In this document: positions 1-56,724 of the stretch, in pieces
Layout of the letters: each line of letters starts with the position of its first letter
Numbering within the stretch: position 1 is the stretch's first letter
Assembly: GCF_900155545.1 (NCBI RefSeq)
Contig: NZ_LT732525.1
Coordinates: forward strand, 585,075-641,798
Source of the DNA: Clostridium sp. Marseille-P2415
GTDB taxonomy: Bacteria; Bacillota; Clostridia; Lachnospirales; Lachnospiraceae
Reading direction: 5' to 3'
DNA: 56,724 nt
Position numbers and translations under genes: made by a program
Notes under the pieces: generated by a model
What the model was told of the DNA's origin: nothing
Database searches by the model: none
Seen by the model: only the letters and a program-made list of their open reading frames with translations

Positions 1-156
1 ATGCTGATTCATCCCTGTAAGCTGATTAAAGACCGTACTCTTTCCCACATTGGGATTTCCCGCCAGGGCTATTACTTTATCATCTTCCTTCCGTTTTTTA
101 ATTTCCAGGCCGCAGTCCACAGACTTTATGCCCACCGAATCTCTGCTTAATCCCAT
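1..156 (-). CDS. feoB: Ferrous iron transporter FeoB, N-terminal fragment
   Basis: Only the first 52 codons are inside the window; the gene continues beyond base 1. FeoB is the membrane Fe2+ importer with an N-terminal GTPase domain. The visible part has the G1 loop GNPNVGKST (residues 33-41), typical of the FeoB G domain. The ATG at 154-156 lies inside the end of feoA, a 10-bp overlap in a different frame, which indicates translational coupling. The 32 residues before the G1 loop form a basic/acidic leader (KKRKEDDK) longer than in minimal FeoB proteins. The assignment rests on the G1 motif plus the feoA neighbour; membrane segments cannot be seen here. Confidence 0.85.
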   Translation of the reverse strand, partial: MGLSRDSVGIKSVDCGLEIKKRKEDDKVIALAGNPNVGKSTVFNQLTGMNQH

Positions 157-461
157 ACCCGCTCCTCCATCGATACGGTTAATGCCGATATTTCCTCTCC
201 ATAGCGGAGTTTTACTTCATCCTCTTTTTTGGGGTCCACGAGAACACGCCCGGATTCCTCGCTTCTGAGTGCAATCACAGCACCGCGGATTAAGTATGCC
301 GTAGGATCCCCCAGCGGGCTTTTTCCCAGACATTCCACGACGGTCCCCTCAATGAGACCGATATCCTGCAGGCGTCTTCTCATATCATCATAGGCAGCCA
401 GCTTCGCGATGACCGCTCTCTGCCCCCTTTTTAAATCTGCTAAACAAACGTTATCTGACAT
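147..461 (-). CDS. feoA: Ferrous iron transport protein FeoA (SH3-like)
   Basis: A 104-residue cytoplasmic protein of the FeoA family, an SH3-like beta-barrel partner of FeoB. Family features visible are the opening LADLKRGQ, the segment RRRLQDIGLIEGTVVE (the usual 'LxxLGL..G..v' region) and the ending GAVIALRSEESGRVLV. The start at 461 was chosen because GGAGGTAAGAAGG lies just upstream; an open frame extends 12 codons further but has no ribosome site. The gene overlaps the feoB start by 10 bp. It is transcribed away from a DtxR-type regulator, so iron or manganese control through the shared intergenic region is likely (inference). Confidence 0.88.
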   Translation of the reverse strand: MSDNVCLADLKRGQRAVIAKLAAYDDMRRRLQDIGLIEGTVVECLGKSPLGDPTAYLIRGAVIALRSEESGRVLVDPKKEDEVKLRYGEEISALTVSMEERVWD

Positions 462-514
462 CCTTCTTACCTCCAAAATGTTTCCATATCCTAACATATG
501 CAGATAGCAAAATT

Positions 515-534
515 CAGGTTCCTCCCTAAACCTG
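515..534. promoter_or_regulatory. Dyad in the feoA / DtxR-type regulator intergenic region
   Basis: CAGGTT, eight bases, AACCTG: a perfect 6-bp dyad between two divergent genes. The half-sites AGGTT/AACCT match those of DtxR-family operators, but the spacing (8) is wider than the classical DtxR box, so this is a candidate operator only. Confidence 0.35.
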
Positions 535-625
535 TTTTATTTAAAATTTACTTTTCTGCAATCATAGAACTGTCTTGCAGAGAATAGATATAAAAATATC
601 CATAGAAATGAAAGAGGAAATATAC

Positions 626-1045
626 ATGACCAAAACCGATAATTTCTATACCCTGAAAGGTTACTCTCTTTTGGAGCATACTGAAATTACTTCCTCTATG
701 GAAGATTATCTGGAAATGATCTGCAGGCTCCATCACATCGGACACACTGTCCGCATTAAGGAGCTGGCCGAATGCCTTCATGTAAAGCCTTCTTCCGCAT
801 CGAAAATGTCCGGGAACCTAAAGAAGCAGGGCCTGGTGCGCTTTGAAAAATATGGTACAGTTTCTTTGACCCGTGACGGCCTGCAGCTGGGAGAATACTT
901 ATTATTCCGTCATGAAGTCCTTCAGCGTTTCTTCTGTTATGTCAACCAAAAGGCCGATGAACTGGAACAGGTGGAAAAGGTCGAGCATTTTATTGAACCG
1001 GAAACTGTGTATAATATTCAAAAATGGCTGGATAAATTTACATAG
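626..1045 (+). CDS. DtxR/MntR-family metal-dependent transcriptional regulator
   Basis: A 139-residue regulator beginning MTKTDNFYTLKGYSL. The segment SSMEDYLEMICRL followed by VRIKELAECLHVKPSSASKM is the typical DtxR/MntR winged helix, and the later EQVEKVEHFIEPETV matches the dimerisation/metal region. It is about as long as two-domain MntR and lacks the C-terminal SH3 domain of classical DtxR. The start at 626 has GAGGAAA upstream; an in-frame ATG at 575 lacks a good site. Placement divergent to feoA suggests it represses iron uptake when metal is plentiful. Whether Fe or Mn is the ligand cannot be told from sequence. Confidence 0.85.
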   Translation: MTKTDNFYTLKGYSLLEHTEITSSMEDYLEMICRLHHIGHTVRIKELAECLHVKPSSASKMSGNLKKQGLVRFEKYGTVSLTRDGLQLGEYLLFRHEVLQRFFCYVNQKADELEQVEKVEHFIEPETVYNIQKWLDKFT

Positions 1046-1051
1046 ACAGGC

Positions 1052-1080
1052 TTGTGTGATTTTATAATTCGTCGTATACT
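1052..1080 (+). promoter_or_regulatory. Promoter for icd
   Basis: TTGTGT, 17-bp spacer, TATACT; a ribosome site (AAGGAGG) and the icd ATG follow. Confidence 0.55.
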
Positions 1081-1117
1081 ATAGCATAACACGAACATTT
1101 CTAAGGAGGACAAACAC

Positions 1118-2314
1118 ATGGATAAGATTAAGATGACAACCCCCATCGTCGAAATGGATGGCGACGAGATGACCAGGATTCTCTGGCAGATGATCAAAGA
1201 TAACCTTCTGTTGCCATATATCGATCTAAAGACAGAATATTATGACCTGGGCCTGGAGTACCGTGATGAGACAAATGACCAGGTAACCATCGACTCCGCC
1301 ACTGCCACGAAGAAATATAAGGTTGCCGTTAAGTGCGCCACCATCACCCCCAATGCCGCCCGTGTAAAAGAATATCATTTAAAGGAGATGTGGAAGAGCC
1401 CAAACGGCACGATCCGTGCAATCTTAGATGGAACCGTATTCCGCGCTCCAATTGTTGTCAAAGGGATCGAACCATGTGTTATGAACTGGAAAAAGCCGAT
1501 TACCATCGCAAGACATGCGTATGGTGATGTTTATAAGGGTTCTGAGATGAAGATACCCGGAGCCGGAAAGGTAGAGCTTGTTTATACCGCAGAGGACGGA
1601 ACCGAGGTGCGGGAACCGGTTCATTCCTTTAACGGACCTGGTATCGTTCAGGGCATGCATAACTTAAACGGGTCCATTGAAAGCTTTGCAAGAAGCTGCT
1701 TTAACTACGCTCTGGATACCAGACAGGATTTATGGTTCGCCACCAAGGATACCATTTCCAAAAAGTATGACCACACCTTCAAGGACATTTTCCAGGAAAT
1801 CTTTGATGCAGACTATACGGATAAATTTAAGGAAGCAGGCATTACCTATTTTTATACCCTGATTGACGATGCGGTTGCCCGTGTTATGAAATCAGAAGGC
1901 GGCTACATCTGGGCCTGCAAGAACTACGACGGCGATGTCATGAGCGATATGGTGTCATCTGCCTTTGGCTCTCTGGCCATGATGACTTCCGTTCTGGTAT
2001 CTCCGGACGGAGATTATGAATATGAGGCGGCTCACGGAACCGTACAGCGCCACTACTACAAGCATTTAAAAGGGGAAGAAACCTCCACGAACTCCGTTGC
2101 GACCATCTTTGCCTGGACCGGGGCCTTAAGAAAGCGCGGGGAGCTGGACGGAAACGCTGAGCTGTCGGCTTTCGCAGACAAGCTGGAGCAGGCTACCATT
2201 GATACCATTGAGGCCGGTGAAATGACGAAGGATCTGGCGCTGATCACAACCATACCAAATCCAACGGTATTAAACAGTGAGGAATTTATCAAGGCCATTG
2301 CAAAACGGCTGTAA
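1118..2314 (+). CDS. icd: NADP-dependent isocitrate dehydrogenase, eukaryote-like class
   Basis: A 398-residue cytoplasmic enzyme that converts isocitrate to 2-oxoglutarate plus CO2, giving NADPH and the carbon skeleton for glutamate. The sequence is of the homodimeric IDH1/IDH2-like class rather than the E. coli-type Icd: it has [14 protein letters not shown] near the N-terminus, the substrate segments VKCATITPN and [16 protein letters not shown] (R of the IDH1 Arg132 region), and the metal ligands in LIDDAVARV and YDGDVMSD. The C-terminal [10 protein letters not shown] and [10 protein letters not shown] are also diagnostic. AAGGAGG lies ahead of the ATG. It appears monocistronic, with its own promoter and a terminator immediately after. 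Confidence 0.95.
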
Positions 2315-2340
2315 GGGCTGCCTGGTTTTTGATGGATCGG

Positions 2341-2377
2341 AAAAAGAAAGCCGCTTAAACCAGCTGCTTTCTTTTTT
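2341..2377 (+). terminator. Terminator after icd
   Basis: AAAAAGAAAGC (2341-2351) pairs with GCTTTCTTTTT (2366-2376) and is followed by a T-rich run. Confidence 0.75.
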
Positions 2378-2399
2378 ATTTTAAGGAGGTAACGCGATT

Positions 2400-2948
2400 A
2401 TGGAATACAAACCCCAAAAGGTCCTGTTAAAGAACGGAATTCCCTGCATTTTAAAAAGCCCGGGCCCCAACGACGCCGCAGCTATTATCCACATTATGCA
2501 GGTCACATCAGAGGAAACCAACTACATGGCCAGATACGCGGATGAAATCAACACCCCCCTCCATCAGGAACAGCATTTTCTGTATTCCACCCTGCGGAGC
2601 AGAAAAGATTTATTGGTCTGTGCCACGGTAAACGAAAAGATCATTGCAAACGCCGGGATAAATCCCATTGCCGACCGGGAACGTTATGCACACCGGGCAT
2701 CCTTTGGCATATCCATATGCAAAGAATACTGGGGGCTTGGAATCGGTTCCCATCTGCTTGCCGCCATCATAAGCGGAGCACGTGAAATGGGCTATGAACA
2801 GCTGGAGCTGGAAGTGGTATGCGAAAATGAACGCGGCCTGGCCCTTTACAAAAAGTACGGCTTCGAAATTTACGGTACCAGGGAACACTGCTTTAAATAC
2901 CGGGACGGAAGCTATGCAGACGTACATCTGATGATGCGGAAGCTATAA
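2400..2948 (+). CDS. GNAT-family N-acetyltransferase
   Basis: A 182-residue single-domain GNAT protein. The acetyl-CoA binding motif A is visible as SICKEYWGLGIGSHLL (around residue 110), followed by the helix ISGAREMGYEQLELEV and the terminal motif B region NERGLALYKKYGFEIYGT. This arrangement resembles ribosomal-protein and small-molecule acetyltransferases of the RimJ/RimL group, but the acceptor substrate cannot be predicted. The ATG at 2400 has AAGGAGG eight bases upstream. The gene stands alone between the icd terminator and the LysR gene. Confidence 0.85.
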   Translation: MEYKPQKVLLKNGIPCILKSPGPNDAAAIIHIMQVTSEETNYMARYADEINTPLHQEQHFLYSTLRSRKDLLVCATVNEKIIANAGINPIADRERYAHRASFGISICKEYWGLGIGSHLLAAIISGAREMGYEQLELEVVCENERGLALYKKYGFEIYGTREHCFKYRDGSYADVHLMMRKL

Positions 2949-3049
2949 AATTCTTTCCACATTTTTTTCAAAATCCCTGTTCATACCATTATCAAAATGA
3001 TATAATGAGGATTGTCATATGACACATTGGTAATGGAAGGATCGCTAAC

Positions 3050-3928
3050 ATGAACTTAAGACATCTTACTATCTTTAAAACGGTGTGTGAAGAAGGCAGC
3101 ATCACCGGAGCGGCCAGGACGCTGTCCATGACCCAGCCTGCTATCTCCCACGCTATCAATGAACTGGAAGAATCCGTTGGTTCTCCCCTGTTTGACCGTG
3201 TATCCCGCAGAGTCGTGATCAATGAGAATGGAAAATTTTATCTGTCAAAAGTCATCCCTCTTCTGGAATTGTACCAGGACCTGGAAAATTACTCCGGTTC
3301 CCTGCACCTCCAGGCACCCCTGCGGATCGGTTCCTGCGTAACCCTGGCCAGTTACCTGCTTCCGAAAGTGGTATCCCGTTTTACGCTTACCAATCCGGAT
3401 ACCCAGTTAAAGGTCACAGTAGACAATTCCCAGGAGGTTACAAACAAACTTCTGAAAAACGAACTGGACATCGGTCTTGTTGAAGGTGTCATCGCTGATG
3501 ACCAGCTGGAAAAGATCCCTTTCTCATCCTATCCCATGGCTGTTATCTGCGCCCCCGGCCATCCCTTTGCAGAACGCTCTGCCCAGCCGGTCCCGTTAGA
3601 CCGTCTCATAGAAGAACCGCTTCTGTTAAGAGAACAGGGCTGCACCATCCGGGATACCTTTGACTGTGCCCTCTCCTTAAGCAATTTATCTGCGGACCCC
3701 CTTTGGACCAGCACCAACTCCGATGTGATCCTGCAGGCAGTGAAAGAAAATATCGGGATCGGAGTTGTTCCCAGAATCCTTGCCGATGAATCCGTCAAAC
3801 GGGGGGAAATCATTGAAATAGAAGTGAAAGACCTTGATATCAGCTGTATGAACCATGTGGTGTTCCATAAAGACAAATTCCAGACAGAGGCATTTCAGGC
3901 TTTTATCAATCTGGTTTTATTCGATTAA
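3050..3928 (+). CDS. LysR-family transcriptional regulator
   Basis: A 292-residue LysR regulator: an N-terminal winged helix (MNLRHLTIFKTVCEEGSI, then AARTLSMTQPAISHAI) followed by a periplasmic-binding-protein-like effector domain (from about residue 90, LRIGSCVTLASYLLP). Length and layout are standard. A TATAAT at 3000-3005 lies about 45 bp before the ATG. No divergent partner gene is adjacent: the upstream gene is a co-directional acetyltransferase and the downstream gene is convergent, so its target and effector are unknown. Confidence 0.88.
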   Translation: MNLRHLTIFKTVCEEGSITGAARTLSMTQPAISHAINELEESVGSPLFDRVSRRVVINENGKFYLSKVIPLLELYQDLENYSGSLHLQAPLRIGSCVTLASYLLPKVVSRFTLTNPDTQLKVTVDNSQEVTNKLLKNELDIGLVEGVIADDQLEKIPFSSYPMAVICAPGHPFAERSAQPVPLDRLIEEPLLLREQGCTIRDTFDCALSLSNLSADPLWTSTNSDVILQAVKENIGIGVVPRILADESVKRGEIIEIEVKDLDISCMNHVVFHKDKFQTEAFQAFINLVLFD

Positions 3929-3964
3929 AGAAATCACAGCCCCAGGCTGCATATCCATACGAAA

Positions 3965-4017
3965 AAATCCGCTCATCTTTTCTCCGGCAGCCCGGAGCGA
4001 TAAGCGGATTTCATTTT
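3965..4017. terminator. Bidirectional terminator between the LysR gene and the aminotransferase
   Basis: AAATCCGCT (3965-3973) pairs with AGCGGATTT (4003-4011), with an inner CTCCGG/CCGGAG stem. T-runs lie on both sides, serving the convergent genes. Confidence 0.75.
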
Positions 4018-5307
4018 TTATTCCTTCTCAGCCAGGATCTTGTCAATGCTTACAATCTTCACACAGAGTGCAAACAATTCCATGGCTAAAATCAGATCAG
4101 ATAACGGAGGATAGGATGGAGCGATACGAATGTTGCTGTCGTGAGGATCCTTGCCGTATGGGTAAGTCGCTCCGGCACCGGTCATGATCAGACCGGACTT
4201 TTTGCACCTTGCTACAATGGCCTTTGCACATCCGTCCAGGGAGTCAAAGGAAATGAAATATCCTCCCTTTGGACTGGTCCATTCGCCGATCCCAAGGCCG
4301 CCCAGCTCTCTTTCCAGAATCTCGATCACAGCCTCAAATTTCGGTCTCATGATATCTGCATGCTTTCTCATATGCTCCACCATACCATGGATATCTCCAA
4401 AGAAACGTACATGGCGCAGCTGATTCACCTTATCATGGCCAATGGTCTGGATCTTTAACTGCTTCATGATGTCCACCAGGTTGTTCTGGCTGGCAGCGAT
4501 GGCTGCAATGCCGGAACCAGGGAAGCTTACCTTTGAGGTGGAAGCAAATTTATAAACCATATCCGGATTTCCGGCTCTCTTACACTCAGCAAGGATCTCA
4601 ATCAGATGATCCTGGTCGTGATCGTATAAATGATGGATGGTGTAAGCATTATCCCAGTAAATGCGGAAGTCGCTTGCAGCCGGTTTTAAACGGGCGAAAC
4701 GGCGGACGGTATCATCCGAATAGGAAATTCCCTGAGGATTGGAGTATTTCGGAACACACCAGATCCCTTTGATGGAATCATCGTTTGCAACCAGCTCTTC
4801 CACCATATCCATATCCGGACCGGCCGGGGTCATGGGGACATTCACCATCTCGATACCAAAGTATTCGGTTATGGAAAAATGCCTGTCGTACCCGGGGACC
4901 GGACAGAGGAATTTCACTTTATCCAGCTTGCACCAGGGAGTACTTCCCATAACACCGTGAGTCATGGAGCGGGAAACCGTATCATACATTACATTTAAGC
5001 TGGAATTGCCGTAAATGATGATATGGTCAGGTGAAACCTCCATCATATCGGCGAGAAGCTCTTTTGCTTCCTTGATCCCGTCAAGCACACCATAGTTCCG
5101 GCAGTCCGTACCGTCATCACAGGTTAAATCGTCATTGCTGCTCAATACATCCATCATCCCCATGGATATATCCAGCTGTTCGGTGCTTGGCTTTCCCCTG
5201 GACATATCAAGCTTTAAATCCTTGGCCTGAAACTCCTTGTACTGTGCGGAAAGCTGTTTTCTCAATCCCTGTAACTCTTCCTTTGTCATTTCAACATACG
5301 GCTTCAT
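4018..5307 (-). CDS. Aspartate aminotransferase (type Ic, MocR-like aminotransferase domain)
   Basis: A 429-residue PLP enzyme of fold type I. The PLP lysine sits in ASTSKVSFPGSG, the conserved Asn/Pro region is YSNPQGISY and the cofactor Asp/Tyr region is IYWDNAYTIHHL. The N-terminus (MSRGKPSTEQLDIS) is characteristic of the type Ic aspartate aminotransferase family (PF12897-like) rather than AspC. It interconverts aspartate and oxaloacetate. It follows gatB by about 10-30 bp in the same direction, so the operon would supply aspartate, AspRS and the amidotransferase together (inference). Start uncertain: ATG 5307 follows AGGAGG at a 12-base spacing; ATG 5328, seven codons earlier, has AAAGGAG at a 5-base spacing and is also possible. 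Confidence 0.85.
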   Translation of the reverse strand: MKPYVEMTKEELQGLRKQLSAQYKEFQAKDLKLDMSRGKPSTEQLDISMGMMDVLSSNDDLTCDDGTDCRNYGVLDGIKEAKELLADMMEVSPDHIIIYGNSSLNVMYDTVSRSMTHGVMGSTPWCKLDKVKFLCPVPGYDRHFSITEYFGIEMVNVPMTPAGPDMDMVEELVANDDSIKGIWCVPKYSNPQGISYSDDTVRRFARLKPAASDFRIYWDNAYTIHHLYDHDQDHLIEILAECKRAGNPDMVYKFASTSKVSFPGSGIAAIAASQNNLVDIMKQLKIQTIGHDKVNQLRHVRFFGDIHGMVEHMRKHADIMRPKFEAVIEILERELGGLGIGEWTSPKGGYFISFDSLDGCAKAIVARCKKSGLIMTGAGATYPYGKDPHDSNIRIAPSYPPLSDLILAMELFALCVKIVSIDKILAEKE

Positions 5308-5338
5308 AGATCTCTTCTTCCTCCTCATATAGACTCCT

Positions 5339-6772
5339 TTAACCTAATAGTTCCTTAAGTATCCTGTTGACCGCTCCCGGATCGGCTTTTCCCTTCATGG
5401 ACCGCATGGTCTGGCCTACCAGAAAGCCCATGGCTTTCTCCTTTCCGCCCCGGTAATCCTCCACAGACTGCGGATTGGCGGCAACAATCCCCTCAATGAC
5501 CGTGCGCAGTTCCCCTTCGTCATTTACAACCTTTAATCCTTTTTCTTCTACATATTGTTCCGGATCGACATCTTCTGCAAAAATTTTCTCGAAAACTCCC
5601 TTGCCCACGGTACGGTTAATGGTACCATTATCCACTAATTCAATCAATTTTGCAAGGTTTTCCGGGGAAAATGTCATTTTTTCAGGTTCTGTTTCTGTCT
5701 CTTTTAAAAGGCGCATGGCCTCTACCATCAGCCAGTTGGCCGCTTCTTTCGGCTTTTTGCAGACAGCGGTGACCGCCTCGAAAATATCTGCCATGTGCTT
5801 GGAGCCGGTGATGATATCGGCATCGTATTCAGAAAGCCCCAGCTCTTCCTGATACCTGGCCATTTTCTCCGTCTTAAGCTCCGGCTGTCTGTCCTTTATG
5901 ATTTGGATCCATTCATCGCTTATGACCACCGGAGGCAGATCCGGGTCCGGGAAATAGCGGTAATCCCTGGCATCCTCCTTGGAACGCATGGCATGGGAAG
6001 ACTCTTTGTTATCATCCCACCGTCTGGTTTCCTGAATGACCTTTTTCCCTTCCTCCAGTAACTCGATCTGGCGCTTTTTCTCCCCTTCGATGGCACGTGC
6101 AATGGCCTTAAAGGAGTTTAAGTTCTTCATTTCCGTTCTGGTTCCGAATTCAGGGGCCCCGATCTCACGGACAGATAAGTTCACATCGGCTCTCATGGAG
6201 CCTTCCTGAAGCTTGCAGTCAGAGGCGCCTAAGTACTGAATGATCAGTCTCAGCTTTTCCAGATAGGCGATCACCTCATCCGCACTTCTCATGTCAGGCT
6301 CTGAAACGATTTCGATCAGCGGAACTCCGCTTCGGTTGAAATCTACCAGGGAACAGTCCTCCCATTCATCATGAATCAGTTTTCCCGCATCCTCTTCCAT
6401 ATGGATCTCATGGATCCCGATTTTCTTCTTTCCTGCCGACGTGCCGATCTCCACGTAACCGTCATGGCAGATGGGAAGATAAAGCTGGGAAATCTGGTAG
6501 TTTTGTGGATTGTCAGGGTAGAAATAATTCTTCCGGTCAAATTTGCAGTACTGGTTGATCCGGCAGTCTGCCGCCAGCCCCACCGCAAGAGCGTATTCCA
6601 CCACCTGCTTGTTAAGGACCGGAAGGGAACCCGGCATACCGGTACAGACCGGGCATGTATGGGTATTTGGCGCTCCGCCGAATTCCGTGGAGCAGGAGCA
6701 GAAGATTTTGGTTTTGGTGGCAAGTTCCACATGAACCTCCAGACCGATGACTGTCTCATACTGTTTGCTCAT
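5339..6772 (-). CDS. gatB: Asp-tRNA(Asn)/Glu-tRNA(Gln) amidotransferase subunit B
   Basis: A 477-residue GatB, the kinase/transamidase subunit that activates Asp- or Glu-charged tRNA before ammonia transfer. Signature stretches include ETVIGLEVHVEL at the start, the zinc-site cysteines CSCST...CPVC near residues 26-42, and DFNRSGVPLIEIV. The C-terminal YqeY-like tail ends GAVNRILKEL. Length is normal. Its ATG abuts the gatA stop (6772/6773), indicating tight coupling with GatA. Confidence 0.97.
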   Translation of the reverse strand: MSKQYETVIGLEVHVELATKTKIFCSCSTEFGGAPNTHTCPVCTGMPGSLPVLNKQVVEYALAVGLAADCRINQYCKFDRKNYFYPDNPQNYQISQLYLPICHDGYVEIGTSAGKKKIGIHEIHMEEDAGKLIHDEWEDCSLVDFNRSGVPLIEIVSEPDMRSADEVIAYLEKLRLIIQYLGASDCKLQEGSMRADVNLSVREIGAPEFGTRTEMKNLNSFKAIARAIEGEKKRQIELLEEGKKVIQETRRWDDNKESSHAMRSKEDARDYRYFPDPDLPPVVISDEWIQIIKDRQPELKTEKMARYQEELGLSEYDADIITGSKHMADIFEAVTAVCKKPKEAANWLMVEAMRLLKETETEPEKMTFSPENLAKLIELVDNGTINRTVGKGVFEKIFAEDVDPEQYVEEKGLKVVNDEGELRTVIEGIVAANPQSVEDYRGGKEKAMGFLVGQTMRSMKGKADPGAVNRILKELLG

Positions 6773-8269
6773 TTACTTCTCCTCCCTTCCGGAAATGGCG
6801 TCTGCCGCCACTTTGGGCATCTCATAGCTTCTGCCCTGTTCAAAGGCAAAACCAGCCCGGATGATGTTATTTTCTTTAAAACAGTCCCCGATAAACTGAA
6901 CTCCGATCGGCAGTCCCTTCGAATCCTTACCGCAGGGGACCGTAAGGCCCGGAAGTCCGGCAAGGTTCACTGAAATGGTATAAATATCGCCCAGGTACAT
7001 CTTTAAGGGATCGCTTAAGCTCTCTCCAAGCTTTGGCGCTGTGGACGGGGAAGCCGGCCCCAGAATTACATCGTATTTTGAAAATGCCTCATCAAAAGCT
7101 TTCTTAATAAGCGCCTTTGTTCTTAAAGCCTTCAGATAATAAGCGTCATAATAACCGGAGCTTAACACAAAGGAACCAAGCATGATGCGGCGTTTTACCT
7201 CCGGCCCAAAGCCCTCGGAACGGCTCTTTTTATACATGCCGTGAAGCCCCTCGTATTCCTTCGCACGATAGCCGTATTTGACACCGTCAAATCTGGATAA
7301 GTTGGAGCTGGCCTCTGCGGATGCGATCACATAGTAGGCAGGAATCGCATATTCCACCATTCCCAGATCAAAGGTCTCCACAACGGCTCCCTTTTCCTTT
7401 AATATCTCTGCTGTTTTTAAAACAGCCTCTTTTACTTCCGGATCCAGGCCCTCTCCTAAGTAATCTGCCGGAATCCCTATCCGTAAGCCTTTCACATCCT
7501 CTTTCAAAGCTTCCGTAAAGTCACAGTCCTTCCGCTCCACAGATGTGCTGTCCTTCCCGTCATGGGAAGCGAGAACCTCCAGAACCGCAGCACAATCCGT
7601 CACATCCTTTGCAACGGGCCCGATCTGGTCTAAGGAAGAACCGTAGGCAATGAGTCCATATCTGGAAATGGTCCCGTAAGTAGGCTTTAGCCCCGTAACC
7701 CCGCAGAAGGAAGCCGGCTGTCTTATGGAACCTCCGGTATCCGAACCTAAGGCATAAAAGCATTCTGCCGCCGCAACTGCCGCACAGGAACCGCCGGAGG
7801 AACCGCCGGGAACATGCTCCGGGTTCCATGGGTTTCTCGTAACCCCGTAAGCCGATGTTTCCGTGGTGCTCCCCATGGCAAACTCATCCATGTTGGTCTT
7901 CCCGAGGATCACTGCTCCGGCCTTTTTTAAATTCTCCACTGCCTGAGCCGTATAAGCAGGAACAAAATCGGAAAGGATTTTGGAACTGCAGGTAGTCCTC
8001 ATGCCCTCAATGCAGATGTTATCCTTCACCGCTGCCGGTACGCCTGCCAAAGGCCCGGTAAGCTCACCGGATTCGATCCGTTTCTGCACAGCCTCCGCCT
8101 GCTTTAGCGCTTTTTCTTCCTCTATTGTTACAAAGCTGTTAAGCACCGGCTCCATGGCCTTAATCTGGCTAAGAGCCGCTTTTACCGCTTCCACGGAGGT
8201 AACCTCTCCGCTTTTTATCTTTTTACCCAGCTGCACCGCAGTCAGGGCTAATATTTCTTTTTCTGTCAT
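6773..8269 (-). CDS. gatA: Asp-tRNA(Asn)/Glu-tRNA(Gln) amidotransferase subunit A
   Basis: A 498-residue glutaminase subunit of the amidase-signature family. The Ser-cisSer-Lys triad is visible as Lys82 (VKDNICIEG), Ser157 in GGSSGGS and Ser181 in GSDTGGSIRQPA, each three residues later than the residues of S. aureus GatA. It releases ammonia from glutamine and channels it to GatB. It lies between gatC (11-bp gap) and gatB (directly adjacent) in the T-box-controlled operon. Confidence 0.97.
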   Translation of the reverse strand: MTEKEILALTAVQLGKKIKSGEVTSVEAVKAALSQIKAMEPVLNSFVTIEEEKALKQAEAVQKRIESGELTGPLAGVPAAVKDNICIEGMRTTCSSKILSDFVPAYTAQAVENLKKAGAVILGKTNMDEFAMGSTTETSAYGVTRNPWNPEHVPGGSSGGSCAAVAAAECFYALGSDTGGSIRQPASFCGVTGLKPTYGTISRYGLIAYGSSLDQIGPVAKDVTDCAAVLEVLASHDGKDSTSVERKDCDFTEALKEDVKGLRIGIPADYLGEGLDPEVKEAVLKTAEILKEKGAVVETFDLGMVEYAIPAYYVIASAEASSNLSRFDGVKYGYRAKEYEGLHGMYKKSRSEGFGPEVKRRIMLGSFVLSSGYYDAYYLKALRTKALIKKAFDEAFSKYDVILGPASPSTAPKLGESLSDPLKMYLGDIYTISVNLAGLPGLTVPCGKDSKGLPIGVQFIGDCFKENNIIRAGFAFEQGRSYEMPKVAADAISGREEK

Positions 8270-8280
8270 CCGGACTCCCC

Positions 8281-8574
8281 CTATTCCACTGTTTTCGGCA
8301 CCTTAAAAGCTCCATCCTTGCTTTCCGGAGCATTCTTTAAGATGTTCTCTCTGTCATCCCCGTTTTCCACCACATCTTCACGGAAAACATTGTGTACCGG
8401 GAAAACATGGGACATGGGTTCCACTCCGTCTGTGTCCAGTTCATTTAATTTATCAATATAATCCAGCATGCGGCCCATATCTTTTTTTGCCGCTTCCTTT
8501 TCTGCTTCATCAAGCTCAAGCTTTGCCAGGATTCCTACGTATTCGATCGTTGCATCATCAATGATGTGCGCCAT
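8281..8574 (-). CDS. gatC: Asp-tRNA(Asn)/Glu-tRNA(Gln) amidotransferase subunit C
   Basis: A 97-residue GatC, the small subunit that wraps the GatA-GatB interface. The helix [15 protein letters not shown], the middle [19 protein letters not shown] and the following [14 protein letters not shown] are classic family features. It begins 19 bp after aspS2 and is followed by gatA. A ribosome site (GGAGGCAGG) lies ahead of the ATG. Confidence 0.95.
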
Positions 8575-8593
8575 TTTTTCCTGCCTCCTTTCC

Positions 8594-9925
8594 CTATGGT
8601 TCCAGTCTCGTTACATCCCTTGGAAACAGGGTGGTCTCTCTTACGTTTGCTTCATCAAGAAGCCGCATGGTAAGACGCTCCAAACCGATTCCCAAACCTC
8701 CGTGAGGCGGCATGCCGTATTGGAATATCATTAAATAGGAAGAAATATCCTCCGGGTTCATGCCGCGGGCTTCCATTTTTTTGATAATTGTATCATAATC
8801 ATGGATTCTCTGGCCACCGGTGGTGATTTCCAGTCCCTTGAACAATAAGTCAAAGCTTAAGGTAAATTTAGGGTCTGCGGGATCATCCATGGCGTAGAAG
8901 GGACGTTTCTTTGAGGGATAATGTGTGACAAATACGAAATCGCTGCCATACTCTTCCTTAAAATAACGGCCGATCAGCACTTCCTCTTCCGGCTCCAGGT
9001 CATAGGGGTTTTTGATCTTACGGCTGTATTTCTCCGCAACCAGTTCCTTCGCTTCTGCAAAGCGGACCGTTGGGATGTTGGATACATCCGGAAGCGTGAT
9101 CTTTAGCATCTTAAGCTCCGCCGCATACTCTTCACAAAGAAGCCCAAAGGTATATTGAAGCACAGCTGTTTCCATTTCCATGATCTCCTCAAAGCTGTCA
9201 ATGTACCCCATTTCAAAATCCATGCTGGTATATTCATTTAAATGTCTTGTAGTATTATGCTTTTCCGCACGGAAGACAGGTGCGACTTCAAAAACCCGGT
9301 CATATACGCCCACCATAGTCTGCTTATAAAACTGCGGGCTCTGCCCCAGTTCTGCCTTCTTATTAAAATAATCCAGTTTAAATACATTGGATCCACCTTC
9401 TGCACCGCGGGCTACGATCTTTGGTGTACGGATTTCCGTAAATTCCTGGGAATGAAGAAAATCCCGGAATCCTCTTACGATCCCTTCCTGGATGCGGAAT
9501 TTTGCCCGCTCCATGGGATTTCTTAACGTAATGGGACGCAGAGCCAGCTTCGTCTCAAGGGAGGTGTTCAGCTTCCATTTGCTGATGGCGATGGGCAGCA
9601 CTTCTGCAGGCTGTGACAGTACCTCGATACCTAAAAGGCGGAGCTCAAATCCGTGAGGAGCTCTCTCCTCTGCCGATACGACTCCGGTAACCCGGATGGC
9701 GGACTCTTCTTTTAAAAGACTTAAATCAAAATCCGTCTTTCCTTCCTCGAATACGCACTGTACCAGACCCGCCCCTTTCCGAAGGATCACAAAGGCGACC
9801 TCGCCCATATCCCGGATGGTGTGGACGCTGCCCTCCATTTTAACGGTCTTTCCTGCATAATCACCGGATCCAAGCTCTTCCATTCCGATTGTTTCTTTCT
9901 GTTTTACACCACTGATAAATTCCAT
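8594..9925 (-). CDS. aspS2: Archaeal-type (non-discriminating) aspartyl-tRNA synthetase
   Basis: A 443-residue class IIb synthetase. An N-terminal OB-fold anticodon domain (about residues 20-110) is followed by a catalytic core with motif 2 ([20 protein letters not shown]) and motif 3 ([14 protein letters not shown]). It is far shorter than bacterial AspRS (about 590 residues) and lacks the GAD insertion, so it belongs to the archaeal-type AspRS2 group. Its position with gatCAB implies it makes Asp-tRNA(Asn) for transamidation to Asn-tRNA(Asn). The start at 9925 has AAGGAG upstream. The frame stays open for 68 more codons, but those codons are the T-box leader itself, including its conserved core. 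Confidence 0.92.
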
Positions 9926-10403
9926 ATCTGCATTCTCCTTACCTAAATGTAAATGCTTTGATTCCGGTAAAGGGATTTTCTGACAACAAAACATCCCGCC
10001 CCGGAATACAGTTACATATTCCGGGACGGGATTTATATGGCTATAAGTTCCCGCGGTACCACCCGCATTGAGACAGCTGCCTCTTCTTCCATCCGCAGAT
10101 ATGACAGACGGATAAGCAAATGCCCCCACTCAAACATTTAACGCATGTGTACGGATAAGTCTACTCATGTCACCGTAATCCTTCAAAGAATTTCCGGCCG
10201 CTTCGGCTTACCGGCTCCGGAGTGTTCCCTTGGCAAAGTCCCACATGACGGCGCTCTCAGTCGGTGACGCCCTCTTCCTGTTGAGGTCCATAAGCCAGAG
10301 TCTCCTTCTCTGCCTTTTTCAGTATATCTTCTGAACTCCTGTAGTTCATGATTCCCCGTTCAGGCCTGTTTTATGACAGTTCATCACTTCACTACAATGA
10401 ATT
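9926..10403 (-). promoter_or_regulatory. T-box riboswitch leader of aspS2-gatCAB, likely Asn/Glu dual specifier
   Basis: The T-box core AATGCGGGTGGTACCGCGG is at 10047-10069 on the minus strand, followed by a terminator. Upstream, Stem I can be drawn as GGAG (10242-10245 region of the 5' side, near 10302) pairing with CTCC (10219-10222), with TGGC/GCCA above. The 3' side of the enclosed loop reads AGGGAACA (10223-10230). The overlapping triplets there are GAA (Glu) and AAC (Asn), followed by A and then the base stem, as expected for a specifier loop. Uncharged tRNA would favour the antiterminator. The roughly 480-nt leader is longer than most T-boxes. The core is certain; the specifier is inferred by hand folding. 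Confidence 0.85.
9987..10030 (-). terminator. T-box terminator of the aspS2 leader
   Basis: CCCG/CCCGGAATA pairs with TATTCCGGG/CGGG around an 8-base loop, followed by a T-rich stretch (ATGTTTTGTT). It competes with the T-box antiterminator. Confidence 0.85.
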
Positions 10404-10409
10404 GCACTT

Positions 10410-10438
10410 ATAATATCACAATCTTTTTTTTCGTGCAA
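10410..10438 (-). promoter_or_regulatory. Promoter of the aspS2-gatCAB operon
   Basis: TTGCAC (10433-10438), 17-bp spacer, TATTAT (10410-10415), just upstream of the T-box leader. Confidence 0.75.
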
Positions 10439-10499
10439 TATTTATTTTTCACAAATTCTCTCCCCTTCCGGAAAAAGATCTTTTAAAAAGCTCACAATG

Positions 10500-10528
10500 T
10501 TGACTTTTCCTGTCGAAAAGGTTACAAT
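10500..10528 (+). promoter_or_regulatory. Promoter of the Rae1/YacP gene
   Basis: TTGACT (10500-10505), 17-bp spacer, TACAAT (10523-10528), about 30 bp before the start codon. Confidence 0.75.
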
Positions 10529-10558
10529 TAGGACCACGCTTACTAAGGGGTGACAAGA

Positions 10559-11080
10559 ATGAGTTCCGATTATCTTCTGGTAGATGGTTACAACATCATA
10601 TTCGCCTGGCCCGAGCTTAAGGAACTGGCCGGGACCAACATGGATTCAGCCAGAACCAGGCTTCAGGATGTGCTCTGCAATTACCAGGGTTATAAAAAAT
10701 GCAATGTAATCCTTGTCTTTGACGGCTACAAAGTCAAGGGAAATCCCGGCACTGTGATGGAATACCACAACATCCATGTAATTTTTACCAAGGAAGCCGA
10801 AACCGCAGACCAGTATATCGAAAAGGTCTCCCAGCAGATCGGCAGGCAGTATCAGGTGCGGGTGGCCACCTCGGACAAACTGGAGCAGATAATCATCCTG
10901 GGAAAAGGCTGCACACGCCTTTCCGCCAGAGATTTAAAGAAAGAGATCGAGGAGACAAATTCCGAGATAAAAAAAGAACACCTGGAACGAATTCCCTCAA
11001 AGAAAAACCGCCTCTTCGACAATGTGGATCCGGAGCTGTTCGAATATCTGGAGAAAATCAGGCTGAATAAAAAAGATTAA
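10559..11080 (+). CDS. NYN-domain ribosome-associated RNase (Rae1/YacP family)
   Basis: A 173-residue single-domain NYN/PIN-like protein. The N-terminus YLLVDGYNIIFAWPEL carries the first catalytic Asp. VILVFDGYKVKG and ADQYIEKV give the remaining acidic residues, and VRVATSDKLEQ is the third conserved block. The family (B. subtilis YacP/Rae1) cleaves mRNA in the ribosomal A site. The start at 10559 was chosen because AAGGGG precedes it by 8 bases; a GTG three codons earlier falls inside that site. It is transcribed alone, divergent from the aspS2 operon, not in the rlmB/cysS context common in Firmicutes. Confidence 0.85.
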   Translation: MSSDYLLVDGYNIIFAWPELKELAGTNMDSARTRLQDVLCNYQGYKKCNVILVFDGYKVKGNPGTVMEYHNIHVIFTKEAETADQYIEKVSQQIGRQYQVRVATSDKLEQIIILGKGCTRLSARDLKKEIEETNSEIKKEHLERIPSKKNRLFDNVDPELFEYLEKIRLNKKD

Positions 11081-11112
11081 TGGGTGGTTATATTTTCCCC
11101 GGTAGGTTGTGA

Positions 11113-11297
11113 GGAAAATGGAACGCTGCCCATAAGTTTTTGGATGAAAATGAGGAAAGGCCCCTCGGATGCGGCTCATGGTTTCGGACGGGATAGGTGT
11201 TCTCTCCCTAACGCCTATCGACGTCCTGCAAAAATCGCCGCATCCGAGGGGCCTTTCCTCATTTTCCAGCCAGAATTTCAGCAGCGCTCCATTTTCC
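11113..11297. repeat. Large inverted repeat 1 (about 185 bp hairpin)
   Basis: The inner arms 11146-11174 and 11238-11266 are perfectly complementary over 29 bp. The outer arms 11113-11129 and 11281-11297 match over 16 of 17. The loop contains its own hairpin (GGACG/CGTCC with ATAGG/CCTAT and GTT/AAC). No long T-run follows, so it does not look like a simple terminator. Identity unknown; it could be a mobile-element-like palindrome or a structured RNA. Confidence 0.8.
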
Positions 11298-11390
11298 GCC
11301 TAAGGTATTGGCGAAAGCAAAAAAATTTCTTTCTGTTTTATATTTTTTACCCCAAACTGTCAGTTATTTCTGCAGCGGGGCCAGTACACA

Positions 11391-11692
11391 GTGGACTTTT
11401 TAGAAAACCTTGCCGGGAAAAAAGACAGAGGCGGGAGGGGCAGCGGGTTGATTTGCAGGCTGGTTAGAGTTACTTAGGCCGGAAGGGTGCAAAAAACGTG
11501 GGTGAGGAATTGGCTTCCAAGCCAATTTCTCAAGGAAACCCGGAGCGCGAATTTCTTTCAGAAATTCGGGCGTAGTTTTCCGGTCCCATGTTTTTTGTAC
11601 CCTTCCGGCCTTAGTAACTCTCCTGCCGAAACCACAACCGCTGCCCCTCCCGCCTCTGTCTTTTTTCCCCCAATACCTTCCCAAAAGTCCAC
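11391..11692. repeat. Large inverted repeat 2 (about 300 bp, with inner palindromes)
   Basis: The segments 11415-11446 and 11638-11669 are exact reverse complements over 32 bp. Segments near 11469-11502 and 11589-11622 match over about 31 of 34, and GTGGACTTTT ends match as well. The centre holds two more palindromes (AATTGGCTT/AAGCCAATT and CGAATTTCT/AGAAATTCG). Because of the repeat, open frames on both strands encode similar junk peptides. It sits just upstream of the mntP promoter. Not a recognised family. Confidence 0.8.
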
Positions 11693-11722
11693 GTAACTCC
11701 TTCAACAAAATGAGAAATATTC

Positions 11723-11751
11723 TTGACATCCCCCTCTCCATACAGTAGAAT
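11723..11751 (+). promoter_or_regulatory. Promoter of mntP
   Basis: TTGACA (11723-11728), 17-bp spacer, TAGAAT (11746-11751), directly upstream of the riboswitch. Confidence 0.8.
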
Positions 11752-11758
11752 AAGCAGA

Positions 11759-11878
11759 AGATGAGGGAGTAGTCAGCACATCCATGGGTCAAACGGAGTG
11801 CCTGCAAAGTCAACATACTGGCAGAGGAATCTGTCTGGCTTTGCTAATTTGCTTTCTGCAAAAAGATGAGACTTATCT
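11759..11878 (+). promoter_or_regulatory. yybP-ykoY (manganese) riboswitch
   Basis: The segment opens with GGGAGTAG and has a second arm of form GCAAAGTCA...GAGGAATC...GGCTTTGC, closely like the B. subtilis ykoY element. P1 forms between AGATGAG (11759-11765) and CTTATCT (11872-11878). The latter is also the 5' arm of the terminator, so ligand-bound P1 would block termination: an ON switch for Mn2+. The downstream mntP gene fits. Confidence 0.82.
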
Positions 11879-11916
11879 GTGTGTTTTTCCTGCACACAGA
11901 TAAGTCTTTTTGTTTG
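11869..11916 (+). terminator. Riboswitch-controlled terminator before mntP
   Basis: AGACTTATCTGTGTG (11869-11883) pairs with CACACAGATAAGTCT (11893-11907), followed by TTTTTGTTTG. Its left arm overlaps riboswitch P1. Confidence 0.88.
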
Positions 11917-11984
11917 TATCGAAAATTCTATCTCCTTTTTCGACTGCATATACTTATTAAGCTTATACACAGGAGGAATATCAC

Positions 11985-12548
11985 ATGTCATTAGTCGAAT
12001 TGTTCATCATTGCAGTAGGCTTATCCATGGATGCCTTTGCTGTCTCCATCTGCAAGGGCTTAAGCATGCCAAAGATGAACTGGAACAATGGGGTCGTTAC
12101 AGGTCTGTACTTCGGTGGCTTTCAGTCAGGAATGCCTCTGATCGGATACCTTTTGGGGTCACAATTCAAGGAGACTATCACTTCTTTCGATCACTGGATC
12201 GCTTTTATTTTGCTGGGGATCATCGGCTTCAATATGATCAAGGAATCCTTCAGCAAAGAGGTGGAAGAATGTACGGACTGCACCATGGATCCGAAAAACA
12301 TGATCATGATGGCGGTAGCAACCAGCATTGACGCCCTGGCAGTAGGAGTTACCTTTGCATTCTTACAGGTTCAGATCATACCTGCGGTATCCTTTATCGG
12401 AGCCACCACCTTTACCCTGTCTGTTCTGGGTGTAAAGGTGGGAAATGTGTTTGGTGCACGCTATAAATCAAAGGCTGAGTTCACAGGAGGCCTGATCCTG
12501 ATTTTCATGGGTATAAAAATCCTGCTTCAGCACATGTTAGGAATTTGA
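11985..12548 (+). CDS. mntP: Manganese efflux pump MntP
   Basis: A 187-residue inner-membrane protein of the MntP (DUF204) family with six predicted membrane helices and an internal repeat. The two conserved Asp motifs are visible, [12 protein letters not shown] near the N-terminus and [12 protein letters not shown] in the second half; these are the metal-translocating residues. It exports excess Mn2+. AGGAGG lies upstream of the ATG. The leader carries a manganese riboswitch, so expression should rise when cytoplasmic Mn2+ is high. The central charged loop ([12 protein letters not shown]) contains two cysteines. Confidence 0.95.
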
Positions 12549-12586
12549 CTTTTTCCACTTCCCGGTGCTGTCCGGCAGGACAATCC

Positions 12587-13705
12587 TCAAAATGAGATTG
12601 TGCCGGAAACCGTCACATCGGCAGCCGCGATCTCTCCGCCTGCCGCACCGGCACTCTCCACAGCTCCTTCCGTCGAAATGCCCGCTGACAGCATGTCTGT
12701 CCCGGATATCCGGCTTCCTTCATACTCCTCTTTTAACTTCCGGTAGTGCCTGTATCCTCTGATGTATGCCTCGACCGCACTTCCTTCCATTACAAGAGAA
12801 TGATCGGAACCGGTCTTTCCGGCCCGTATTCTCTTCATTTCCTGTCTTGCCTGCTCCGCCTTTTTTTCCTCTTGTTCTTTTTCCGCTCTTTTTTTCTTAA
12901 GAGCGGCCAGCTGCTCTTTGTTCAAGCGGCTGATTTTCCTATTTCCTCTTGCCAGAAGCTTCTTAAGTGAACGCAGCGCACGGCTTGCTTTTACTTTCTC
13001 CTCATCATCGCCATAAACAGCTGTCATTTGAAGATTTCCTATGCTTCTTTGAACATCTGCCATTACGGTCTGAACCTGCCCCTTTGTACGGGCGCCTGCC
13101 AACCTGGAATAATGTCTGGATACGGAAACGGCCGCTGTCTTCGATAACTGATTGGTGAGGATATTATTTTTATCTGCGGAGGTATCCGAAAATCCGGAAA
13201 AGCCCGCCAGTCTCCCCTCACCCGTTTCCGGCCTATTGCCAGCCGTCCAAAAGGCCGCACCTGACTGTCCCACATATGCGCCTGAAGCCATGCTGCTTCC
13301 TTCCTGGCAGGCAAGCTGTTTTGCAATGCCGGTAAGCACTGAGCTGCATTTGCCAAATTCCTCAGTACTGCTTCCCATACGCTCTAAAAACTTCTGGGAA
13401 ATGACAAGATGGGTGCCCCTTCCCAAGCCGGCGGCCAGCCCCGGAAGTTCTCCTACACTCTCTTTCTCATCTATAACGATGTCGATGGAAGGATATTGCT
13501 CCTTTAAACAGTCGAGCGCCTTTTTAACGATATCTTTTAAGTCCATACCGGACCATTCTTCCGAGAATTCAACCCGGTCTTTCACAATCCGGCCGGATGA
13601 AAGCTCATTTAAATTCACCGCAGTTCCTTCCTCTTTCGTTCCTGCAGCCTGTACCTTTTCCCACCGGGTCTTGGGATTTCCGTTAACAGCCGAAACCTGA
13701 CTCAC
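12587..13705 (-). CDS. Uncharacterised coiled-coil protein
   Basis: A 372-residue protein I do not recognise. The GTG at 13705 is preferred because AGGAGG lies seven bases upstream; an ATG at 13741 has no such site. No signal peptide or membrane segment is evident. The middle (residues about 170-240) holds KNNILTNQLSKTAA and a helical stretch. Residues about 250-305 are strongly basic and acidic (KKKRAEKEQEEKKAEQARQ), a coiled coil or charged helix. The tail is Ala/Gly/Ser rich. The region IDIVIDEKE followed by GTHLVISQKFLERM might be a small alpha/beta fold. Neighbours (convergent mntP, upstream deacetylase) give no clear role. A relation to Lachnospiraceae-specific families such as DUF6033 is a guess I could not test. 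Confidence 0.7.
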   Translation of the reverse strand: MSQVSAVNGNPKTRWEKVQAAGTKEEGTAVNLNELSSGRIVKDRVEFSEEWSGMDLKDIVKKALDCLKEQYPSIDIVIDEKESVGELPGLAAGLGRGTHLVISQKFLERMGSSTEEFGKCSSVLTGIAKQLACQEGSSMASGAYVGQSGAAFWTAGNRPETGEGRLAGFSGFSDTSADKNNILTNQLSKTAAVSVSRHYSRLAGARTKGQVQTVMADVQRSIGNLQMTAVYGDDEEKVKASRALRSLKKLLARGNRKISRLNKEQLAALKKKRAEKEQEEKKAEQARQEMKRIRAGKTGSDHSLVMEGSAVEAYIRGYRHYRKLKEEYEGSRISGTDMLSAGISTEGAVESAGAAGGEIAAADVTVSGTISF

Positions 13706-13793
13706 ATCGTTTCCTCCTCTCTGGATGCCTTTATATCTCATTTCGGCAAAAATCCCAAAATATAAAGTCCGGCAGAGGATAAGAAAACTCTAT

Positions 13794-14603
13794 TTATAAC
13801 TTTATCCGGCATCCACCCGGTATTTCCACCTTTTTCCCGTCAATGCTGATCCACACGCCGGCCGCTGACGGATTGTAAACCAGATCTCCGTCAATGGTAA
13901 ATTTTAAGCCGGCGGCTGCCTTCATATAATCTACGATCTCGATGTTGGTCGCATACCAGATATCCTCTCTTCCGCCCAGCATGCGGCAGAATTCCTCCAT
14001 TACCTCCCAGTTGTCATCTCTGGGAAATTCAAAGCTGTGTCCCCATACATACATCATATAGAGATACTGGGTTTTAAAAAGCTCAGCAAAACGCTTTCCG
14101 TTTTCCAGAAGGTTATGGTTATGATGACAGGTGGACTTCCATTTTAAGAAATCGTCTGGCATGGCAAAATCGTCGGTGTTCCCAACCACCCTGCAATATT
14201 CTATGCCCAGGCAAGGGAGCATATCCACAATTTCCTGCGTATAGGAGCCATTGGGATAGGACATTCCCCGCACCGGATAACCAACCGCCCGCTCCAGGGC
14301 CCTCCGGTCCTCTAAAACCTGCAGGGCCACCTGGGGAAGCGGGCACCGCGCAATGGTCGGGTGGAGTACCGTATGGCAGGAAACCTCATGTCCCTCATAC
14401 ACCGCCTTCCACTCATCCGGTTTTAACCGCATTTCATCATCCGTAAGTCCGGAATTCACATGAAAGGTGGCTTTGATGCCATTTCGGTTGAAAATATCAA
14501 CCAGCCTCCGGTCCTCGGCCCGTCCGTCATCGTAGCTCATGGTGAGGACCTTGTGCCTGCCTCCCGGAAAGCAAATATAAATATTTTTAATGTTTTCCAT
14601 CAT
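13794..14603 (-). CDS. Polysaccharide deacetylase (NodB homology domain)
   Basis: A 269-residue NodB-fold carbohydrate esterase without a signal peptide. The metal-binding motif 1 is VLTMSYDDGRAED (Asp-Asp) and motif 2 is SCHTVLHPTI (HxxxH type). Later conserved parts are GMSYPNGSY and the terminal WGHSFEF. A short beta-rich tail (about residues 225-269) follows. Its ATG overlaps the stop of the GH105 gene by four bases, so it is the last gene of the rhamnogalacturonan operon. An intracellular deacetylase acting on imported acetylated pectin oligosaccharides is a reasonable inference; the true substrate is unknown. Confidence 0.85.
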   Translation of the reverse strand: MMENIKNIYICFPGGRHKVLTMSYDDGRAEDRRLVDIFNRNGIKATFHVNSGLTDDEMRLKPDEWKAVYEGHEVSCHTVLHPTIARCPLPQVALQVLEDRRALERAVGYPVRGMSYPNGSYTQEIVDMLPCLGIEYCRVVGNTDDFAMPDDFLKWKSTCHHNHNLLENGKRFAELFKTQYLYMMYVWGHSFEFPRDDNWEVMEEFCRMLGGREDIWYATNIEIVDYMKAAAGLKFTIDGDLVYNPSAAGVWISIDGKKVEIPGGCRIKL

Positions 14604-15649
14604 AACGCCCCGTCTCCTGCTCTTGTATCATAATCTAAAACCGCGGCAAAGAATGCCAGAGCCATGCCCTGTCCCCAGCCCTGGATCCATTTTTTTGAAA
14701 TATTCCGGTAGCCCTCCCGGTCCTTCATCACTGCGGTTCCGCCGGAAACATCGGTCACTCTTCCGTCAGGAGCCACATGAGACAGCACGCCGTCAATGGA
14801 TTTCTCAATGTATTTGATGTGAAGCGGGTTTCCCTTTAATGTCATGGCTGCCGCGATTCCGGCGGAAGCGGAAACCTCCTCATAGGATTCCTCATCATTT
14901 AAAATGGTCCTCCAGAGACCATGCTCTGTCTGCAAAAGCTTTAATGCGGACAGCTGCTCGTTTAAGCTTCCCACGATCTCCAGATACTGGGGATAGAGAT
15001 AGCATTCCGGTAATATAAGGCCAACCTTGCTCATGGTATAAGCTGCCCAGCAGTTGGCTCTTCCCCAGTAAAAGCCTGACATATGGTCCCCGGTGATGTG
15101 ATTGTATCCGTGATACCACAGGCCGGTATCTTCATCCTGCAAGTACTGAATATGCCAGTAATACTGATTTAAGGCATCGCCGATCAGCTCATCGTCCTTT
15201 GTCATGACGCCCACCCTCAGCAGAAAGAATGCCGCCATAAACAAGGTGTCTGCCCAGCACTGCTCCGGAAAATCATTGGCGGCTGAAACCGTATGCTGAA
15301 GCACACGGTCGCCAAAACGCAGGGCATCCTTTCTTAAATATTCCACCTTGGACCGGATTACATCCATATACTTATCTTCTCCGGTCGCCTCATACAGGGT
15401 AATGAGGCAATGACCCATGGCGCAGGTGTTTACCGTCCACACCGGAAGCCCCAGTTCCATGAGCTCATCCACACGTTCTTTTAAGAAATCCAGATATCCT
15501 TCCTTTTTCGTTACCTCATAGGCCTCCGCAAGGCCATAATAAGCCACTCCACAGGGCCAGTCCCAGGACATGTCCATACGTTTCGTCCGCTCCAGAATGC
15601 GGTCCATGGCCTCTGATAGCCCGGCTCTGTCATACTGAATTTTACCCAT
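14600..15649 (-). CDS. GH105 unsaturated rhamnogalacturonyl hydrolase (YteR-like)
   Basis: A 349-residue (alpha/alpha)6-barrel enzyme, no signal peptide. It removes the unsaturated galacturonyl residue left at the non-reducing end by rhamnogalacturonan lyases. Family features are DMSWDWPCGVAYYGLAEAY near the start, the WADTLFMAAFFLLR segment with the catalytic Asp, FYWGRANCWAAYTMS and the late WIQGWGQGMAL. Length matches YteR/YesR. It follows the PL11-CE12 fusion by 46 bp and overlaps the deacetylase start, fitting stepwise cytoplasmic degradation. Confidence 0.9.
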   Translation of the reverse strand: MGKIQYDRAGLSEAMDRILERTKRMDMSWDWPCGVAYYGLAEAYEVTKKEGYLDFLKERVDELMELGLPVWTVNTCAMGHCLITLYEATGEDKYMDVIRSKVEYLRKDALRFGDRVLQHTVSAANDFPEQCWADTLFMAAFFLLRVGVMTKDDELIGDALNQYYWHIQYLQDEDTGLWYHGYNHITGDHMSGFYWGRANCWAAYTMSKVGLILPECYLYPQYLEIVGSLNEQLSALKLLQTEHGLWRTILNDEESYEEVSASAGIAAAMTLKGNPLHIKYIEKSIDGVLSHVAPDGRVTDVSGGTAVMKDREGYRNISKKWIQGWGQGMALAFFAAVLDYDTRAGDGAL

Positions 15650-15695
15650 AACACAATCCTTCGCCTTTCTCCGGCTCCTGCCGGTCCATTTGTTA

Positions 15696-18600
15696 TTATT
15701 TTCCTTCTATTATAAACTTGTTCACTTCATTTGCCAATAACCCGGCATAGCAATCCGCCCCTTTTTCGGATAAATGGACTAGATCCGGCATGTAGAGCTT
15801 TCGAGCCCCGGCTTCTCCCGATTTTTTACAATACTCTTTCGTAAGACGGTACATATCCACAAAAGGAACACATTCTTTTTTCGCAAACGCTTTCATCGTC
15901 CGGCTGTACCGGGGGAGCAGCCGTGCGATTTCTCCTTTCTCTCCCTTTTCATTCTCTTTGCAGGGACATAAGCAGACCGGAGATATCAAAACCGGGAACG
16001 CTCCGGCTTTTTCAGCCGCTTCCACGTACTGTTTCAAATACAATGGAAAGCAGGAAACCGGCACATAGCGTTCTTCCTTCGCTGCGGATGCATCGTTATG
16101 ACCAAACTGGATCAGGAGATAATCTCCTTCTCTTATATGTTGTTTTATATCCTCAAGACGTCCCTCCTCCAGAAATGTTCTGGAGGACCTCCCTGCCATG
16201 GCGCAGTTATCCACGATCAGATGACGGCTTTCATAACGCATTTCCTGCTCATAGGAACTGTCTTCCCTGTGATAAATCTGATAGCAGTTTCCTTCATCCA
16301 GATGTTTCAAAAGCTGTTCCCCCAGCCCCACCCTGGGCCTTTCCGCTTCTCCGGCCGTCTGGGCAATGGAATCTCCGGCCAGATAAATCACCGGCTTCCG
16401 CTTCATATAAGGGAGAACCCGGTCAAAATCCATATCTGAGGCATAGTAGAACCTGGTATAGCAGGGCTGGTTGTAGCAGTTATTCTGCCAGGCCACACCG
16501 CAGCGGTACTGGGAATCGTGCATCAGGGTAAACAGCTTATGGCCCGTGATCCCGGTATTGGTATAGATGCGGATGGCAGAGCTGTCCCCGGTCCGCAAAA
16601 GGAGCTCTTCCCGGAAATCCCCGAAGATATCAGCTGTCAGACAGGGATTTCCCTTTGTGCCGTTGTTCGTTAAGGTGTCCTCCGGTTCAAGCATGATCCC
16701 ATGGGTAAAATCATTGATCACTCCTGTTGATCTTTGTTTTAGGTAGTCCGCCCCATCCGTGATCTGCGTGCTTAAATCCCCGGCCCACCGGATGGACATA
16801 TTGCTTCCCAGGGTTTCCTTCTTTAAAAGCTTCCCATGGCAATCGTATGTCCCCATTCCATTGACCCAGCACTGCAGTCCTCTTACCTCCGGGACCACAT
16901 CGCCGGTCATGCAGCGGCCCAAGTCGCTCTCAGCATACTCACCGAAAAGAACCTCCCCGGTCTCTCCATCCCGCAGGGCGTAGCCATAGGGAGCATGGCT
17001 GGCGCCTTCAAATACATTGAATATCTCAAGGCCCGGCCGGTCCGGGTCAATGTCCGCCACATGCATGGCATCTCCATGCCCAAGCTTTGCTTCCCTGCCA
17101 TCCGGCAGCTTATCCTTTGAACTGTAAAGCAGGCTTCCATCGTGGTCAATGCAGGCGGCACCGTAGATGATCTCCATGAAGCCATCTCCATCCACATCGG
17201 AAGCCGCCACCGAATGATTCCCCTGCCCTGCCAGCTCCCCATAGACCGGATCGGTTCCGCACCCTTCATGTGGATTGTCACAGAACGGGTTCTTCATGGG
17301 CACAAAACCGCTGTCTGCAGACCATACCTTTTGAAAGCGGTTTTTAAAAAAATGATAAGCAGCTACAGCGGCTCTGGTATAATACCCCCGGCAGACCACA
17401 AGATAAGGCCGTTTTCCGTCTAAATATGCCACAGTGGACAGGAAACGGTCCACCCGGTTGCAGGGCTCAATGCGGTTCATGGCATAATCGCCCCACAAAA
17501 GACCGTCATCCACCCGTTCAAAGGGAAACGGAATGGTTTGAAGCTCTCTTCCATCTCCTCCAAACATGGTTAAGTACTCCGGCCCCCGAAAGATAAAGCC
17601 TTCAAATTCCCGCAGCTTGTTTTTCGGGCTTCTGAGCGGCGCATATTCATCCAGGAAGTAATCCACCAGCCGCTCTGCATCCCCCTCACTCAGAGGATAG
17701 GAAGCAGTCTCCGGAATCCCAAAGCACTGTTCCAGACTCTTGGGCCAATGCCCTGCTTTCACCTCCGGATGGTCCTGCCAGGAGCGGAATACTTGAGTTA
17801 AATGTCTGCGGTAATCACCAGAGCTGCACACATAAGAGTCCTCATGACTGTATCCCCTGTTTCGGTCTTTTTTTGGCATGGTAACGAAGAATTCCTCCCT
17901 TGGCGCTCCGTCTGGCCCGTAGATGGTCATCCTGGTTCCGGGAGCAGTTTTTAATGCCATTTCCGCCTTTCCGTCTCCGTTGAAATCATAGCACATAAAT
18001 TGGGTGTAATGGGCGCCCGCCCGGATGTTAGGTCCCATGTCAAGCCGCCAAAGAAGAGTTCCGTCAAGCTTATAACAATCCAGGTAACAGCGGCCCGTAT
18101 AACCCTTATGAGACACATCATGGGAATTGGACGGATCCCATTTGACGATGTATTCATATTCTCCGTCTCCATCCACATCCGCCACGGACATGTCATTGGC
18201 GGAATAGGTAAAAGCCTCTCCGGAAGGTGTCACGCCTGACTCCGGCTTTTGGACAGGAATGTCTAAATATTCCTTATCCCACACCTTTACAGGCGGGCAG
18301 ACATCATATTCCACCCCGTTTATGGCAGGGGCTACCCCATACTCTGAGTCTGCATCCCCTTCCGCATCCAGATAGTTTGTACTGTCTCTTATTTCCGCAA
18401 TTTTCTTTCCATTTCGATAGAGGATAAAATAGGCGCCGGTCAACCCGCCTTTTCCGGAACCGGTAACCTCAGTCAGAAACAGTCTCCAGCTCACAAACAC
18501 CCCGTTCTTCGTCAAAACAGCGATCAGCCCTCTGTTAAGAGTTTCCAGCTGTTCCCTTTTTATATAGTGAACCGGTGTTACATACACCTCTTCGCGCTCT

Positions 18601-18827
18601 GTACCGCTGTCCTTTTTCACTGCACAGATCCTGATATAATGTGGAATATGAGTGGATTTTCGCAGAGTAAACCGCAGCCTGTCATCTGCTTTCACTTCCT
18701 TCATAAAGCGGAACTTCTCCGGCTTTAAATCCCGGTCGGACCAATAGATGCGGTAGGCCTCCGCTCCCTCCACCCGGTCCCAGGAAACCGTCACCTCCTG
18801 GTTTGAGATATTTTGTATCCTGATCAT
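15696..18827 (-). CDS. Rhamnogalacturonan lyase PL11 fused to CE12 acetylesterase
   Basis: A 1043-residue fusion without a signal peptide. Residues about 1-95 form a fibronectin-III-like domain (MIRIQNISNQEVTVSWDRV). A PL11 eight-bladed propeller follows with calcium loops DVDGDGEYEYIVKWD, DFNGDGKAEMALK and DVDGDGFMEI. The last about 233 residues (from KPVIYLAGDSIAQT) are a CE12/SGNH esterase with the block I Ser in GDS, NCAMAGRSSRTF, IQFGHNDAS and the Asp-His pair in MPDLVHLSEKG. One polypeptide should therefore cleave and deacetylate rhamnogalacturonan I. The start at 18827 has GGAGGAAG upstream; an ATG at 18887 is less well placed. It lies after the YetA-like gene. Confidence 0.9.
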   Translation of the reverse strand: MIRIQNISNQEVTVSWDRVEGAEAYRIYWSDRDLKPEKFRFMKEVKADDRLRFTLRKSTHIPHYIRICAVKKDSGTEREEVYVTPVHYIKREQLETLNRGLIAVLTKNGVFVSWRLFLTEVTGSGKGGLTGAYFILYRNGKKIAEIRDSTNYLDAEGDADSEYGVAPAINGVEYDVCPPVKVWDKEYLDIPVQKPESGVTPSGEAFTYSANDMSVADVDGDGEYEYIVKWDPSNSHDVSHKGYTGRCYLDCYKLDGTLLWRLDMGPNIRAGAHYTQFMCYDFNGDGKAEMALKTAPGTRMTIYGPDGAPREEFFVTMPKKDRNRGYSHEDSYVCSSGDYRRHLTQVFRSWQDHPEVKAGHWPKSLEQCFGIPETASYPLSEGDAERLVDYFLDEYAPLRSPKNKLREFEGFIFRGPEYLTMFGGDGRELQTIPFPFERVDDGLLWGDYAMNRIEPCNRVDRFLSTVAYLDGKRPYLVVCRGYYTRAAVAAYHFFKNRFQKVWSADSGFVPMKNPFCDNPHEGCGTDPVYGELAGQGNHSVAASDVDGDGFMEIIYGAACIDHDGSLLYSSKDKLPDGREAKLGHGDAMHVADIDPDRPGLEIFNVFEGASHAPYGYALRDGETGEVLFGEYAESDLGRCMTGDVVPEVRGLQCWVNGMGTYDCHGKLLKKETLGSNMSIRWAGDLSTQITDGADYLKQRSTGVINDFTHGIMLEPEDTLTNNGTKGNPCLTADIFGDFREELLLRTGDSSAIRIYTNTGITGHKLFTLMHDSQYRCGVAWQNNCYNQPCYTRFYYASDMDFDRVLPYMKRKPVIYLAGDSIAQTAGEAERPRVGLGEQLLKHLDEGNCYQIYHREDSSYEQEMRYESRHLIVDNCAMAGRSSRTFLEEGRLEDIKQHIREGDYLLIQFGHNDASAAKEERYVPVSCFPLYLKQYVEAAEKAGAFPVLISPVCLCPCKENEKGEKGEIARLLPRYSRTMKAFAKKECVPFVDMYRLTKEYCKKSGEAGARKLYMPDLVHLSEKGADCYAGLLANEVNKFIIEGK

Positions 18828-18893
18828 GTCTTCCTCCATTTCTTTTGCCTTCAACCCAAACTTCTCCTGTCGGCAAATCCTGAGCATCAGCCT

Positions 18894-21515
18894 TTATGCC
18901 TTGCGGAATGAGTCTTCCGGTATATTTTCTAATAATTCATCTGCTTCCTTCAGCGTTTCCGGAAGATCACTGCGGATGAATTCAAGAACTACGATAACAT
19001 TGAGACACCACTGTGCCGTAAAATTCGTAGATATCCATGGGATCTCCCTCAATTTTTCCTGATTTCCCTGATTGGAAACGGGAAAAGTCCTGAATCCGTC
19101 ATGGTTTCCCTGACTGATAGAAGCATGAAGTAAATGGCACCACGTTCTTGCTGCCAGTACCTCATCGCCCAGATACTCTGCTCCATAGGCTCCCATGGCT
19201 GAGGCCATAAACGGAAAGCTGAATTCCCTTTTGCCTATGATTCCATTTGACGCTTCCATCTTCTGCTGTACGGGCAGATAGTAAAACCTTCCGTAATCCG
19301 CCAGCATCCCTTTCCACTCCTCATCATCCAACAGATCGGCCAACTCCATCCATATCTCAGGGGCCCCCATGCAGATTTGGAGATGGGTGCCTCCTGTCGT
19401 CCGCTCTCCGATGTAGCGCAGATGAACATCAGCCGGATTAAATTCAAAATCAGGACCGGATATCAGCTTTAACGGTGACTTCTTAATATCTCCCATTCCG
19501 GTCACGATCTTATCTCTGTACCTTTTATCGTTGAACCGCTCCCATTCCGTCATCCAGTTTGCACATAGAGAAGACCAATCCGGGCCGCTTCTTGCATGGC
19601 TCGGATAAACCATTTTCTCCTTTTCATAGAAATCCCCCAGCGGATCCCTGTTCAAAAAAGTCATTTCATTGTCCTTCAGCTCTTCAAATATATCTTCCAT
19701 TCTCCGGTCTCCGGTCAGATAATAGTAAAAACGGTGATGGGCCGCCATGGCAATTCTCGCTTCCTTACAGGGACAACCCCAGTGCCGGACATTGTGGCGG
19801 GATCCCAATCCCTTGTATTTTCCCATATGATATACGTCTACCTCGGAAGTGTGTCTCGACAGCTTCTCCGCCAGAACAAAGACATCTTCCCGTCCGGTTC
19901 TCATGAATTCATACCATAACCACAGCGTCGGAACAAGCTCCGTATTGTCCCAGGCATAGCCTCCCATATCATACCGCCACTGATGCCGCTCCCTGTCGTA
20001 GGAATGCATGAAATCACCATAATTGAACATGCCGTACCAATTCCTCTGAACTACTTCATTCCGGTAAAAGTCCACGGCCATGTCAAGCTGGTCCTCCAGC
20101 CAGTTTTCCGTCTCAGTTCCCCGTTCCGGCATGGACCAGTATCCAAAAGCCCTCCTCTTATGATAATATTCCGGCGTCCCCACATACTGGACCGGTCTTT
20201 TTACGGCTTCAGCAAAAACCTTTAAGCTCTGATCTTCCGGAATCATCTCTTCGGAAACCATAACGGAGAATTCGCTGGTACACGCGATTCCATAAGGCTC
20301 AGCGCCTTTATAATCATAGCCTTCGTAATATACCTGGTTATAGCCTCTGTTTGCATAGTGGCGGAAGTCCATGGCTTCTGCCTTAGGAGACCACAGCCAT
20401 ATGACAGCTTCTGCCGTATCCCCATCCAGATTCCGAAAGGTATAGCCGGACGGATACTTTTCCCAAAAATCCCGGATAGAAAATGATATGGAGCCATGCT
20501 CCGATCCGAATGCGGCTCCTCCTTCCGTCTTATTTCCATGAAGACAGTCCAGATAGCAGCAGTTCTCATCCCTGATTTTCTTTTTGATGCAGAAATGACT
20601 TACGCTGTCCTGGCACAAATCATATTCACTCCAAAACGGCATATCTTTTAAAACCGTGTCCACCGTCTCCTTATCAGCCTTCTCAAGCTCCAGCTTTTCT
20701 CCCCGAACCTGTTTTGCATAGATTTCCTGAGGAACTCCGGGCCGCCAGGTCAGAAGCTGCGCCATGCTTTCGTGGAACACACCATGGTCTCCCATGAATT
20801 TTACGTGACGGTTGTAAATATTTCCCTCTAACGGAGATTGAAAGCGGATGCCGATCCCTTTTAAAAAATCCTTTTCCTCATCTCCATCATATAAAAACGT
20901 ATGTACAAAATCAATGCGGGGGCTGTCAAGCCCGATTTTCATACGGAGGATAAACGGAATCTTTTTATCTCCATCGCCGGATTCATGATGCCCGGTATAT
21001 TTCACAATAACCTGTAAGGCTCCCTCTTCCTCCAGTGACAGCCCGGTGATCCTGGAATCATACTTTTTTTCAATTTTCACCGGATTGCCATTCCAAACGG
21101 AAGGTTCCTCCAAAAGCAGAACCGGCGTGGCATCCGTCAGAAACTTTATTTCATGAAAGGATATGGTATCAAACAGCCTTTTTCCGTCACAGGTGATTTT
21201 CACCTCCATACTTCCGGCCAGTATCTCCAGAAAGCCATCTTTCTTCACGACCCGGATTTTTTTCTCCGGTTGGACAGGGGTTCCGGGTACGACTTCAATC
21301 TCCTTTCCCATAAGAGCAGCATCTGCCGTATGGGCGGTCCATTTCACGGAACCATCGGGCCACCACGCCGTGATCCGGCTCTGCATGGGCACGTTTTCCT
21401 TCTTTTGGTTTTTTAACAGGTACTCCGTTTCTTTCGCGCAGCAGCCTTTCTCCCACATGCAGCCCCATATGGTATAACCGGTCAGCCTTCTGTCTCCCAA
21501 ACTATGTAATATCAT
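18894..21515 (-). CDS. YetA/PcRGLX-like exo-rhamnogalacturonan lyase family protein
   Basis: An 873-residue cytoplasmic protein resembling B. subtilis YetA and the fungal exo-rhamnogalacturonan lyase PcRGLX (PL26). The N-terminal beta domain includes SRITAWWPDGSVKWTAHTAD, a typical family opening. The central/C-terminal all-helical part has YDMGGYAWDNTELVPTLWLW and HWGCPCKEARIA, then TGGTHLQICMGAPEIWMEL. No signal peptide. GGAGG precedes the ATG. It begins the enzyme block after a hairpin that separates it from the binding-protein gene. Lyase activity is inferred from family and locus, not from a residue-level match. Confidence 0.8.
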   Translation of the reverse strand: MILHSLGDRRLTGYTIWGCMWEKGCCAKETEYLLKNQKKENVPMQSRITAWWPDGSVKWTAHTADAALMGKEIEVVPGTPVQPEKKIRVVKKDGFLEILAGSMEVKITCDGKRLFDTISFHEIKFLTDATPVLLLEEPSVWNGNPVKIEKKYDSRITGLSLEEEGALQVIVKYTGHHESGDGDKKIPFILRMKIGLDSPRIDFVHTFLYDGDEEKDFLKGIGIRFQSPLEGNIYNRHVKFMGDHGVFHESMAQLLTWRPGVPQEIYAKQVRGEKLELEKADKETVDTVLKDMPFWSEYDLCQDSVSHFCIKKKIRDENCCYLDCLHGNKTEGGAAFGSEHGSISFSIRDFWEKYPSGYTFRNLDGDTAEAVIWLWSPKAEAMDFRHYANRGYNQVYYEGYDYKGAEPYGIACTSEFSVMVSEEMIPEDQSLKVFAEAVKRPVQYVGTPEYYHKRRAFGYWSMPERGTETENWLEDQLDMAVDFYRNEVVQRNWYGMFNYGDFMHSYDRERHQWRYDMGGYAWDNTELVPTLWLWYEFMRTGREDVFVLAEKLSRHTSEVDVYHMGKYKGLGSRHNVRHWGCPCKEARIAMAAHHRFYYYLTGDRRMEDIFEELKDNEMTFLNRDPLGDFYEKEKMVYPSHARSGPDWSSLCANWMTEWERFNDKRYRDKIVTGMGDIKKSPLKLISGPDFEFNPADVHLRYIGERTTGGTHLQICMGAPEIWMELADLLDDEEWKGMLADYGRFYYLPVQQKMEASNGIIGKREFSFPFMASAMGAYGAEYLGDEVLAARTWCHLLHASISQGNHDGFRTFPVSNQGNQEKLREIPWISTNFTAQWCLNVIVVLEFIRSDLPETLKEADELLENIPEDSFRKA

Positions 21516-21550
21516 TCCTGTTTCCCTCCCAAAAATGCGGTCTGCTTAAA

Positions 21551-21582
21551 AGGCTTCAACCGTTCACTCACGCTTGAAGCCT
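21551..21582 (-). terminator. Intra-operon hairpin after the binding-protein gene
   Basis: AGGCTTCAA (21551-21559) pairs with TTGAAGCCT (21574-21582), followed by TTTTAAG on the minus strand. The short T-run suggests partial termination, giving more transporter mRNA than enzyme mRNA. Confidence 0.6.
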
Positions 21583-21604
21583 CTCTTTTCCATTTCCTGT
21601 TTAT

Positions 21605-23170
21605 TTATTTCGCCGTATCTTCCTGATAAAGCTTATTTACTTCCTCTACCAGCCTATCACCGCCGCGGTCCAGCCACTGTTTTGCAGCAGCTTCCAGACC
21701 TGCATCATCAATCTGTCCGCAGATATACTGAGTTCTGGCATCATCGATAATCTGCTCAATATCCGTACCGACCTCTGCGTTTACTTCCGAGTTTGCCAGA
21801 TATCCAAGAGCCGGATTAAAGACTGCGAACTGTTCATTATATTCATAAGCCTCATCCTGCGCCTTCATTGGTTCTGTTTTTTCCAGTAACGGTTTTAAAG
21901 CAGTCTGGTTGGGAATATAGCAAACACTCTGGTTAAGCCCGGCTGAAGGAGAATATTGAGGTTCCATTTCCCCTTTTTTCACAACATTTCCAGCCTCATT
22001 CAAATCATAGGTAACGCCCTCTAAGCCGTAGTCAGCCAGTACAAGCATCTCATCATCGCACATTTTATCCAGGAAATGCAGACAGTTCTTTACATCTTCC
22101 TCAGTCTTTGCCCCAGCCTTTGTAATCAGATAATATCCGTTAAAACCGCTGGTCGCCAGTGTTTTATCATTGATCGGTCCTGCCATTGTCATGGAAGCAT
22201 TCTTAGACGGATCGGTCACTGACTTCACGCCATTCATATCGTAATATTCCCAGATTCTTTTTGCGCCATCCATAACATCGATGAATGCACCTGCTTCCCC
22301 CTTTTTACAGCTGTCCTGAAACGTTCCGGAATCAACCGTTGCCCAGTCTTTTCTGATCAGACCGTCTTCATAGATCTTTCTCATCCATTTTAAAGCTTCC
22401 AGGTACTCTTCCGTCTGATGAACCGGAACCAGCTTCCCGTCTTTTTCCACCCATTCATTGCCGCATCCAAACCATGTCTGGATAATATCGATGGGCCCCG
22501 TATATTTGGTCATTTCCAGGCCATAGGTATCATCTTCCCCATTGCCATCCGGATCTTCGTAGGTAAATTTGTAAAGCATATTGTAAACATCCTCGACCGT
22601 CTTCGGCTTCTCGGTAATTCCTACCGCTTCCGCCCAGTCCGTGCGGTAAGAGAAGCCGTAGCGGCCGATAACCCTGGCCCGGTAGATACCAATGATTTTT
22701 CCATCCACAGTCAATGCCTTTAATACATCAGGATTTGCTTTCGACAGGTTCGGATAGCTCTCCTTATCCTGCAAAAAGGCCGTCAGATCCCAGAAGGCCC
22801 CCTTTCTGGCCGCATCCACCACATTGGCCGTTAAGTCTCCCGAAGAGGTAAGTACCATGGGCATATTGTCCTTATCCATCAAAGTAAGTCCAAGCTTTTC
22901 TTTATACGTATCATTGGATTCCCATTGCCAGTTCACATGAATGCCGGTGTGATCCTCATATCTCTTAATGACCTCATCAGATTTTTCATTCTTTAAGTCG
23001 GTACCGTGAAAGGAAGGCGCCATAAATGTAATAGTTGGCTTTCCGTCTGCGGAAGCAGCGGCCACATCCGTTTTAACGGAACCGCCCGAGCCGCCGCAGG
23101 CAGTTAAGGACCATGCCATAGCCCCCGTTAATGCTGCCGATAATGCTTTTTTCCATGTTTTTTTCATCAT
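21605..23170 (-). CDS. ABC transporter extracellular solute-binding lipoprotein (LplA/YtcQ-like)
   Basis: A 521-residue family 1 binding protein. The signal peptide MMKKTWKKALSAALTG ends in the lipobox LTAC, so it should be a lipid-anchored protein. The mature part begins with a GGSGGS linker and then PTITFMAPSFHG. Length and features (YDLNEAGNVVKKGEMEPQY) match the LplA/YtcQ group that binds pectin-derived oligosaccharides. It follows its two permease genes. Co-directional lyase and hydrolase genes point to rhamnogalacturonan or unsaturated galacturonan oligomers as ligands (inference). Confidence 0.88.
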   Translation of the reverse strand: MMKKTWKKALSAALTGAMAWSLTACGGSGGSVKTDVAAASADGKPTITFMAPSFHGTDLKNEKSDEVIKRYEDHTGIHVNWQWESNDTYKEKLGLTLMDKDNMPMVLTSSGDLTANVVDAARKGAFWDLTAFLQDKESYPNLSKANPDVLKALTVDGKIIGIYRARVIGRYGFSYRTDWAEAVGITEKPKTVEDVYNMLYKFTYEDPDGNGEDDTYGLEMTKYTGPIDIIQTWFGCGNEWVEKDGKLVPVHQTEEYLEALKWMRKIYEDGLIRKDWATVDSGTFQDSCKKGEAGAFIDVMDGAKRIWEYYDMNGVKSVTDPSKNASMTMAGPINDKTLATSGFNGYYLITKAGAKTEEDVKNCLHFLDKMCDDEMLVLADYGLEGVTYDLNEAGNVVKKGEMEPQYSPSAGLNQSVCYIPNQTALKPLLEKTEPMKAQDEAYEYNEQFAVFNPALGYLANSEVNAEVGTDIEQIIDDARTQYICGQIDDAGLEAAAKQWLDRGGDRLVEEVNKLYQEDTAK

Positions 23171-23207
23171 ACACTTCTCCTTTAATAATAAATATTTATG
23201 ATTGCAC

Positions 23208-24110
23208 TCAGCCCTTAACCGAGCCTACCATGACACCCTGGGTAAAATATTTCTGGATAAATGGATATATTACTAAAATCGGGATTGTAGCTACCACAGT
23301 TGTGGCCATCTTCACCGCTTTTTCCGGAGGCATGCCAAACGGTCCCCAGTCAAATCCGCTTTCTGTTGCCACAGAAGAAGTCATGAAAATGATTCTCCTC
23401 AGCACAATCTGAATGACTTCTTTATTTTTATCGGAAATATACATCATTGCATCGAAGTAGGAATTCCAATGGGTTACCGCATAGAACAGAGAAACGCTTG
23501 CCAGTACCGGTTTGGAAAGGGGGAGAATGATCCTTACAAATATCTGTAAATCATTCGAGCCATCCATCCTGGCTGCCTCCTCCAATTCCACGGGAAGTCC
23601 CTGAAAATAATTCTTTATGATAATCATATTAAAGGGGTTGATTGCTGCCGGAAGCCACAATGCCCAAAAGGTATTTTTTAAATGAAGCACATTGGACACC
23701 AGCATGTAGCTTGGGACCATACCGCCGGAAAACAGCATCGTGATGATGACCATGTTGGTAAATAATAATCTCCCTTTGAAATATGGCCTGGAGAGCGGAT
23801 AAGCCAGGGTACAGGAAAAAAACATATTGATCAATACCCCTACTAAAGTTACAATAAGGGAGTTCATCAATCCGTGTATGGCATCCCCGCTTTTAAATAT
23901 GTACTGGTACGCATTCATGGATAGGGTACGGGGAAAAAGAAAGAAGGCCCGCTCTGTCAGCTCCCTTTCTGTTGCAAAGGAACCTGCTACGATGTACACA
24001 AACGGAAGCAGGGTAACCAGGGCCAACAATCCCACAAAAAGATAGATGAAAACCTGAACCAGCTGATCCCCCGGGCTTCTTTTAATTTTCATATGATTCG
24101 TCTTTGCCAT
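23208..24110 (-). CDS. ABC sugar transporter permease (LplC/YtcP-like)
   Basis: A 300-residue MalG-type permease with six predicted membrane helices. The EAA loop that docks the ATPase is visible as EEAARMDGSNDLQIFVRIILP. The N-terminus (KIKRSPGDQLVQVFIYLFV) and C-terminal FIQKYFTQGVMVGSVKG are typical of the LplC/YtcP group. It starts 17 bp after the first permease gene. No ATP-binding subunit gene is in the locus, so a shared MsmX-type ATPase elsewhere is expected (family knowledge). Confidence 0.9.
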   Translation of the reverse strand: MAKTNHMKIKRSPGDQLVQVFIYLFVGLLALVTLLPFVYIVAGSFATERELTERAFFLFPRTLSMNAYQYIFKSGDAIHGLMNSLIVTLVGVLINMFFSCTLAYPLSRPYFKGRLLFTNMVIITMLFSGGMVPSYMLVSNVLHLKNTFWALWLPAAINPFNMIIIKNYFQGLPVELEEAARMDGSNDLQIFVRIILPLSKPVLASVSLFYAVTHWNSYFDAMMYISDKNKEVIQIVLRRIIFMTSSVATESGFDWGPFGMPPEKAVKMATTVVATIPILVIYPFIQKYFTQGVMVGSVKG

Positions 24111-24126
24111 TGCTTTGTTCTCCTTA

Positions 24127-25089
24127 TCAATAGAATCCTGATTCTCCGAAAACTTTCGCCAGCCTGTTGGCTCCTAATACCATGATCATGCTGACTACCG
24201 ATTTAAACATGCCGGCTGCCGTTGCCATGGAATAATTTCCGTTTACAACACCTTTCGTATAAATATAAGTGTCAAATACATCGGAAACCGACCGGTTCAT
24301 GGAATTCTGCATCAGGAATATCTGCTCATAGCCTGTATTTAAGATGGTGCCGACCCTTAAGATCAGCATGATGACAATGGTCGACCGGATGGCCGGTAAC
24401 GTTATATGCCACATCTTCTGCCAGCGGTTTGCGCCATCCACCTCTGCCGCTTCATAAAGCTGCACGTCAACGCCGGAAAGAGCAGCCAGGAAGATGATGG
24501 TGCCGTAACCGGTCTCCTTCCACATGCTCTGGCCCACGATCATGTGAACGAACAGCCTGGGATTGGACATGATATCCGGCGCATTTTCCCGCCCGAAAAG
24601 CTGGACCAGATTGTGGTATACCAGTCCGTCCGTGGTGCTGAAAAGCTGTGCGGTAAGTGCTGCTACAATGACCATGGATATAAAATGGGGAATATAAACC
24701 ATCGTCTGTGCAACACGCTTAAAAGCCGCATTCTTTATCTCATTTAAGAGTAATGCCAGAATGATCGGTGCGGGAAAGTAAAAGATCAGGCTGGCAATGG
24801 AAATGGATAACGTATTCTTAAGAACCTGTAAAAAATCGGGACCCGTAAAAAATTTTTTAAAAATACGAAGTCCTACAAAGGGGCTCTCAAAAAACGCACC
24901 GATCATGGAATTGCCGTTATACGGGCTGAAATCCTGAAACGCCATTACCAGTCCGCCCATAGGCAGATATTTAAATACCAGCATGTAAAGCACACCCGGT
25001 ATGATCATGATGTACAGCCACTTATGTACTGACAGCGCATGTTTCCAGGTGCCCGCCCTGGCTTTTGCATTGCTTTGAATCTTTTCCAT
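24127..25089 (-). CDS. ABC sugar transporter permease (LplB-like)
   Basis: A 320-residue MalF-type permease of the LplB/YteP group. It has a positively charged N-terminus, the first helix LYIMIIPGVLYMLVF and the EAA loop EAAEVDGANRWQKMWHITLP. It pairs with the following permease to form the membrane channel. It is the first gene of the transporter operon, behind a promoter that carries the 18-bp motif shared with the GH2 gene promoter. Confidence 0.9.
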   Translation of the reverse strand: MEKIQSNAKARAGTWKHALSVHKWLYIMIIPGVLYMLVFKYLPMGGLVMAFQDFSPYNGNSMIGAFFESPFVGLRIFKKFFTGPDFLQVLKNTLSISIASLIFYFPAPIILALLLNEIKNAAFKRVAQTMVYIPHFISMVIVAALTAQLFSTTDGLVYHNLVQLFGRENAPDIMSNPRLFVHMIVGQSMWKETGYGTIIFLAALSGVDVQLYEAAEVDGANRWQKMWHITLPAIRSTIVIMLILRVGTILNTGYEQIFLMQNSMNRSVSDVFDTYIYTKGVVNGNYSMATAAGMFKSVVSMIMVLGANRLAKVFGESGFY

Positions 25090-25183
25090 ATGCTCTCCTT
25101 TTCAATTTCCTTTTTCCATAATGCCAACATGAATTGGTAATTATGTCAGTTTTTTATATTTTGCGGTACCGCTTTGTGAGCAT

Positions 25184-25223
25184 ATTCTATACACAGGGGC
25201 AGGCATTTGTAAATAATCATTTT
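25184..25223 (-). promoter_or_regulatory. Transporter-operon promoter with shared 18-bp operator motif
   Basis: The motif AAAATGATTATTTACAAA (25206-25223, minus) contains the -35 TTTACA (25208-25213). TAGAAT (25184-25189) follows after 18 bp. The same motif with one change is at 30943-30960. Candidate AraC-regulator site. Confidence 0.65.
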
Positions 25224-25246
25224 ATGACCGGTTTTTCTTTGGAAAA

Positions 25247-25287
25247 AAGCCTCATATCCCGCATAGTTAAACGGTTTTATGAGGCTT
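25247..25287 (-). terminator. Terminator after the AraC regulator gene
   Basis: AAGCCTCATA pairs with TATGAGGCTT across about 21 bases, followed by TTTT on the minus strand. Confidence 0.75.
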
Positions 25288-25314
25288 GTGTACTAAAATA
25301 ATCATTTTATTCCA

Positions 25315-27477
25315 TCACTTCCGGTGCTCTTTGCGGAATGCCGCCGGTGTAAATCCAACATGATTTTTAAAAAAGCGGATAAAATTTTGTACATTATTAT
25401 ACATCAGCTTCTCCGAAATCTCGGCCACGGAATATTCTGTTGTTAAAAGCATATATTTTGCCTGTTTCAATTTCTCTTCATTTGCCATATCGGTAAATGT
25501 CACGCCCTTTTCCCGTTTCAGAATCTTACTTAAATAATTGGGATGATAGGACAGCTGATCCGCACAGTCGTTCAGGCTCATATTCCCTTTGCTGTCTTTA
25601 ATAAGCGCTACCATATGTTTTACAACTTCCGATTCCTCTCCCTCCTGTCTTTTTTTTACCAGCGTTGCAATGATCGGGTGAATGATTTCTCCGCTGACGG
25701 CTGCGACGACTTTTTTCTTATCATAAATCCGGGTAACGGAATTGAGTACATTGTATTGTTCACTGTCAAACACATCGGAAAGGGGAATATCTGCGGCTGC
25801 CGGAATATTTAACATTGCAGTCAAAAGCCGGTTCCAATAAAAGTTACGTTCAATTCCCACCACGTTTTTTCTTTCCATACGGTCAATGATCAGCTCCAGA
25901 AGACATGCCGATTCCTCTTCCTTACAGCTGATGATCGCCTGGATCAGCTCATTTTCCATAATCATATCGTAAACATTTCCCACAGGGCCCCTGATTAAAA
26001 AGTCATCAAACAGAACCAGCGAGGAATTATTCATGTCCGCCTGATTGGATTTGTTATACAATGCCTCCGTACATTCACTGTATGCGCGCCGTACATGATG
26101 GAGTTTGTGGAACGGCTGGCTGATGCCTGATGCAGTGGCAAACCCATAAGTTTTTGCAATATGATCCTTCAGTCCCTTATAAAGAAGGGCCGTCCTGGAG
26201 TCCACATCCGTATCATCAGCAGCTCCTGTTATGAATATCAGCTTATCCCGATAATAAACAGGAGCAATGAATATGTCTTTTTTCAATCCCTCCGGAAGGT
26301 CTGAAAGAATTGCAGCATAATCCGGCTGGTCCGTTTTACAGTTCATGGCGATCATCCGGTAAGCCGGCCATGGGACTATTTCCGATTTTTTCAATGCATC
26401 CTCAATATTTTTCACATTCAGTTCCCCTTCAATCAAGTTGGAAACCAAAAGCTTTTTTATCTGCTGATCCTGGTCATCCACAAATTTTTCCAGCCTCCGG
26501 AGCGGTTTGGCAAATGCCACCGCAGTCAGCCGTACCGCAAACAGGATCAATGCAAATCCTGCCAATACGGCAAAAGAGGCGAAAATGAATACAATGGCAT
26601 CCTTTTTTACCTCTGCCGCATTATAGCCCACCAGATAAGTCAGACCGCTTATATCCTCTGTCCGCACGCTGATATGATATTTTGTCCCATTTTCCCCCTT
26701 ATAGACTCCTGAGCCCTCTCTATTGCTGTTTAAATACAGCTCGGCCATCCCTGGACCTGTTTCCATCAGCACTTTCCCCCTGCTGATGATCGCAACATCA
26801 TATCCCATCGTTTTATAGGTCTGAGACATTTCCTTCAATTCGTTTTCATCGATCTTAATGGTGAGAAGCCAGGATATCCCGTCAATGCCCCGCTCTTTTT
26901 TCACAACCAGACGAAGACCGGAGGTGTCGATTGTATTGGTAGCCCGCATGCTTCCGGACATGGGAGTGACCGCCTCCGGCCGGTTCAGCCAGTAAACAGA
27001 CAAAAGCATCTTCTCCTGTTCCTCCAAAAAACGCTGTGCCTCTTCCCGGTTCTTCATCTGTTCAAAACGGAACATTCCGTAATTATTAAAAACCCAGCCA
27101 TAATTTACATTGATAAATTCATAATCCGCAATATATTTTGCCATGAAATAATTGCCTTCCATGATCCTCTGTGCCTGCTTTAAATTGCTGAATGTGGAAA
27201 ATGGCGGCTCCTCCTGCCTCCCCATCCACCGGACTGCATCTCCGTTCGCTGCTTCGATATAATACTCTTTTAAGGAAGATAAAATATTTTCATATTCCCG
27301 GGAAACCTCATCACTATAGGAGTTTAAAGCCATCTGGTTTTTGGAGGTTTCTCCCTTAATATAAATATTGCATGATACGATCCCCATAACAATGAGCGGC
27401 AGCGTCACCAGCCCCAAAAGTCTCATAAACATCTGCTTTTCATAGGTTAATGAGCTTATAATTTTTTTAATCCGCAT
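25315..27477 (-). CDS. Membrane-anchored AraC-family regulator with extracellular sensor
   Basis: A 720-residue regulator. A membrane helix near residues 15-35 (LLGLVTLPLIVMGIVSC) and a second near 293-315 (AIVFIFASFAVLAGFALILF) flank an outside domain of about 260 residues. A cytoplasmic linker and a C-terminal AraC domain with two helix-turn-helix units follow (LNDCADQLSYHPNYLSKI and YSVAEISEKLMYNNVQNFIR, then GFTPAAFRKEH). The start at 27477 has AAGGA upstream; a TTG three codons earlier was rejected. This class senses oligosaccharides outside and activates nearby pectin genes. It sits between the GH2 gene and the transporter operon, the natural targets. Confidence 0.88.
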   Translation of the reverse strand: MRIKKIISSLTYEKQMFMRLLGLVTLPLIVMGIVSCNIYIKGETSKNQMALNSYSDEVSREYENILSSLKEYYIEAANGDAVRWMGRQEEPPFSTFSNLKQAQRIMEGNYFMAKYIADYEFINVNYGWVFNNYGMFRFEQMKNREEAQRFLEEQEKMLLSVYWLNRPEAVTPMSGSMRATNTIDTSGLRLVVKKERGIDGISWLLTIKIDENELKEMSQTYKTMGYDVAIISRGKVLMETGPGMAELYLNSNREGSGVYKGENGTKYHISVRTEDISGLTYLVGYNAAEVKKDAIVFIFASFAVLAGFALILFAVRLTAVAFAKPLRRLEKFVDDQDQQIKKLLVSNLIEGELNVKNIEDALKKSEIVPWPAYRMIAMNCKTDQPDYAAILSDLPEGLKKDIFIAPVYYRDKLIFITGAADDTDVDSRTALLYKGLKDHIAKTYGFATASGISQPFHKLHHVRRAYSECTEALYNKSNQADMNNSSLVLFDDFLIRGPVGNVYDMIMENELIQAIISCKEEESACLLELIIDRMERKNVVGIERNFYWNRLLTAMLNIPAAADIPLSDVFDSEQYNVLNSVTRIYDKKKVVAAVSGEIIHPIIATLVKKRQEGEESEVVKHMVALIKDSKGNMSLNDCADQLSYHPNYLSKILKREKGVTFTDMANEEKLKQAKYMLLTTEYSVAEISEKLMYNNVQNFIRFFKNHVGFTPAAFRKEHRK

Positions 27478-27550
27478 AATCCCCAATCCTTACTCTTTGA
27501 TTTTGCTATCTTAATCTTATTTGCCTTTTCCGTCCCGCATGCTTTCAGGC

Positions 27551-27598
27551 ATAAAAAAAGAGAGCAAAAGCTGCGCATTTTATATGAACGCAGCTTTT
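27551..27598 (-). terminator. Terminator after the GH2 gene
   Basis: AAAAGCTGCG (minus, 27589-27598) pairs with CGCAGCTTTT (27566-27575), followed by a T-run at 27553-27559. Confidence 0.8.
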
Positions 27599-27606
27599 GT
27601 TCCATT

Positions 27607-30600
27607 CTATCTTCCTGTTTCAATACGGAATACGCCTACCCTCTCGTCGTATAATGCAGTTACTCCTTTGATATAAGGAATCAATGCATTCACTTCCATG
27701 ACAAAGCTTCCCTCCGGTGTAACATACGGTTCTCCATCCATCAGGTTTTCTTTTCCGTTTACCAGAAGATGGGTTCTTCCTGCTTCCGCCTCCACCGTTT
27801 CATTTCCTGATACCAGTATCAGCTTTTTTTCATCTGGCAGATACGTATAGGAAAATTCATTCCCCCACTCCAGCTTAAGCCTTTCCAGGATACACAGAAC
27901 TGCCCCCCAAATGCTGCCATTTTTATTGATACTCCTGACACCTCTGGTATCAGGCTCCTGCCCATTCACCAGAATTTTGCAGTATTGCCGGTCTTCCGGC
28001 ACGTACTTGCAGGAATCCGCCAAAGGAATAGCAGGAAACGCCGGGGTTATTACCGGAGCTTCCTCAGAATACGCCTGGTACCACACTGCCGGGCCTTCCT
28101 CAGTCAGAGGAGACAGGTCCACAAAAGTGCTTTCCCACCGGATACACGCTTCAGGAACATCTGCCATTTTCGCACTTAACATAATCTTCCCGGGTTTCCT
28201 GGTGGAACGGATAAAAACTCTATTTATCCCGCACTCAGAATATACATAATTCTCGTGTATCACGCTGTCATCCCTGCCATAGCCTGCGAAGCGTCCGCTA
28301 TTATATCCGCCTAAAAATACGCCTTCCCCTTCCAGAGTGAAGCCGATCCTGTCCCCGCAGAGGGGGCAGATCCTTCCATCTTTGTCTACCACCTTTACAT
28401 CAACATAAGCCACGTCCGCTCCATCCGCATACATGCCTTTCGGTGATGTATGCAATTGAAGCTTTAATCCGGCAGGATCGCTGGCCGTATGGATTTCATC
28501 CTTTGCTGCCAGCCTGCCATCGTACCCATATCCATGGGCTTCAATAACTCCATGCTCCGTTACATTCACATCAGGGAATGCAAATACAAATGTATCCTGT
28601 GGCTTTTCACAGGCTCCGGCCTTTTTTCCATTTACAAAAAGCAGGATCTTTTCAGTGCTGTAGCTGCCTATGACATAAACGGTCTTATGCTTCGGATCCC
28701 TGTATTTCACTGTCCCGTTCTCTTCCCAATAACTGCCGTTAAAGCTCTTATCTATGTAACGGTAATTGATCCCGTCTTCCGGAGGATAATTCCAGTGGCC
28801 CATGATCCGTATCAGAGGTACCGGTGACTGCATCACTGAAAAAACATCAAAGCTCTGCTTTTTTATCCGCACAGGATCTACCCGCCCGCTCATACGGCCA
28901 TTTTCACTAAAGGACTGGCGTCCATGCTGAGCGGAATCTGTCCAGCAAAGTGCGGCACATGCACTGTAATAGTTTTTTCCCGAAGCGCCGCCGATCCTGT
29001 CATGAAAAAATTCGCTGTAACCTTTGGCTGCAGTTAAGGCAAAATCCTCGGAAGTCAGGTCATAAAAATCCATTCCGACCTGTTTTTTCCCTCCTTTTCC
29101 GAGCCACTTATTTTTATAATCAAAATCCGGCGGTGTAAAATCATCCCATATGCGCCTGGGGGCTTCTTCTCTTGCATATTCTGTTTCCGTCACCGGACCA
29201 TGTTCCGCCAGGAAGCGTGCTGCATGGCGGTTCAGCATGGTGCCCGCATACTCCGATTCCTTTACCACATCTTCTGTATTTATTGTACGGCATCCCATGA
29301 AGCGTCCGCCCTTCGGGTCCAGCTTTTCCTTTAATAAACGCATTTCTCTCATATGTTCACTGCTGATGGAATTATTTCCCGCCTCCCAGAAGAAGATAGA
29401 TGGATGATTGCGAAACGAAATAATAACATCACGCATCAGTTCCACTCTCTGATCCCACTGTCTTCCGAAATTCTCTCTTTCCTTATCCCCGGCCGGCTGG
29501 GTACATACGATCCCATGACGGTCACAGGAACGGATATCGGCGGGAGAGGCAGCCACATGCATAAAGCGCAGATGATTGCTGTTGCTTTCCCGTATCCACA
29601 TCGTATCCTGGTCTTTGAGCCATTCCGGAGCAATTCCGATGGCAGCCCATTCATTGGATGCCCGCTGGGCATAACCGGTCAGCCAGACAGGGACTTCATT
29701 GACCCGTATTCCGCGGTCCTTATGATAATCCACAAACCGGAATCCGGTCTCAATGACTGCGCTGTCTGCCCTGTGGCCTTCTACATATAACTGAACCTCG
29801 ATCCGGTAAAGGTACGGATCCTCAATGCTCCAGAAACGGACCTCCGTCCGCGGTGACAAAGCGGAAATCACGGAAACCGACCGGGAGTCCGTCACTGTTT
29901 CCCTTACCATTTTTTCATCCTCTACCGGCATGTACTGATCTGCATCCTTATCCCATATATACGCATCTTCCGGCGTAATGGAAAGCTCCGGCCGGACCTT
30001 TCCTGCGGGGGCAATCTGCTGTTTTTCGGAAAGGAAACGAATGACTTCCGTTCCTTTTAAGTCTTTGACAGAAATATCCAGCCATGCGGTCACACGTTCC
30101 CGGCCTTCATTGCGTATCTCCGCTTCTGTCCCGATCTGAACACTTTTTTCATCAATATGGTAATCCTGCCCGTAAATATAAACTCCCTTTGTCTGCAGGT
30201 TGCTGTAGAGCGGAAGGGTCAAATAAACTTCCGGCTTAAAATGAAGTTTTACCGGCCGGGTAATCCCTCCCACGGACGGGTTAAAATCATTACAGTTCCA
30301 GAAAAATCCTACCCCCTTTTTATAGCCGGGCTCCTCACGGCCCTGGGGAAGCAGATAGGTGCCCGGTACTGCATCCGGCTTATTCGGTGTCTCAGCGATA
30401 CAGAAATCAATGTTTCTTGTGGAGGTATTATCGGTAGCTACCGCAATCAGATTCGGGGCATCGTAGCGGACCCAGGGGGTGAGATCAAATCCAAAGGGCG
30501 CGACTCCTGCTTCGTAATATCCCGCCATACACCCATTGATATAAAGATAACAGGTCTGGCGCATTCCTTCAAATTCTATCAGCACTTTCTGTCCCCGGTG

Positions 30601-30885
30601 CTTTTCCGGTACCGGGAACCATTTCCGGTAAAAGGCCGACGTTCTTTTCTGTCCGCTTCCTGCATCCTGAATCCTGTCCCGGAATAAGTCCTTGTCATTG
30701 AACGTATGGGGAATGGTAACGGTCTGCCAGCCCTCTTCAGAATATTCTTTTTCAAAAAAGCAATGCCCGCTGCCATCACATGTTTTTTTAACCGCCTGAT
30801 CCATCGGGAATGCATCTGCCAACAGGAATTTCCAGCCGTTATGAAAATAATATGTTTTTCCAGGTACGTTTTTTTCCGGTTCCAT
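27607..30885 (-). CDS. GH2-family glycoside hydrolase with unusual active-site motif
   Basis: A 1092-residue protein without a signal peptide. The order is: sugar-binding jelly roll (about 1-210, GQKVLIEFEGMRQTCYLYING), Ig-like domain (about 215-370), TIM barrel (about 375-690, RIREV/HLRFMHVAASPADI), more Ig domains, and a C-terminal copper-amine-oxidase-N-like domain (last about 110 residues, LLVNGKENLMDGEPYVTPEG). The GH2 acid/base motif, normally ending GNE, reads FFWEAGNNSIS here; the Glu of the NE pair is absent, while TETEYARE could carry the nucleophile. A beta-galactosidase-like role on pectin side chains is possible but unproven. It is preceded by its own promoter. Confidence 0.82.
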   Translation of the reverse strand: MEPEKNVPGKTYYFHNGWKFLLADAFPMDQAVKKTCDGSGHCFFEKEYSEEGWQTVTIPHTFNDKDLFRDRIQDAGSGQKRTSAFYRKWFPVPEKHRGQKVLIEFEGMRQTCYLYINGCMAGYYEAGVAPFGFDLTPWVRYDAPNLIAVATDNTSTRNIDFCIAETPNKPDAVPGTYLLPQGREEPGYKKGVGFFWNCNDFNPSVGGITRPVKLHFKPEVYLTLPLYSNLQTKGVYIYGQDYHIDEKSVQIGTEAEIRNEGRERVTAWLDISVKDLKGTEVIRFLSEKQQIAPAGKVRPELSITPEDAYIWDKDADQYMPVEDEKMVRETVTDSRSVSVISALSPRTEVRFWSIEDPYLYRIEVQLYVEGHRADSAVIETGFRFVDYHKDRGIRVNEVPVWLTGYAQRASNEWAAIGIAPEWLKDQDTMWIRESNSNHLRFMHVAASPADIRSCDRHGIVCTQPAGDKERENFGRQWDQRVELMRDVIISFRNHPSIFFWEAGNNSISSEHMREMRLLKEKLDPKGGRFMGCRTINTEDVVKESEYAGTMLNRHAARFLAEHGPVTETEYAREEAPRRIWDDFTPPDFDYKNKWLGKGGKKQVGMDFYDLTSEDFALTAAKGYSEFFHDRIGGASGKNYYSACAALCWTDSAQHGRQSFSENGRMSGRVDPVRIKKQSFDVFSVMQSPVPLIRIMGHWNYPPEDGINYRYIDKSFNGSYWEENGTVKYRDPKHKTVYVIGSYSTEKILLFVNGKKAGACEKPQDTFVFAFPDVNVTEHGVIEAHGYGYDGRLAAKDEIHTASDPAGLKLQLHTSPKGMYADGADVAYVDVKVVDKDGRICPLCGDRIGFTLEGEGVFLGGYNSGRFAGYGRDDSVIHENYVYSECGINRVFIRSTRKPGKIMLSAKMADVPEACIRWESTFVDLSPLTEEGPAVWYQAYSEEAPVITPAFPAIPLADSCKYVPEDRQYCKILVNGQEPDTRGVRSINKNGSIWGAVLCILERLKLEWGNEFSYTYLPDEKKLILVSGNETVEAEAGRTHLLVNGKENLMDGEPYVTPEGSFVMEVNALIPYIKGVTALYDERVGVFRIETGR

Positions 30886-30921
30886 AATACTCCCTTCTTT
30901 CCGATTTCTTCTTGTTAGGGT

Positions 30922-30960
30922 ATTATAGCTTCGGCCTCATCCTTTGTAAACAATCATTTT
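30922..30960 (-). promoter_or_regulatory. GH2-gene promoter with shared 18-bp operator motif
   Basis: AAAATGATTGTTTACAAA (30943-30960, minus) includes the -35 TTTACA (30945-30950); TATAAT (30922-30927) follows after 17 bp. The motif matches 17 of 18 bases at the transporter promoter. Confidence 0.7.
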
Positions 30961-31066
30961 CTATCCATTTTTCATTGCGGCGGGTCCTTACAGATCAAGA
31001 ACTTTCCTGCATTTAATACCCGGATTATCAATTTATGCCCGTTTTATTTTTCCCGTAAAGCGATGT

Positions 31067-31765
31067 TTATGATAATTCATATACCTTTAAATTCCTGTAA
31101 TCCGCTGTCAGGGGTGCCAATTGGCGGAACCCGATTTTCCCTCTCCCCAGAACCTCCCCAAAGGTCCGGCCATCGTCAGAATATTCGAATACCGTTAATT
31201 CATTGATGGAAAAGCTGATATGGTTATGGTATTTGCGGATGGATATCCGGTAAAAACCGGAGGCATCCTCTGCACCCGGAAGCGGGTCCGCCCCCTGGGC
31301 TGCCAGATGGAAGCCGCAGCTCTTCCTTAAGTTGCAGGTATGAAAGGCTCTCTCATCCGGCTCCTTCCGCCTGAAATAGGAGACATGAAAAGCATTGATA
31401 TCCCCGCTGTGGTACTGGGGATATTCCCCGGTGCGCTCCGAAAGGGACGGGTCAAATAAATCTTTTCCCTCCTTTCCGGAAGCCGCAAAGAACATGATGC
31501 AAAGCCCCTGATCTGTGACAGGCTTAAATTCCCATGTGATTTTCACATCCTCCGGGAAATCCTCAGGACACCACAGCACATAATTGGCCTTCTGCCCAAG
31601 ATCATTGTCCAGTGCGTTCTTTAAGCGCATACAGCCATCCTCAAAGCTTATTCGTGCATTGCCCTCTAGAATAAAACCGTCAATGTCTTTATTTTTTGAC
31701 ATCGGATTATCATAGATCAATTTTTCCTCAATAAGCTTCACATAACATGTTGCATTGTTCTTCAT
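31067..31765 (-). CDS. DUF1961 (YesU-like) protein of rhamnogalacturonan loci
   Basis: A 232-residue protein with a concanavalin-like beta-sandwich fold expected for DUF1961. The segments VKITWEFKPVTDQGLCIMFF, GDINAFHVSYFRRK and AFHTCNLRKSCGF are family hallmarks. B. subtilis YesU, of the yes rhamnogalacturonan operon, belongs to the same family. The biochemical role is not established; carbohydrate binding or hydrolysis is likely. No signal peptide. It has its own promoter and is the first gene, on the minus strand, of the pectin locus. Confidence 0.82.
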   Translation of the reverse strand: MKNNATCYVKLIEEKLIYDNPMSKNKDIDGFILEGNARISFEDGCMRLKNALDNDLGQKANYVLWCPEDFPEDVKITWEFKPVTDQGLCIMFFAASGKEGKDLFDPSLSERTGEYPQYHSGDINAFHVSYFRRKEPDERAFHTCNLRKSCGFHLAAQGADPLPGAEDASGFYRISIRKYHNHISFSINELTVFEYSDDGRTFGEVLGRGKIGFRQLAPLTADYRNLKVYELS

Positions 31766-31813
31766 GCTAATCCCTCCATAAAATAACCTTCATTAATATA
31801 ACACAATAAAGTT

Positions 31814-31842
31814 ATTATACAACTCCTGAAAATTATTCACAA
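31814..31842 (-). promoter_or_regulatory. Promoter of the DUF1961 gene
   Basis: TTGTGA (31837-31842), 17-bp spacer, TATAAT (31814-31819). The GATTGTGAATAA over the -35 is a weak match to the locus motif. Confidence 0.6.
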
Positions 31843-32300
31843 TCGCTTTTCCATACTTGAGTAGCTCCGTCGAACTGAGCTTGTGGGGGAATGATTCTTT
31901 TATGCCCAATGGGTACAGACACTCTATCTAAGCGGCCAGCTTAAGTCAAAATTGACACTACTTCGGGCGCTTTGTCCGAAACCATAGCCTGATGCCTTAT
32001 TTCGCATACAACAGTATGCCTGTGATGCCTTTCACCAGCCTATAATATCAGAATTGTACCTTTTCCTTTATAGGGGCTACTGTTTCCATGATGGAAACCT
32101 TCAGTTCATTTGTTTCTGGTTTCATAGACATCTGACCCAGAAATGCCGTGTACACGACTCTTAATAATAAGAAAGAAAAATGATCTACCTTAAGCCATCA
32201 CAGAAATGTGGCTACTTTCTCTAAGTACAAATATAACAATCAGAGCACCGGTTCCATGGATATTAAAAAAATGCAAAGTAGATAAATCCTTAGCGTCCTA
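31843..32300. other. Gene-free, degraded-looking stretch before the BlaI-type operon
   Basis: No convincing gene. Short broken frames exist (for example a 25-codon minus-strand frame beginning MKPETNELKVSIMETVA, ending near 32056) that could be remnants of something larger, but none was identified. It marks the border between the GC-richer pectin locus and the AT-rich island. Confidence 0.4.
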
Positions 32301-32360
32301 TTGACAATTCTGTTCTACTGGAGTAAAATAACATCAAAACAATTCTACTGGAGTAAAATA
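32301..32360 (+). promoter_or_regulatory. Promoter and twin operators of the BlaI-type operon
   Basis: TTGACA (32301-32306), 17-bp spacer, TAAAAT (32324-32329). An 18-bp sequence TTCTACTGGAGTAAAATA occurs twice, at 32313-32330 and 32343-32360, exactly 30 bp apart. Each has the dyad TACT-GG-AGTA. The first copy covers the -10 box, so bound repressor should block transcription. Confidence 0.75.
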
Positions 32361-32381
32361 TTTTTGTATAGGAGTTTAACA

Positions 32382-32741
32382 ATGCAAATCAAATTATTCG
32401 ATTCAGAACTAAAGATAATGGCTGTTCTATGGAAAAACGGTGACACCACTGCAAAGCAAATAGCGGAAATACTTAAGGAGCAAGTGGGTTGGAATAAAAC
32501 TACGACCTACACCTTGATCAAAAGGTGTATTAATAAGGGAGCTATTGAGCGTATTGAGCCGAATTTTGTATGCCGCCCACTTGTAACCATTGAACAGGTA
32601 AGAGAACTTGAAACAACGGAACTTATTAACAAAATGTATGATGGTGCTGCCGACCAGCTTGTTGCTTCCATTTTAGGACGTCAAAACCTATCACCGGAAG
32701 AAATTGAAAGGCTAAAGCAGCTAGTCAATATTCTGGAATAA
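32382..32741 (+). CDS. BlaI/MecI-family transcriptional repressor
   Basis: A 119-residue winged-helix repressor. LFDSELKIMAVLWKNGDTTAKQIAEIL and WNKTTTYTLIKRCINKGAIER are the classic BlaI/MecI DNA-binding stretch; the C-terminal helices (VASILGRQNLSPEEIERL) form the dimer. In known systems the BlaR1-type protease causes cleavage of this repressor. The start at 32382 has AGGAG upstream; the frame is open further back but includes the promoter. The gene is AT-rich compared with the flanks. It is followed 11 bp later by the M56 protease gene and likely controls its own operon through the twin operators. Confidence 0.92.
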   Translation: MQIKLFDSELKIMAVLWKNGDTTAKQIAEILKEQVGWNKTTTYTLIKRCINKGAIERIEPNFVCRPLVTIEQVRELETTELINKMYDGAADQLVASILGRQNLSPEEIERLKQLVNILE

Positions 32742-32752
32742 GGAGGGTGGCT

Positions 32753-34294
32753 ATGAGCCTATTAAAAATGAGTTTTTCTACTACTATTCTTATTCTGGCC
32801 ATTGTGGTAATCCGTGCGTTGCTATTGTACAAACTACCCAAAAAAACATTCCTTGTGCTGTGGGGAGTAGTGTTGTACCACTTGTTGATTCCTTTTTCTA
32901 TTCCTTCAAAGTTCAGTATTTTTACTGTTGTAGATAATCTTAGAAACCAAATTTATAAAGAGGATTTGCCCCTAACTGGGACACCTATTCCCTTTAACGG
33001 TACAATAATTGCATCTACAGTATCAATTTCGCCGGATTCGGCATCTGTGAGCATATCACCCATCTTAATTTTATGGATTGTGGGTTCGTTTGTTTGTGCC
33101 CTATGTTTCATTATAACGCACCTTCGTTGCCGTAGGGAGTATAAAACTGCTTTGCCGCTTGACAACGAATTTGTGAAAGACTGGCAGCAAAAGCATCTGA
33201 CCAGGCGCAGGGTAAAAATCCAGCAGTTGGATAAGATTTCCACTCCGTTGACCTATGGAATATTTCGACCAGTTGTACTTCTGCCCAAGCAAACAGATTG
33301 GACAGATGAAACGCGGTTAAACTATATCCTAATGCATGAGTTTGTGCATATCCGGCGATTTGACATACTAACAAAGCTATTGATGGCAACGGCATTATGC
33401 ATACACTGGTTCAATCCTTTTGTATGGCTGATGTATATACTTGCAAACCGTGATATCGAACTGTCCTGTGATGAATCGGTTGTAAGAACGTTTGGAGTAA
33501 ATATGAAATCGGCCTATGCTTTGACTTTGATTGGGCTAGAGGAAAAGAAAAGCCGTCTAACCCCACTTGTTAATAGTTTCAGCAAAAATGCGATTGAAGA
33601 AAGGATTGTATCTATTATGAAAATGAAGAAAACTTCCTTTGTAGGAATACTGTTGGCCTTAACCTTAGTTATTGGAACGACAACTGTTTTTGCTACGAGT
33701 GCATTAGCTATAAATAATGAATCCAAAGATAAATTAATTAATAATTCTCTTATGAGTCAAGCAGAAGTTATTGATAGTGAAAATCGTAATTTAATTGGAA
33801 CAAGTGTCCAAGATAATTCTACGCCTTTCCAATCAGCACATACACCTAATACTACATCAAATAACATCAACAATGATGCAGACTTAAGTGTGCCTGAAAA
33901 TTCCCTTGTTAATAAATTAGCTTCTCAAGATATGTTATCTCCAAGTAGTATTACAGAATTTGAAGCCACGGATAATATTACTCCTGAAATTATTATGCCC
34001 AATGGGAGTGCGGCAATCTTTTCAGAAAATGACCATCAAGGCTGGACTTGTAAAAAGGGTGATAGTCTAGTATATAAATTTGAGAAATATCCATCAGAAG
34101 TAACGGATTCTCAAACAATTATTGTTGGCTATTCTTTGGATGGCGTTTTATATCCTGGAGAAGAATTTAAAGGTTCAAGCGGAACATATCAATTAAACAT
34201 CACAAAAGGAGGCGATTACTATATCTATGTCATCAGCGCAACATCTGACTATCTCGCACTAAAACAAGGTACAATTTCTATTTTGAATAATTAA
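32753..34294 (+). CDS. BlaR1-like M56 membrane metalloprotease with non-PBP sensor domain
   Basis: A 513-residue protein. Helices near 10-28, 33-50 and 102-122 come first, then a cytoplasmic M56 protease domain with the zinc motif HEFVH (195-199) and a later acidic ligand in DIELSCDESV. A helix follows at about 296-317, and an outside domain fills 318-513. BlaR1 and MecR1 have a penicillin-binding domain there; this one has a Ser/Asn-rich linker (318-415) and a small beta-rich domain with no SxxK, SxN or KTG set. It may therefore sense something other than beta-lactams. The start at 32753 follows AGGAGG. It is the second gene of the operon. Confidence 0.88.
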   Translation: MSLLKMSFSTTILILAIVVIRALLLYKLPKKTFLVLWGVVLYHLLIPFSIPSKFSIFTVVDNLRNQIYKEDLPLTGTPIPFNGTIIASTVSISPDSASVSISPILILWIVGSFVCALCFIITHLRCRREYKTALPLDNEFVKDWQQKHLTRRRVKIQQLDKISTPLTYGIFRPVVLLPKQTDWTDETRLNYILMHEFVHIRRFDILTKLLMATALCIHWFNPFVWLMYILANRDIELSCDESVVRTFGVNMKSAYALTLIGLEEKKSRLTPLVNSFSKNAIEERIVSIMKMKKTSFVGILLALTLVIGTTTVFATSALAINNESKDKLINNSLMSQAEVIDSENRNLIGTSVQDNSTPFQSAHTPNTTSNNINNDADLSVPENSLVNKLASQDMLSPSSITEFEATDNITPEIIMPNGSAAIFSENDHQGWTCKKGDSLVYKFEKYPSEVTDSQTIIVGYSLDGVLYPGEEFKGSSGTYQLNITKGGDYYIYVISATSDYLALKQGTISILNN

Positions 34295-34325
34295 ATCAAT
34301 AATTAATCTTATGAGGAGGTACATC

Positions 34326-34826
34326 ATGAATAAGCTCAGAAAACTTTGTGGCTTTTTACTTTCAATTGTTATGGTTGTGACTCTTTGCATTCCAGCAAGT
34401 GCGGCGGCATCTAGTAATATCACAGGTGGAATTGATTACGTGGTTTACAATCAAAACGGTGAGATTGTTGAAGAAGGAACTATACCACCAAGTAACGCGA
34501 ATTACCATTGGTCAGGTATAACTCTGGACAATGGGTGGTATACATCTTTTATGCCATCTAATTCATCTGCTAGAGGTTTTTATGTTACAGACGGAACAAA
34601 GATGAAGTTTTCTTACACATTAAATAGAAGTGCAACAATGAAATATCAATTTATCAAAACTAACTATAATGGTACTGATGATGAATATGATTGGAAAAGC
34701 GGCACTAAAACTGGAAAGAGTGCTACTGTATACGCAACTGCTGATGAGACAAAATATTATCGTGTAGGCATTACAAATGCGTCTTCAGATCGTGTAACTC
34801 TTACTTCTGTAAATTTTACATTTTAA
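34326..34826 (+). CDS. Small secreted protein linked to the BlaR1-like sensor
   Basis: A 166-residue protein with a clear signal peptide (MNKLRKLCGFLLSIVMVV...PASAAA, cleavage near residue 28). The mature part is rich in Ser, Thr, Tyr and Asn, probably all beta. Its end, KYYRVGITNASSDRVTLTSV, resembles the end of the sensor domain next door, DYYIYVISATSDYLALKQG, by eye. It may be a ligand, a binding partner or a product released under control of the system. AGGAGG precedes the ATG at 34326. No family recognised. Coupled to the M56 gene with a 31-bp gap. Confidence 0.75.
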   Translation: MNKLRKLCGFLLSIVMVVTLCIPASAAASSNITGGIDYVVYNQNGEIVEEGTIPPSNANYHWSGITLDNGWYTSFMPSNSSARGFYVTDGTKMKFSYTLNRSATMKYQFIKTNYNGTDDEYDWKSGTKTGKSATVYATADETKYYRVGITNASSDRVTLTSVNFTF

Positions 34827-34918
34827 CTGAACTTAACTCTTTAATTGCCAAAATATTATAGGGAAGTACATACAATTTAAAAGTTTTTATTCAAAATAGT
34901 TTGTACCTTTATAAATAT

Positions 34919-34960
34919 CTCCTTTCCGATGTCATAATTCTTATCGGAAAGGAGTTTTTT
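34919..34960 (+). terminator. Terminator of the BlaI-type operon
   Basis: CTCCTTTCCGAT (34919-34930) pairs perfectly with ATCGGAAAGGAG (34943-34954), then TTTTTT. Confidence 0.9.
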
Positions 34961-35240
34961 CATACGCTTTTCCAATAGCGTCCTATCCACTCAGGTAATC
35001 TGATTACAGCAAAATGATAGAGCATGATGCCATTCACCACGCTCTGCCATCACTTCATATTATCTAACAGCATGACACACCTCCCAGTATGGTTAAAAAA
35101 CAATGTATTGTTATTAAGATTTTAACATATAAGGAATGTATTTACCAATGGCTTTTTCCTGAACCACATACTTGTACCAAAGCCCCTCAATCTTTTCTTT
35201 CCATATCTGGGTTAATATGGTAAACTATTTTCCAGAGACT
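34961..35240. other. Gene-free stretch between island and HD gene
   Basis: No gene or clear signal seen. A minus-strand broken frame (MLYHFAVIRLPEWIGRYW...) may be a remnant of an unidentified coding sequence. It forms the right border of the AT-rich island. Confidence 0.35.
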
Positions 35241-35258
35241 ACAAAGGAGGAATCATGC

Positions 35259-36590
35259 ATGCAAATGCAATATACGAAAAATATAAATAATAAAAGCGTT
35301 CTCGGCATCATCCGGCGTTTCTGTAATTACATTGACCCACGGCTTACGGAACACGGATCCCATGTCGCTTACATCGTCTTTTGCATGCTTCGGGGAACCG
35401 GGCAGTATTCCGGACAGGAACTCCGCGATATCTGTTTTGCAGCCCAGCTCCACGATGTGGGAGCGTACAAAACAGAGGAGATTTCCAGGATGATTCAATT
35501 TGAGACCAGTGATGTCTGGGATCATTCGTTCTATGGATATCTCTTCATACGGTATTTCTCTCCTCTTAAGGAATTAGCTCCCGCAGTACTCCTGCACCAT
35601 ATCACCTGGAAATTTCTGGAAAATGAAAAAGAGCTCTGCCCGAAGCTAAAAGATTTGTCCCAGCTCATCCACATCGCAGACCGCATCGATGTCTCCATGT
35701 CTTTGGAAAACCGTTCCTGGGAACAGACGCTTCCATCTTTCATGGAGGGAAAGAGAACTATCTTTGCTCCGCATATCGTGGATCTTGCAGCCAAATTGGA
35801 TTTTCACGGATCCATTGAAGAGGAATGGAGGAAAGATTCGGAGTATTTTGACTTCTTAACCCGTATCCCCCTTTCCGGAGAAGAAATTACAAACTATTTG
35901 AAAATGCTGGTGTTTATCATTGACTTCAGAAGCCATTATACCGTAACCCATACCATAGCCACCACCAGCATCAGCTATGAGCTGGGAAAACTGCTTTCCC
36001 TGGGTGAAGACCGTTTAAACCAGGTTCTCTGCGGCGCACTGCTTCATGATCTGGGCAAGATCGCCATTCCGGTAGATATTCTTGAATCCCCCGGAAAATT
36101 AAGCGATCAGGCTATGACGGTCATGCGGACTCACGTAAATCTGACGGAAGAAATATTCGGAGGCAGCATAGACGAAACCATTGCACGCATCGCTCTTCGC
36201 CACCATGAGAAGTTAAATGGATCCGGATATCCGGGAGGGCTTACTGCCGGTGACTTGACCACAGAAGAACGGCTTGTGGCCATTGCGGATATCATCAGCG
36301 CTCTGACCGGAACAAGAAGCTATAAGGACTCCTTCCCTACAGAACGCATCCGGTCCATACTTACCAGGATGAAAACGGATGGTCTCTTAGACCCTTCCAT
36401 CGTTGGCCTGGCTGTTGAGAATCTGGAGGAGATTCTTGAAACAACCGCCGTACGCTGTCAGCCCATATTAAGCATTTACGATAAGCTGAAAACGGAATAC
36501 GAAGCCCTTCTTCCATTACAGTCTTTAAGCGATAAGCTTCACTTTGCGCTTGCCCTGAAAGAGCCGGACCATGCGCTGTTGTGGCCATGA
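35259..36590 (+). CDS. Tandem HD-domain protein, C-terminal HD-GYP type
   Basis: A 443-residue cytoplasmic protein. The N-terminal HD-like part has HGSHVAYIVF and AAQLHDVGAYK. The C-terminal part has the full HD-GYP signature: LLHDLGKIAIP, HHEKLNGSGYPGGL and ERLVAIADIISALTG. HD-GYP proteins hydrolyse c-di-GMP, or in some cases cGAMP. No membrane or receiver domain is seen, so the input may be the first HD domain. The start at 35259 has AAAGGAGG eight bases upstream; a longer frame starting at 35172 lacks a site. It is a single gene, convergent with tyrS. Confidence 0.88.
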   Translation: MQMQYTKNINNKSVLGIIRRFCNYIDPRLTEHGSHVAYIVFCMLRGTGQYSGQELRDICFAAQLHDVGAYKTEEISRMIQFETSDVWDHSFYGYLFIRYFSPLKELAPAVLLHHITWKFLENEKELCPKLKDLSQLIHIADRIDVSMSLENRSWEQTLPSFMEGKRTIFAPHIVDLAAKLDFHGSIEEEWRKDSEYFDFLTRIPLSGEEITNYLKMLVFIIDFRSHYTVTHTIATTSISYELGKLLSLGEDRLNQVLCGALLHDLGKIAIPVDILESPGKLSDQAMTVMRTHVNLTEEIFGGSIDETIARIALRHHEKLNGSGYPGGLTAGDLTTEERLVAIADIISALTGTRSYKDSFPTERIRSILTRMKTDGLLDPSIVGLAVENLEEILETTAVRCQPILSIYDKLKTEYEALLPLQSLSDKLHFALALKEPDHALLWP

Positions 36591-36601
36591 CGGCTGAAAG
36601 G

Positions 36602-36652
36602 AAAGGATGCGCCGCATCATAACTTAACCAGCTATTTTGCAGCGCATCCTTT
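36602..36652. terminator. Bidirectional terminator between the HD-GYP gene and tyrS
   Basis: AAAGGATGCGC (36602-36612) pairs with GCGCATCCTTT (36642-36652), with T-rich flanks on both strands. Confidence 0.75.
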
Positions 36653-36655
36653 TCT

Positions 36656-37879
36656 TTATTTCGCAATAACCTTTACAAATTTTTTCTTCCCGCGCTTTAC
36701 TACTACGCCCTCTCCGGATAACTGCTCTTTTGCGAAAACAGCCTTCACATCAGAAACAGCCTCTCCCTCTACGGTCACTCCTCCCTGCTCCACATTTCTT
36801 CTTGCCTCGGAACGGGTCGGAGCCAGGCCGGATTTCTGGAGTATGGTCAGGATATCAACGCTTCCGTCCGTAAAATCTGTCTCTTCCAGCTCGCAGGTCG
36901 GCATGTTGGCCGCATTGCCGCCGGTAAACAGTTCTCTGGCACTTTTCTTTACTTTTTCCGCTTCCTCCTCACCGTGCACCAGCTTGGTCAGTTCATAAGC
37001 AAGGATTTCCTTGGCCTGATTTAACTGGCTGCCTTCCCAGCTGTCCATATCGTCGATCTGCTCAATGGGAAGGAAGGTCAGCATACGCAGGCATTTTAAC
37101 ACATCTGCATCGGCAACGTTTCTCCAGTACTGGAAAAAGTCAAAGGGGGAAGTCTTTTCCGGGTCAAGCCATACCGCACCTGACTGGGTCTTGCCCATCT
37201 TCTTGCCTTCGGAATTTAAGAGCAGGGTAATGGTCATGGCATGGGCATCCTTCCCTAATTTCCGGCGGATCAGTTCCGTACCTCCAAGCATATTGCTCCA
37301 CTGGTCATCCCCGCCGAACTGCATGTTACAGCCGTAACGCTTAAATAACTCATAGAAGTCATAGCTCTGCATGATCATGTAGTTGAATTCCAGGAAGCTC
37401 AAGCCCTTTTCCATGCGCTGCTTGTAGCATTCTGCAGTCAGCATGCGGTTAACGGAAAAATGAGGGCCGATCTCACGAAGGAAATCAATGTAATTAAGCT
37501 CCATCAGCCAGTCTGCATTGTTGACCATAAGAGCCTTTCCATCGGAAAAATCAATGAAACGGCTCATCTGCTTTTTAAAGCAGTCACAGTTATGCTGGAT
37601 CATTTCCACAGTCATCATCTGACGCATGTCGCTGCGGCCGGAGGGATCTCCTACCATGCCGGTACCACCGCCGATTAAGGCAATGGGCTTATTGCCTGCC
37701 TCCTGAAGGCGCTTCATTAAGCACAGAGCCATGAAATGGCCTACGTGCAGGCTGTCTGCCGTGGGGTCGAATCCGATATAAAATACGGCTTTTCCTTCAT
37801 TTACCATCTTGCTGATCTCTTCTTCATTTGTCACCTGGGCGATCAGGCCCCGGGCTTTCAGCTCTTCATAAATTGTCAT
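36656..37879 (-). CDS. tyrS: Tyrosyl-tRNA synthetase
   Basis: A 407-residue class I TyrRS. The HIGH motif appears as HVGHF (about residue 46), the tyrosine site as [12 protein letters not shown], and the KMSKS loop as [11 protein letters not shown]-terminal S4 RNA-binding domain ([18 protein letters not shown]) completes the enzyme. The KMGKT rather than KMSKS loop is seen in a TyrRS subgroup. AAAAGGAG lies before the ATG. It has its own T-box leader, so expression responds to uncharged tRNA(Tyr). Confidence 0.97.
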
Positions 37880-38192
37880 CGCAATTCTCCTTTTTCATAA
37901 AAAAATAAACCCCGTCCTATCAAAAGGACGAGGCGAATGTCTCGTGTTACCACCTTAAGTTTATAAACAGCTCACGCTGCTTACCTCTTCGAGTACCTGA
38001 TGCGATACTCTAGCACAATAACGGGTGCGGGAATCCGTCACAGCCTACTGGGCATCTCTGCCGTTGGGTGTGAAGCTCAAAGATGTATTCGCAATCCGTT
38101 TTCCACGCGCCTCTCATCAGCCGGCTGCTTTCTGTGTGGTCTTTCGCACTGCTACTTGTTCTTATCTGCGCTTTTACTTGTTTATGAAGTTA
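37880..38192 (-). promoter_or_regulatory. T-box riboswitch leader of tyrS
   Basis: The T-box bulge region reads GGTGGTAACACG (37943-37954, minus), a variant of the usual GGTGGNACCGCG. TGGT suits a tRNA with discriminator A. A terminator follows. A candidate tyrosine specifier TAC at 38085-38087 is followed by A and then TCTTT, which can pair with AAAGA about 55 nt upstream as the base of Stem I. Confidence 0.78.
37899..37933 (-). terminator. T-box terminator of tyrS
   Basis: CCTCGTCCT pairs with AGGACGGGG across TTTGAT-type loop bases, followed by TTTATTTTTTT. Confidence 0.85.
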
Positions 38193-38198
38193 TTGACT

Positions 38199-38227
38199 AG
38201 TATATGTTGGTTTGATTGATTTGTCAA
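38199..38227 (-). promoter_or_regulatory. Promoter of tyrS
   Basis: TTGACA (38222-38227), 17-bp spacer, TATACT (38199-38204). Confidence 0.85.
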
Positions 38228-38389
38228 GAGGGGGGTTCCTTGAAATTCCATCAAAAAATAAACTGAGGTCCGGACTCTTGACATTAAGGCTGCACGATGA
38301 AAAGGAATATGTTACCATGGTGATACGGAACAATCGTGTCACTGCAAGGGCGTTGGCCTTCCATCATACATAGATGGGAGGTGGTGCGG

Positions 38390-38473
38390 ATGAAATATGA
38401 CTTTTAGGACCTTATGGCCTTTGGTATGTTCATAATCGCATTACTTACCTTTATTTTCATTAATTGTAAGTAG
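38390..38473 (+). pseudogene. Decayed type I toxin (TxpA-like holin-type small peptide)
   Basis: From the ATG at 38390, preceded by GGGAGG, the frame reads MKYDF, a TAG at 38405-38407, then DLMAFGMFIIALLTFIFINCK and stop. The second part is the single-helix membrane peptide typical of Gram-positive type I toxins (about 30 residues in intact relatives). The in-frame stop at codon 6 looks like inactivation, though an inner ATG (38414) could still give a 19-residue peptide. A good promoter spacing is missing upstream (TTGACA at 38278 without a matched -10). Confidence 0.7.
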
Positions 38474-38502
38474 CGTTTTTCTTTAAAGTCCTGGAAACAG
38501 GC

Positions 38503-38595
38503 ATAGAAAAACCACCCTTGTATACTTTGGCCGGTATCGGGTGGAATTTCTACCTAACGGCTAACCCCTTGTAGGGGGGCGATTGTTCCTTTTGT
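38503..38595 (-). ncRNA. Candidate antisense antitoxin RNA
   Basis: A promoter at 38602-38630 would start a roughly 90-nt minus-strand RNA. It ends in a hairpin (CCACCC/GGGTGG with ATAC/GTAT, 38512-38544) followed by TTTTT. It runs against the 3' region of the toxin transcript, the layout of txpA/RatA. Its 5' end GGAACAATCG (38580-38589) is repeated in the toxin 5' region (38327-38336) as an inverted repeat. Confidence 0.65.
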
Positions 38596-38601
38596 AATTC
38601 T

Positions 38602-38630
38602 AATATAGCATATCTGGAGCGGCATTGCAA
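38602..38630 (-). promoter_or_regulatory. Promoter of the antisense RNA
   Basis: TTGCAA (38625-38630), 17-bp spacer, TATATT (38602-38607). Confidence 0.7.
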
Positions 38631-38658
38631 TGGTTCTTTCAAAAAGGCCCTTCTATTT

Positions 38659-38840
38659 ACCCTTTCATCAGGCCGGACATAATGCACATGCCCTGCCATA
38701 ATATAAGAGGCTCCCAGCTTTTCTGCCATCTGTGCTTCCTACACAGAATGGACCGAAGCACCTATAACAGAAAACGATTTTACCGCTCCTTCTTGTTCCT
38801 GTAATTTCCATAGAGGTAAATGAATCTTATCCACATGGGT
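38659..38840 (-). pseudogene. Decayed partial duplicate of thiE
   Basis: The DNA closely follows the intact thiE at 39271-39849: CCCTTTCATCAGG-CCGGACATAA matches the gene's 3' end, then a deletion of about 140 bases, then the stretch ending in TCTTATCCACATG matches the middle. Frame breaks and stops make it non-functional. About 280 bp of AT-rich, gene-free DNA follows up to the hairpin at 39118. Confidence 0.8.
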
Positions 38841-39117
38841 TACACCACTTTAGAAATTTAAAAAGCAATGCCCCCCTGAATACTGATTGAATATTCATAA
38901 TAAAGCCAAAATTAATCTTTATAATCTTTCTTTCATTTTCTTTTGAGATTATATATAACTTATAACATATTTTTCCAATTTTTTCCATTTTATTTATGTG
39001 TATTCAATATATAAACCTGTTTATGTAAGAGCCACCAGAGAGAATTGTAAAAATACAAAAAAAGCAGTCCATGATTATCATAATTTCACAGGAAAGAGTA
39101 TTATTTCCTGATATATG

Positions 39118-39171
39118 AAAAAAGTTCACAAAGAAATACACCCGTAGTGGTGTACCCCTTCGTGAACTTTC
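39118..39171 (-). terminator. 51-nt hairpin repeat, copy 1, after thiE
   Basis: Outer stem AAAGTTCAC (39121-39129) / GTGAACTTT (39162-39170), inner stem TACACC/GGTGTA. On the minus strand it ends in TTTTTTC, so it can act as the terminator of the thi operon. It matches copy 2 (42839-42889) at 49 of 51 positions. Confidence 0.8.
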
Positions 39172-39270
39172 GATTCCTTATGGCTCATTTTACATCAAGT
39201 ACTTATCAAACAGGAAATTTTAATTTTTTAAATAAAATTTTAAGAAATAAACTGAGGAAATAGGTATAGA

Positions 39271-39849
39271 TTACCCTTTCATCAGTCCGGACATAACGCA
39301 CATTCCCGCTGCACCCCTTTCCTTTATCTCCTTTAAGCAGCTCCCGGCAAGCTGCATCCCTCCAATGGCATAAACAGGAATGCTGACAGCGCCGCATACT
39401 TCTTCCAGAAAATCAAGTCCTCTGGGAGGCACGCCGGGTTTGCAGCCGGTTTCAAAAATATGCCCGGCAATGACATAAGCGGCTCCCAGTTCCTCTGCTC
39501 TTCGCGCCTCCTTTACCGAATGAACGGAAGTGCCTATGACAGAAAACTCCCGTCCCGGCTTTCCTTGTTCCTGCAATTTCAACAGAGGCAAATGGATCTT
39601 ATCCACATGCAGCCTCTTCGCCGTATCGGAAAAAGAATGAAGGATACAGGGCACCCGAAAGGTTTCGCAAATTGGAAGCACAAGACGGGCCAGCCTTTCG
39701 TATTCTTCCTCCTCCATGTCGTTTTCCCTCAGGACCAATGCCCTGGGCCGCTGCCTGCAGACAGATTCTATTTGTTCTAAAAATGGACGGCTGCATAAAT
39801 GCCGGTTGGTCACTGCTATGATTTCGTGATAAAATTCGTTCGATTCCAT
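39271..39849 (-). CDS. thiE: Thiamine phosphate synthase-like protein (ThiE/TenI)
   Basis: A 192-residue TIM-barrel protein of the ThiE/TenI family. Recognisable parts are YHEIIAVTNRHLC at the start, ALVLREND (usual 'lRek/lReKd'), VIGTSVHSVKEARRAEELG, AAYVIAGHIFETGCKPG and IPVYAIGGM. ThiE joins the thiazole and pyrimidine halves; TenI is a close thiazole tautomerase. The GHIFET segment instead of GPiFpT and its place at the end of a thiazole operon leave both options open. The start at 39849 follows GGGGGTGG. It follows thiH by 15 bp. Confidence 0.85.
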   Translation of the reverse strand: MESNEFYHEIIAVTNRHLCSRPFLEQIESVCRQRPRALVLRENDMEEEEYERLARLVLPICETFRVPCILHSFSDTAKRLHVDKIHLPLLKLQEQGKPGREFSVIGTSVHSVKEARRAEELGAAYVIAGHIFETGCKPGVPPRGLDFLEEVCGAVSIPVYAIGGMQLAGSCLKEIKERGAAGMCVMSGLMKG

Positions 39850-39864
39850 AAATTCCACCCCCTG

Positions 39865-41082
39865 TTATACATACAGATAATCACTCATGACCGGCTGCAT
39901 GCCCAGCCTTAACAAATCCTTCATGACCGCGTCCACGGAACGGCCGTCTGAAATCTCAAACTGGCTGTCCCCCATTTGCTCCGTTTTATCTGCATGTCCG
40001 CCGATTCCGGTACTCACCCCTGCGGATATTTTTGTAGCTGCAATGTTTACCAGGTTATCCCGTACCCGGGCACATTCCCTGGTGGAAACCGTAATGCCTG
40101 CAAAGGGCATGAACAGGCGGTATGCCGTTACCACCTGCAAAAGCTGGGGCTCATGAACATCCATGGGATTGATTTTATCATTGTTGATGATCGGACGCAG
40201 GCGGGGGCATGAAAAGGAAATTTCCGCATGAGGATACTTTCGCTGCAGCAGGTAGGCGTGCATACCGGCCGCAAATGCATCTTTCCGGAAATCATCCAGT
40301 CCCAGAAGGGCGGCGATCCCCACTCCCCGCATTCCTCCCTTCAGGGCCCTCTCCTGGGCTGCAAAGCGGTAGGGAAAAATCCGTTTGTGCCCGGCCAGAT
40401 GCAGAGTCTCATATTTCTCAGTATGGTAAGTTTCCTGAAAGACCGTTACATAATCGGCACCGCACCGGTGAAGAAAGGCATATTCATCCGAATTCATGGG
40501 ATACACCTCCACCCCCACTGCCTTAAAATACTTCCGGGCAATTTTACAGGCTTCCCCTATGTATTTCACATCCGACATTTTCCTGCTTTCCCCTGTCAGG
40601 ATCAGGACCTCCTTAAGCCCGCTTTTGGCAACAGCCCTCATTTCCTTCTCAATGTCTTCCTCCCCCAGCCTGGCCCGGCTGATCCGGTTATGACAATGAA
40701 AACCGCAGTAAATGCAGAAATTTTCACAGTAATTGGAAATATAAACCGGAGTAAAGAGATTCACACTGTTGCCAAAATATCTTCTGGTCTCCTTTCTCGC
40801 CATACAGGCCATCTCCTCCAGAAACGGCATTGCTGCCGGCGAAAGCAGCGCCGCAAAATCTTCCGGGGACCGGTTCTCATGGGCCAGGGCATTTTTTACA
40901 TCCGCTTCGGTGTATCTGTCATAATCATAGCTTTCCATGGCCTTTATCACCCGGTCCTGTATGTCTGACTGCAAAACCTCCATATCCGGCAGATAGGTCA
41001 TATGGTCGATCCGGTTTTTTTTCTGCCATTCCTTGATTTCTTCATTTAAAATACTTTCGTTGGTATAAGATTCCTTACTCAT
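39865..41082 (-). CDS. thiH: 2-iminoacetate synthase ThiH (radical SAM)
   Basis: A 405-residue radical SAM enzyme that cleaves tyrosine to dehydroglycine (2-iminoacetate) for the thiazole ring under anaerobic conditions. The Fe-S motif is CENFCIYC (CxxxCxxC) inside VYISNYCENFCIYCGFHC, followed by ILILTGESRKMSD-type and VTVFQETYHTEKYETLH segments typical of ThiH. AGGAGG lies before the ATG. It sits between thiG and thiE. The use of tyrosine rather than glycine oxidation agrees with an anaerobic host. Confidence 0.95.
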   Translation of the reverse strand: MSKESYTNESILNEEIKEWQKKNRIDHMTYLPDMEVLQSDIQDRVIKAMESYDYDRYTEADVKNALAHENRSPEDFAALLSPAAMPFLEEMACMARKETRRYFGNSVNLFTPVYISNYCENFCIYCGFHCHNRISRARLGEEDIEKEMRAVAKSGLKEVLILTGESRKMSDVKYIGEACKIARKYFKAVGVEVYPMNSDEYAFLHRCGADYVTVFQETYHTEKYETLHLAGHKRIFPYRFAAQERALKGGMRGVGIAALLGLDDFRKDAFAAGMHAYLLQRKYPHAEISFSCPRLRPIINNDKINPMDVHEPQLLQVVTAYRLFMPFAGITVSTRECARVRDNLVNIAATKISAGVSTGIGGHADKTEQMGDSQFEISDGRSVDAVMKDLLRLGMQPVMSDYLYV

Positions 41083-41092
41083 GATTTCCTCC

Positions 41093-41872
41093 TTACTCCC
41101 GTAAAAATCCGGTCAGGGGCGACGAAGGGCTGGCACCCTTTTCCATGACCCGGCCCATACCGGCCAGATAAGCCTTTCTGCCTGCCTCAACAGCATTTTT
41201 AAAGGCCTCCGCCATAAGCCGGACATCCCCGGCCGTGGCGATCCCCGTATTGGCCATGACCGCAGCAGCTCCCATTTCCATGGCTTCACATGCCTGGGAT
41301 GGTTTTCCAATACCTGCATCCACAATAATGGGCAGGTCGATCTCATCAATGAGAATACGGATGAACTCTTTGGTGCATAAGCCTTTATTGGAGCCGATCG
41401 GAGCACCTAACGGCATGATGGATGAAGCCCCGGCATTTACCAGATCTCTGGCCGCATTTAAATCCGGATACATATAAGGCATAACGATAAATCCCTCCTT
41501 TGCCAGGATTTCCGTTGCTTTTATGGTTTCCTGATTATCCGGAAGCAGATATTTGGAATCACGGATCACTTCAATCTTTATAAAATCTCCGCTTCCTGCT
41601 TCCCTTGCCATACAGGCGATCCGTACGGCCTCCTCTGCATTTCTCGCCCCTGAAGTATTGGGGAGAAGGGTGATGCCTTTCGGTATGTAATCCAGGATAT
41701 TAGCAGTTCCTCCTGCATTGGCTCTCCGGAGAGCCAGAGTGATAATCTCTGCTCCCGCCCTTTCTATGGCCGACTGGATTAAATCCAGGGAATATTTTCC
41801 CGATCCCAGGATGAACCTGGATGTAAATTCATGGCCCCCTATTACCAGCTTATCTTCTTCTAAAGAATTCAT
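41093..41872 (-). CDS. thiG: Thiazole synthase ThiG
   Basis: A 259-residue TIM-barrel enzyme that condenses DXP, dehydroglycine and ThiS-thiocarboxylate into the thiazole phosphate. Family features are [24 protein letters not shown]-type [40 protein letters not shown] and [19 protein letters not shown]. Length is normal. It is flanked by thiF (22 bp) and thiH (10 bp). GGAGGG precedes the ATG. Confidence 0.97.
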
Positions 41873-41894
41873 TTTGTGTCCCTCCTATTTGTTT

Positions 41895-42542
41895 TTATAA
41901 TTCCGGCTGAAGAATCAATTGGGTTATCATATTGGCCTCATGGGCAGCACAGATCGCCACCCTGGGAGCCATCAGCCCGTTTCCGTACTCCGGCTCTGAT
42001 ATTCCGTCGCCGCAAAGATAAAAATTCCGGCTTATCTTCCTGGTACGGATCTCATTACTGTCCCCGTATCCTGCCATCCCTGATGCAGAGACCAGCTTTT
42101 TATCCGGGAAATGCTCCATCACACCGTTCACCAGCATGGCTTTCATTTCCGGCACATCAAACGCTTCGCAGATGATATCCTCTGATTCAAATAACCCGGG
42201 CAGGTTATGCTCTGTTACTTTTACACAATCCGCAGCAATCTGCAGATAAGGATTTATTGCCTTAAGCTCTTCCTTAAGAGCATCCGTCTTATACATTCCA
42301 ATATGATGGATAAAATACTGCTGTCGGTTCAGATTACTGATATCCACTCTGTCAAAATCAATCAAATGCAGATGTCCCACACCGATACGGGCCAGGGCAA
42401 AGGCTACATTGGAGCCCAGTCCTCCCAGGCCCGCTATTGCCACTCTGGCCTGATTCAATTTCGCCTGAACCTCCGGGGAATGACGCTTTTTTAATGCTTC
42501 CTGAATTTCTGATTTGCTTAAAATTCCATGTTCCAGTTTCAT
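41895..42542 (-). CDS. thiF: Sulfur carrier adenylyltransferase ThiF, short form
   Basis: A 215-residue E1-like enzyme that adenylates the C-terminus of ThiS. The nucleotide loop is VAIAGLGGLGSNVAFAL and the following HLIDFDRVDISNLNRQQYF is diagnostic. It is shorter than E. coli ThiF (about 250) and lacks the paired zinc cysteines near the C-terminus, as in the clostridial 'family 2' ThiF group. AAAGGGAG precedes the ATG. It lies between thiS and thiG. Confidence 0.92.
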   Translation of the reverse strand: MKLEHGILSKSEIQEALKKRHSPEVQAKLNQARVAIAGLGGLGSNVAFALARIGVGHLHLIDFDRVDISNLNRQQYFIHHIGMYKTDALKEELKAINPYLQIAADCVKVTEHNLPGLFESEDIICEAFDVPEMKAMLVNGVMEHFPDKKLVSASGMAGYGDSNEIRTRKISRNFYLCGDGISEPEYGNGLMAPRVAICAAHEANMITQLILQPEL

Positions 42543-42596
42543 GTTATCTCCCTTTTATTCTAATCTTTCTGAAAGTCCCCGGCTGCATTCCTGTAA

Positions 42597-42794
42597 TCAG
42601 CCGCCACCTACAAAGCTGACGACCTCCAGGGTGTCGCCATCCTTTATAGTCGTTTCCGAAAGTCTGGATCTGGGAATCATACGGCCGTTATGCTCTACCG
42701 CAACCCGGTCTGCCTGATAGCCCATAAGCTCCAGCAGCTCTGAGATCAGGATCTCTTCTGACAGCTCCTGCTCCTTTCCGTTAACCATAACCAT
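42597..42794 (-). CDS. thiS: Sulfur carrier protein ThiS
   Basis: A 65-residue ubiquitin-like protein starting [11 protein letters not shown] and ending in VSFVGGG, with the Gly-Gly tail that is thiocarboxylated by Thi[15 protein letters not shown] and [11 protein letters not shown] are typical. AGGAGG precedes the ATG. It is the first gene of thiSFGHE, directly behind the TPP riboswitch and hairpin-containing leader. Confidence 0.95.
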
Positions 42795-42835
42795 GTCTTA
42801 TTCCTCCTCTCTTGTCTGGCAGGATTTTTTCAAGA

Positions 42836-42889
42836 AAAAAAGTTCACAAAGAAATACACCCGCGGTGGTGTACCCCTTCGTGAACTTTC
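42836..42889 (-). repeat. 51-nt hairpin repeat, copy 2, in the thi leader
   Basis: AAAGTTCAC (42839-42847) / GTGAACTTT (42880-42888) with an inner TACACC/GGTGTA. The minus strand ends in TTTTTTTC, so it resembles an extra terminator about 45 bp before thiS. Near-identical to copy 1 after thiE. Confidence 0.8.
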
Positions 42890-43012
42890 ATTCACTCACA
42901 ATAAAAATCCTATCCGATTATACATCAAACCGGAAGAAACACGCTTTGCGGATTTCTCCGGTTATCGCAGCAGTCGCCAAGTAAACATGTTCGTTTGGCT
43001 CGTTGCCTGCGT

Positions 43013-43046
43013 AAAAAAAGCGGAAAATGCCCGCAGCACCTTCCGC
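43013..43046 (-). terminator. Terminator of the TPP riboswitch
   Basis: GCGGAA (minus, 43041-43046) pairs with TTCCGC (43020-43025), followed by TTTTTTT (43013-43019). Confidence 0.8.
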
Positions 43047-43065
43047 AATAATTCCTTAAGCGTCC

Positions 43066-43145
43066 GTCCCTACGTTGGCATTATCCAAATCAGGTATATG
43101 AGTCGAAGTTCATAACTTCCTCTCAGCCTATTACATAAGCTCCTC
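43066..43145 (-). promoter_or_regulatory. TPP riboswitch (THI element)
   Basis: On the minus strand: GGCTGAGAGGAAG, later ATACCTGATTTGGATAATGCC and AACGTAGGGA, matching the two conserved halves of the TPP aptamer. With the downstream terminator it should switch thiSFGHE off when TPP is bound. Confidence 0.95.
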
Positions 43146-43158
43146 TTTTGACGTATAT

Positions 43159-43187
43159 AGTATAAAACAGAAAATCCGGTATGTCAA
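43159..43187 (-). promoter_or_regulatory. Promoter of the thiSFGHE operon
   Basis: TTGACA (43182-43187), 17-bp spacer, TATACT (43159-43164), right upstream of the TPP aptamer. Confidence 0.85.
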
Positions 43188-43207
43188 CAGAATTTCCATA
43201 TTTCACT

Positions 43208-43702
43208 TTAATGATAGCTGATGATGACCGTTTCTCCTGCCTTTGCCATTCCGGTACAGGGTATGAGCTCCTGGAAAGAATCCTGATTCAGAATCAAAAC
43301 CGGTGTGATCATGTTGTAACCTCTGGACTTAAGCAGTTCCAGATCAACTTCCATCAGAAGGTCACCGGCATGGACCTTCTGCCCGCCGGTCACGTGAGGT
43401 TTAAATCCCTCTCCTTTGAGCTCCACGGTTTCCAGACCGATATGGATCAGGATCTGGGCTCCATCCTCCGCCACGATCGCCAGCGCATGTCCCGTATCCA
43501 TCACATTGTCCACGGTTCCGTCAACCGGGCTGTAAATTTTGCCTTCCTCCGGGATAATGGCAACACCATCTCCCAGCACCTTCTGTGAAAATACCGGGTC
43601 CGGCACCTCCTCTATGGAAACCACGTTCCCGCTCTGAACGGCCAGAATCCGGCCTTCGGCTTTTTCTTTTTCTTTTCTTCCTCCAAATAACCTGCTAAAC
43701 AT
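43208..43702 (-). CDS. PTS glucose-type EIIA component
   Basis: A 164-residue soluble phosphocarrier of the EIIA-Glc family. The phosphorylated His is His87 in ILIHIGLETV, with partner His72 in TGHALAI; offsets match E. coli His90/His75. The family hallmarks DPVFSQKVLGDGVAI and SPVDGTV are present. It is the last gene of the glucoside operon and supplies the IIA missing from the EIICB two genes upstream. No terminator is visible between its stop and the thi promoter 20 bp away, so read-through would enter the thi leader. Confidence 0.93.
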   Translation of the reverse strand: MFSRLFGGRKEKEKAEGRILAVQSGNVVSIEEVPDPVFSQKVLGDGVAIIPEEGKIYSPVDGTVDNVMDTGHALAIVAEDGAQILIHIGLETVELKGEGFKPHVTGGQKVHAGDLLMEVDLELLKSRGYNMITPVLILNQDSFQELIPCTGMAKAGETVIISYH

Positions 43703-43728
43703 ATGAAAACTCCTCTTTAACTCTCTGC

Positions 43729-45069
<1,341 letters not shown>

Positions 45070-45085
45070 CTATCTTTCTGATTCA

Positions 45086-46678
45086 TCAGTTATTTCCGGT
45101 GTTACCCAGTTCTTCGTCAACCGCCCTTCTCACGGCACTTATTTTTAAGCCGTATACCACTTGAACGTTATTACCTTTCCTGACCACCGCATTCGCTCCG
45201 GTATCATTTTTCAGAATCTCTTCTTTTACCAGATCCGGATTCGTAAGGATCAGGCGCAGGCGGGTATAGCAATTGTCTACCTTTTCAATGTTCCCGGCGC
45301 CGCCCAGGGCTTCAATGATCAAGGCAGCATTCACTTCGCCGCCTTCTTTTTTGTCCTTCCCGGCGGCCACCTTCTCTTTGTACTCCGCTTTTGTATGGAG
45401 CTTCATCTCCATGCCCTCTGTTTCCCGTCCCAGAGTGTTTAAATTCAACTTTGTAATAAGAACACGGAATACCAGGTAGTAGACCACAAAAAATCCAAGG
45501 CCCACCAGGATGTACATCGGCCAGCCGGTCTTCTGAATTCCCAGCGGCACATTATAAAGCAGGAAGTCAAGGAAACCGTTGGGACCGATCGACCGGACAC
45601 TTAAAACGTTTAAGACGACCATACTCAGTCCGCTTAAAGCCGCATGTACGACAAAGAGGACCGGCGCTACGAACATAAAGGAAAATTCAATAGGTTCCGT
45701 TACCCCTGCAATAAAAGAAGTAAAGGCTGCAGGAATCAGGATCGCCTTTATCTTGAAGCGGTTTTCCGGCCTTGCCGTATGGTACATGGCAAGACAGGCA
45801 CCGATCAGGCCGAACATCTTGGAAATACCCCTGGCATCCCAGATGACGGACTGTGACAGCACTCCAATGGAAGGGTCGGCCATTTCCGCATAGTAAATGT
45901 TTCTGGCTCCTTCGAATACCTGTCCTCCTATGGTTTCCACGCCTCCAAGGGATGTATAAAGGAATGGGGTATAGACCAGATGATGAAGACCGGTAGGAAT
46001 GAGCAGGCGCTCTAAGGCACCATAAATAAAAAGCCCGAAGTTGCCGGAGCGGTTGATGAACACGCCAAGGCTTGTAATTCCTAACTGCACAAAGGGCCAT
46101 ACATAGGTAAGCACGACCACCAGAAGAACGGCCACAGGGATCAGTACGATGAATACGAACCTGGATCCGCCGTAAATCTGAAAGGCATTGCGAAACTCAA
46201 TCTCGCAGAACCTGTTATGAACCATGGCGGCGGTGATTCCAAGAATAATTCCTAAAAATACCCCCATATCCAGGATCTGTACACCCAACACCATAGCCTG
46301 GCCCGTTCCTCTTAAGGATTCGCCCGTGAACAGGATTCCCGTCAGGGCCATGAATTTGTTCATGGCGTTAATAAATACCAAAAAGCCTAAAAGAGCTGTA
46401 AATCCGGCTTCGGATTTCTTCTTATCTGCAAGGCCTACCGCAAGCCCCACACAGAATATCAGGCCCAGATTATTTAAGATAGCGACCAGGGAACCGGAGA
46501 GGATGCTGCCAAAGCCTTTGGTCGCCGGATTATCAAGAAAGGGCAGAAGCTCCAGTAATTTTGCATTGGTAAACAGGTTCCCGACAGCGATTAAGATCCC
46601 TGCGATCGGCAGGATCAAAACCGGGATGAACATTGCTTTTGAAAAGCGCTGCAGCTGATCCATCACTTTTTCCTTCAT
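45086..46678 (-). CDS. PTS alpha-glucoside transporter EIICB
   Basis: A 530-residue PTS permease. The membrane IIC domain (about residues 1-410) begins QRFSKAMFIPVLILPIAGILIA and has the GVTEPIEFSFMFVAP active-loop motif. A linker leads to IIB (about 450-530) with the phosphorylated Cys in NCYTRLRL. It is similar to GlvC/MalP/AglA-type transporters for maltose and related alpha-glucosides. The start at 46678 has TTGGAGG upstream. It is first in the operon, behind a promoter and a palindrome, and lacks its own IIA, which is the third gene. Confidence 0.92.
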   Translation of the reverse strand: MKEKVMDQLQRFSKAMFIPVLILPIAGILIAVGNLFTNAKLLELLPFLDNPATKGFGSILSGSLVAILNNLGLIFCVGLAVGLADKKKSEAGFTALLGFLVFINAMNKFMALTGILFTGESLRGTGQAMVLGVQILDMGVFLGIILGITAAMVHNRFCEIEFRNAFQIYGGSRFVFIVLIPVAVLLVVVLTYVWPFVQLGITSLGVFINRSGNFGLFIYGALERLLIPTGLHHLVYTPFLYTSLGGVETIGGQVFEGARNIYYAEMADPSIGVLSQSVIWDARGISKMFGLIGACLAMYHTARPENRFKIKAILIPAAFTSFIAGVTEPIEFSFMFVAPVLFVVHAALSGLSMVVLNVLSVRSIGPNGFLDFLLYNVPLGIQKTGWPMYILVGLGFFVVYYLVFRVLITKLNLNTLGRETEGMEMKLHTKAEYKEKVAAGKDKKEGGEVNAALIIEALGGAGNIEKVDNCYTRLRLILTNPDLVKEEILKNDTGANAVVRKGNNVQVVYGLKISAVRRAVDEELGNTGNN

Positions 46679-46746
46679 TCTCATATCCTCCAATATCAAT
46701 CATTTATTTGCTGAACTTTATCCTTCCACGTGAAATTCATATCTGT

Positions 46747-46775
46747 ATTATATCCATGCGCTCTCCCATTGTACA
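46747..46775 (-). promoter_or_regulatory. Promoter of the alpha-glucoside PTS operon
   Basis: TGTACA (46770-46775), 17-bp spacer, TATAAT (46747-46752). Confidence 0.7.
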
Positions 46776-46866
46776 TACTTTGGCCCGGGATAGGAACCTG
46801 TTATTCCAGGTCGTAACATGTTTCACAGGAATGAGTCTGACTTGTCAAACGCCAGCATAGACGTAC

Positions 46867-46882
46867 TGTCACTTCAGTGACA
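46867..46882. promoter_or_regulatory. Palindrome upstream of the PTS promoter
   Basis: TGTCACT-TC-AGTGACA, 7-bp arms, about 90 bp upstream of the -35. Candidate binding site for the neighbouring RpiR regulator. Confidence 0.45.
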
Positions 46883-46903
46883 TCTTTGCTGTAAAATAAA
46901 AAA

Positions 46904-46938
46904 GCCCTGTATGCCGGTAATAAATCGGCATACAGGGC
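46904..46938 (-). terminator. Terminator of the RpiR gene
   Basis: A perfect 13-bp stem, GCCCTGTATGCCG (46904-46916) with CGGCATACAGGGC (46926-46938), followed on the minus strand by TTTTTT. Confidence 0.9.
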
Positions 46939-46940
46939 CA

Positions 46941-47735
46941 TTATTCTTCTTTTTTATCCATATTTTGAAGTACCTTGTGATATTCATAGACCAAAAGCTC
47001 CATCAGCATGAGCACATTGGGAAAAAACGTGTTAGCCATCATATTCCGGTCATCTAACTTATTACTGTCCTCAATGCGAAACTGCATATCCGTCATGGCG
47101 CTGACCCGGTTTTCGACCTCATTGGTAAAGGATACCGTAAAAACACCGTTCTCCCTGGCCGTTTTCACCCGGTCTGCCACCCAGTCCGTTTCCCCTGACC
47201 GGGAAACTACGATTAACATTTCCATGTTTTCTAAGTTGTTTTCAAAGACTCCGATGGAATCCATCCCGTTGGAATAAATGCATTTTATCCCAAGCACCAG
47301 AAGCTTTTTCGTTAAGTATTCCACCGGAATGGCGGAAAATCCGGTTGCGTATAAAAATACGTATCCGCTTCCCAGCCGGCTGATCCGGCTGGCAAATTCC
47401 CGGATATCGTCATAAGAATTGTGCTTTAAAAGAGAATTGCTGCAGAAGCTGTTCATAAACTGCAAATCCGCACTTATATTGTCCAGGACCCGGTTCACAA
47501 GAGGAAGCAGCTTGTAATACATGTCCACAAATCCGTTATACCCCAGTTTTTTCGTCAGACGCATGATGGTGGAGGTGGAGGTAAAATTCTCCTTAGCCAC
47601 TCCCCGTACCCCCATTTTAAGCATGGAATCCATGTGTTCAATAATATAGCGGAGAACACTGTCCTCAACTTCTGTCAGGTTCTTTCCTACTGTCAACTTG
47701 CTTAAATCCACCATTCCTGCCATCTTTTTCCCCAT
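46941..47735 (-). CDS. RpiR/MurR-family regulator of the glucoside operon
   Basis: A 264-residue regulator. The N-terminal helix-turn-helix holds MGVRGVAKENFTSTSTIMRLTKKLG; the C-terminal SIS sugar-phosphate domain holds VFLYATGFSAIPVEYL and LIVVSRSGETDWV. It resembles GlvR/MalR-type activators of phospho-glucoside use. Start uncertain: ATG 47735 sits eight bases after AAAGG; ATG 47741 is closer to it. It has its own promoter and terminator and precedes the EIICB gene in the same direction, so it likely controls that operon in response to a sugar phosphate. Confidence 0.88.
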   Translation of the reverse strand: MGKKMAGMVDLSKLTVGKNLTEVEDSVLRYIIEHMDSMLKMGVRGVAKENFTSTSTIMRLTKKLGYNGFVDMYYKLLPLVNRVLDNISADLQFMNSFCSNSLLKHNSYDDIREFASRISRLGSGYVFLYATGFSAIPVEYLTKKLLVLGIKCIYSNGMDSIGVFENNLENMEMLIVVSRSGETDWVADRVKTARENGVFTVSFTNEVENRVSAMTDMQFRIEDSNKLDDRNMMANTFFPNVLMLMELLVYEYHKVLQNMDKKEE

Positions 47736-47755
47736 TCCCATTTCCTTTTCTATAT

Positions 47756-47784
47756 AATATAACCCATTTTATTCATTTACGCAA
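47756..47784 (-). promoter_or_regulatory. Promoter of the RpiR gene
   Basis: TTGCGT (47779-47784), 17-bp spacer, TATATT (47756-47761). Confidence 0.65.
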
Positions 47785-47802
47785 ACGGCAAACAGAATTG
47801 TC

Positions 47803-49449
47803 CTATTCTTCCATAATTTCATACCGGAACCAGTCAAAATCTGCAAAATTATCCGTAATTTCATGGCCGGAGGAAGCATACATTCCCAGATAAGCTCCCA
47901 CATACCCATCCGCCACCAATGTGCTCAAAATGGAACCATCCTCATTTAATGCCAGAGGAATGAATTCCCGCTCGCTGTTTCCGTAATAAAAATGATAAAA
48001 GCCTTCATTGCCTTCTATCATCAGATAGATTTTTCCGCAACCTGCTTCCACTGACCTGATCCGTTCCCGGACTCCATTTACAACCCGGTAACAGCTGACT
48101 GTTATCCGGTTGTTCTGCATCTGTTTCAAAATAAGAAAACTAAACCGTTCATTCTGGGTTATGACCAATCCGGCCTCTTCTCCGTTTTTTCCAGGTTTAA
48201 ACTCCATTTTAAGGCCTGCCTGGAAATGATAATGCTGCTGGCGCCTTACAAGCATGGACGGCGTCCGGGTGTCTTCGATCATGACCGGACGCAGGTTCAT
48301 CCGCAAATACCCCGGGCGCTCTGTTAACGAATAGAAAGGAGTCTGTACCGGACGCCTCATACACCAGATCATATCCAGTGTCTCCTCTTCAAAATTATCG
48401 ACTCTGCTGTGAAGATGGGGCCTGTGCACCGGAAGGTCAGGCCTGCGTTCTATCAGATTAACCATTCCGTTGTGATTGTCCACCAGGGGCCAGCCGTCAT
48501 AATCCCATGCCATCGGTATGATAAACACTTCTCTCCCCAAATTAAACTGCGCATTTTTGTTTCTGTCAGGCGTGCGGATCCATTTCCTCGGCTGATAGCG
48601 GTCATAGTCATCAATATGATGTTCATAAGGCCTGATTCCCAGCAAAGCCATATACCACTCACCATTCTGGGTTTCTACCAGGTCCCCGTGGCCTGTAACC
48701 GCTACGCCTAACGGATTGATCAGCCGCAGGTTCCGGTTTGTAACGACCGGATTTCTCGGACACGGTTCATACGGGCCAAAAAGATGATCGCTCCGCGAAA
48801 TATTCACACAATGGTTGGTCTGGGTCCCTCCGCAGGCGGTTGTAAGATAATACCTGCCATTTATGTGATAAATATGAGGGGCCTCCATGTACAGGCTGCG
48901 GTCAATATTTCCATCGTAGATGATGCGGCGGTTTCCAATAAACTGAAATGTTACTTTGTCCAGTTCACTGAGATAGATCAGCTTATGGGACGGATATTTC
49001 TCTTTCTCAGGTACCATATTTCCGCAATACCACATTCTGCCCTTTTCATCAAAATACAGGGAAGGATCAATTCCGTCAGCGCCTTCAATGATCACTGCAT
49101 CCGACCATTCCCCGGCCGGATCTTTTGCTGTAAGAATAAAATTATACCGGTATGTCCTCCCCTGAACGTCCAGTGTATTTACGATATAAAATATACCGTC
49201 ATAATACCGGATCGTTGCTGCCCAGAGGCCTTCCGAGCTGTCACAGTTTCTATAATCAAGCTGACCGGGCCTGGAGACCGCATTGCCGATCTGCTCCCAA
49301 TGTACCAGATCCCGGCTCTTAAAAACAGGAAGCCCCGGAAAATAACAGAAGGAGGAGGTCACCATATAATAATCTTCCCCCACTCTGCAGACCGACGGGT
49401 CCGGATATCCGCCCCGGATAACCGGATTGTAAAATATGTTGTCTTTCAT
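47803..49449 (-). CDS. GH43 beta-xylosidase / alpha-arabinofuranosidase
   Basis: A 548-residue cytoplasmic five-bladed propeller GH43 enzyme with a C-terminal beta-sandwich (about 340-548). The catalytic base is Asp17 in GGYPDPSV, the pKa-tuning Asp128 lies in GADGIDPSLYFD, and the acid Glu189 in LYMEAPHIYHI. It should release xylose or arabinose from short imported oligosaccharides. The start at 49449 has AGAGG upstream; the open frame extends into the preceding permease gene. It is the last gene of a binding protein-permease-permease-GH43 operon. Confidence 0.9.
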   Translation of the reverse strand: MKDNIFYNPVIRGGYPDPSVCRVGEDYYMVTSSFCYFPGLPVFKSRDLVHWEQIGNAVSRPGQLDYRNCDSSEGLWAATIRYYDGIFYIVNTLDVQGRTYRYNFILTAKDPAGEWSDAVIIEGADGIDPSLYFDEKGRMWYCGNMVPEKEKYPSHKLIYLSELDKVTFQFIGNRRIIYDGNIDRSLYMEAPHIYHINGRYYLTTACGGTQTNHCVNISRSDHLFGPYEPCPRNPVVTNRNLRLINPLGVAVTGHGDLVETQNGEWYMALLGIRPYEHHIDDYDRYQPRKWIRTPDRNKNAQFNLGREVFIIPMAWDYDGWPLVDNHNGMVNLIERRPDLPVHRPHLHSRVDNFEEETLDMIWCMRRPVQTPFYSLTERPGYLRMNLRPVMIEDTRTPSMLVRRQQHYHFQAGLKMEFKPGKNGEEAGLVITQNERFSFLILKQMQNNRITVSCYRVVNGVRERIRSVEAGCGKIYLMIEGNEGFYHFYYGNSEREFIPLALNEDGSILSTLVADGYVGAYLGMYASSGHEITDNFADFDWFRYEIMEE

Positions 49450-49466
49450 AATCAAACCTCTGAAAA

Positions 49467-50309
49467 TCACTCTTTGACCGCGCCTGCTGTCATGCCTGCG
49501 ATCAGATATTTCTGCATTATTACAAATACTGCTAACGTAGGGATACTGGAAATAAGCGCCGCGCACATCAGATAATTCCACTGGATCTTATACGCATCGG
49601 CCATAGTGCTTATTGCATACGTAATTGTTTTCTTTTCATCTGCTGACATAAGAACGGATGCAAACATGTATTCATTCCAGTTCTGCAGGAATGCATATAT
49701 GACTGTGGCCACCAGCCCCGGCAGAGCAATTGGCAGAATAATCTTATAAAATGTATGGAATGCACTGCTTCCGTCTACTCTTGCCGCTTCATCAAGCCCT
49801 GTTGGAATGCTTTTAAAGTATCCGTACATCATCCAGGTGCAAAACGGAATGCTGAAGGAAGCATATACAACCAGAAGACCTGTTCTCGTATTATTGAGAT
49901 TTACAGAGCAGAGGATCTTATAATAAGGAATAATCTTCATGACTGCAGGAAACATCTGAGTCACCAGTAAAAAACCAAGAAGAAATGATTTTCCTTTAAA
50001 GTCATATCTGGAAAGGCTATATCCGCAAAGAGCTGCACATATCACTCCGAATACGGTGGATCCGCCAACGGATATTGTGCTATTTTTTATGTAAACTGCA
50101 ATAGGATATTCCTTCCATATATTTATATAATTTTCCAGAGAGGGACCTGATGGAAACAGCCCCAGCCCTTTTGATAAGGTAATATCCGCCATGGATTTAA
50201 GTGAAGTGATCCCCATCCAGGACAATGGAAGCAAAACCCCAAGACAGCCGATGGTTAAAATCAGATATCCCAATGCGAATACGATTCTGTTCTTATTTTT
50301 CTTAGTCAT
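49467..50309 (-). CDS. ABC sugar transporter permease (MalG-type)
   Basis: A 280-residue six-helix permease. The EAA loop is DEAARVDGSSAFHTFYKIILP and the C-terminal FVIMQKYLIAGMTAGAVKE is standard for the MalG/AraQ class. It overlaps the upstream permease gene by 8 bp. Together they should import arabino- or xylo-oligosaccharides delivered by the lipoprotein; no ATPase gene is nearby. Confidence 0.9.
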   Translation of the reverse strand: MTKKNKNRIVFALGYLILTIGCLGVLLPLSWMGITSLKSMADITLSKGLGLFPSGPSLENYINIWKEYPIAVYIKNSTISVGGSTVFGVICAALCGYSLSRYDFKGKSFLLGFLLVTQMFPAVMKIIPYYKILCSVNLNNTRTGLLVVYASFSIPFCTWMMYGYFKSIPTGLDEAARVDGSSAFHTFYKIILPIALPGLVATVIYAFLQNWNEYMFASVLMSADEKKTITYAISTMADAYKIQWNYLMCAALISSIPTLAVFVIMQKYLIAGMTAGAVKE

Positions 50310-51195
50310 CCCGTAACAACCTCCTGAACACTACGCCGATAAGGTAACATATAACAAGAATATAGACGGACTGCGCCGATGCGAATCCATATTTAAAATA
50401 TGAGAATGCATTTTTATAAATTTCAATTGCAGAGACCATCGTGGAGCTTCCAGGGCCTCCGGAAGTCATCAGCCAGATCATCGTAAACTGCTTAAATACC
50501 CAGACAGTATCCAGGATCAGAATGGTTGTAAGAATGGGCTTTAACGCAGGGATCGTAATAAACCGGAACTTCTGCCAGGCATTCGCGCCATCGATCTTTG
50601 CTGCCTCATACATATCATTGGAGATCGTCTGAATGCCTGCCAATACCTGTACCATGACCAGGGGATATCCCTTCCAGATACTTACCAGGATTACACATGG
50701 AAACGCTGTTGCCGAAGTACTGAGCCAGCCTATGGGAGCAGACACCAGTTTATAGTGCAGGAGCAGTTCATTTATAATGCCGCCCTGGGTATTTAAAATC
50801 CATTTAAACAAATATGCGATCACCACATCGGGAAACAACCACGGAAGAATCAGGATTCCCCGGAAAAGTGTGCGCATTTTAATCTTCATATTCAGAATTG
50901 ATGCAAAAATAAATCCGAATATAAAATGACCGGAAACGACAGTCACGGTAAAAATCAGGGTTTTCAAAAGACTATGCAGAAAGGAAGAATCTGTCAGTGC
51001 CTTTATATAATACTTCAGTCCTGTAAAACTCCATTTATTCACCAGGTTCGTGTCAAAGAAACTGATGTATATTCCGTAAAGGATCGGATATACGACCAGG
51101 AGCAGTATGGTCAGCGCTGCCGGGGCAATGAAACCATATGGCGTAAGTGCTGATTTTCGTTTATAACTGCTTACACTCTGAATTTTTTCCTTCAA
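50302..51195 (-). CDS. ABC sugar transporter permease (MalF-type), probable TTG start
   Basis: A 298-residue six-helix permease. The first helix is YGFIAPAALTILLLVVYPI and the EAA loop is EAAKIDGANAWQKFRFITIP. The TTG at 51195 is favoured because GGGAGG lies seven bases before it; ATG codons at 51243 and 51228 have no ribosome site. It overlaps the next permease gene by 8 bp. Confidence 0.85.
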   Translation of the reverse strand: MKEKIQSVSSYKRKSALTPYGFIAPAALTILLLVVYPILYGIYISFFDTNLVNKWSFTGLKYYIKALTDSSFLHSLLKTLIFTVTVVSGHFIFGFIFASILNMKIKMRTLFRGILILPWLFPDVVIAYLFKWILNTQGGIINELLLHYKLVSAPIGWLSTSATAFPCVILVSIWKGYPLVMVQVLAGIQTISNDMYEAAKIDGANAWQKFRFITIPALKPILTTILILDTVWVFKQFTMIWLMTSGGPGSSTMVSAIEIYKNAFSYFKYGFASAQSVYILVICYLIGVVFRRLLRDD

Positions 51196-51263
51196 AATCT
51201 TACCTCCCTCATAAAGAATGCCATGCATTACCGGGTAACACATGACATTCTTTCATACAGCAG

Positions 51264-52673
51264 CTAGTTGCCGTATGATTTTGCTATCTCCTCTGCTTTC
51301 GAAGCCGCTGCTTCTACCGCATCCTCAACAGATACCCCTTCCGATACAACGGACTGCCAGCATTTCCCGCAGGCATCCCTGAGTTCTGCCAGTCCTGCAA
51401 AAGCAGGGTAAATAACGGCATCATCCGATGCTTCTGTAAATCCGGAATATGCATCATCTTTTTCACATATTGCCGTCAGAGCATCTTTCACAACAGGGAG
51501 GCGGCAGGTAGCCTCGTTCCACGCCACACTATTATCCACGCTCGTCATAAATTTAAGAAAATCTGCAGCAACCTCAGGATTTTTACAAGTATTGCTGATG
51601 GCCATGCCTACACTGGAAAAGGAAGTCACAGGATCCACTCCTTCTGCCGTCGGCATGGGAAAGCTTCCCATTTTCCCCCGCATTTCAGGGTTTGCATTGT
51701 AAATACCGCCCAGAACATTTGATGCACTGAAGAACATGCAGGCTTTATCAGCAGCAAGCATGGTGTAGGCTTCCGAGTAGCCGGTCTCAATAAATCCAGG
51801 AGGTGTTACTCCCTCATTGGCTGCCATATCCACAAAAGACGCCATGGCACTCCGAAACGCATCGGTACCAAACCCGGACGTAAAACTGCCATCCTGATTG
51901 GGAGTTATAAAATCACAGCCATAGGTAAGTGCAAATGTCTGGAATCTTGACTCAGCAGAATCATTTCTTGTTCCGGCAAACGTGCAGCCATACCGGTCAG
52001 GCGTGCCATCTCCATTCAGATCTTCCGTAAGAGTTTTGGCGGCCTTGCGGAATTCGTCCCAGGTTTTAGGAATTTCAATCCCCTTCTCCTCAAAAAGATC
52101 TTTTCTATATACCATAGCCGTAACATTATTCTGCCATGGCATATATACCAGGGTTCCGTCAACCGTTGCATTCTCAACCGCAACATCCATCAGCCCGTTT
52201 AAATACTCCTCTCCTAACAGTTCCGCCATGTTGCCTACATTCATTCCCATCTCTAAGCAGTTAGCCGAGTAAGCTTCTGTCATTGTGAAAATATCAGGAA
52301 GAGTACCTGCGGTGGATTGTGTGATAAGTGTCGTATACAGATCATTCATGGAGCACTCTACGGGATTCAGCTTTACATTTGGATACATGGACATATACTC
52401 ATCCATCACGTTCCTTAAATACGGGCCGCCGTCTGAATCACCCAATGATGTAATCATGACATCAAGCGTTACATCTCCTGCATTTGCAACATCATAGGTG
52501 CTGCAATAGTTTTTCCCTGCCCCATTTGCGCTTGTTTCCTGTGAGGCAGATGATGTCTGGGCTGCATCTGTTTCTACAGGATCCTGCTTTGTATCCGAAC
52601 TGCCGCAGGCGCTCAGTGCCGAGCCAACCATAAATGCGGTGGCTGCAGCAAGGAACATTCCTCTTTTTTTCAT
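51264..52673 (-). CDS. ABC sugar-binding lipoprotein
   Basis: A 469-residue family 1 solute-binding protein. The signal MKKRGMFLAAATAFMVGS ends in the lipobox LSAC, followed by a Ser/Thr/Gln-rich linker. The mature domain begins DVTLDVMITSLGDSDGGPYL and includes MPWQNNVTAMVYRKDLFEEK, typical of oligosaccharide binders. GAGGAGG precedes the ATG. It is the first gene of the GH43 operon, next to the divergent LysR regulator. Confidence 0.9.
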   Translation of the reverse strand: MKKRGMFLAAATAFMVGSALSACGSSDTKQDPVETDAAQTSSASQETSANGAGKNYCSTYDVANAGDVTLDVMITSLGDSDGGPYLRNVMDEYMSMYPNVKLNPVECSMNDLYTTLITQSTAGTLPDIFTMTEAYSANCLEMGMNVGNMAELLGEEYLNGLMDVAVENATVDGTLVYMPWQNNVTAMVYRKDLFEEKGIEIPKTWDEFRKAAKTLTEDLNGDGTPDRYGCTFAGTRNDSAESRFQTFALTYGCDFITPNQDGSFTSGFGTDAFRSAMASFVDMAANEGVTPPGFIETGYSEAYTMLAADKACMFFSASNVLGGIYNANPEMRGKMGSFPMPTAEGVDPVTSFSSVGMAISNTCKNPEVAADFLKFMTSVDNSVAWNEATCRLPVVKDALTAICEKDDAYSGFTEASDDAVIYPAFAGLAELRDACGKCWQSVVSEGVSVEDAVEAAASKAEEIAKSYGN

Positions 52674-52742
52674 AAACCCGTCCTCCTCTTGGTATAATTG
52701 TTCATTTTTATTTGCATTTTCACTTGTTTTTTGAACATTTTT

Positions 52743-52771
52743 ATTATATAAATAAAGTAAATGTAAGTCAA
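52743..52771 (-). promoter_or_regulatory. Promoter of the GH43/ABC operon
   Basis: TTGACT (52766-52771), 17-bp spacer, TATAAT (52743-52748). Confidence 0.8.
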
Positions 52772-52793
52772 CTTAATCAAATTAAACTCATCT

Positions 52794-52821
52794 TTAGAAT
52801 TTCTAACATTAGTTGTTCAAC
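52794..52821. promoter_or_regulatory. Candidate LysR operator sites
   Basis: The palindromes TTAGAATTTCTAA (52794-52806) and GTTGTTCAAC (52812-52821) lie between the divergent promoter and the LysR gene. T-N11-A spacing fits a LysR box. Confidence 0.45.
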
Positions 52822-52861
52822 ATTTACACTAAAGGAGTCGTTCAGAGAGGGATTTTATATT

Positions 52862-53779
52862 ATGGAGACAAAACTGATTGAATATATCGTAACAATAGCA
52901 AAACATAAGAGTATATCAAGAGCCGCAGAAGAACTCTACGTCACACAGTCCGCTTTAAACCAACAGCTGTTGAAGCTGGAAAAGGAACTTGACGCTCCAT
53001 TATTCTGCCGGGCAAGAAATAACTGGGAATTAACCGAAATCGGAAAACTTTATGTGGAAAATTCTGAACGCATTCTGCAGATCAAGAGAGAAACCTATGA
53101 TCAGATCCAGGACATGTCCCAAAAATGGAAAGGCACCATAACCATCCGGCTTACTCCTGAGCGTGGAATTCAGATGTTCACCGCTATCTATCCGAAAATC
53201 CATGCTAAATATCCGGATACGACCTTTCAGCCCATAGAGGCAGATGTTGATTCCCAGGTCAGATTGCTGGATTCCAATGAACTTGATATCAGCTTTCAGA
53301 CGATTTATGAAAGAAAATATAAGCACCTGGTATATAAAGAAATATTTAAGGAGCCATTTTATCTTTGCATACCCAAAACCCATCCTCTGGCATACAAGGA
53401 AAAACTGGCCCCTGAACACTATCCCGAAATATCCCTCACCGAATTCCGCAATGACTTATTTACGCTGGTAAAAAAATCCTCTACCATGCGCGTTGTGATA
53501 GACCGCCTGTTTGAAGAATCTGCTTTCAAACCAAAGCTTCTTTTTGAATCGACCAGCATGAGGACCATGCAGAAACTGACAGAGAACGGCCAGTGCTGCT
53601 CCATTATCCCACGCTGCTATGCCATCTCCAGCGATGGTGTATCTTATTATTCTTTAGGACAGAATGCAAGCTGGGAATTAGCGGCTGTATATACCAAAAA
53701 CCACTATATTACCCTTGCTGCAAAAGACTTCATTTATATGGCTTCTGATTATTGGACCGCACATCCTTATATTGAATGA
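52862..53779 (+). CDS. LysR-family regulator of the GH43/ABC operon
   Basis: A 305-residue LysR protein. The helix-turn-helix lies in IAKHKSISRAAEELYVTQSALNQQLLKLEKEL; the effector domain starts near residue 90 (GTITIRLTPERG). The start at 52862 has GAGAGGG about ten bases before it; the frame is open 50 codons earlier through AT-rich intergenic DNA. Divergent placement to the binding-protein gene suggests it controls that operon; the effector is unknown. Its last 13 bases overlap the end of the convergent GGDEF gene. Confidence 0.88.
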   Translation: METKLIEYIVTIAKHKSISRAAEELYVTQSALNQQLLKLEKELDAPLFCRARNNWELTEIGKLYVENSERILQIKRETYDQIQDMSQKWKGTITIRLTPERGIQMFTAIYPKIHAKYPDTTFQPIEADVDSQVRLLDSNELDISFQTIYERKYKHLVYKEIFKEPFYLCIPKTHPLAYKEKLAPEHYPEISLTEFRNDLFTLVKKSSTMRVVIDRLFEESAFKPKLLFESTSMRTMQKLTENGQCCSIIPRCYAISSDGVSYYSLGQNASWELAAVYTKNHYITLAAKDFIYMASDYWTAHPYIE

Positions 53780-54879
53780 TTCCTTTCCCTGCGGCTGGCA
53801 TCTCTCATTTCCATTTTACACCGGTACATATTGGCATCGGCATTTAATATCACTTTATGTAAATCATCTCCCGGATGATATTCGGCAACTCCATAGGCAA
53901 AGGAAAGCGAAACTCCATGAACCATTTCGCAGTATTCCTGGGCCTCCTGCAGAACCTTCTTCATCTCATCGCCGCATAACCTGCTGCTGAGCAGGACAAA
54001 TTCATCACCGCCGTACCGGTAAAGCTGCATATGCCTCAATTTCACCTTCAGAATGGCCGTCGCAGCACCGCAGATCGCAGCATCTCCGACAGAATGCCCA
54101 AACCGGTCATTCACCTTTTTCAAATGATTCAAATCAATCATTGCTACGGTACACACGGTCCGGCAATTTATTTTTTCCAGACGTTTTTCATAGGCTATCC
54201 GGCTGAAAGTACCGGTCAAAGGGTCGTATAGAATTTTCTGAGTCGTAAGCAGCAGCAAATAAAGGATAAAAGAAACCTCCGATACGCTCCATACCATAAA
54301 GCGCAGAGCCAAAAAAATCTCCATCACAACAGCCAGTCCAATGGCTCCCATGATCACCGTCAATAGGGCTGTTTCCGCCTTGCGGTTTGGCTTATCCTTT
54401 TGTTTTGCAGAACAGAAAATAAGATAAAAAAGATAGAACGCCGATACTGCAAACGGAACAATAAATAAAGGCCCCCGGGCATAGATATTTTCGCTGTTTA
54501 TATGAAATACCCACCCTGACCATATACTTACCATACACAGGAAAATATTCAAAACCACCGGTAGAAAAAACAATTTCGGAAACCTCTTGGATCCTTCTGT
54601 CTCATAAATCAGCGCAAGAATCATAGGAGAAAACGGACTCATTGCGAAATTGATCCATGCCGTCACAGTCCTCAATTTCCATGCCAGCCCTTTAAGCACC
54701 ACGGTACTTAAGCACTGGTCGGTCCAGGTAGTTGCAATCATTAGAAATATAACGCCGCTTTCCCAAAGGAGCAGCCGCTTTATGCGTTTTGAAAAAAGTT
54801 TGTCTGCCATGATCATTACCGTAAAAATCAGCAAAGTCACAACAGGAGTATAATAGGATTGCAGTGCATCAAAAAACAT
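53767..54879 (-). CDS. Membrane GGDEF protein (probable diguanylate cyclase)
   Basis: A 370-residue protein. About seven hydrophobic helices fill residues 1-205, then a GGDEF domain runs to the end with YDPLTGTFSRIAYEKRL, DLNHLKKVNDRFGHSVGD and YRYGGDEFVLLSS. The intact GGDEF suggests c-di-GMP synthesis. The RxxD inhibitory site five residues ahead is absent (RHMQ there), so product inhibition may be weak. AGGGGG precedes the ATG. An HD-GYP protein elsewhere in the window could be the opposing enzyme. Confidence 0.88.
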   Translation of the reverse strand: MFFDALQSYYTPVVTLLIFTVMIMADKLFSKRIKRLLLWESGVIFLMIATTWTDQCLSTVVLKGLAWKLRTVTAWINFAMSPFSPMILALIYETEGSKRFPKLFFLPVVLNIFLCMVSIWSGWVFHINSENIYARGPLFIVPFAVSAFYLFYLIFCSAKQKDKPNRKAETALLTVIMGAIGLAVVMEIFLALRFMVWSVSEVSFILYLLLLTTQKILYDPLTGTFSRIAYEKRLEKINCRTVCTVAMIDLNHLKKVNDRFGHSVGDAAICGAATAILKVKLRHMQLYRYGGDEFVLLSSRLCGDEMKKVLQEAQEYCEMVHGVSLSFAYGVAEYHPGDDLHKVILNADANMYRCKMEMRDASRRERNHSI

Positions 54880-54950
54880 GGATTCCCCCTAAACGGTCTG
54901 ATAATGTTTATTGCTGTTAAATCCCCGTTTTTTCTTTAAACAGAAAAACA

Positions 54951-54989
54951 CAGGAGACGCTGCCAATGTATTTATGGTAGCACCTCCTG
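54951..54989 (-). terminator. Terminator after the RND gene
   Basis: CAGGAG...GCT.CCA pairs with TGG.AGC...CTCCTG; T-rich sequence follows on both strands. Confidence 0.7.
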
Positions 54990-55049
54990 CATTTTTTTAC
55001 AATTTCTTATTCTTTAATATTTTCAAAATAATATTCATTGACTTCCGTT

Positions 55050-56724
55050 CTATTCCAATATATCATATACTATCGGCACTAAAATTAAATTAATAACCAT
55101 AGCAACCGCCAATCCTGCCATCATAAGTCTTGCCATAGGAACAAACAGCGCGTCTCCTCCAAATCCGAGCGGGATCAATCCCAGTACAGTAGTCATGGTA
55201 CTCATAAGGATCGGACGGAACCTCCTTTGTCCTGCCGCACGGCATGCTTCATCCACAGTCGCACCTGCCGCCCTTTCCTCGTTGATAAATTCCACCAGCA
55301 CAATCGCATTGGCAAGCACACACCCAAGAAGGCTGACAGCACCCAGCAGCGCGAAAAATGTCAAACGTTCCCCGGTTATAAACAGTCCCGCCACCCCTGA
55401 CAGCACCCCAAAAGGAACGGATATAAAGATCAGCAGCGGGATTCGTATGGAATTGAACTGGAACAGCAAAATCATGAATATAATTGCTGCGGACAAAACA
55501 GCAACCCCGGCAATTGAAGTCAATACATCCATAAAATCGTGCTTCATACCTGATTTTTCCAGCGTCACTCCATCTGGAAACTTTGCAGTTTCCAACATCT
55601 TTTCCAGTTTCATCTGCAGTGTGATATCACTGTATTTTGACATATAATAACAGCCTACGGCCCGCCCACGCCGTCCGTCAATCCGTGTGATCGCACTGAT
55701 TTCCGGATTCAGCTCCAATTCTGCAAACTGCTGGAGGGCATACTTATTTTGGCTGGCCGAGGATTTAATCCGGTAATTCTTCATTGAATTCTGAGCCTCT
55801 ATATTGCTGTCCAGTTTAATCTCATATTCCTTGCCCTGATTACGGTAAAGGGAAACATCTCTTCCCATCAATGCAATGCTCAGTTCATTCTGCACTTCCG
55901 CTTTTGTAAGCCCAAGGCTGTTGAGCTTTTTCGTATCCATATTGACATAATAATTGTAAGTAGAAATTTCCTGTCCCGCGTCTATGTATTTTGTCCCCTC
56001 TAACTGCCGCATGAGGCCGGCCACTGTTTCCGCCGCCTGATTTAAGTCATCCAAATCCTCACTGTAAACCTTCATTTCAATAGGTTTTGATGTGAATGCG
56101 AAAATGCCCAGTTCATCCACCAGAACCGTACCGCCGCCAATCTTCGCATCCAATTCATTTTGCAGAAAATCAACCATTTCATGGGTTTCTTTAAAACGTC
56201 CGCCCTTTGATAAGTCCACTTTCACAAAAATATCTCCTATATTTTTTCCTGTTGACTTTGGCATTACGGAAAAATCATATCTGGGAATTCCGGTCCCGAT
56301 TCCAGACAGATAGTATCTTGTCTCCGGCTGTTCATCCAGAACCCCCTCAATTTGGCGGATTACCGCCTCTGTTTTCTTAATATCATTTTCATCACTGCCC
56401 TTTAAGTCAATGGTTACCACATCCTTGTATGCTTTTGGGATGACCTGCATATCGATGATTGGCAGTGTCAAGGCACATACAGCCATGAAAATCAATGCAA
56501 TCAGAATTGTACGCTTCTTATGCCGAAACGCTTTTTCAAACAGGCGGTCATATATCATAGCCAATTTCTGGGAGCCATCTTTTTTTACCTGAGCCGGTTT
56601 CAGAAATAAATAGGAGAAAAGCGGAGTAACCAGGAGTGATACCAGGAAAGATGCCGCCAGACAGGTGATAATCACAACCGGCAGAGTAAACGCCAGCTGA
56701 CGGTACGCTCCAGACAACGCCAGC
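55050..56724 (-). CDS. RND-family efflux transporter, C-terminal half
   Basis: At least 557 codons of an RND pump; the N-terminal half lies beyond the window. Visible are the helix LPVVIITCLAASFLVSLLVTP, a large outside porter loop (about 90-390 of the fragment), and the final helix bundle with AGVAVLSAAIIFMILLFQF, LLGCVLANAIVLVEFINEE and RRFRPILMSTMTTVLGLIP. This is the AcrB/HAE-like or Gram-positive RND group; the cargo is unknown. It ends at 55050 with a terminator after it. Confidence 0.88.
   Translation of the reverse strand, partial: LALSGAYRQLAFTLPVVIITCLAASFLVSLLVTPLFSYLFLKPAQVKKDGSQKLAMIYDRLFEKAFRHKKRTILIALIFMAVCALTLPIIDMQVIPKAYKDVVTIDLKGSDENDIKKTEAVIRQIEGVLDEQPETRYYLSGIGTGIPRYDFSVMPKSTGKNIGDIFVKVDLSKGGRFKETHEMVDFLQNELDAKIGGGTVLVDELGIFAFTSKPIEMKVYSEDLDDLNQAAETVAGLMRQLEGTKYIDAGQEISTYNYYVNMDTKKLNSLGLTKAEVQNELSIALMGRDVSLYRNQGKEYEIKLDSNIEAQNSMKNYRIKSSASQNKYALQQFAELELNPEISAITRIDGRRGRAVGCYYMSKYSDITLQMKLEKMLETAKFPDGVTLEKSGMKHDFMDVLTSIAGVAVLSAAIIFMILLFQFNSIRIPLLIFISVPFGVLSGVAGLFITGERLTFFALLGAVSLLGCVLANAIVLVEFINEERAAGATVDEACRAAGQRRFRPILMSTMTTVLGLIPLGFGGDALFVPMARLMMAGLAVAMVINLILVPIVYDILE

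Follow-up and report, generated by a model that had tools for sequence, protein, structure and literature searches.

An operon of the BlaI/BlaR1 type in Clostridium sp. Marseille-P2415 carries an ectodomain that does not look like a penicillin sensor and that appears to share fold and ancestry with the operon's own secreted product; ectodomain and secreted protein form a module that has been fitted, in the course of evolution, to several transducers. The window analysed here is a 56,724-nt stretch of contig NZ_LT732525.1 (585,075-641,798, forward strand), and within it a promoter, twin 18-bp operators, a BlaI-type repressor, an M56 protease, a signal-peptide protein and a strong terminator form one unit (Table 1). 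The trio of repressor, HEFVH protease and signal-peptide gene had been named in a first-pass annotation, as had the terminator; family profiles, a motif script (for HEFVH) and the folding energy listed below agree with it on each. The whole is probably best explained as a self-repressing signalling cassette.

Table 1. Features of the operon and of the islet that holds it (positions in the window).
Feature	Position	Strand	Basis
Inserted AT-rich islet, ~3.3 kb	31854..35178		borders approximate, from homology ends versus relatives
Third operator-core-like site TACTTGAGTA, left border	31854..31863	+	may be chance
Sigma-70-type promoter-like site, TTGACA-17 nt-TAAAAT	32301..32329	+	11/12 consensus matches
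Operator 1, TTCTACTGGAGTAAAATA, over the -10 box	32313..32330	+	motif repeat
Operator 2, identical TTCTACTGGAGTAAAATA copy, 30 bp downstream of operator 1	32343..32360	+	motif repeat
BlaI/MecI-type repressor, 119 aa	32382..32741	+	PF03965, E 9.1e-24
M56/BlaR1-type membrane metalloprotease, 513 aa	32753..34294	+	PF05569, E 6.6e-50
Predicted GOLD-like beta-sandwich ectodomain of the protease	33971..34285	+	structure model
Signal-peptide protein, 166 aa, ectodomain paralogue	34326..34826	+	profile searches
Predicted GOLD-like beta-sandwich of the secreted protein	34512..34823	+	structure model
Intrinsic terminator	34919..34960	+	-19.7 kcal/mol, z -5.85

Comparison with genus relatives indicates that the module is an arrival in this chromosome, acquired horizontally. 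The flanking genes, a DUF1961 gene on the left and an HD-domain gene on the right, are divergent neighbours in all 17 genus relatives that have both, and their matched spans lie 164-206 bp apart in every one of the 17, against 3,496 bp here. Among the matches listed, the HD-domain gene is found in 24/24 other genus genomes (broken in G223) and the DUF1961 gene in 17/24; the secreted gene occurs in one of 25 genus genomes, that of the window itself. When 11 of the 17 relatives were aligned to the window by BLASTN, both flanks were visible in ten, with homology on the left stopping at 31791-31853 and restarting on the right at 35179-35197. The G+C content is 34-37% in the three 1-kb intervals across 32001-35000 and 40-52% in the remaining ones. 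The earlier description of an AT-rich, transferred module is thus upheld by base composition, by the near-empty site in the relatives and by the distribution of the secreted gene. For the non-coding stretches that were said to flank the unit, no degradation was shown: both are parts of the insertion, and no second copy of the left one (31854-32300) was found in the same genome. Beyond the three genes, the islet's frames reach at most 96 aa in the frame list, and no mobility gene was recognised from that list. A plasmid collection gave no match to the module, and a phage-collection record marked unverified (MT836313) holds the ECF-type cassette of two relatives (G191/G102). Of 153 IMG/VR stretches that fitted a pattern none was confirmed, and a scan of genome contigs returned three loci that were left unused: a short match in Idiomarina, and partial ones (46% over query residues 1-62) at the ends of two contigs from a single Metaclostridioides mangenotii strain. 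Rfam at E<=1 returned only three eukaryotic-type families, far below their cut-offs.

Promoter-like sites number 16 in the region against 13.8 in shuffled sequence, so that the site ahead of the repressor is convincing only because of its score, its position and its operators. The twin operators had been noticed before, and they are indeed identical; with three mismatches allowed, none of 100 shuffles gave two matches to the 18-bp TTCTACTGGAGTAAAATA. They share the core TACTNNAGTA and are putative binding sites, dyad operators over the repressor's own promoter. Operator-core-like sites occur three times in the window against 0.35 expected, a number that one of 100 shuffles reached, and the third of them, TACTTGAGTA, may be a chance occurrence. 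The repressor is placed in the BlaI/MecI family because of its profile match, which covers the whole protein (Penicillinase_R, 84.5 bits against a cut-off of 22.6), and it aligns to MecI (1okr) at 1.3e-12. PADLOC defence profiles gave weak repressor matches only (0.0034 and 0.042) and none for the protease or the secreted protein.

The protease starts at 32747 or 32753; the ATG at 32753 stands behind AGGAGG and gives 513 aa, and residues are counted from it here unless taken from the 515-aa frame. Zinc-ligand positions fall on H195, H199 and E236, with HEFVH at 195, and in alignment H195, H199, E236 and D240 keep the BlaR1 spacing. The solved BlaR1 structure 8exp aligns (4.2e-9) over residues 3-298 only, and within it LVNS275/F276 lies opposite LSHS283/F284, a predicted autocleavage-like loop; the BlaR1 paper gives the autocleavage sequence as LSHS/F (PMC9834060). 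By alignment, the transducer is BlaR1-like as far as the autocleavage site. The MecI cleavage site N101-F102 aligns with S96-I97 of the repressor, inside LVAS96/I97, and the repressor's P4-P1 residues LVAS agree with the protease's own LVNS. In both presumed substrates, therefore, L-V-x-S precedes a bulky residue, a likeness that would fit co-adaptation of protease and repressor. At P1', however, an almost invariant Phe is reported for BlaI, and the repressor departs from this with Ile97, which lowers the claim of BlaI-like cutting.

The outer part of the protease is a different matter. The first-pass annotation had taken it for a non-penicillin sensor, and this is supported: a motif script found no KTG or KSG, a single SKDK that lies in the linker, and SxN triplets three times, so that the penicillin-binding combination of SxxK, SxN and KTG is absent; Pfam at E<=1 has no transpeptidase or beta-lactamase family in the protease or the secreted protein; and the BlaR1 alignment ends at residue 298 and the generic BlaR1 model at residue 321, short of the ectodomain, which takes in about residues 340-513. 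On this family, motif and alignment evidence, beta-lactam sensing is rejected. A comparison of six M56 proteins, the window's included, reveals domain swapping. In residues 1-299, the identity of the window protease is 74% to P0021, 69% to P0022 and 65% to P0023, but BLASTP of its ectodomain against those of the three gives nothing meaningful (no match, E 4.0 and E 9.9, respectively). Conversely, P0020 from Lutispora thermophila matches the window's ectodomain at 57% identity (182 aa) but its transducer at 24% only, and P0019 is similar in both parts (74 and 72%). In a single comparison, the ectodomain is also 34% identical over 182 aa (E 1e-32) to that of an ECF-sigma-linked protein.

The secreted protein has no Pfam match at E<=1 (scanned from 34311). 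A family search returned 17 proteins, of which one is the window's and the rest are 42-68% identical to it, and no toxin-like family matched among the secreted proteins scanned. The structure models of this protein and of the ectodomain are both GOLD-like beta-sandwiches in one register, as the fold sharing suggested in the first-pass annotation would predict. Both align over the same chain residues to the p24 GOLD domain 5azw_B, one of several structures that tie as the best match of each model. Carbohydrate-binding modules, Eph receptor domains and toxin domains appear in the fold lists too, at similar scores, and we claim none of them as relatives. Neither domain has a convincing sequence relative in the PDB, and the GOLD profile PF01105 matches no window protein at E<=1 and one relative at 0.13, below the cut-off.

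For the ectodomain and the secreted domain, sequence comparisons support homology well when relatives serve as a bridge, and weakly when the window pair stands alone. The by-eye resemblance of their last 30 or so residues proved real, but it extends over about 100 residues and shows itself mainly through relatives. By BLASTP the window pair reaches at best E 0.091, over a short stretch only. Profile A5, with 17/17 candidates scored in the window's own genome, finds the sensor there and no secreted gene, whereas the sensor-only profile A8 finds in that genome the sensor (2.4e-58) and the neighbouring secreted gene (3.5e-4), with no third match at E<=1e-3 (9/20 first-look candidates scored). In a full-sensitivity test (search space 5000), a profile of 13 sensors matched, at E<=5.3e-4 and in one register, four of the six secreted partners. 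Profile comparison by hhalign gave 96.9% (E 1.7e-10) for seven sensors against 19 secreted sequences, and 89.3% for seven sensors against the 17 secreted sequences of A1, with 0/200 column shuffles as high. Three sigma-type sensors against A1 gave 66.8% (again 0/200 column shuffles as high) and 19 window-type sensors 23.4% (0/200 shuffles); three M56 sensors gave 1.9% against A1, with 7/200 shuffles at or above, and 48.4% against A4, a value without shuffle control. The A1 profile finds 0/19 window-type sensors, and their profile 2/17 secreted proteins; A5 finds the secreted gene of G029 (2.7e-4), and the secreted profile A6, among 16 genomes, the sensors of G029 (5.1e-6) and G679 (1.1e-4). 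Against 11 sensor rows, a secreted profile has one match below 1e-3 (L027, 6.5e-7), followed by L083 (0.003), L029 (0.03) and the window (0.059).

In tying the secreted gene to BlaI/M56 the first-pass annotation was too narrow: the sensor/secreted pair recurs, but in the loci read it is not specific to BlaI/M56, and strict specificity of this kind is rejected, since the partners elsewhere are ECF-sigma-linked anti-sigma-like proteins or bare anchors that carry this ectodomain. A search led by the secreted gene matched 7/200 family genomes at E<=1e-3 (G000, the window's own, and G191, G102, G029, G025, G159 and G026), and all seven have a membrane protein with a sensor-type ectodomain within the secreted gene's unit; G191 and G102 have the secreted gene first, then sigma, then the sensor. 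The sensor-type assignment is supported, for one locus per type, by leave-one-out sensor profiles, which recovered L024 (3.6e-39), L027 (1.9e-23) and L029 (5.2e-13). In G026 the sensor profile matches in part only, at model positions 111-164 (E 9.4e-7), and this genome is absent from the A5 sensor matches. At class level 5/391 genomes matched, strong matches being confined to the window's genome and G582, and in the latter no sensor-type gene was seen in the stretch inspected by eye (L026 5373-11787).

Led by the sensor, with up to 8 or 9 first-look candidates scored per genome, A5 matched 13/397 family genomes and A8 4/382 class genomes, three of them new; in the phylum draw A8 matched 1/398, the window's own genome, and none of the other 397. 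Half of the 16 sensor genomes (8/11 of the decidable ones) hold a secreted homologue in the sensor's unit: G000, G191, G102, G029, G025, G159, G679 and G742. Because the loci of G191/G102 and of G025/G159 are near-identical and those of G029/G679 related, these eight stand for five locus types. Three genomes (G122, G126 and G277) have no secreted homologue nearby, and five are undecided: the contigs of G015 and G018 end 330 and 89 bases past the sensor gene (no secreted match in the first assembly, a weak partial one only in the second), G128 has a weak match (9.6e-4), G291 a fragment in a broken frame and no secreted match in its assembly, and G515 an adjoining small secreted protein without a profile match. 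Weak secreted-profile matches to the N-terminal part or to 25-45 positions only (G198, G527, G555, C67 of G026 and others) were left uncounted. The mounts fall into a BlaI/M56 type (the window and G277), an ECF sigma plus anti-sigma-like type (G191, G102, G029, G025, G159, G126 and G018) and, by eye, a bare membrane anchor (G122, G015, G742 and, from the secreted-led search, G026). Sigma domains were called by Pfam for one locus per type, and anti-sigma-like is meant by position and topology only, the proteins scanned having no Pfam anti-sigma match. G679 has a shortened sensor and no sigma gene in the stretch read. An ectodomain search returned 41 proteins, and among the 17 read P0024 and P0025 are lipoprotein-like by eye. 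The one other BlaI/M56 pair read, in G277, has no secreted neighbour; a second case of BlaI/M56 with a secreted gene is only hinted at by P0003 and P0019, which may share a contig, 11,906 bases being the longest contig given for each.

We propose that at rest the BlaI-type repressor would sit on the twin operators over the promoter, as its family and the operator position suggest. The protease, a BlaR1-type zinc transducer, bears outside the cell a predicted GOLD-like beta-sandwich where BlaR1 has its penicillin-binding domain. When the ectodomain meets an outside cue, the protease would clear its autocleavage loop LVNS/F and, once activated, cut the repressor at the matching LVAS/I stretch; the operon would then open, its main output being the ectodomain's free, secreted paralogue. 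The steps from cue through protease activation and repressor cutting to derepression are modelled on the BlaR1 family. For the output, we infer that the paralogue acts on the ectodomain's ligand or on the sensor. That it captures the same extracellular ligand as the ectodomain, by binding and not by hydrolysis, protecting the cell and switching off its own signal, is the output that we favour, though as a possibility short of probable; the analogy is with the BlaR1 sensor and class D beta-lactamases, which have both fold and ligand in common.

GOLD domains in p24 proteins mediate protein-protein contacts, and the secreted paralogue might accordingly be the ectodomain's ligand or inhibitor, in a circuit that measures an outside partner for feedback or kin sensing. 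A physical complex would be expected to stay together, as the pair does, on unrelated transducers and on bare anchors lacking a fused signalling part (G742 and G026), but sensors without a neighbouring partner exist (G122, G126 and G277), as does a partner with no sensor seen nearby (G582), and we regard this arrangement as possible though rather unlikely. A broader version, in which the GOLD-like ectodomain and its paralogue form a single mobile recognition unit, swapped among BlaR1-type protease, ECF anti-sigma-like, lipoprotein and bare-anchor mounts, with the paralogue binding the ectodomain and the cell thereby sensing what it or its neighbours secrete, is unlikely in all its parts together. 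The two products could also be linked by ancestry only, the ectodomain having arisen from a duplicated secreted gene and now sensing a general envelope cue. Such beta-sandwiches are widespread, and the paralogy must be old, given the lack of a direct BLASTP match; the linkage in six locus types (the window, G191/G102, G029/G679, G025/G159, G742 and G026) on three mounts nevertheless makes present-day independence quite unlikely.

Some relatives (L027, L030 and L047) adjoin agr-like or peptide-maturation genes, and bare or lipoprotein-like anchors occur, both by eye, which would suit a secreted protein that acts on other bacteria and an anchored paralogue that protects the producer. We consider such an effector and immunity pair improbable, as the secreted proteins scanned match no toxin-like family and the window's no defence family, genes of this kind were not seen next to the copy in the window, and some sensors have no partner. 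Hardly any credence is left for a common beta-lactam resistance regulator whose sensor has decayed: repressor and protease are of the BlaI/BlaR1 type, but the ectodomain has another predicted fold and is conserved in relatives, and neither the protease nor the secreted protein belongs to a beta-lactamase or transpeptidase family by Pfam. The self-repressing cassette, with a sensor and a product of common descent, remains our preferred reading.

BlaR1-type switches are mostly known for regulating antibiotic resistance. With Staphylococcus aureus BlaR1/BlaI and MecI (1okr) the operon shares the repressor family, the operator-overlapped promoter and a secreted product whose fold is akin to that of the ectodomain, and with BlaR1 (8exp) the M56 HEXXH...E signature, the L-x-x-S/F autocleavage motif and a C-terminal ectodomain. 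It differs in the predicted GOLD-like sandwich without penicillin-binding motifs, in a secreted product that is a paralogue without an enzyme family match, and in the aligned P1' residue, Ile and not Phe. The ECF systems of the relatives have the same ectodomain, and in 5/7 the same secreted partner in the unit, but a sigma factor and an anti-sigma-like membrane protein instead of a repressor and a protease. GOLD domains (p24/TMED and SEC14L; 5azw, 7rrm and 4tlg) show the beta-sandwich order of the two models; unlike them, the domains described here have no convincing sequence relationship to the family and are bacterial, one copy standing on a signalling protein and one being secreted. Literature searches, mostly at abstract level, found neither such a sensor/secreted pair nor its reuse on unrelated switches. 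The switch is already known; what is new to the literature searched is the ectodomain with its secreted paralogue, and the way both are reused.

The BlaR1 sensor is described as related to class D beta-lactamases (PMC9834060), a kinship that sets a precedent for a sensor and an effector of one fold. The operon repeats this theme with a different fold. The same BlaR1-type switch bearing another ectodomain, and the pairing of that ectodomain with its paralogue on unrelated switches, amount to a natural experiment in receptor grafting; with its clean empty site and only three genes, the locus is a compact system to test, and the recurrence of the pair points to one shared extracellular function.

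The sensor-domain profile, built from the ectodomains of sensor-type proteins, detected none of the seven additional M56-type matches in the strain's own genome (L002-L008). Elsewhere in the window, inspection by eye reveals a very short hydrophobic frame with a good ribosome-binding site ahead of it; an in-frame stop interrupts the frame soon after it begins, and we take it to resemble the gene for a small holin-like peptide. The window also carries a pectin-degradation locus.

Coordinates of features in the window and in two searched genomes
Feature	Location	Coordinates	Content
Pectin-degradation locus	window	15696-30885	rhamnogalacturonan lyase family 11 with GDSL domain; PcRGLX-like lyase; solute-binding protein; AraC regulator; GH2
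Short hydrophobic frame	window	38380-38480	
Signal-peptide protein with sensor-type domain, and the small secreted protein after it	L084 (G515)	4522-5632	
Sensor-domain fragment in fusion	L083 (G291)	4245-4589	last strands of the domain, joined to an apparent enzyme fragment

Profile matching placed the sensor-type domain in a signal-peptide protein of G515 (E 1.8e-7), after which comes a second small secreted protein with no detectable similarity to the partner family, the secreted paralogues. In G291 the last strands of the domain were matched (E 1e-16), fused to what appears to be a fragment of an unrelated enzyme; the fusion may be left over from a copy that has since disappeared.

Read by eye, agr-like genes adjoin the pair of sensor ectodomain and secreted paralogue in L027 and L047, with a subtilase-like gene also adjoining it in L027, while in L030 its neighbours are ABC-transporter and radical-SAM peptide-maturation genes, and a radical-SAM gene recurs in L047. 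An alpha/beta hydrolase gene comes next in all three loci, an identity assigned by eye there and confirmed by Pfam for L029 only.

The pair mounted on an ECF sigma factor and an anti-sigma-like membrane protein lies in a stretch that, by eye, is near-identical among L024 and L025, from genomes of different genera (G191 and G102), and L031, an unverified phage-collection record (MT836313) in which an integrase-like frame can be discerned by eye. The ECF-type version therefore appears to be mobile.
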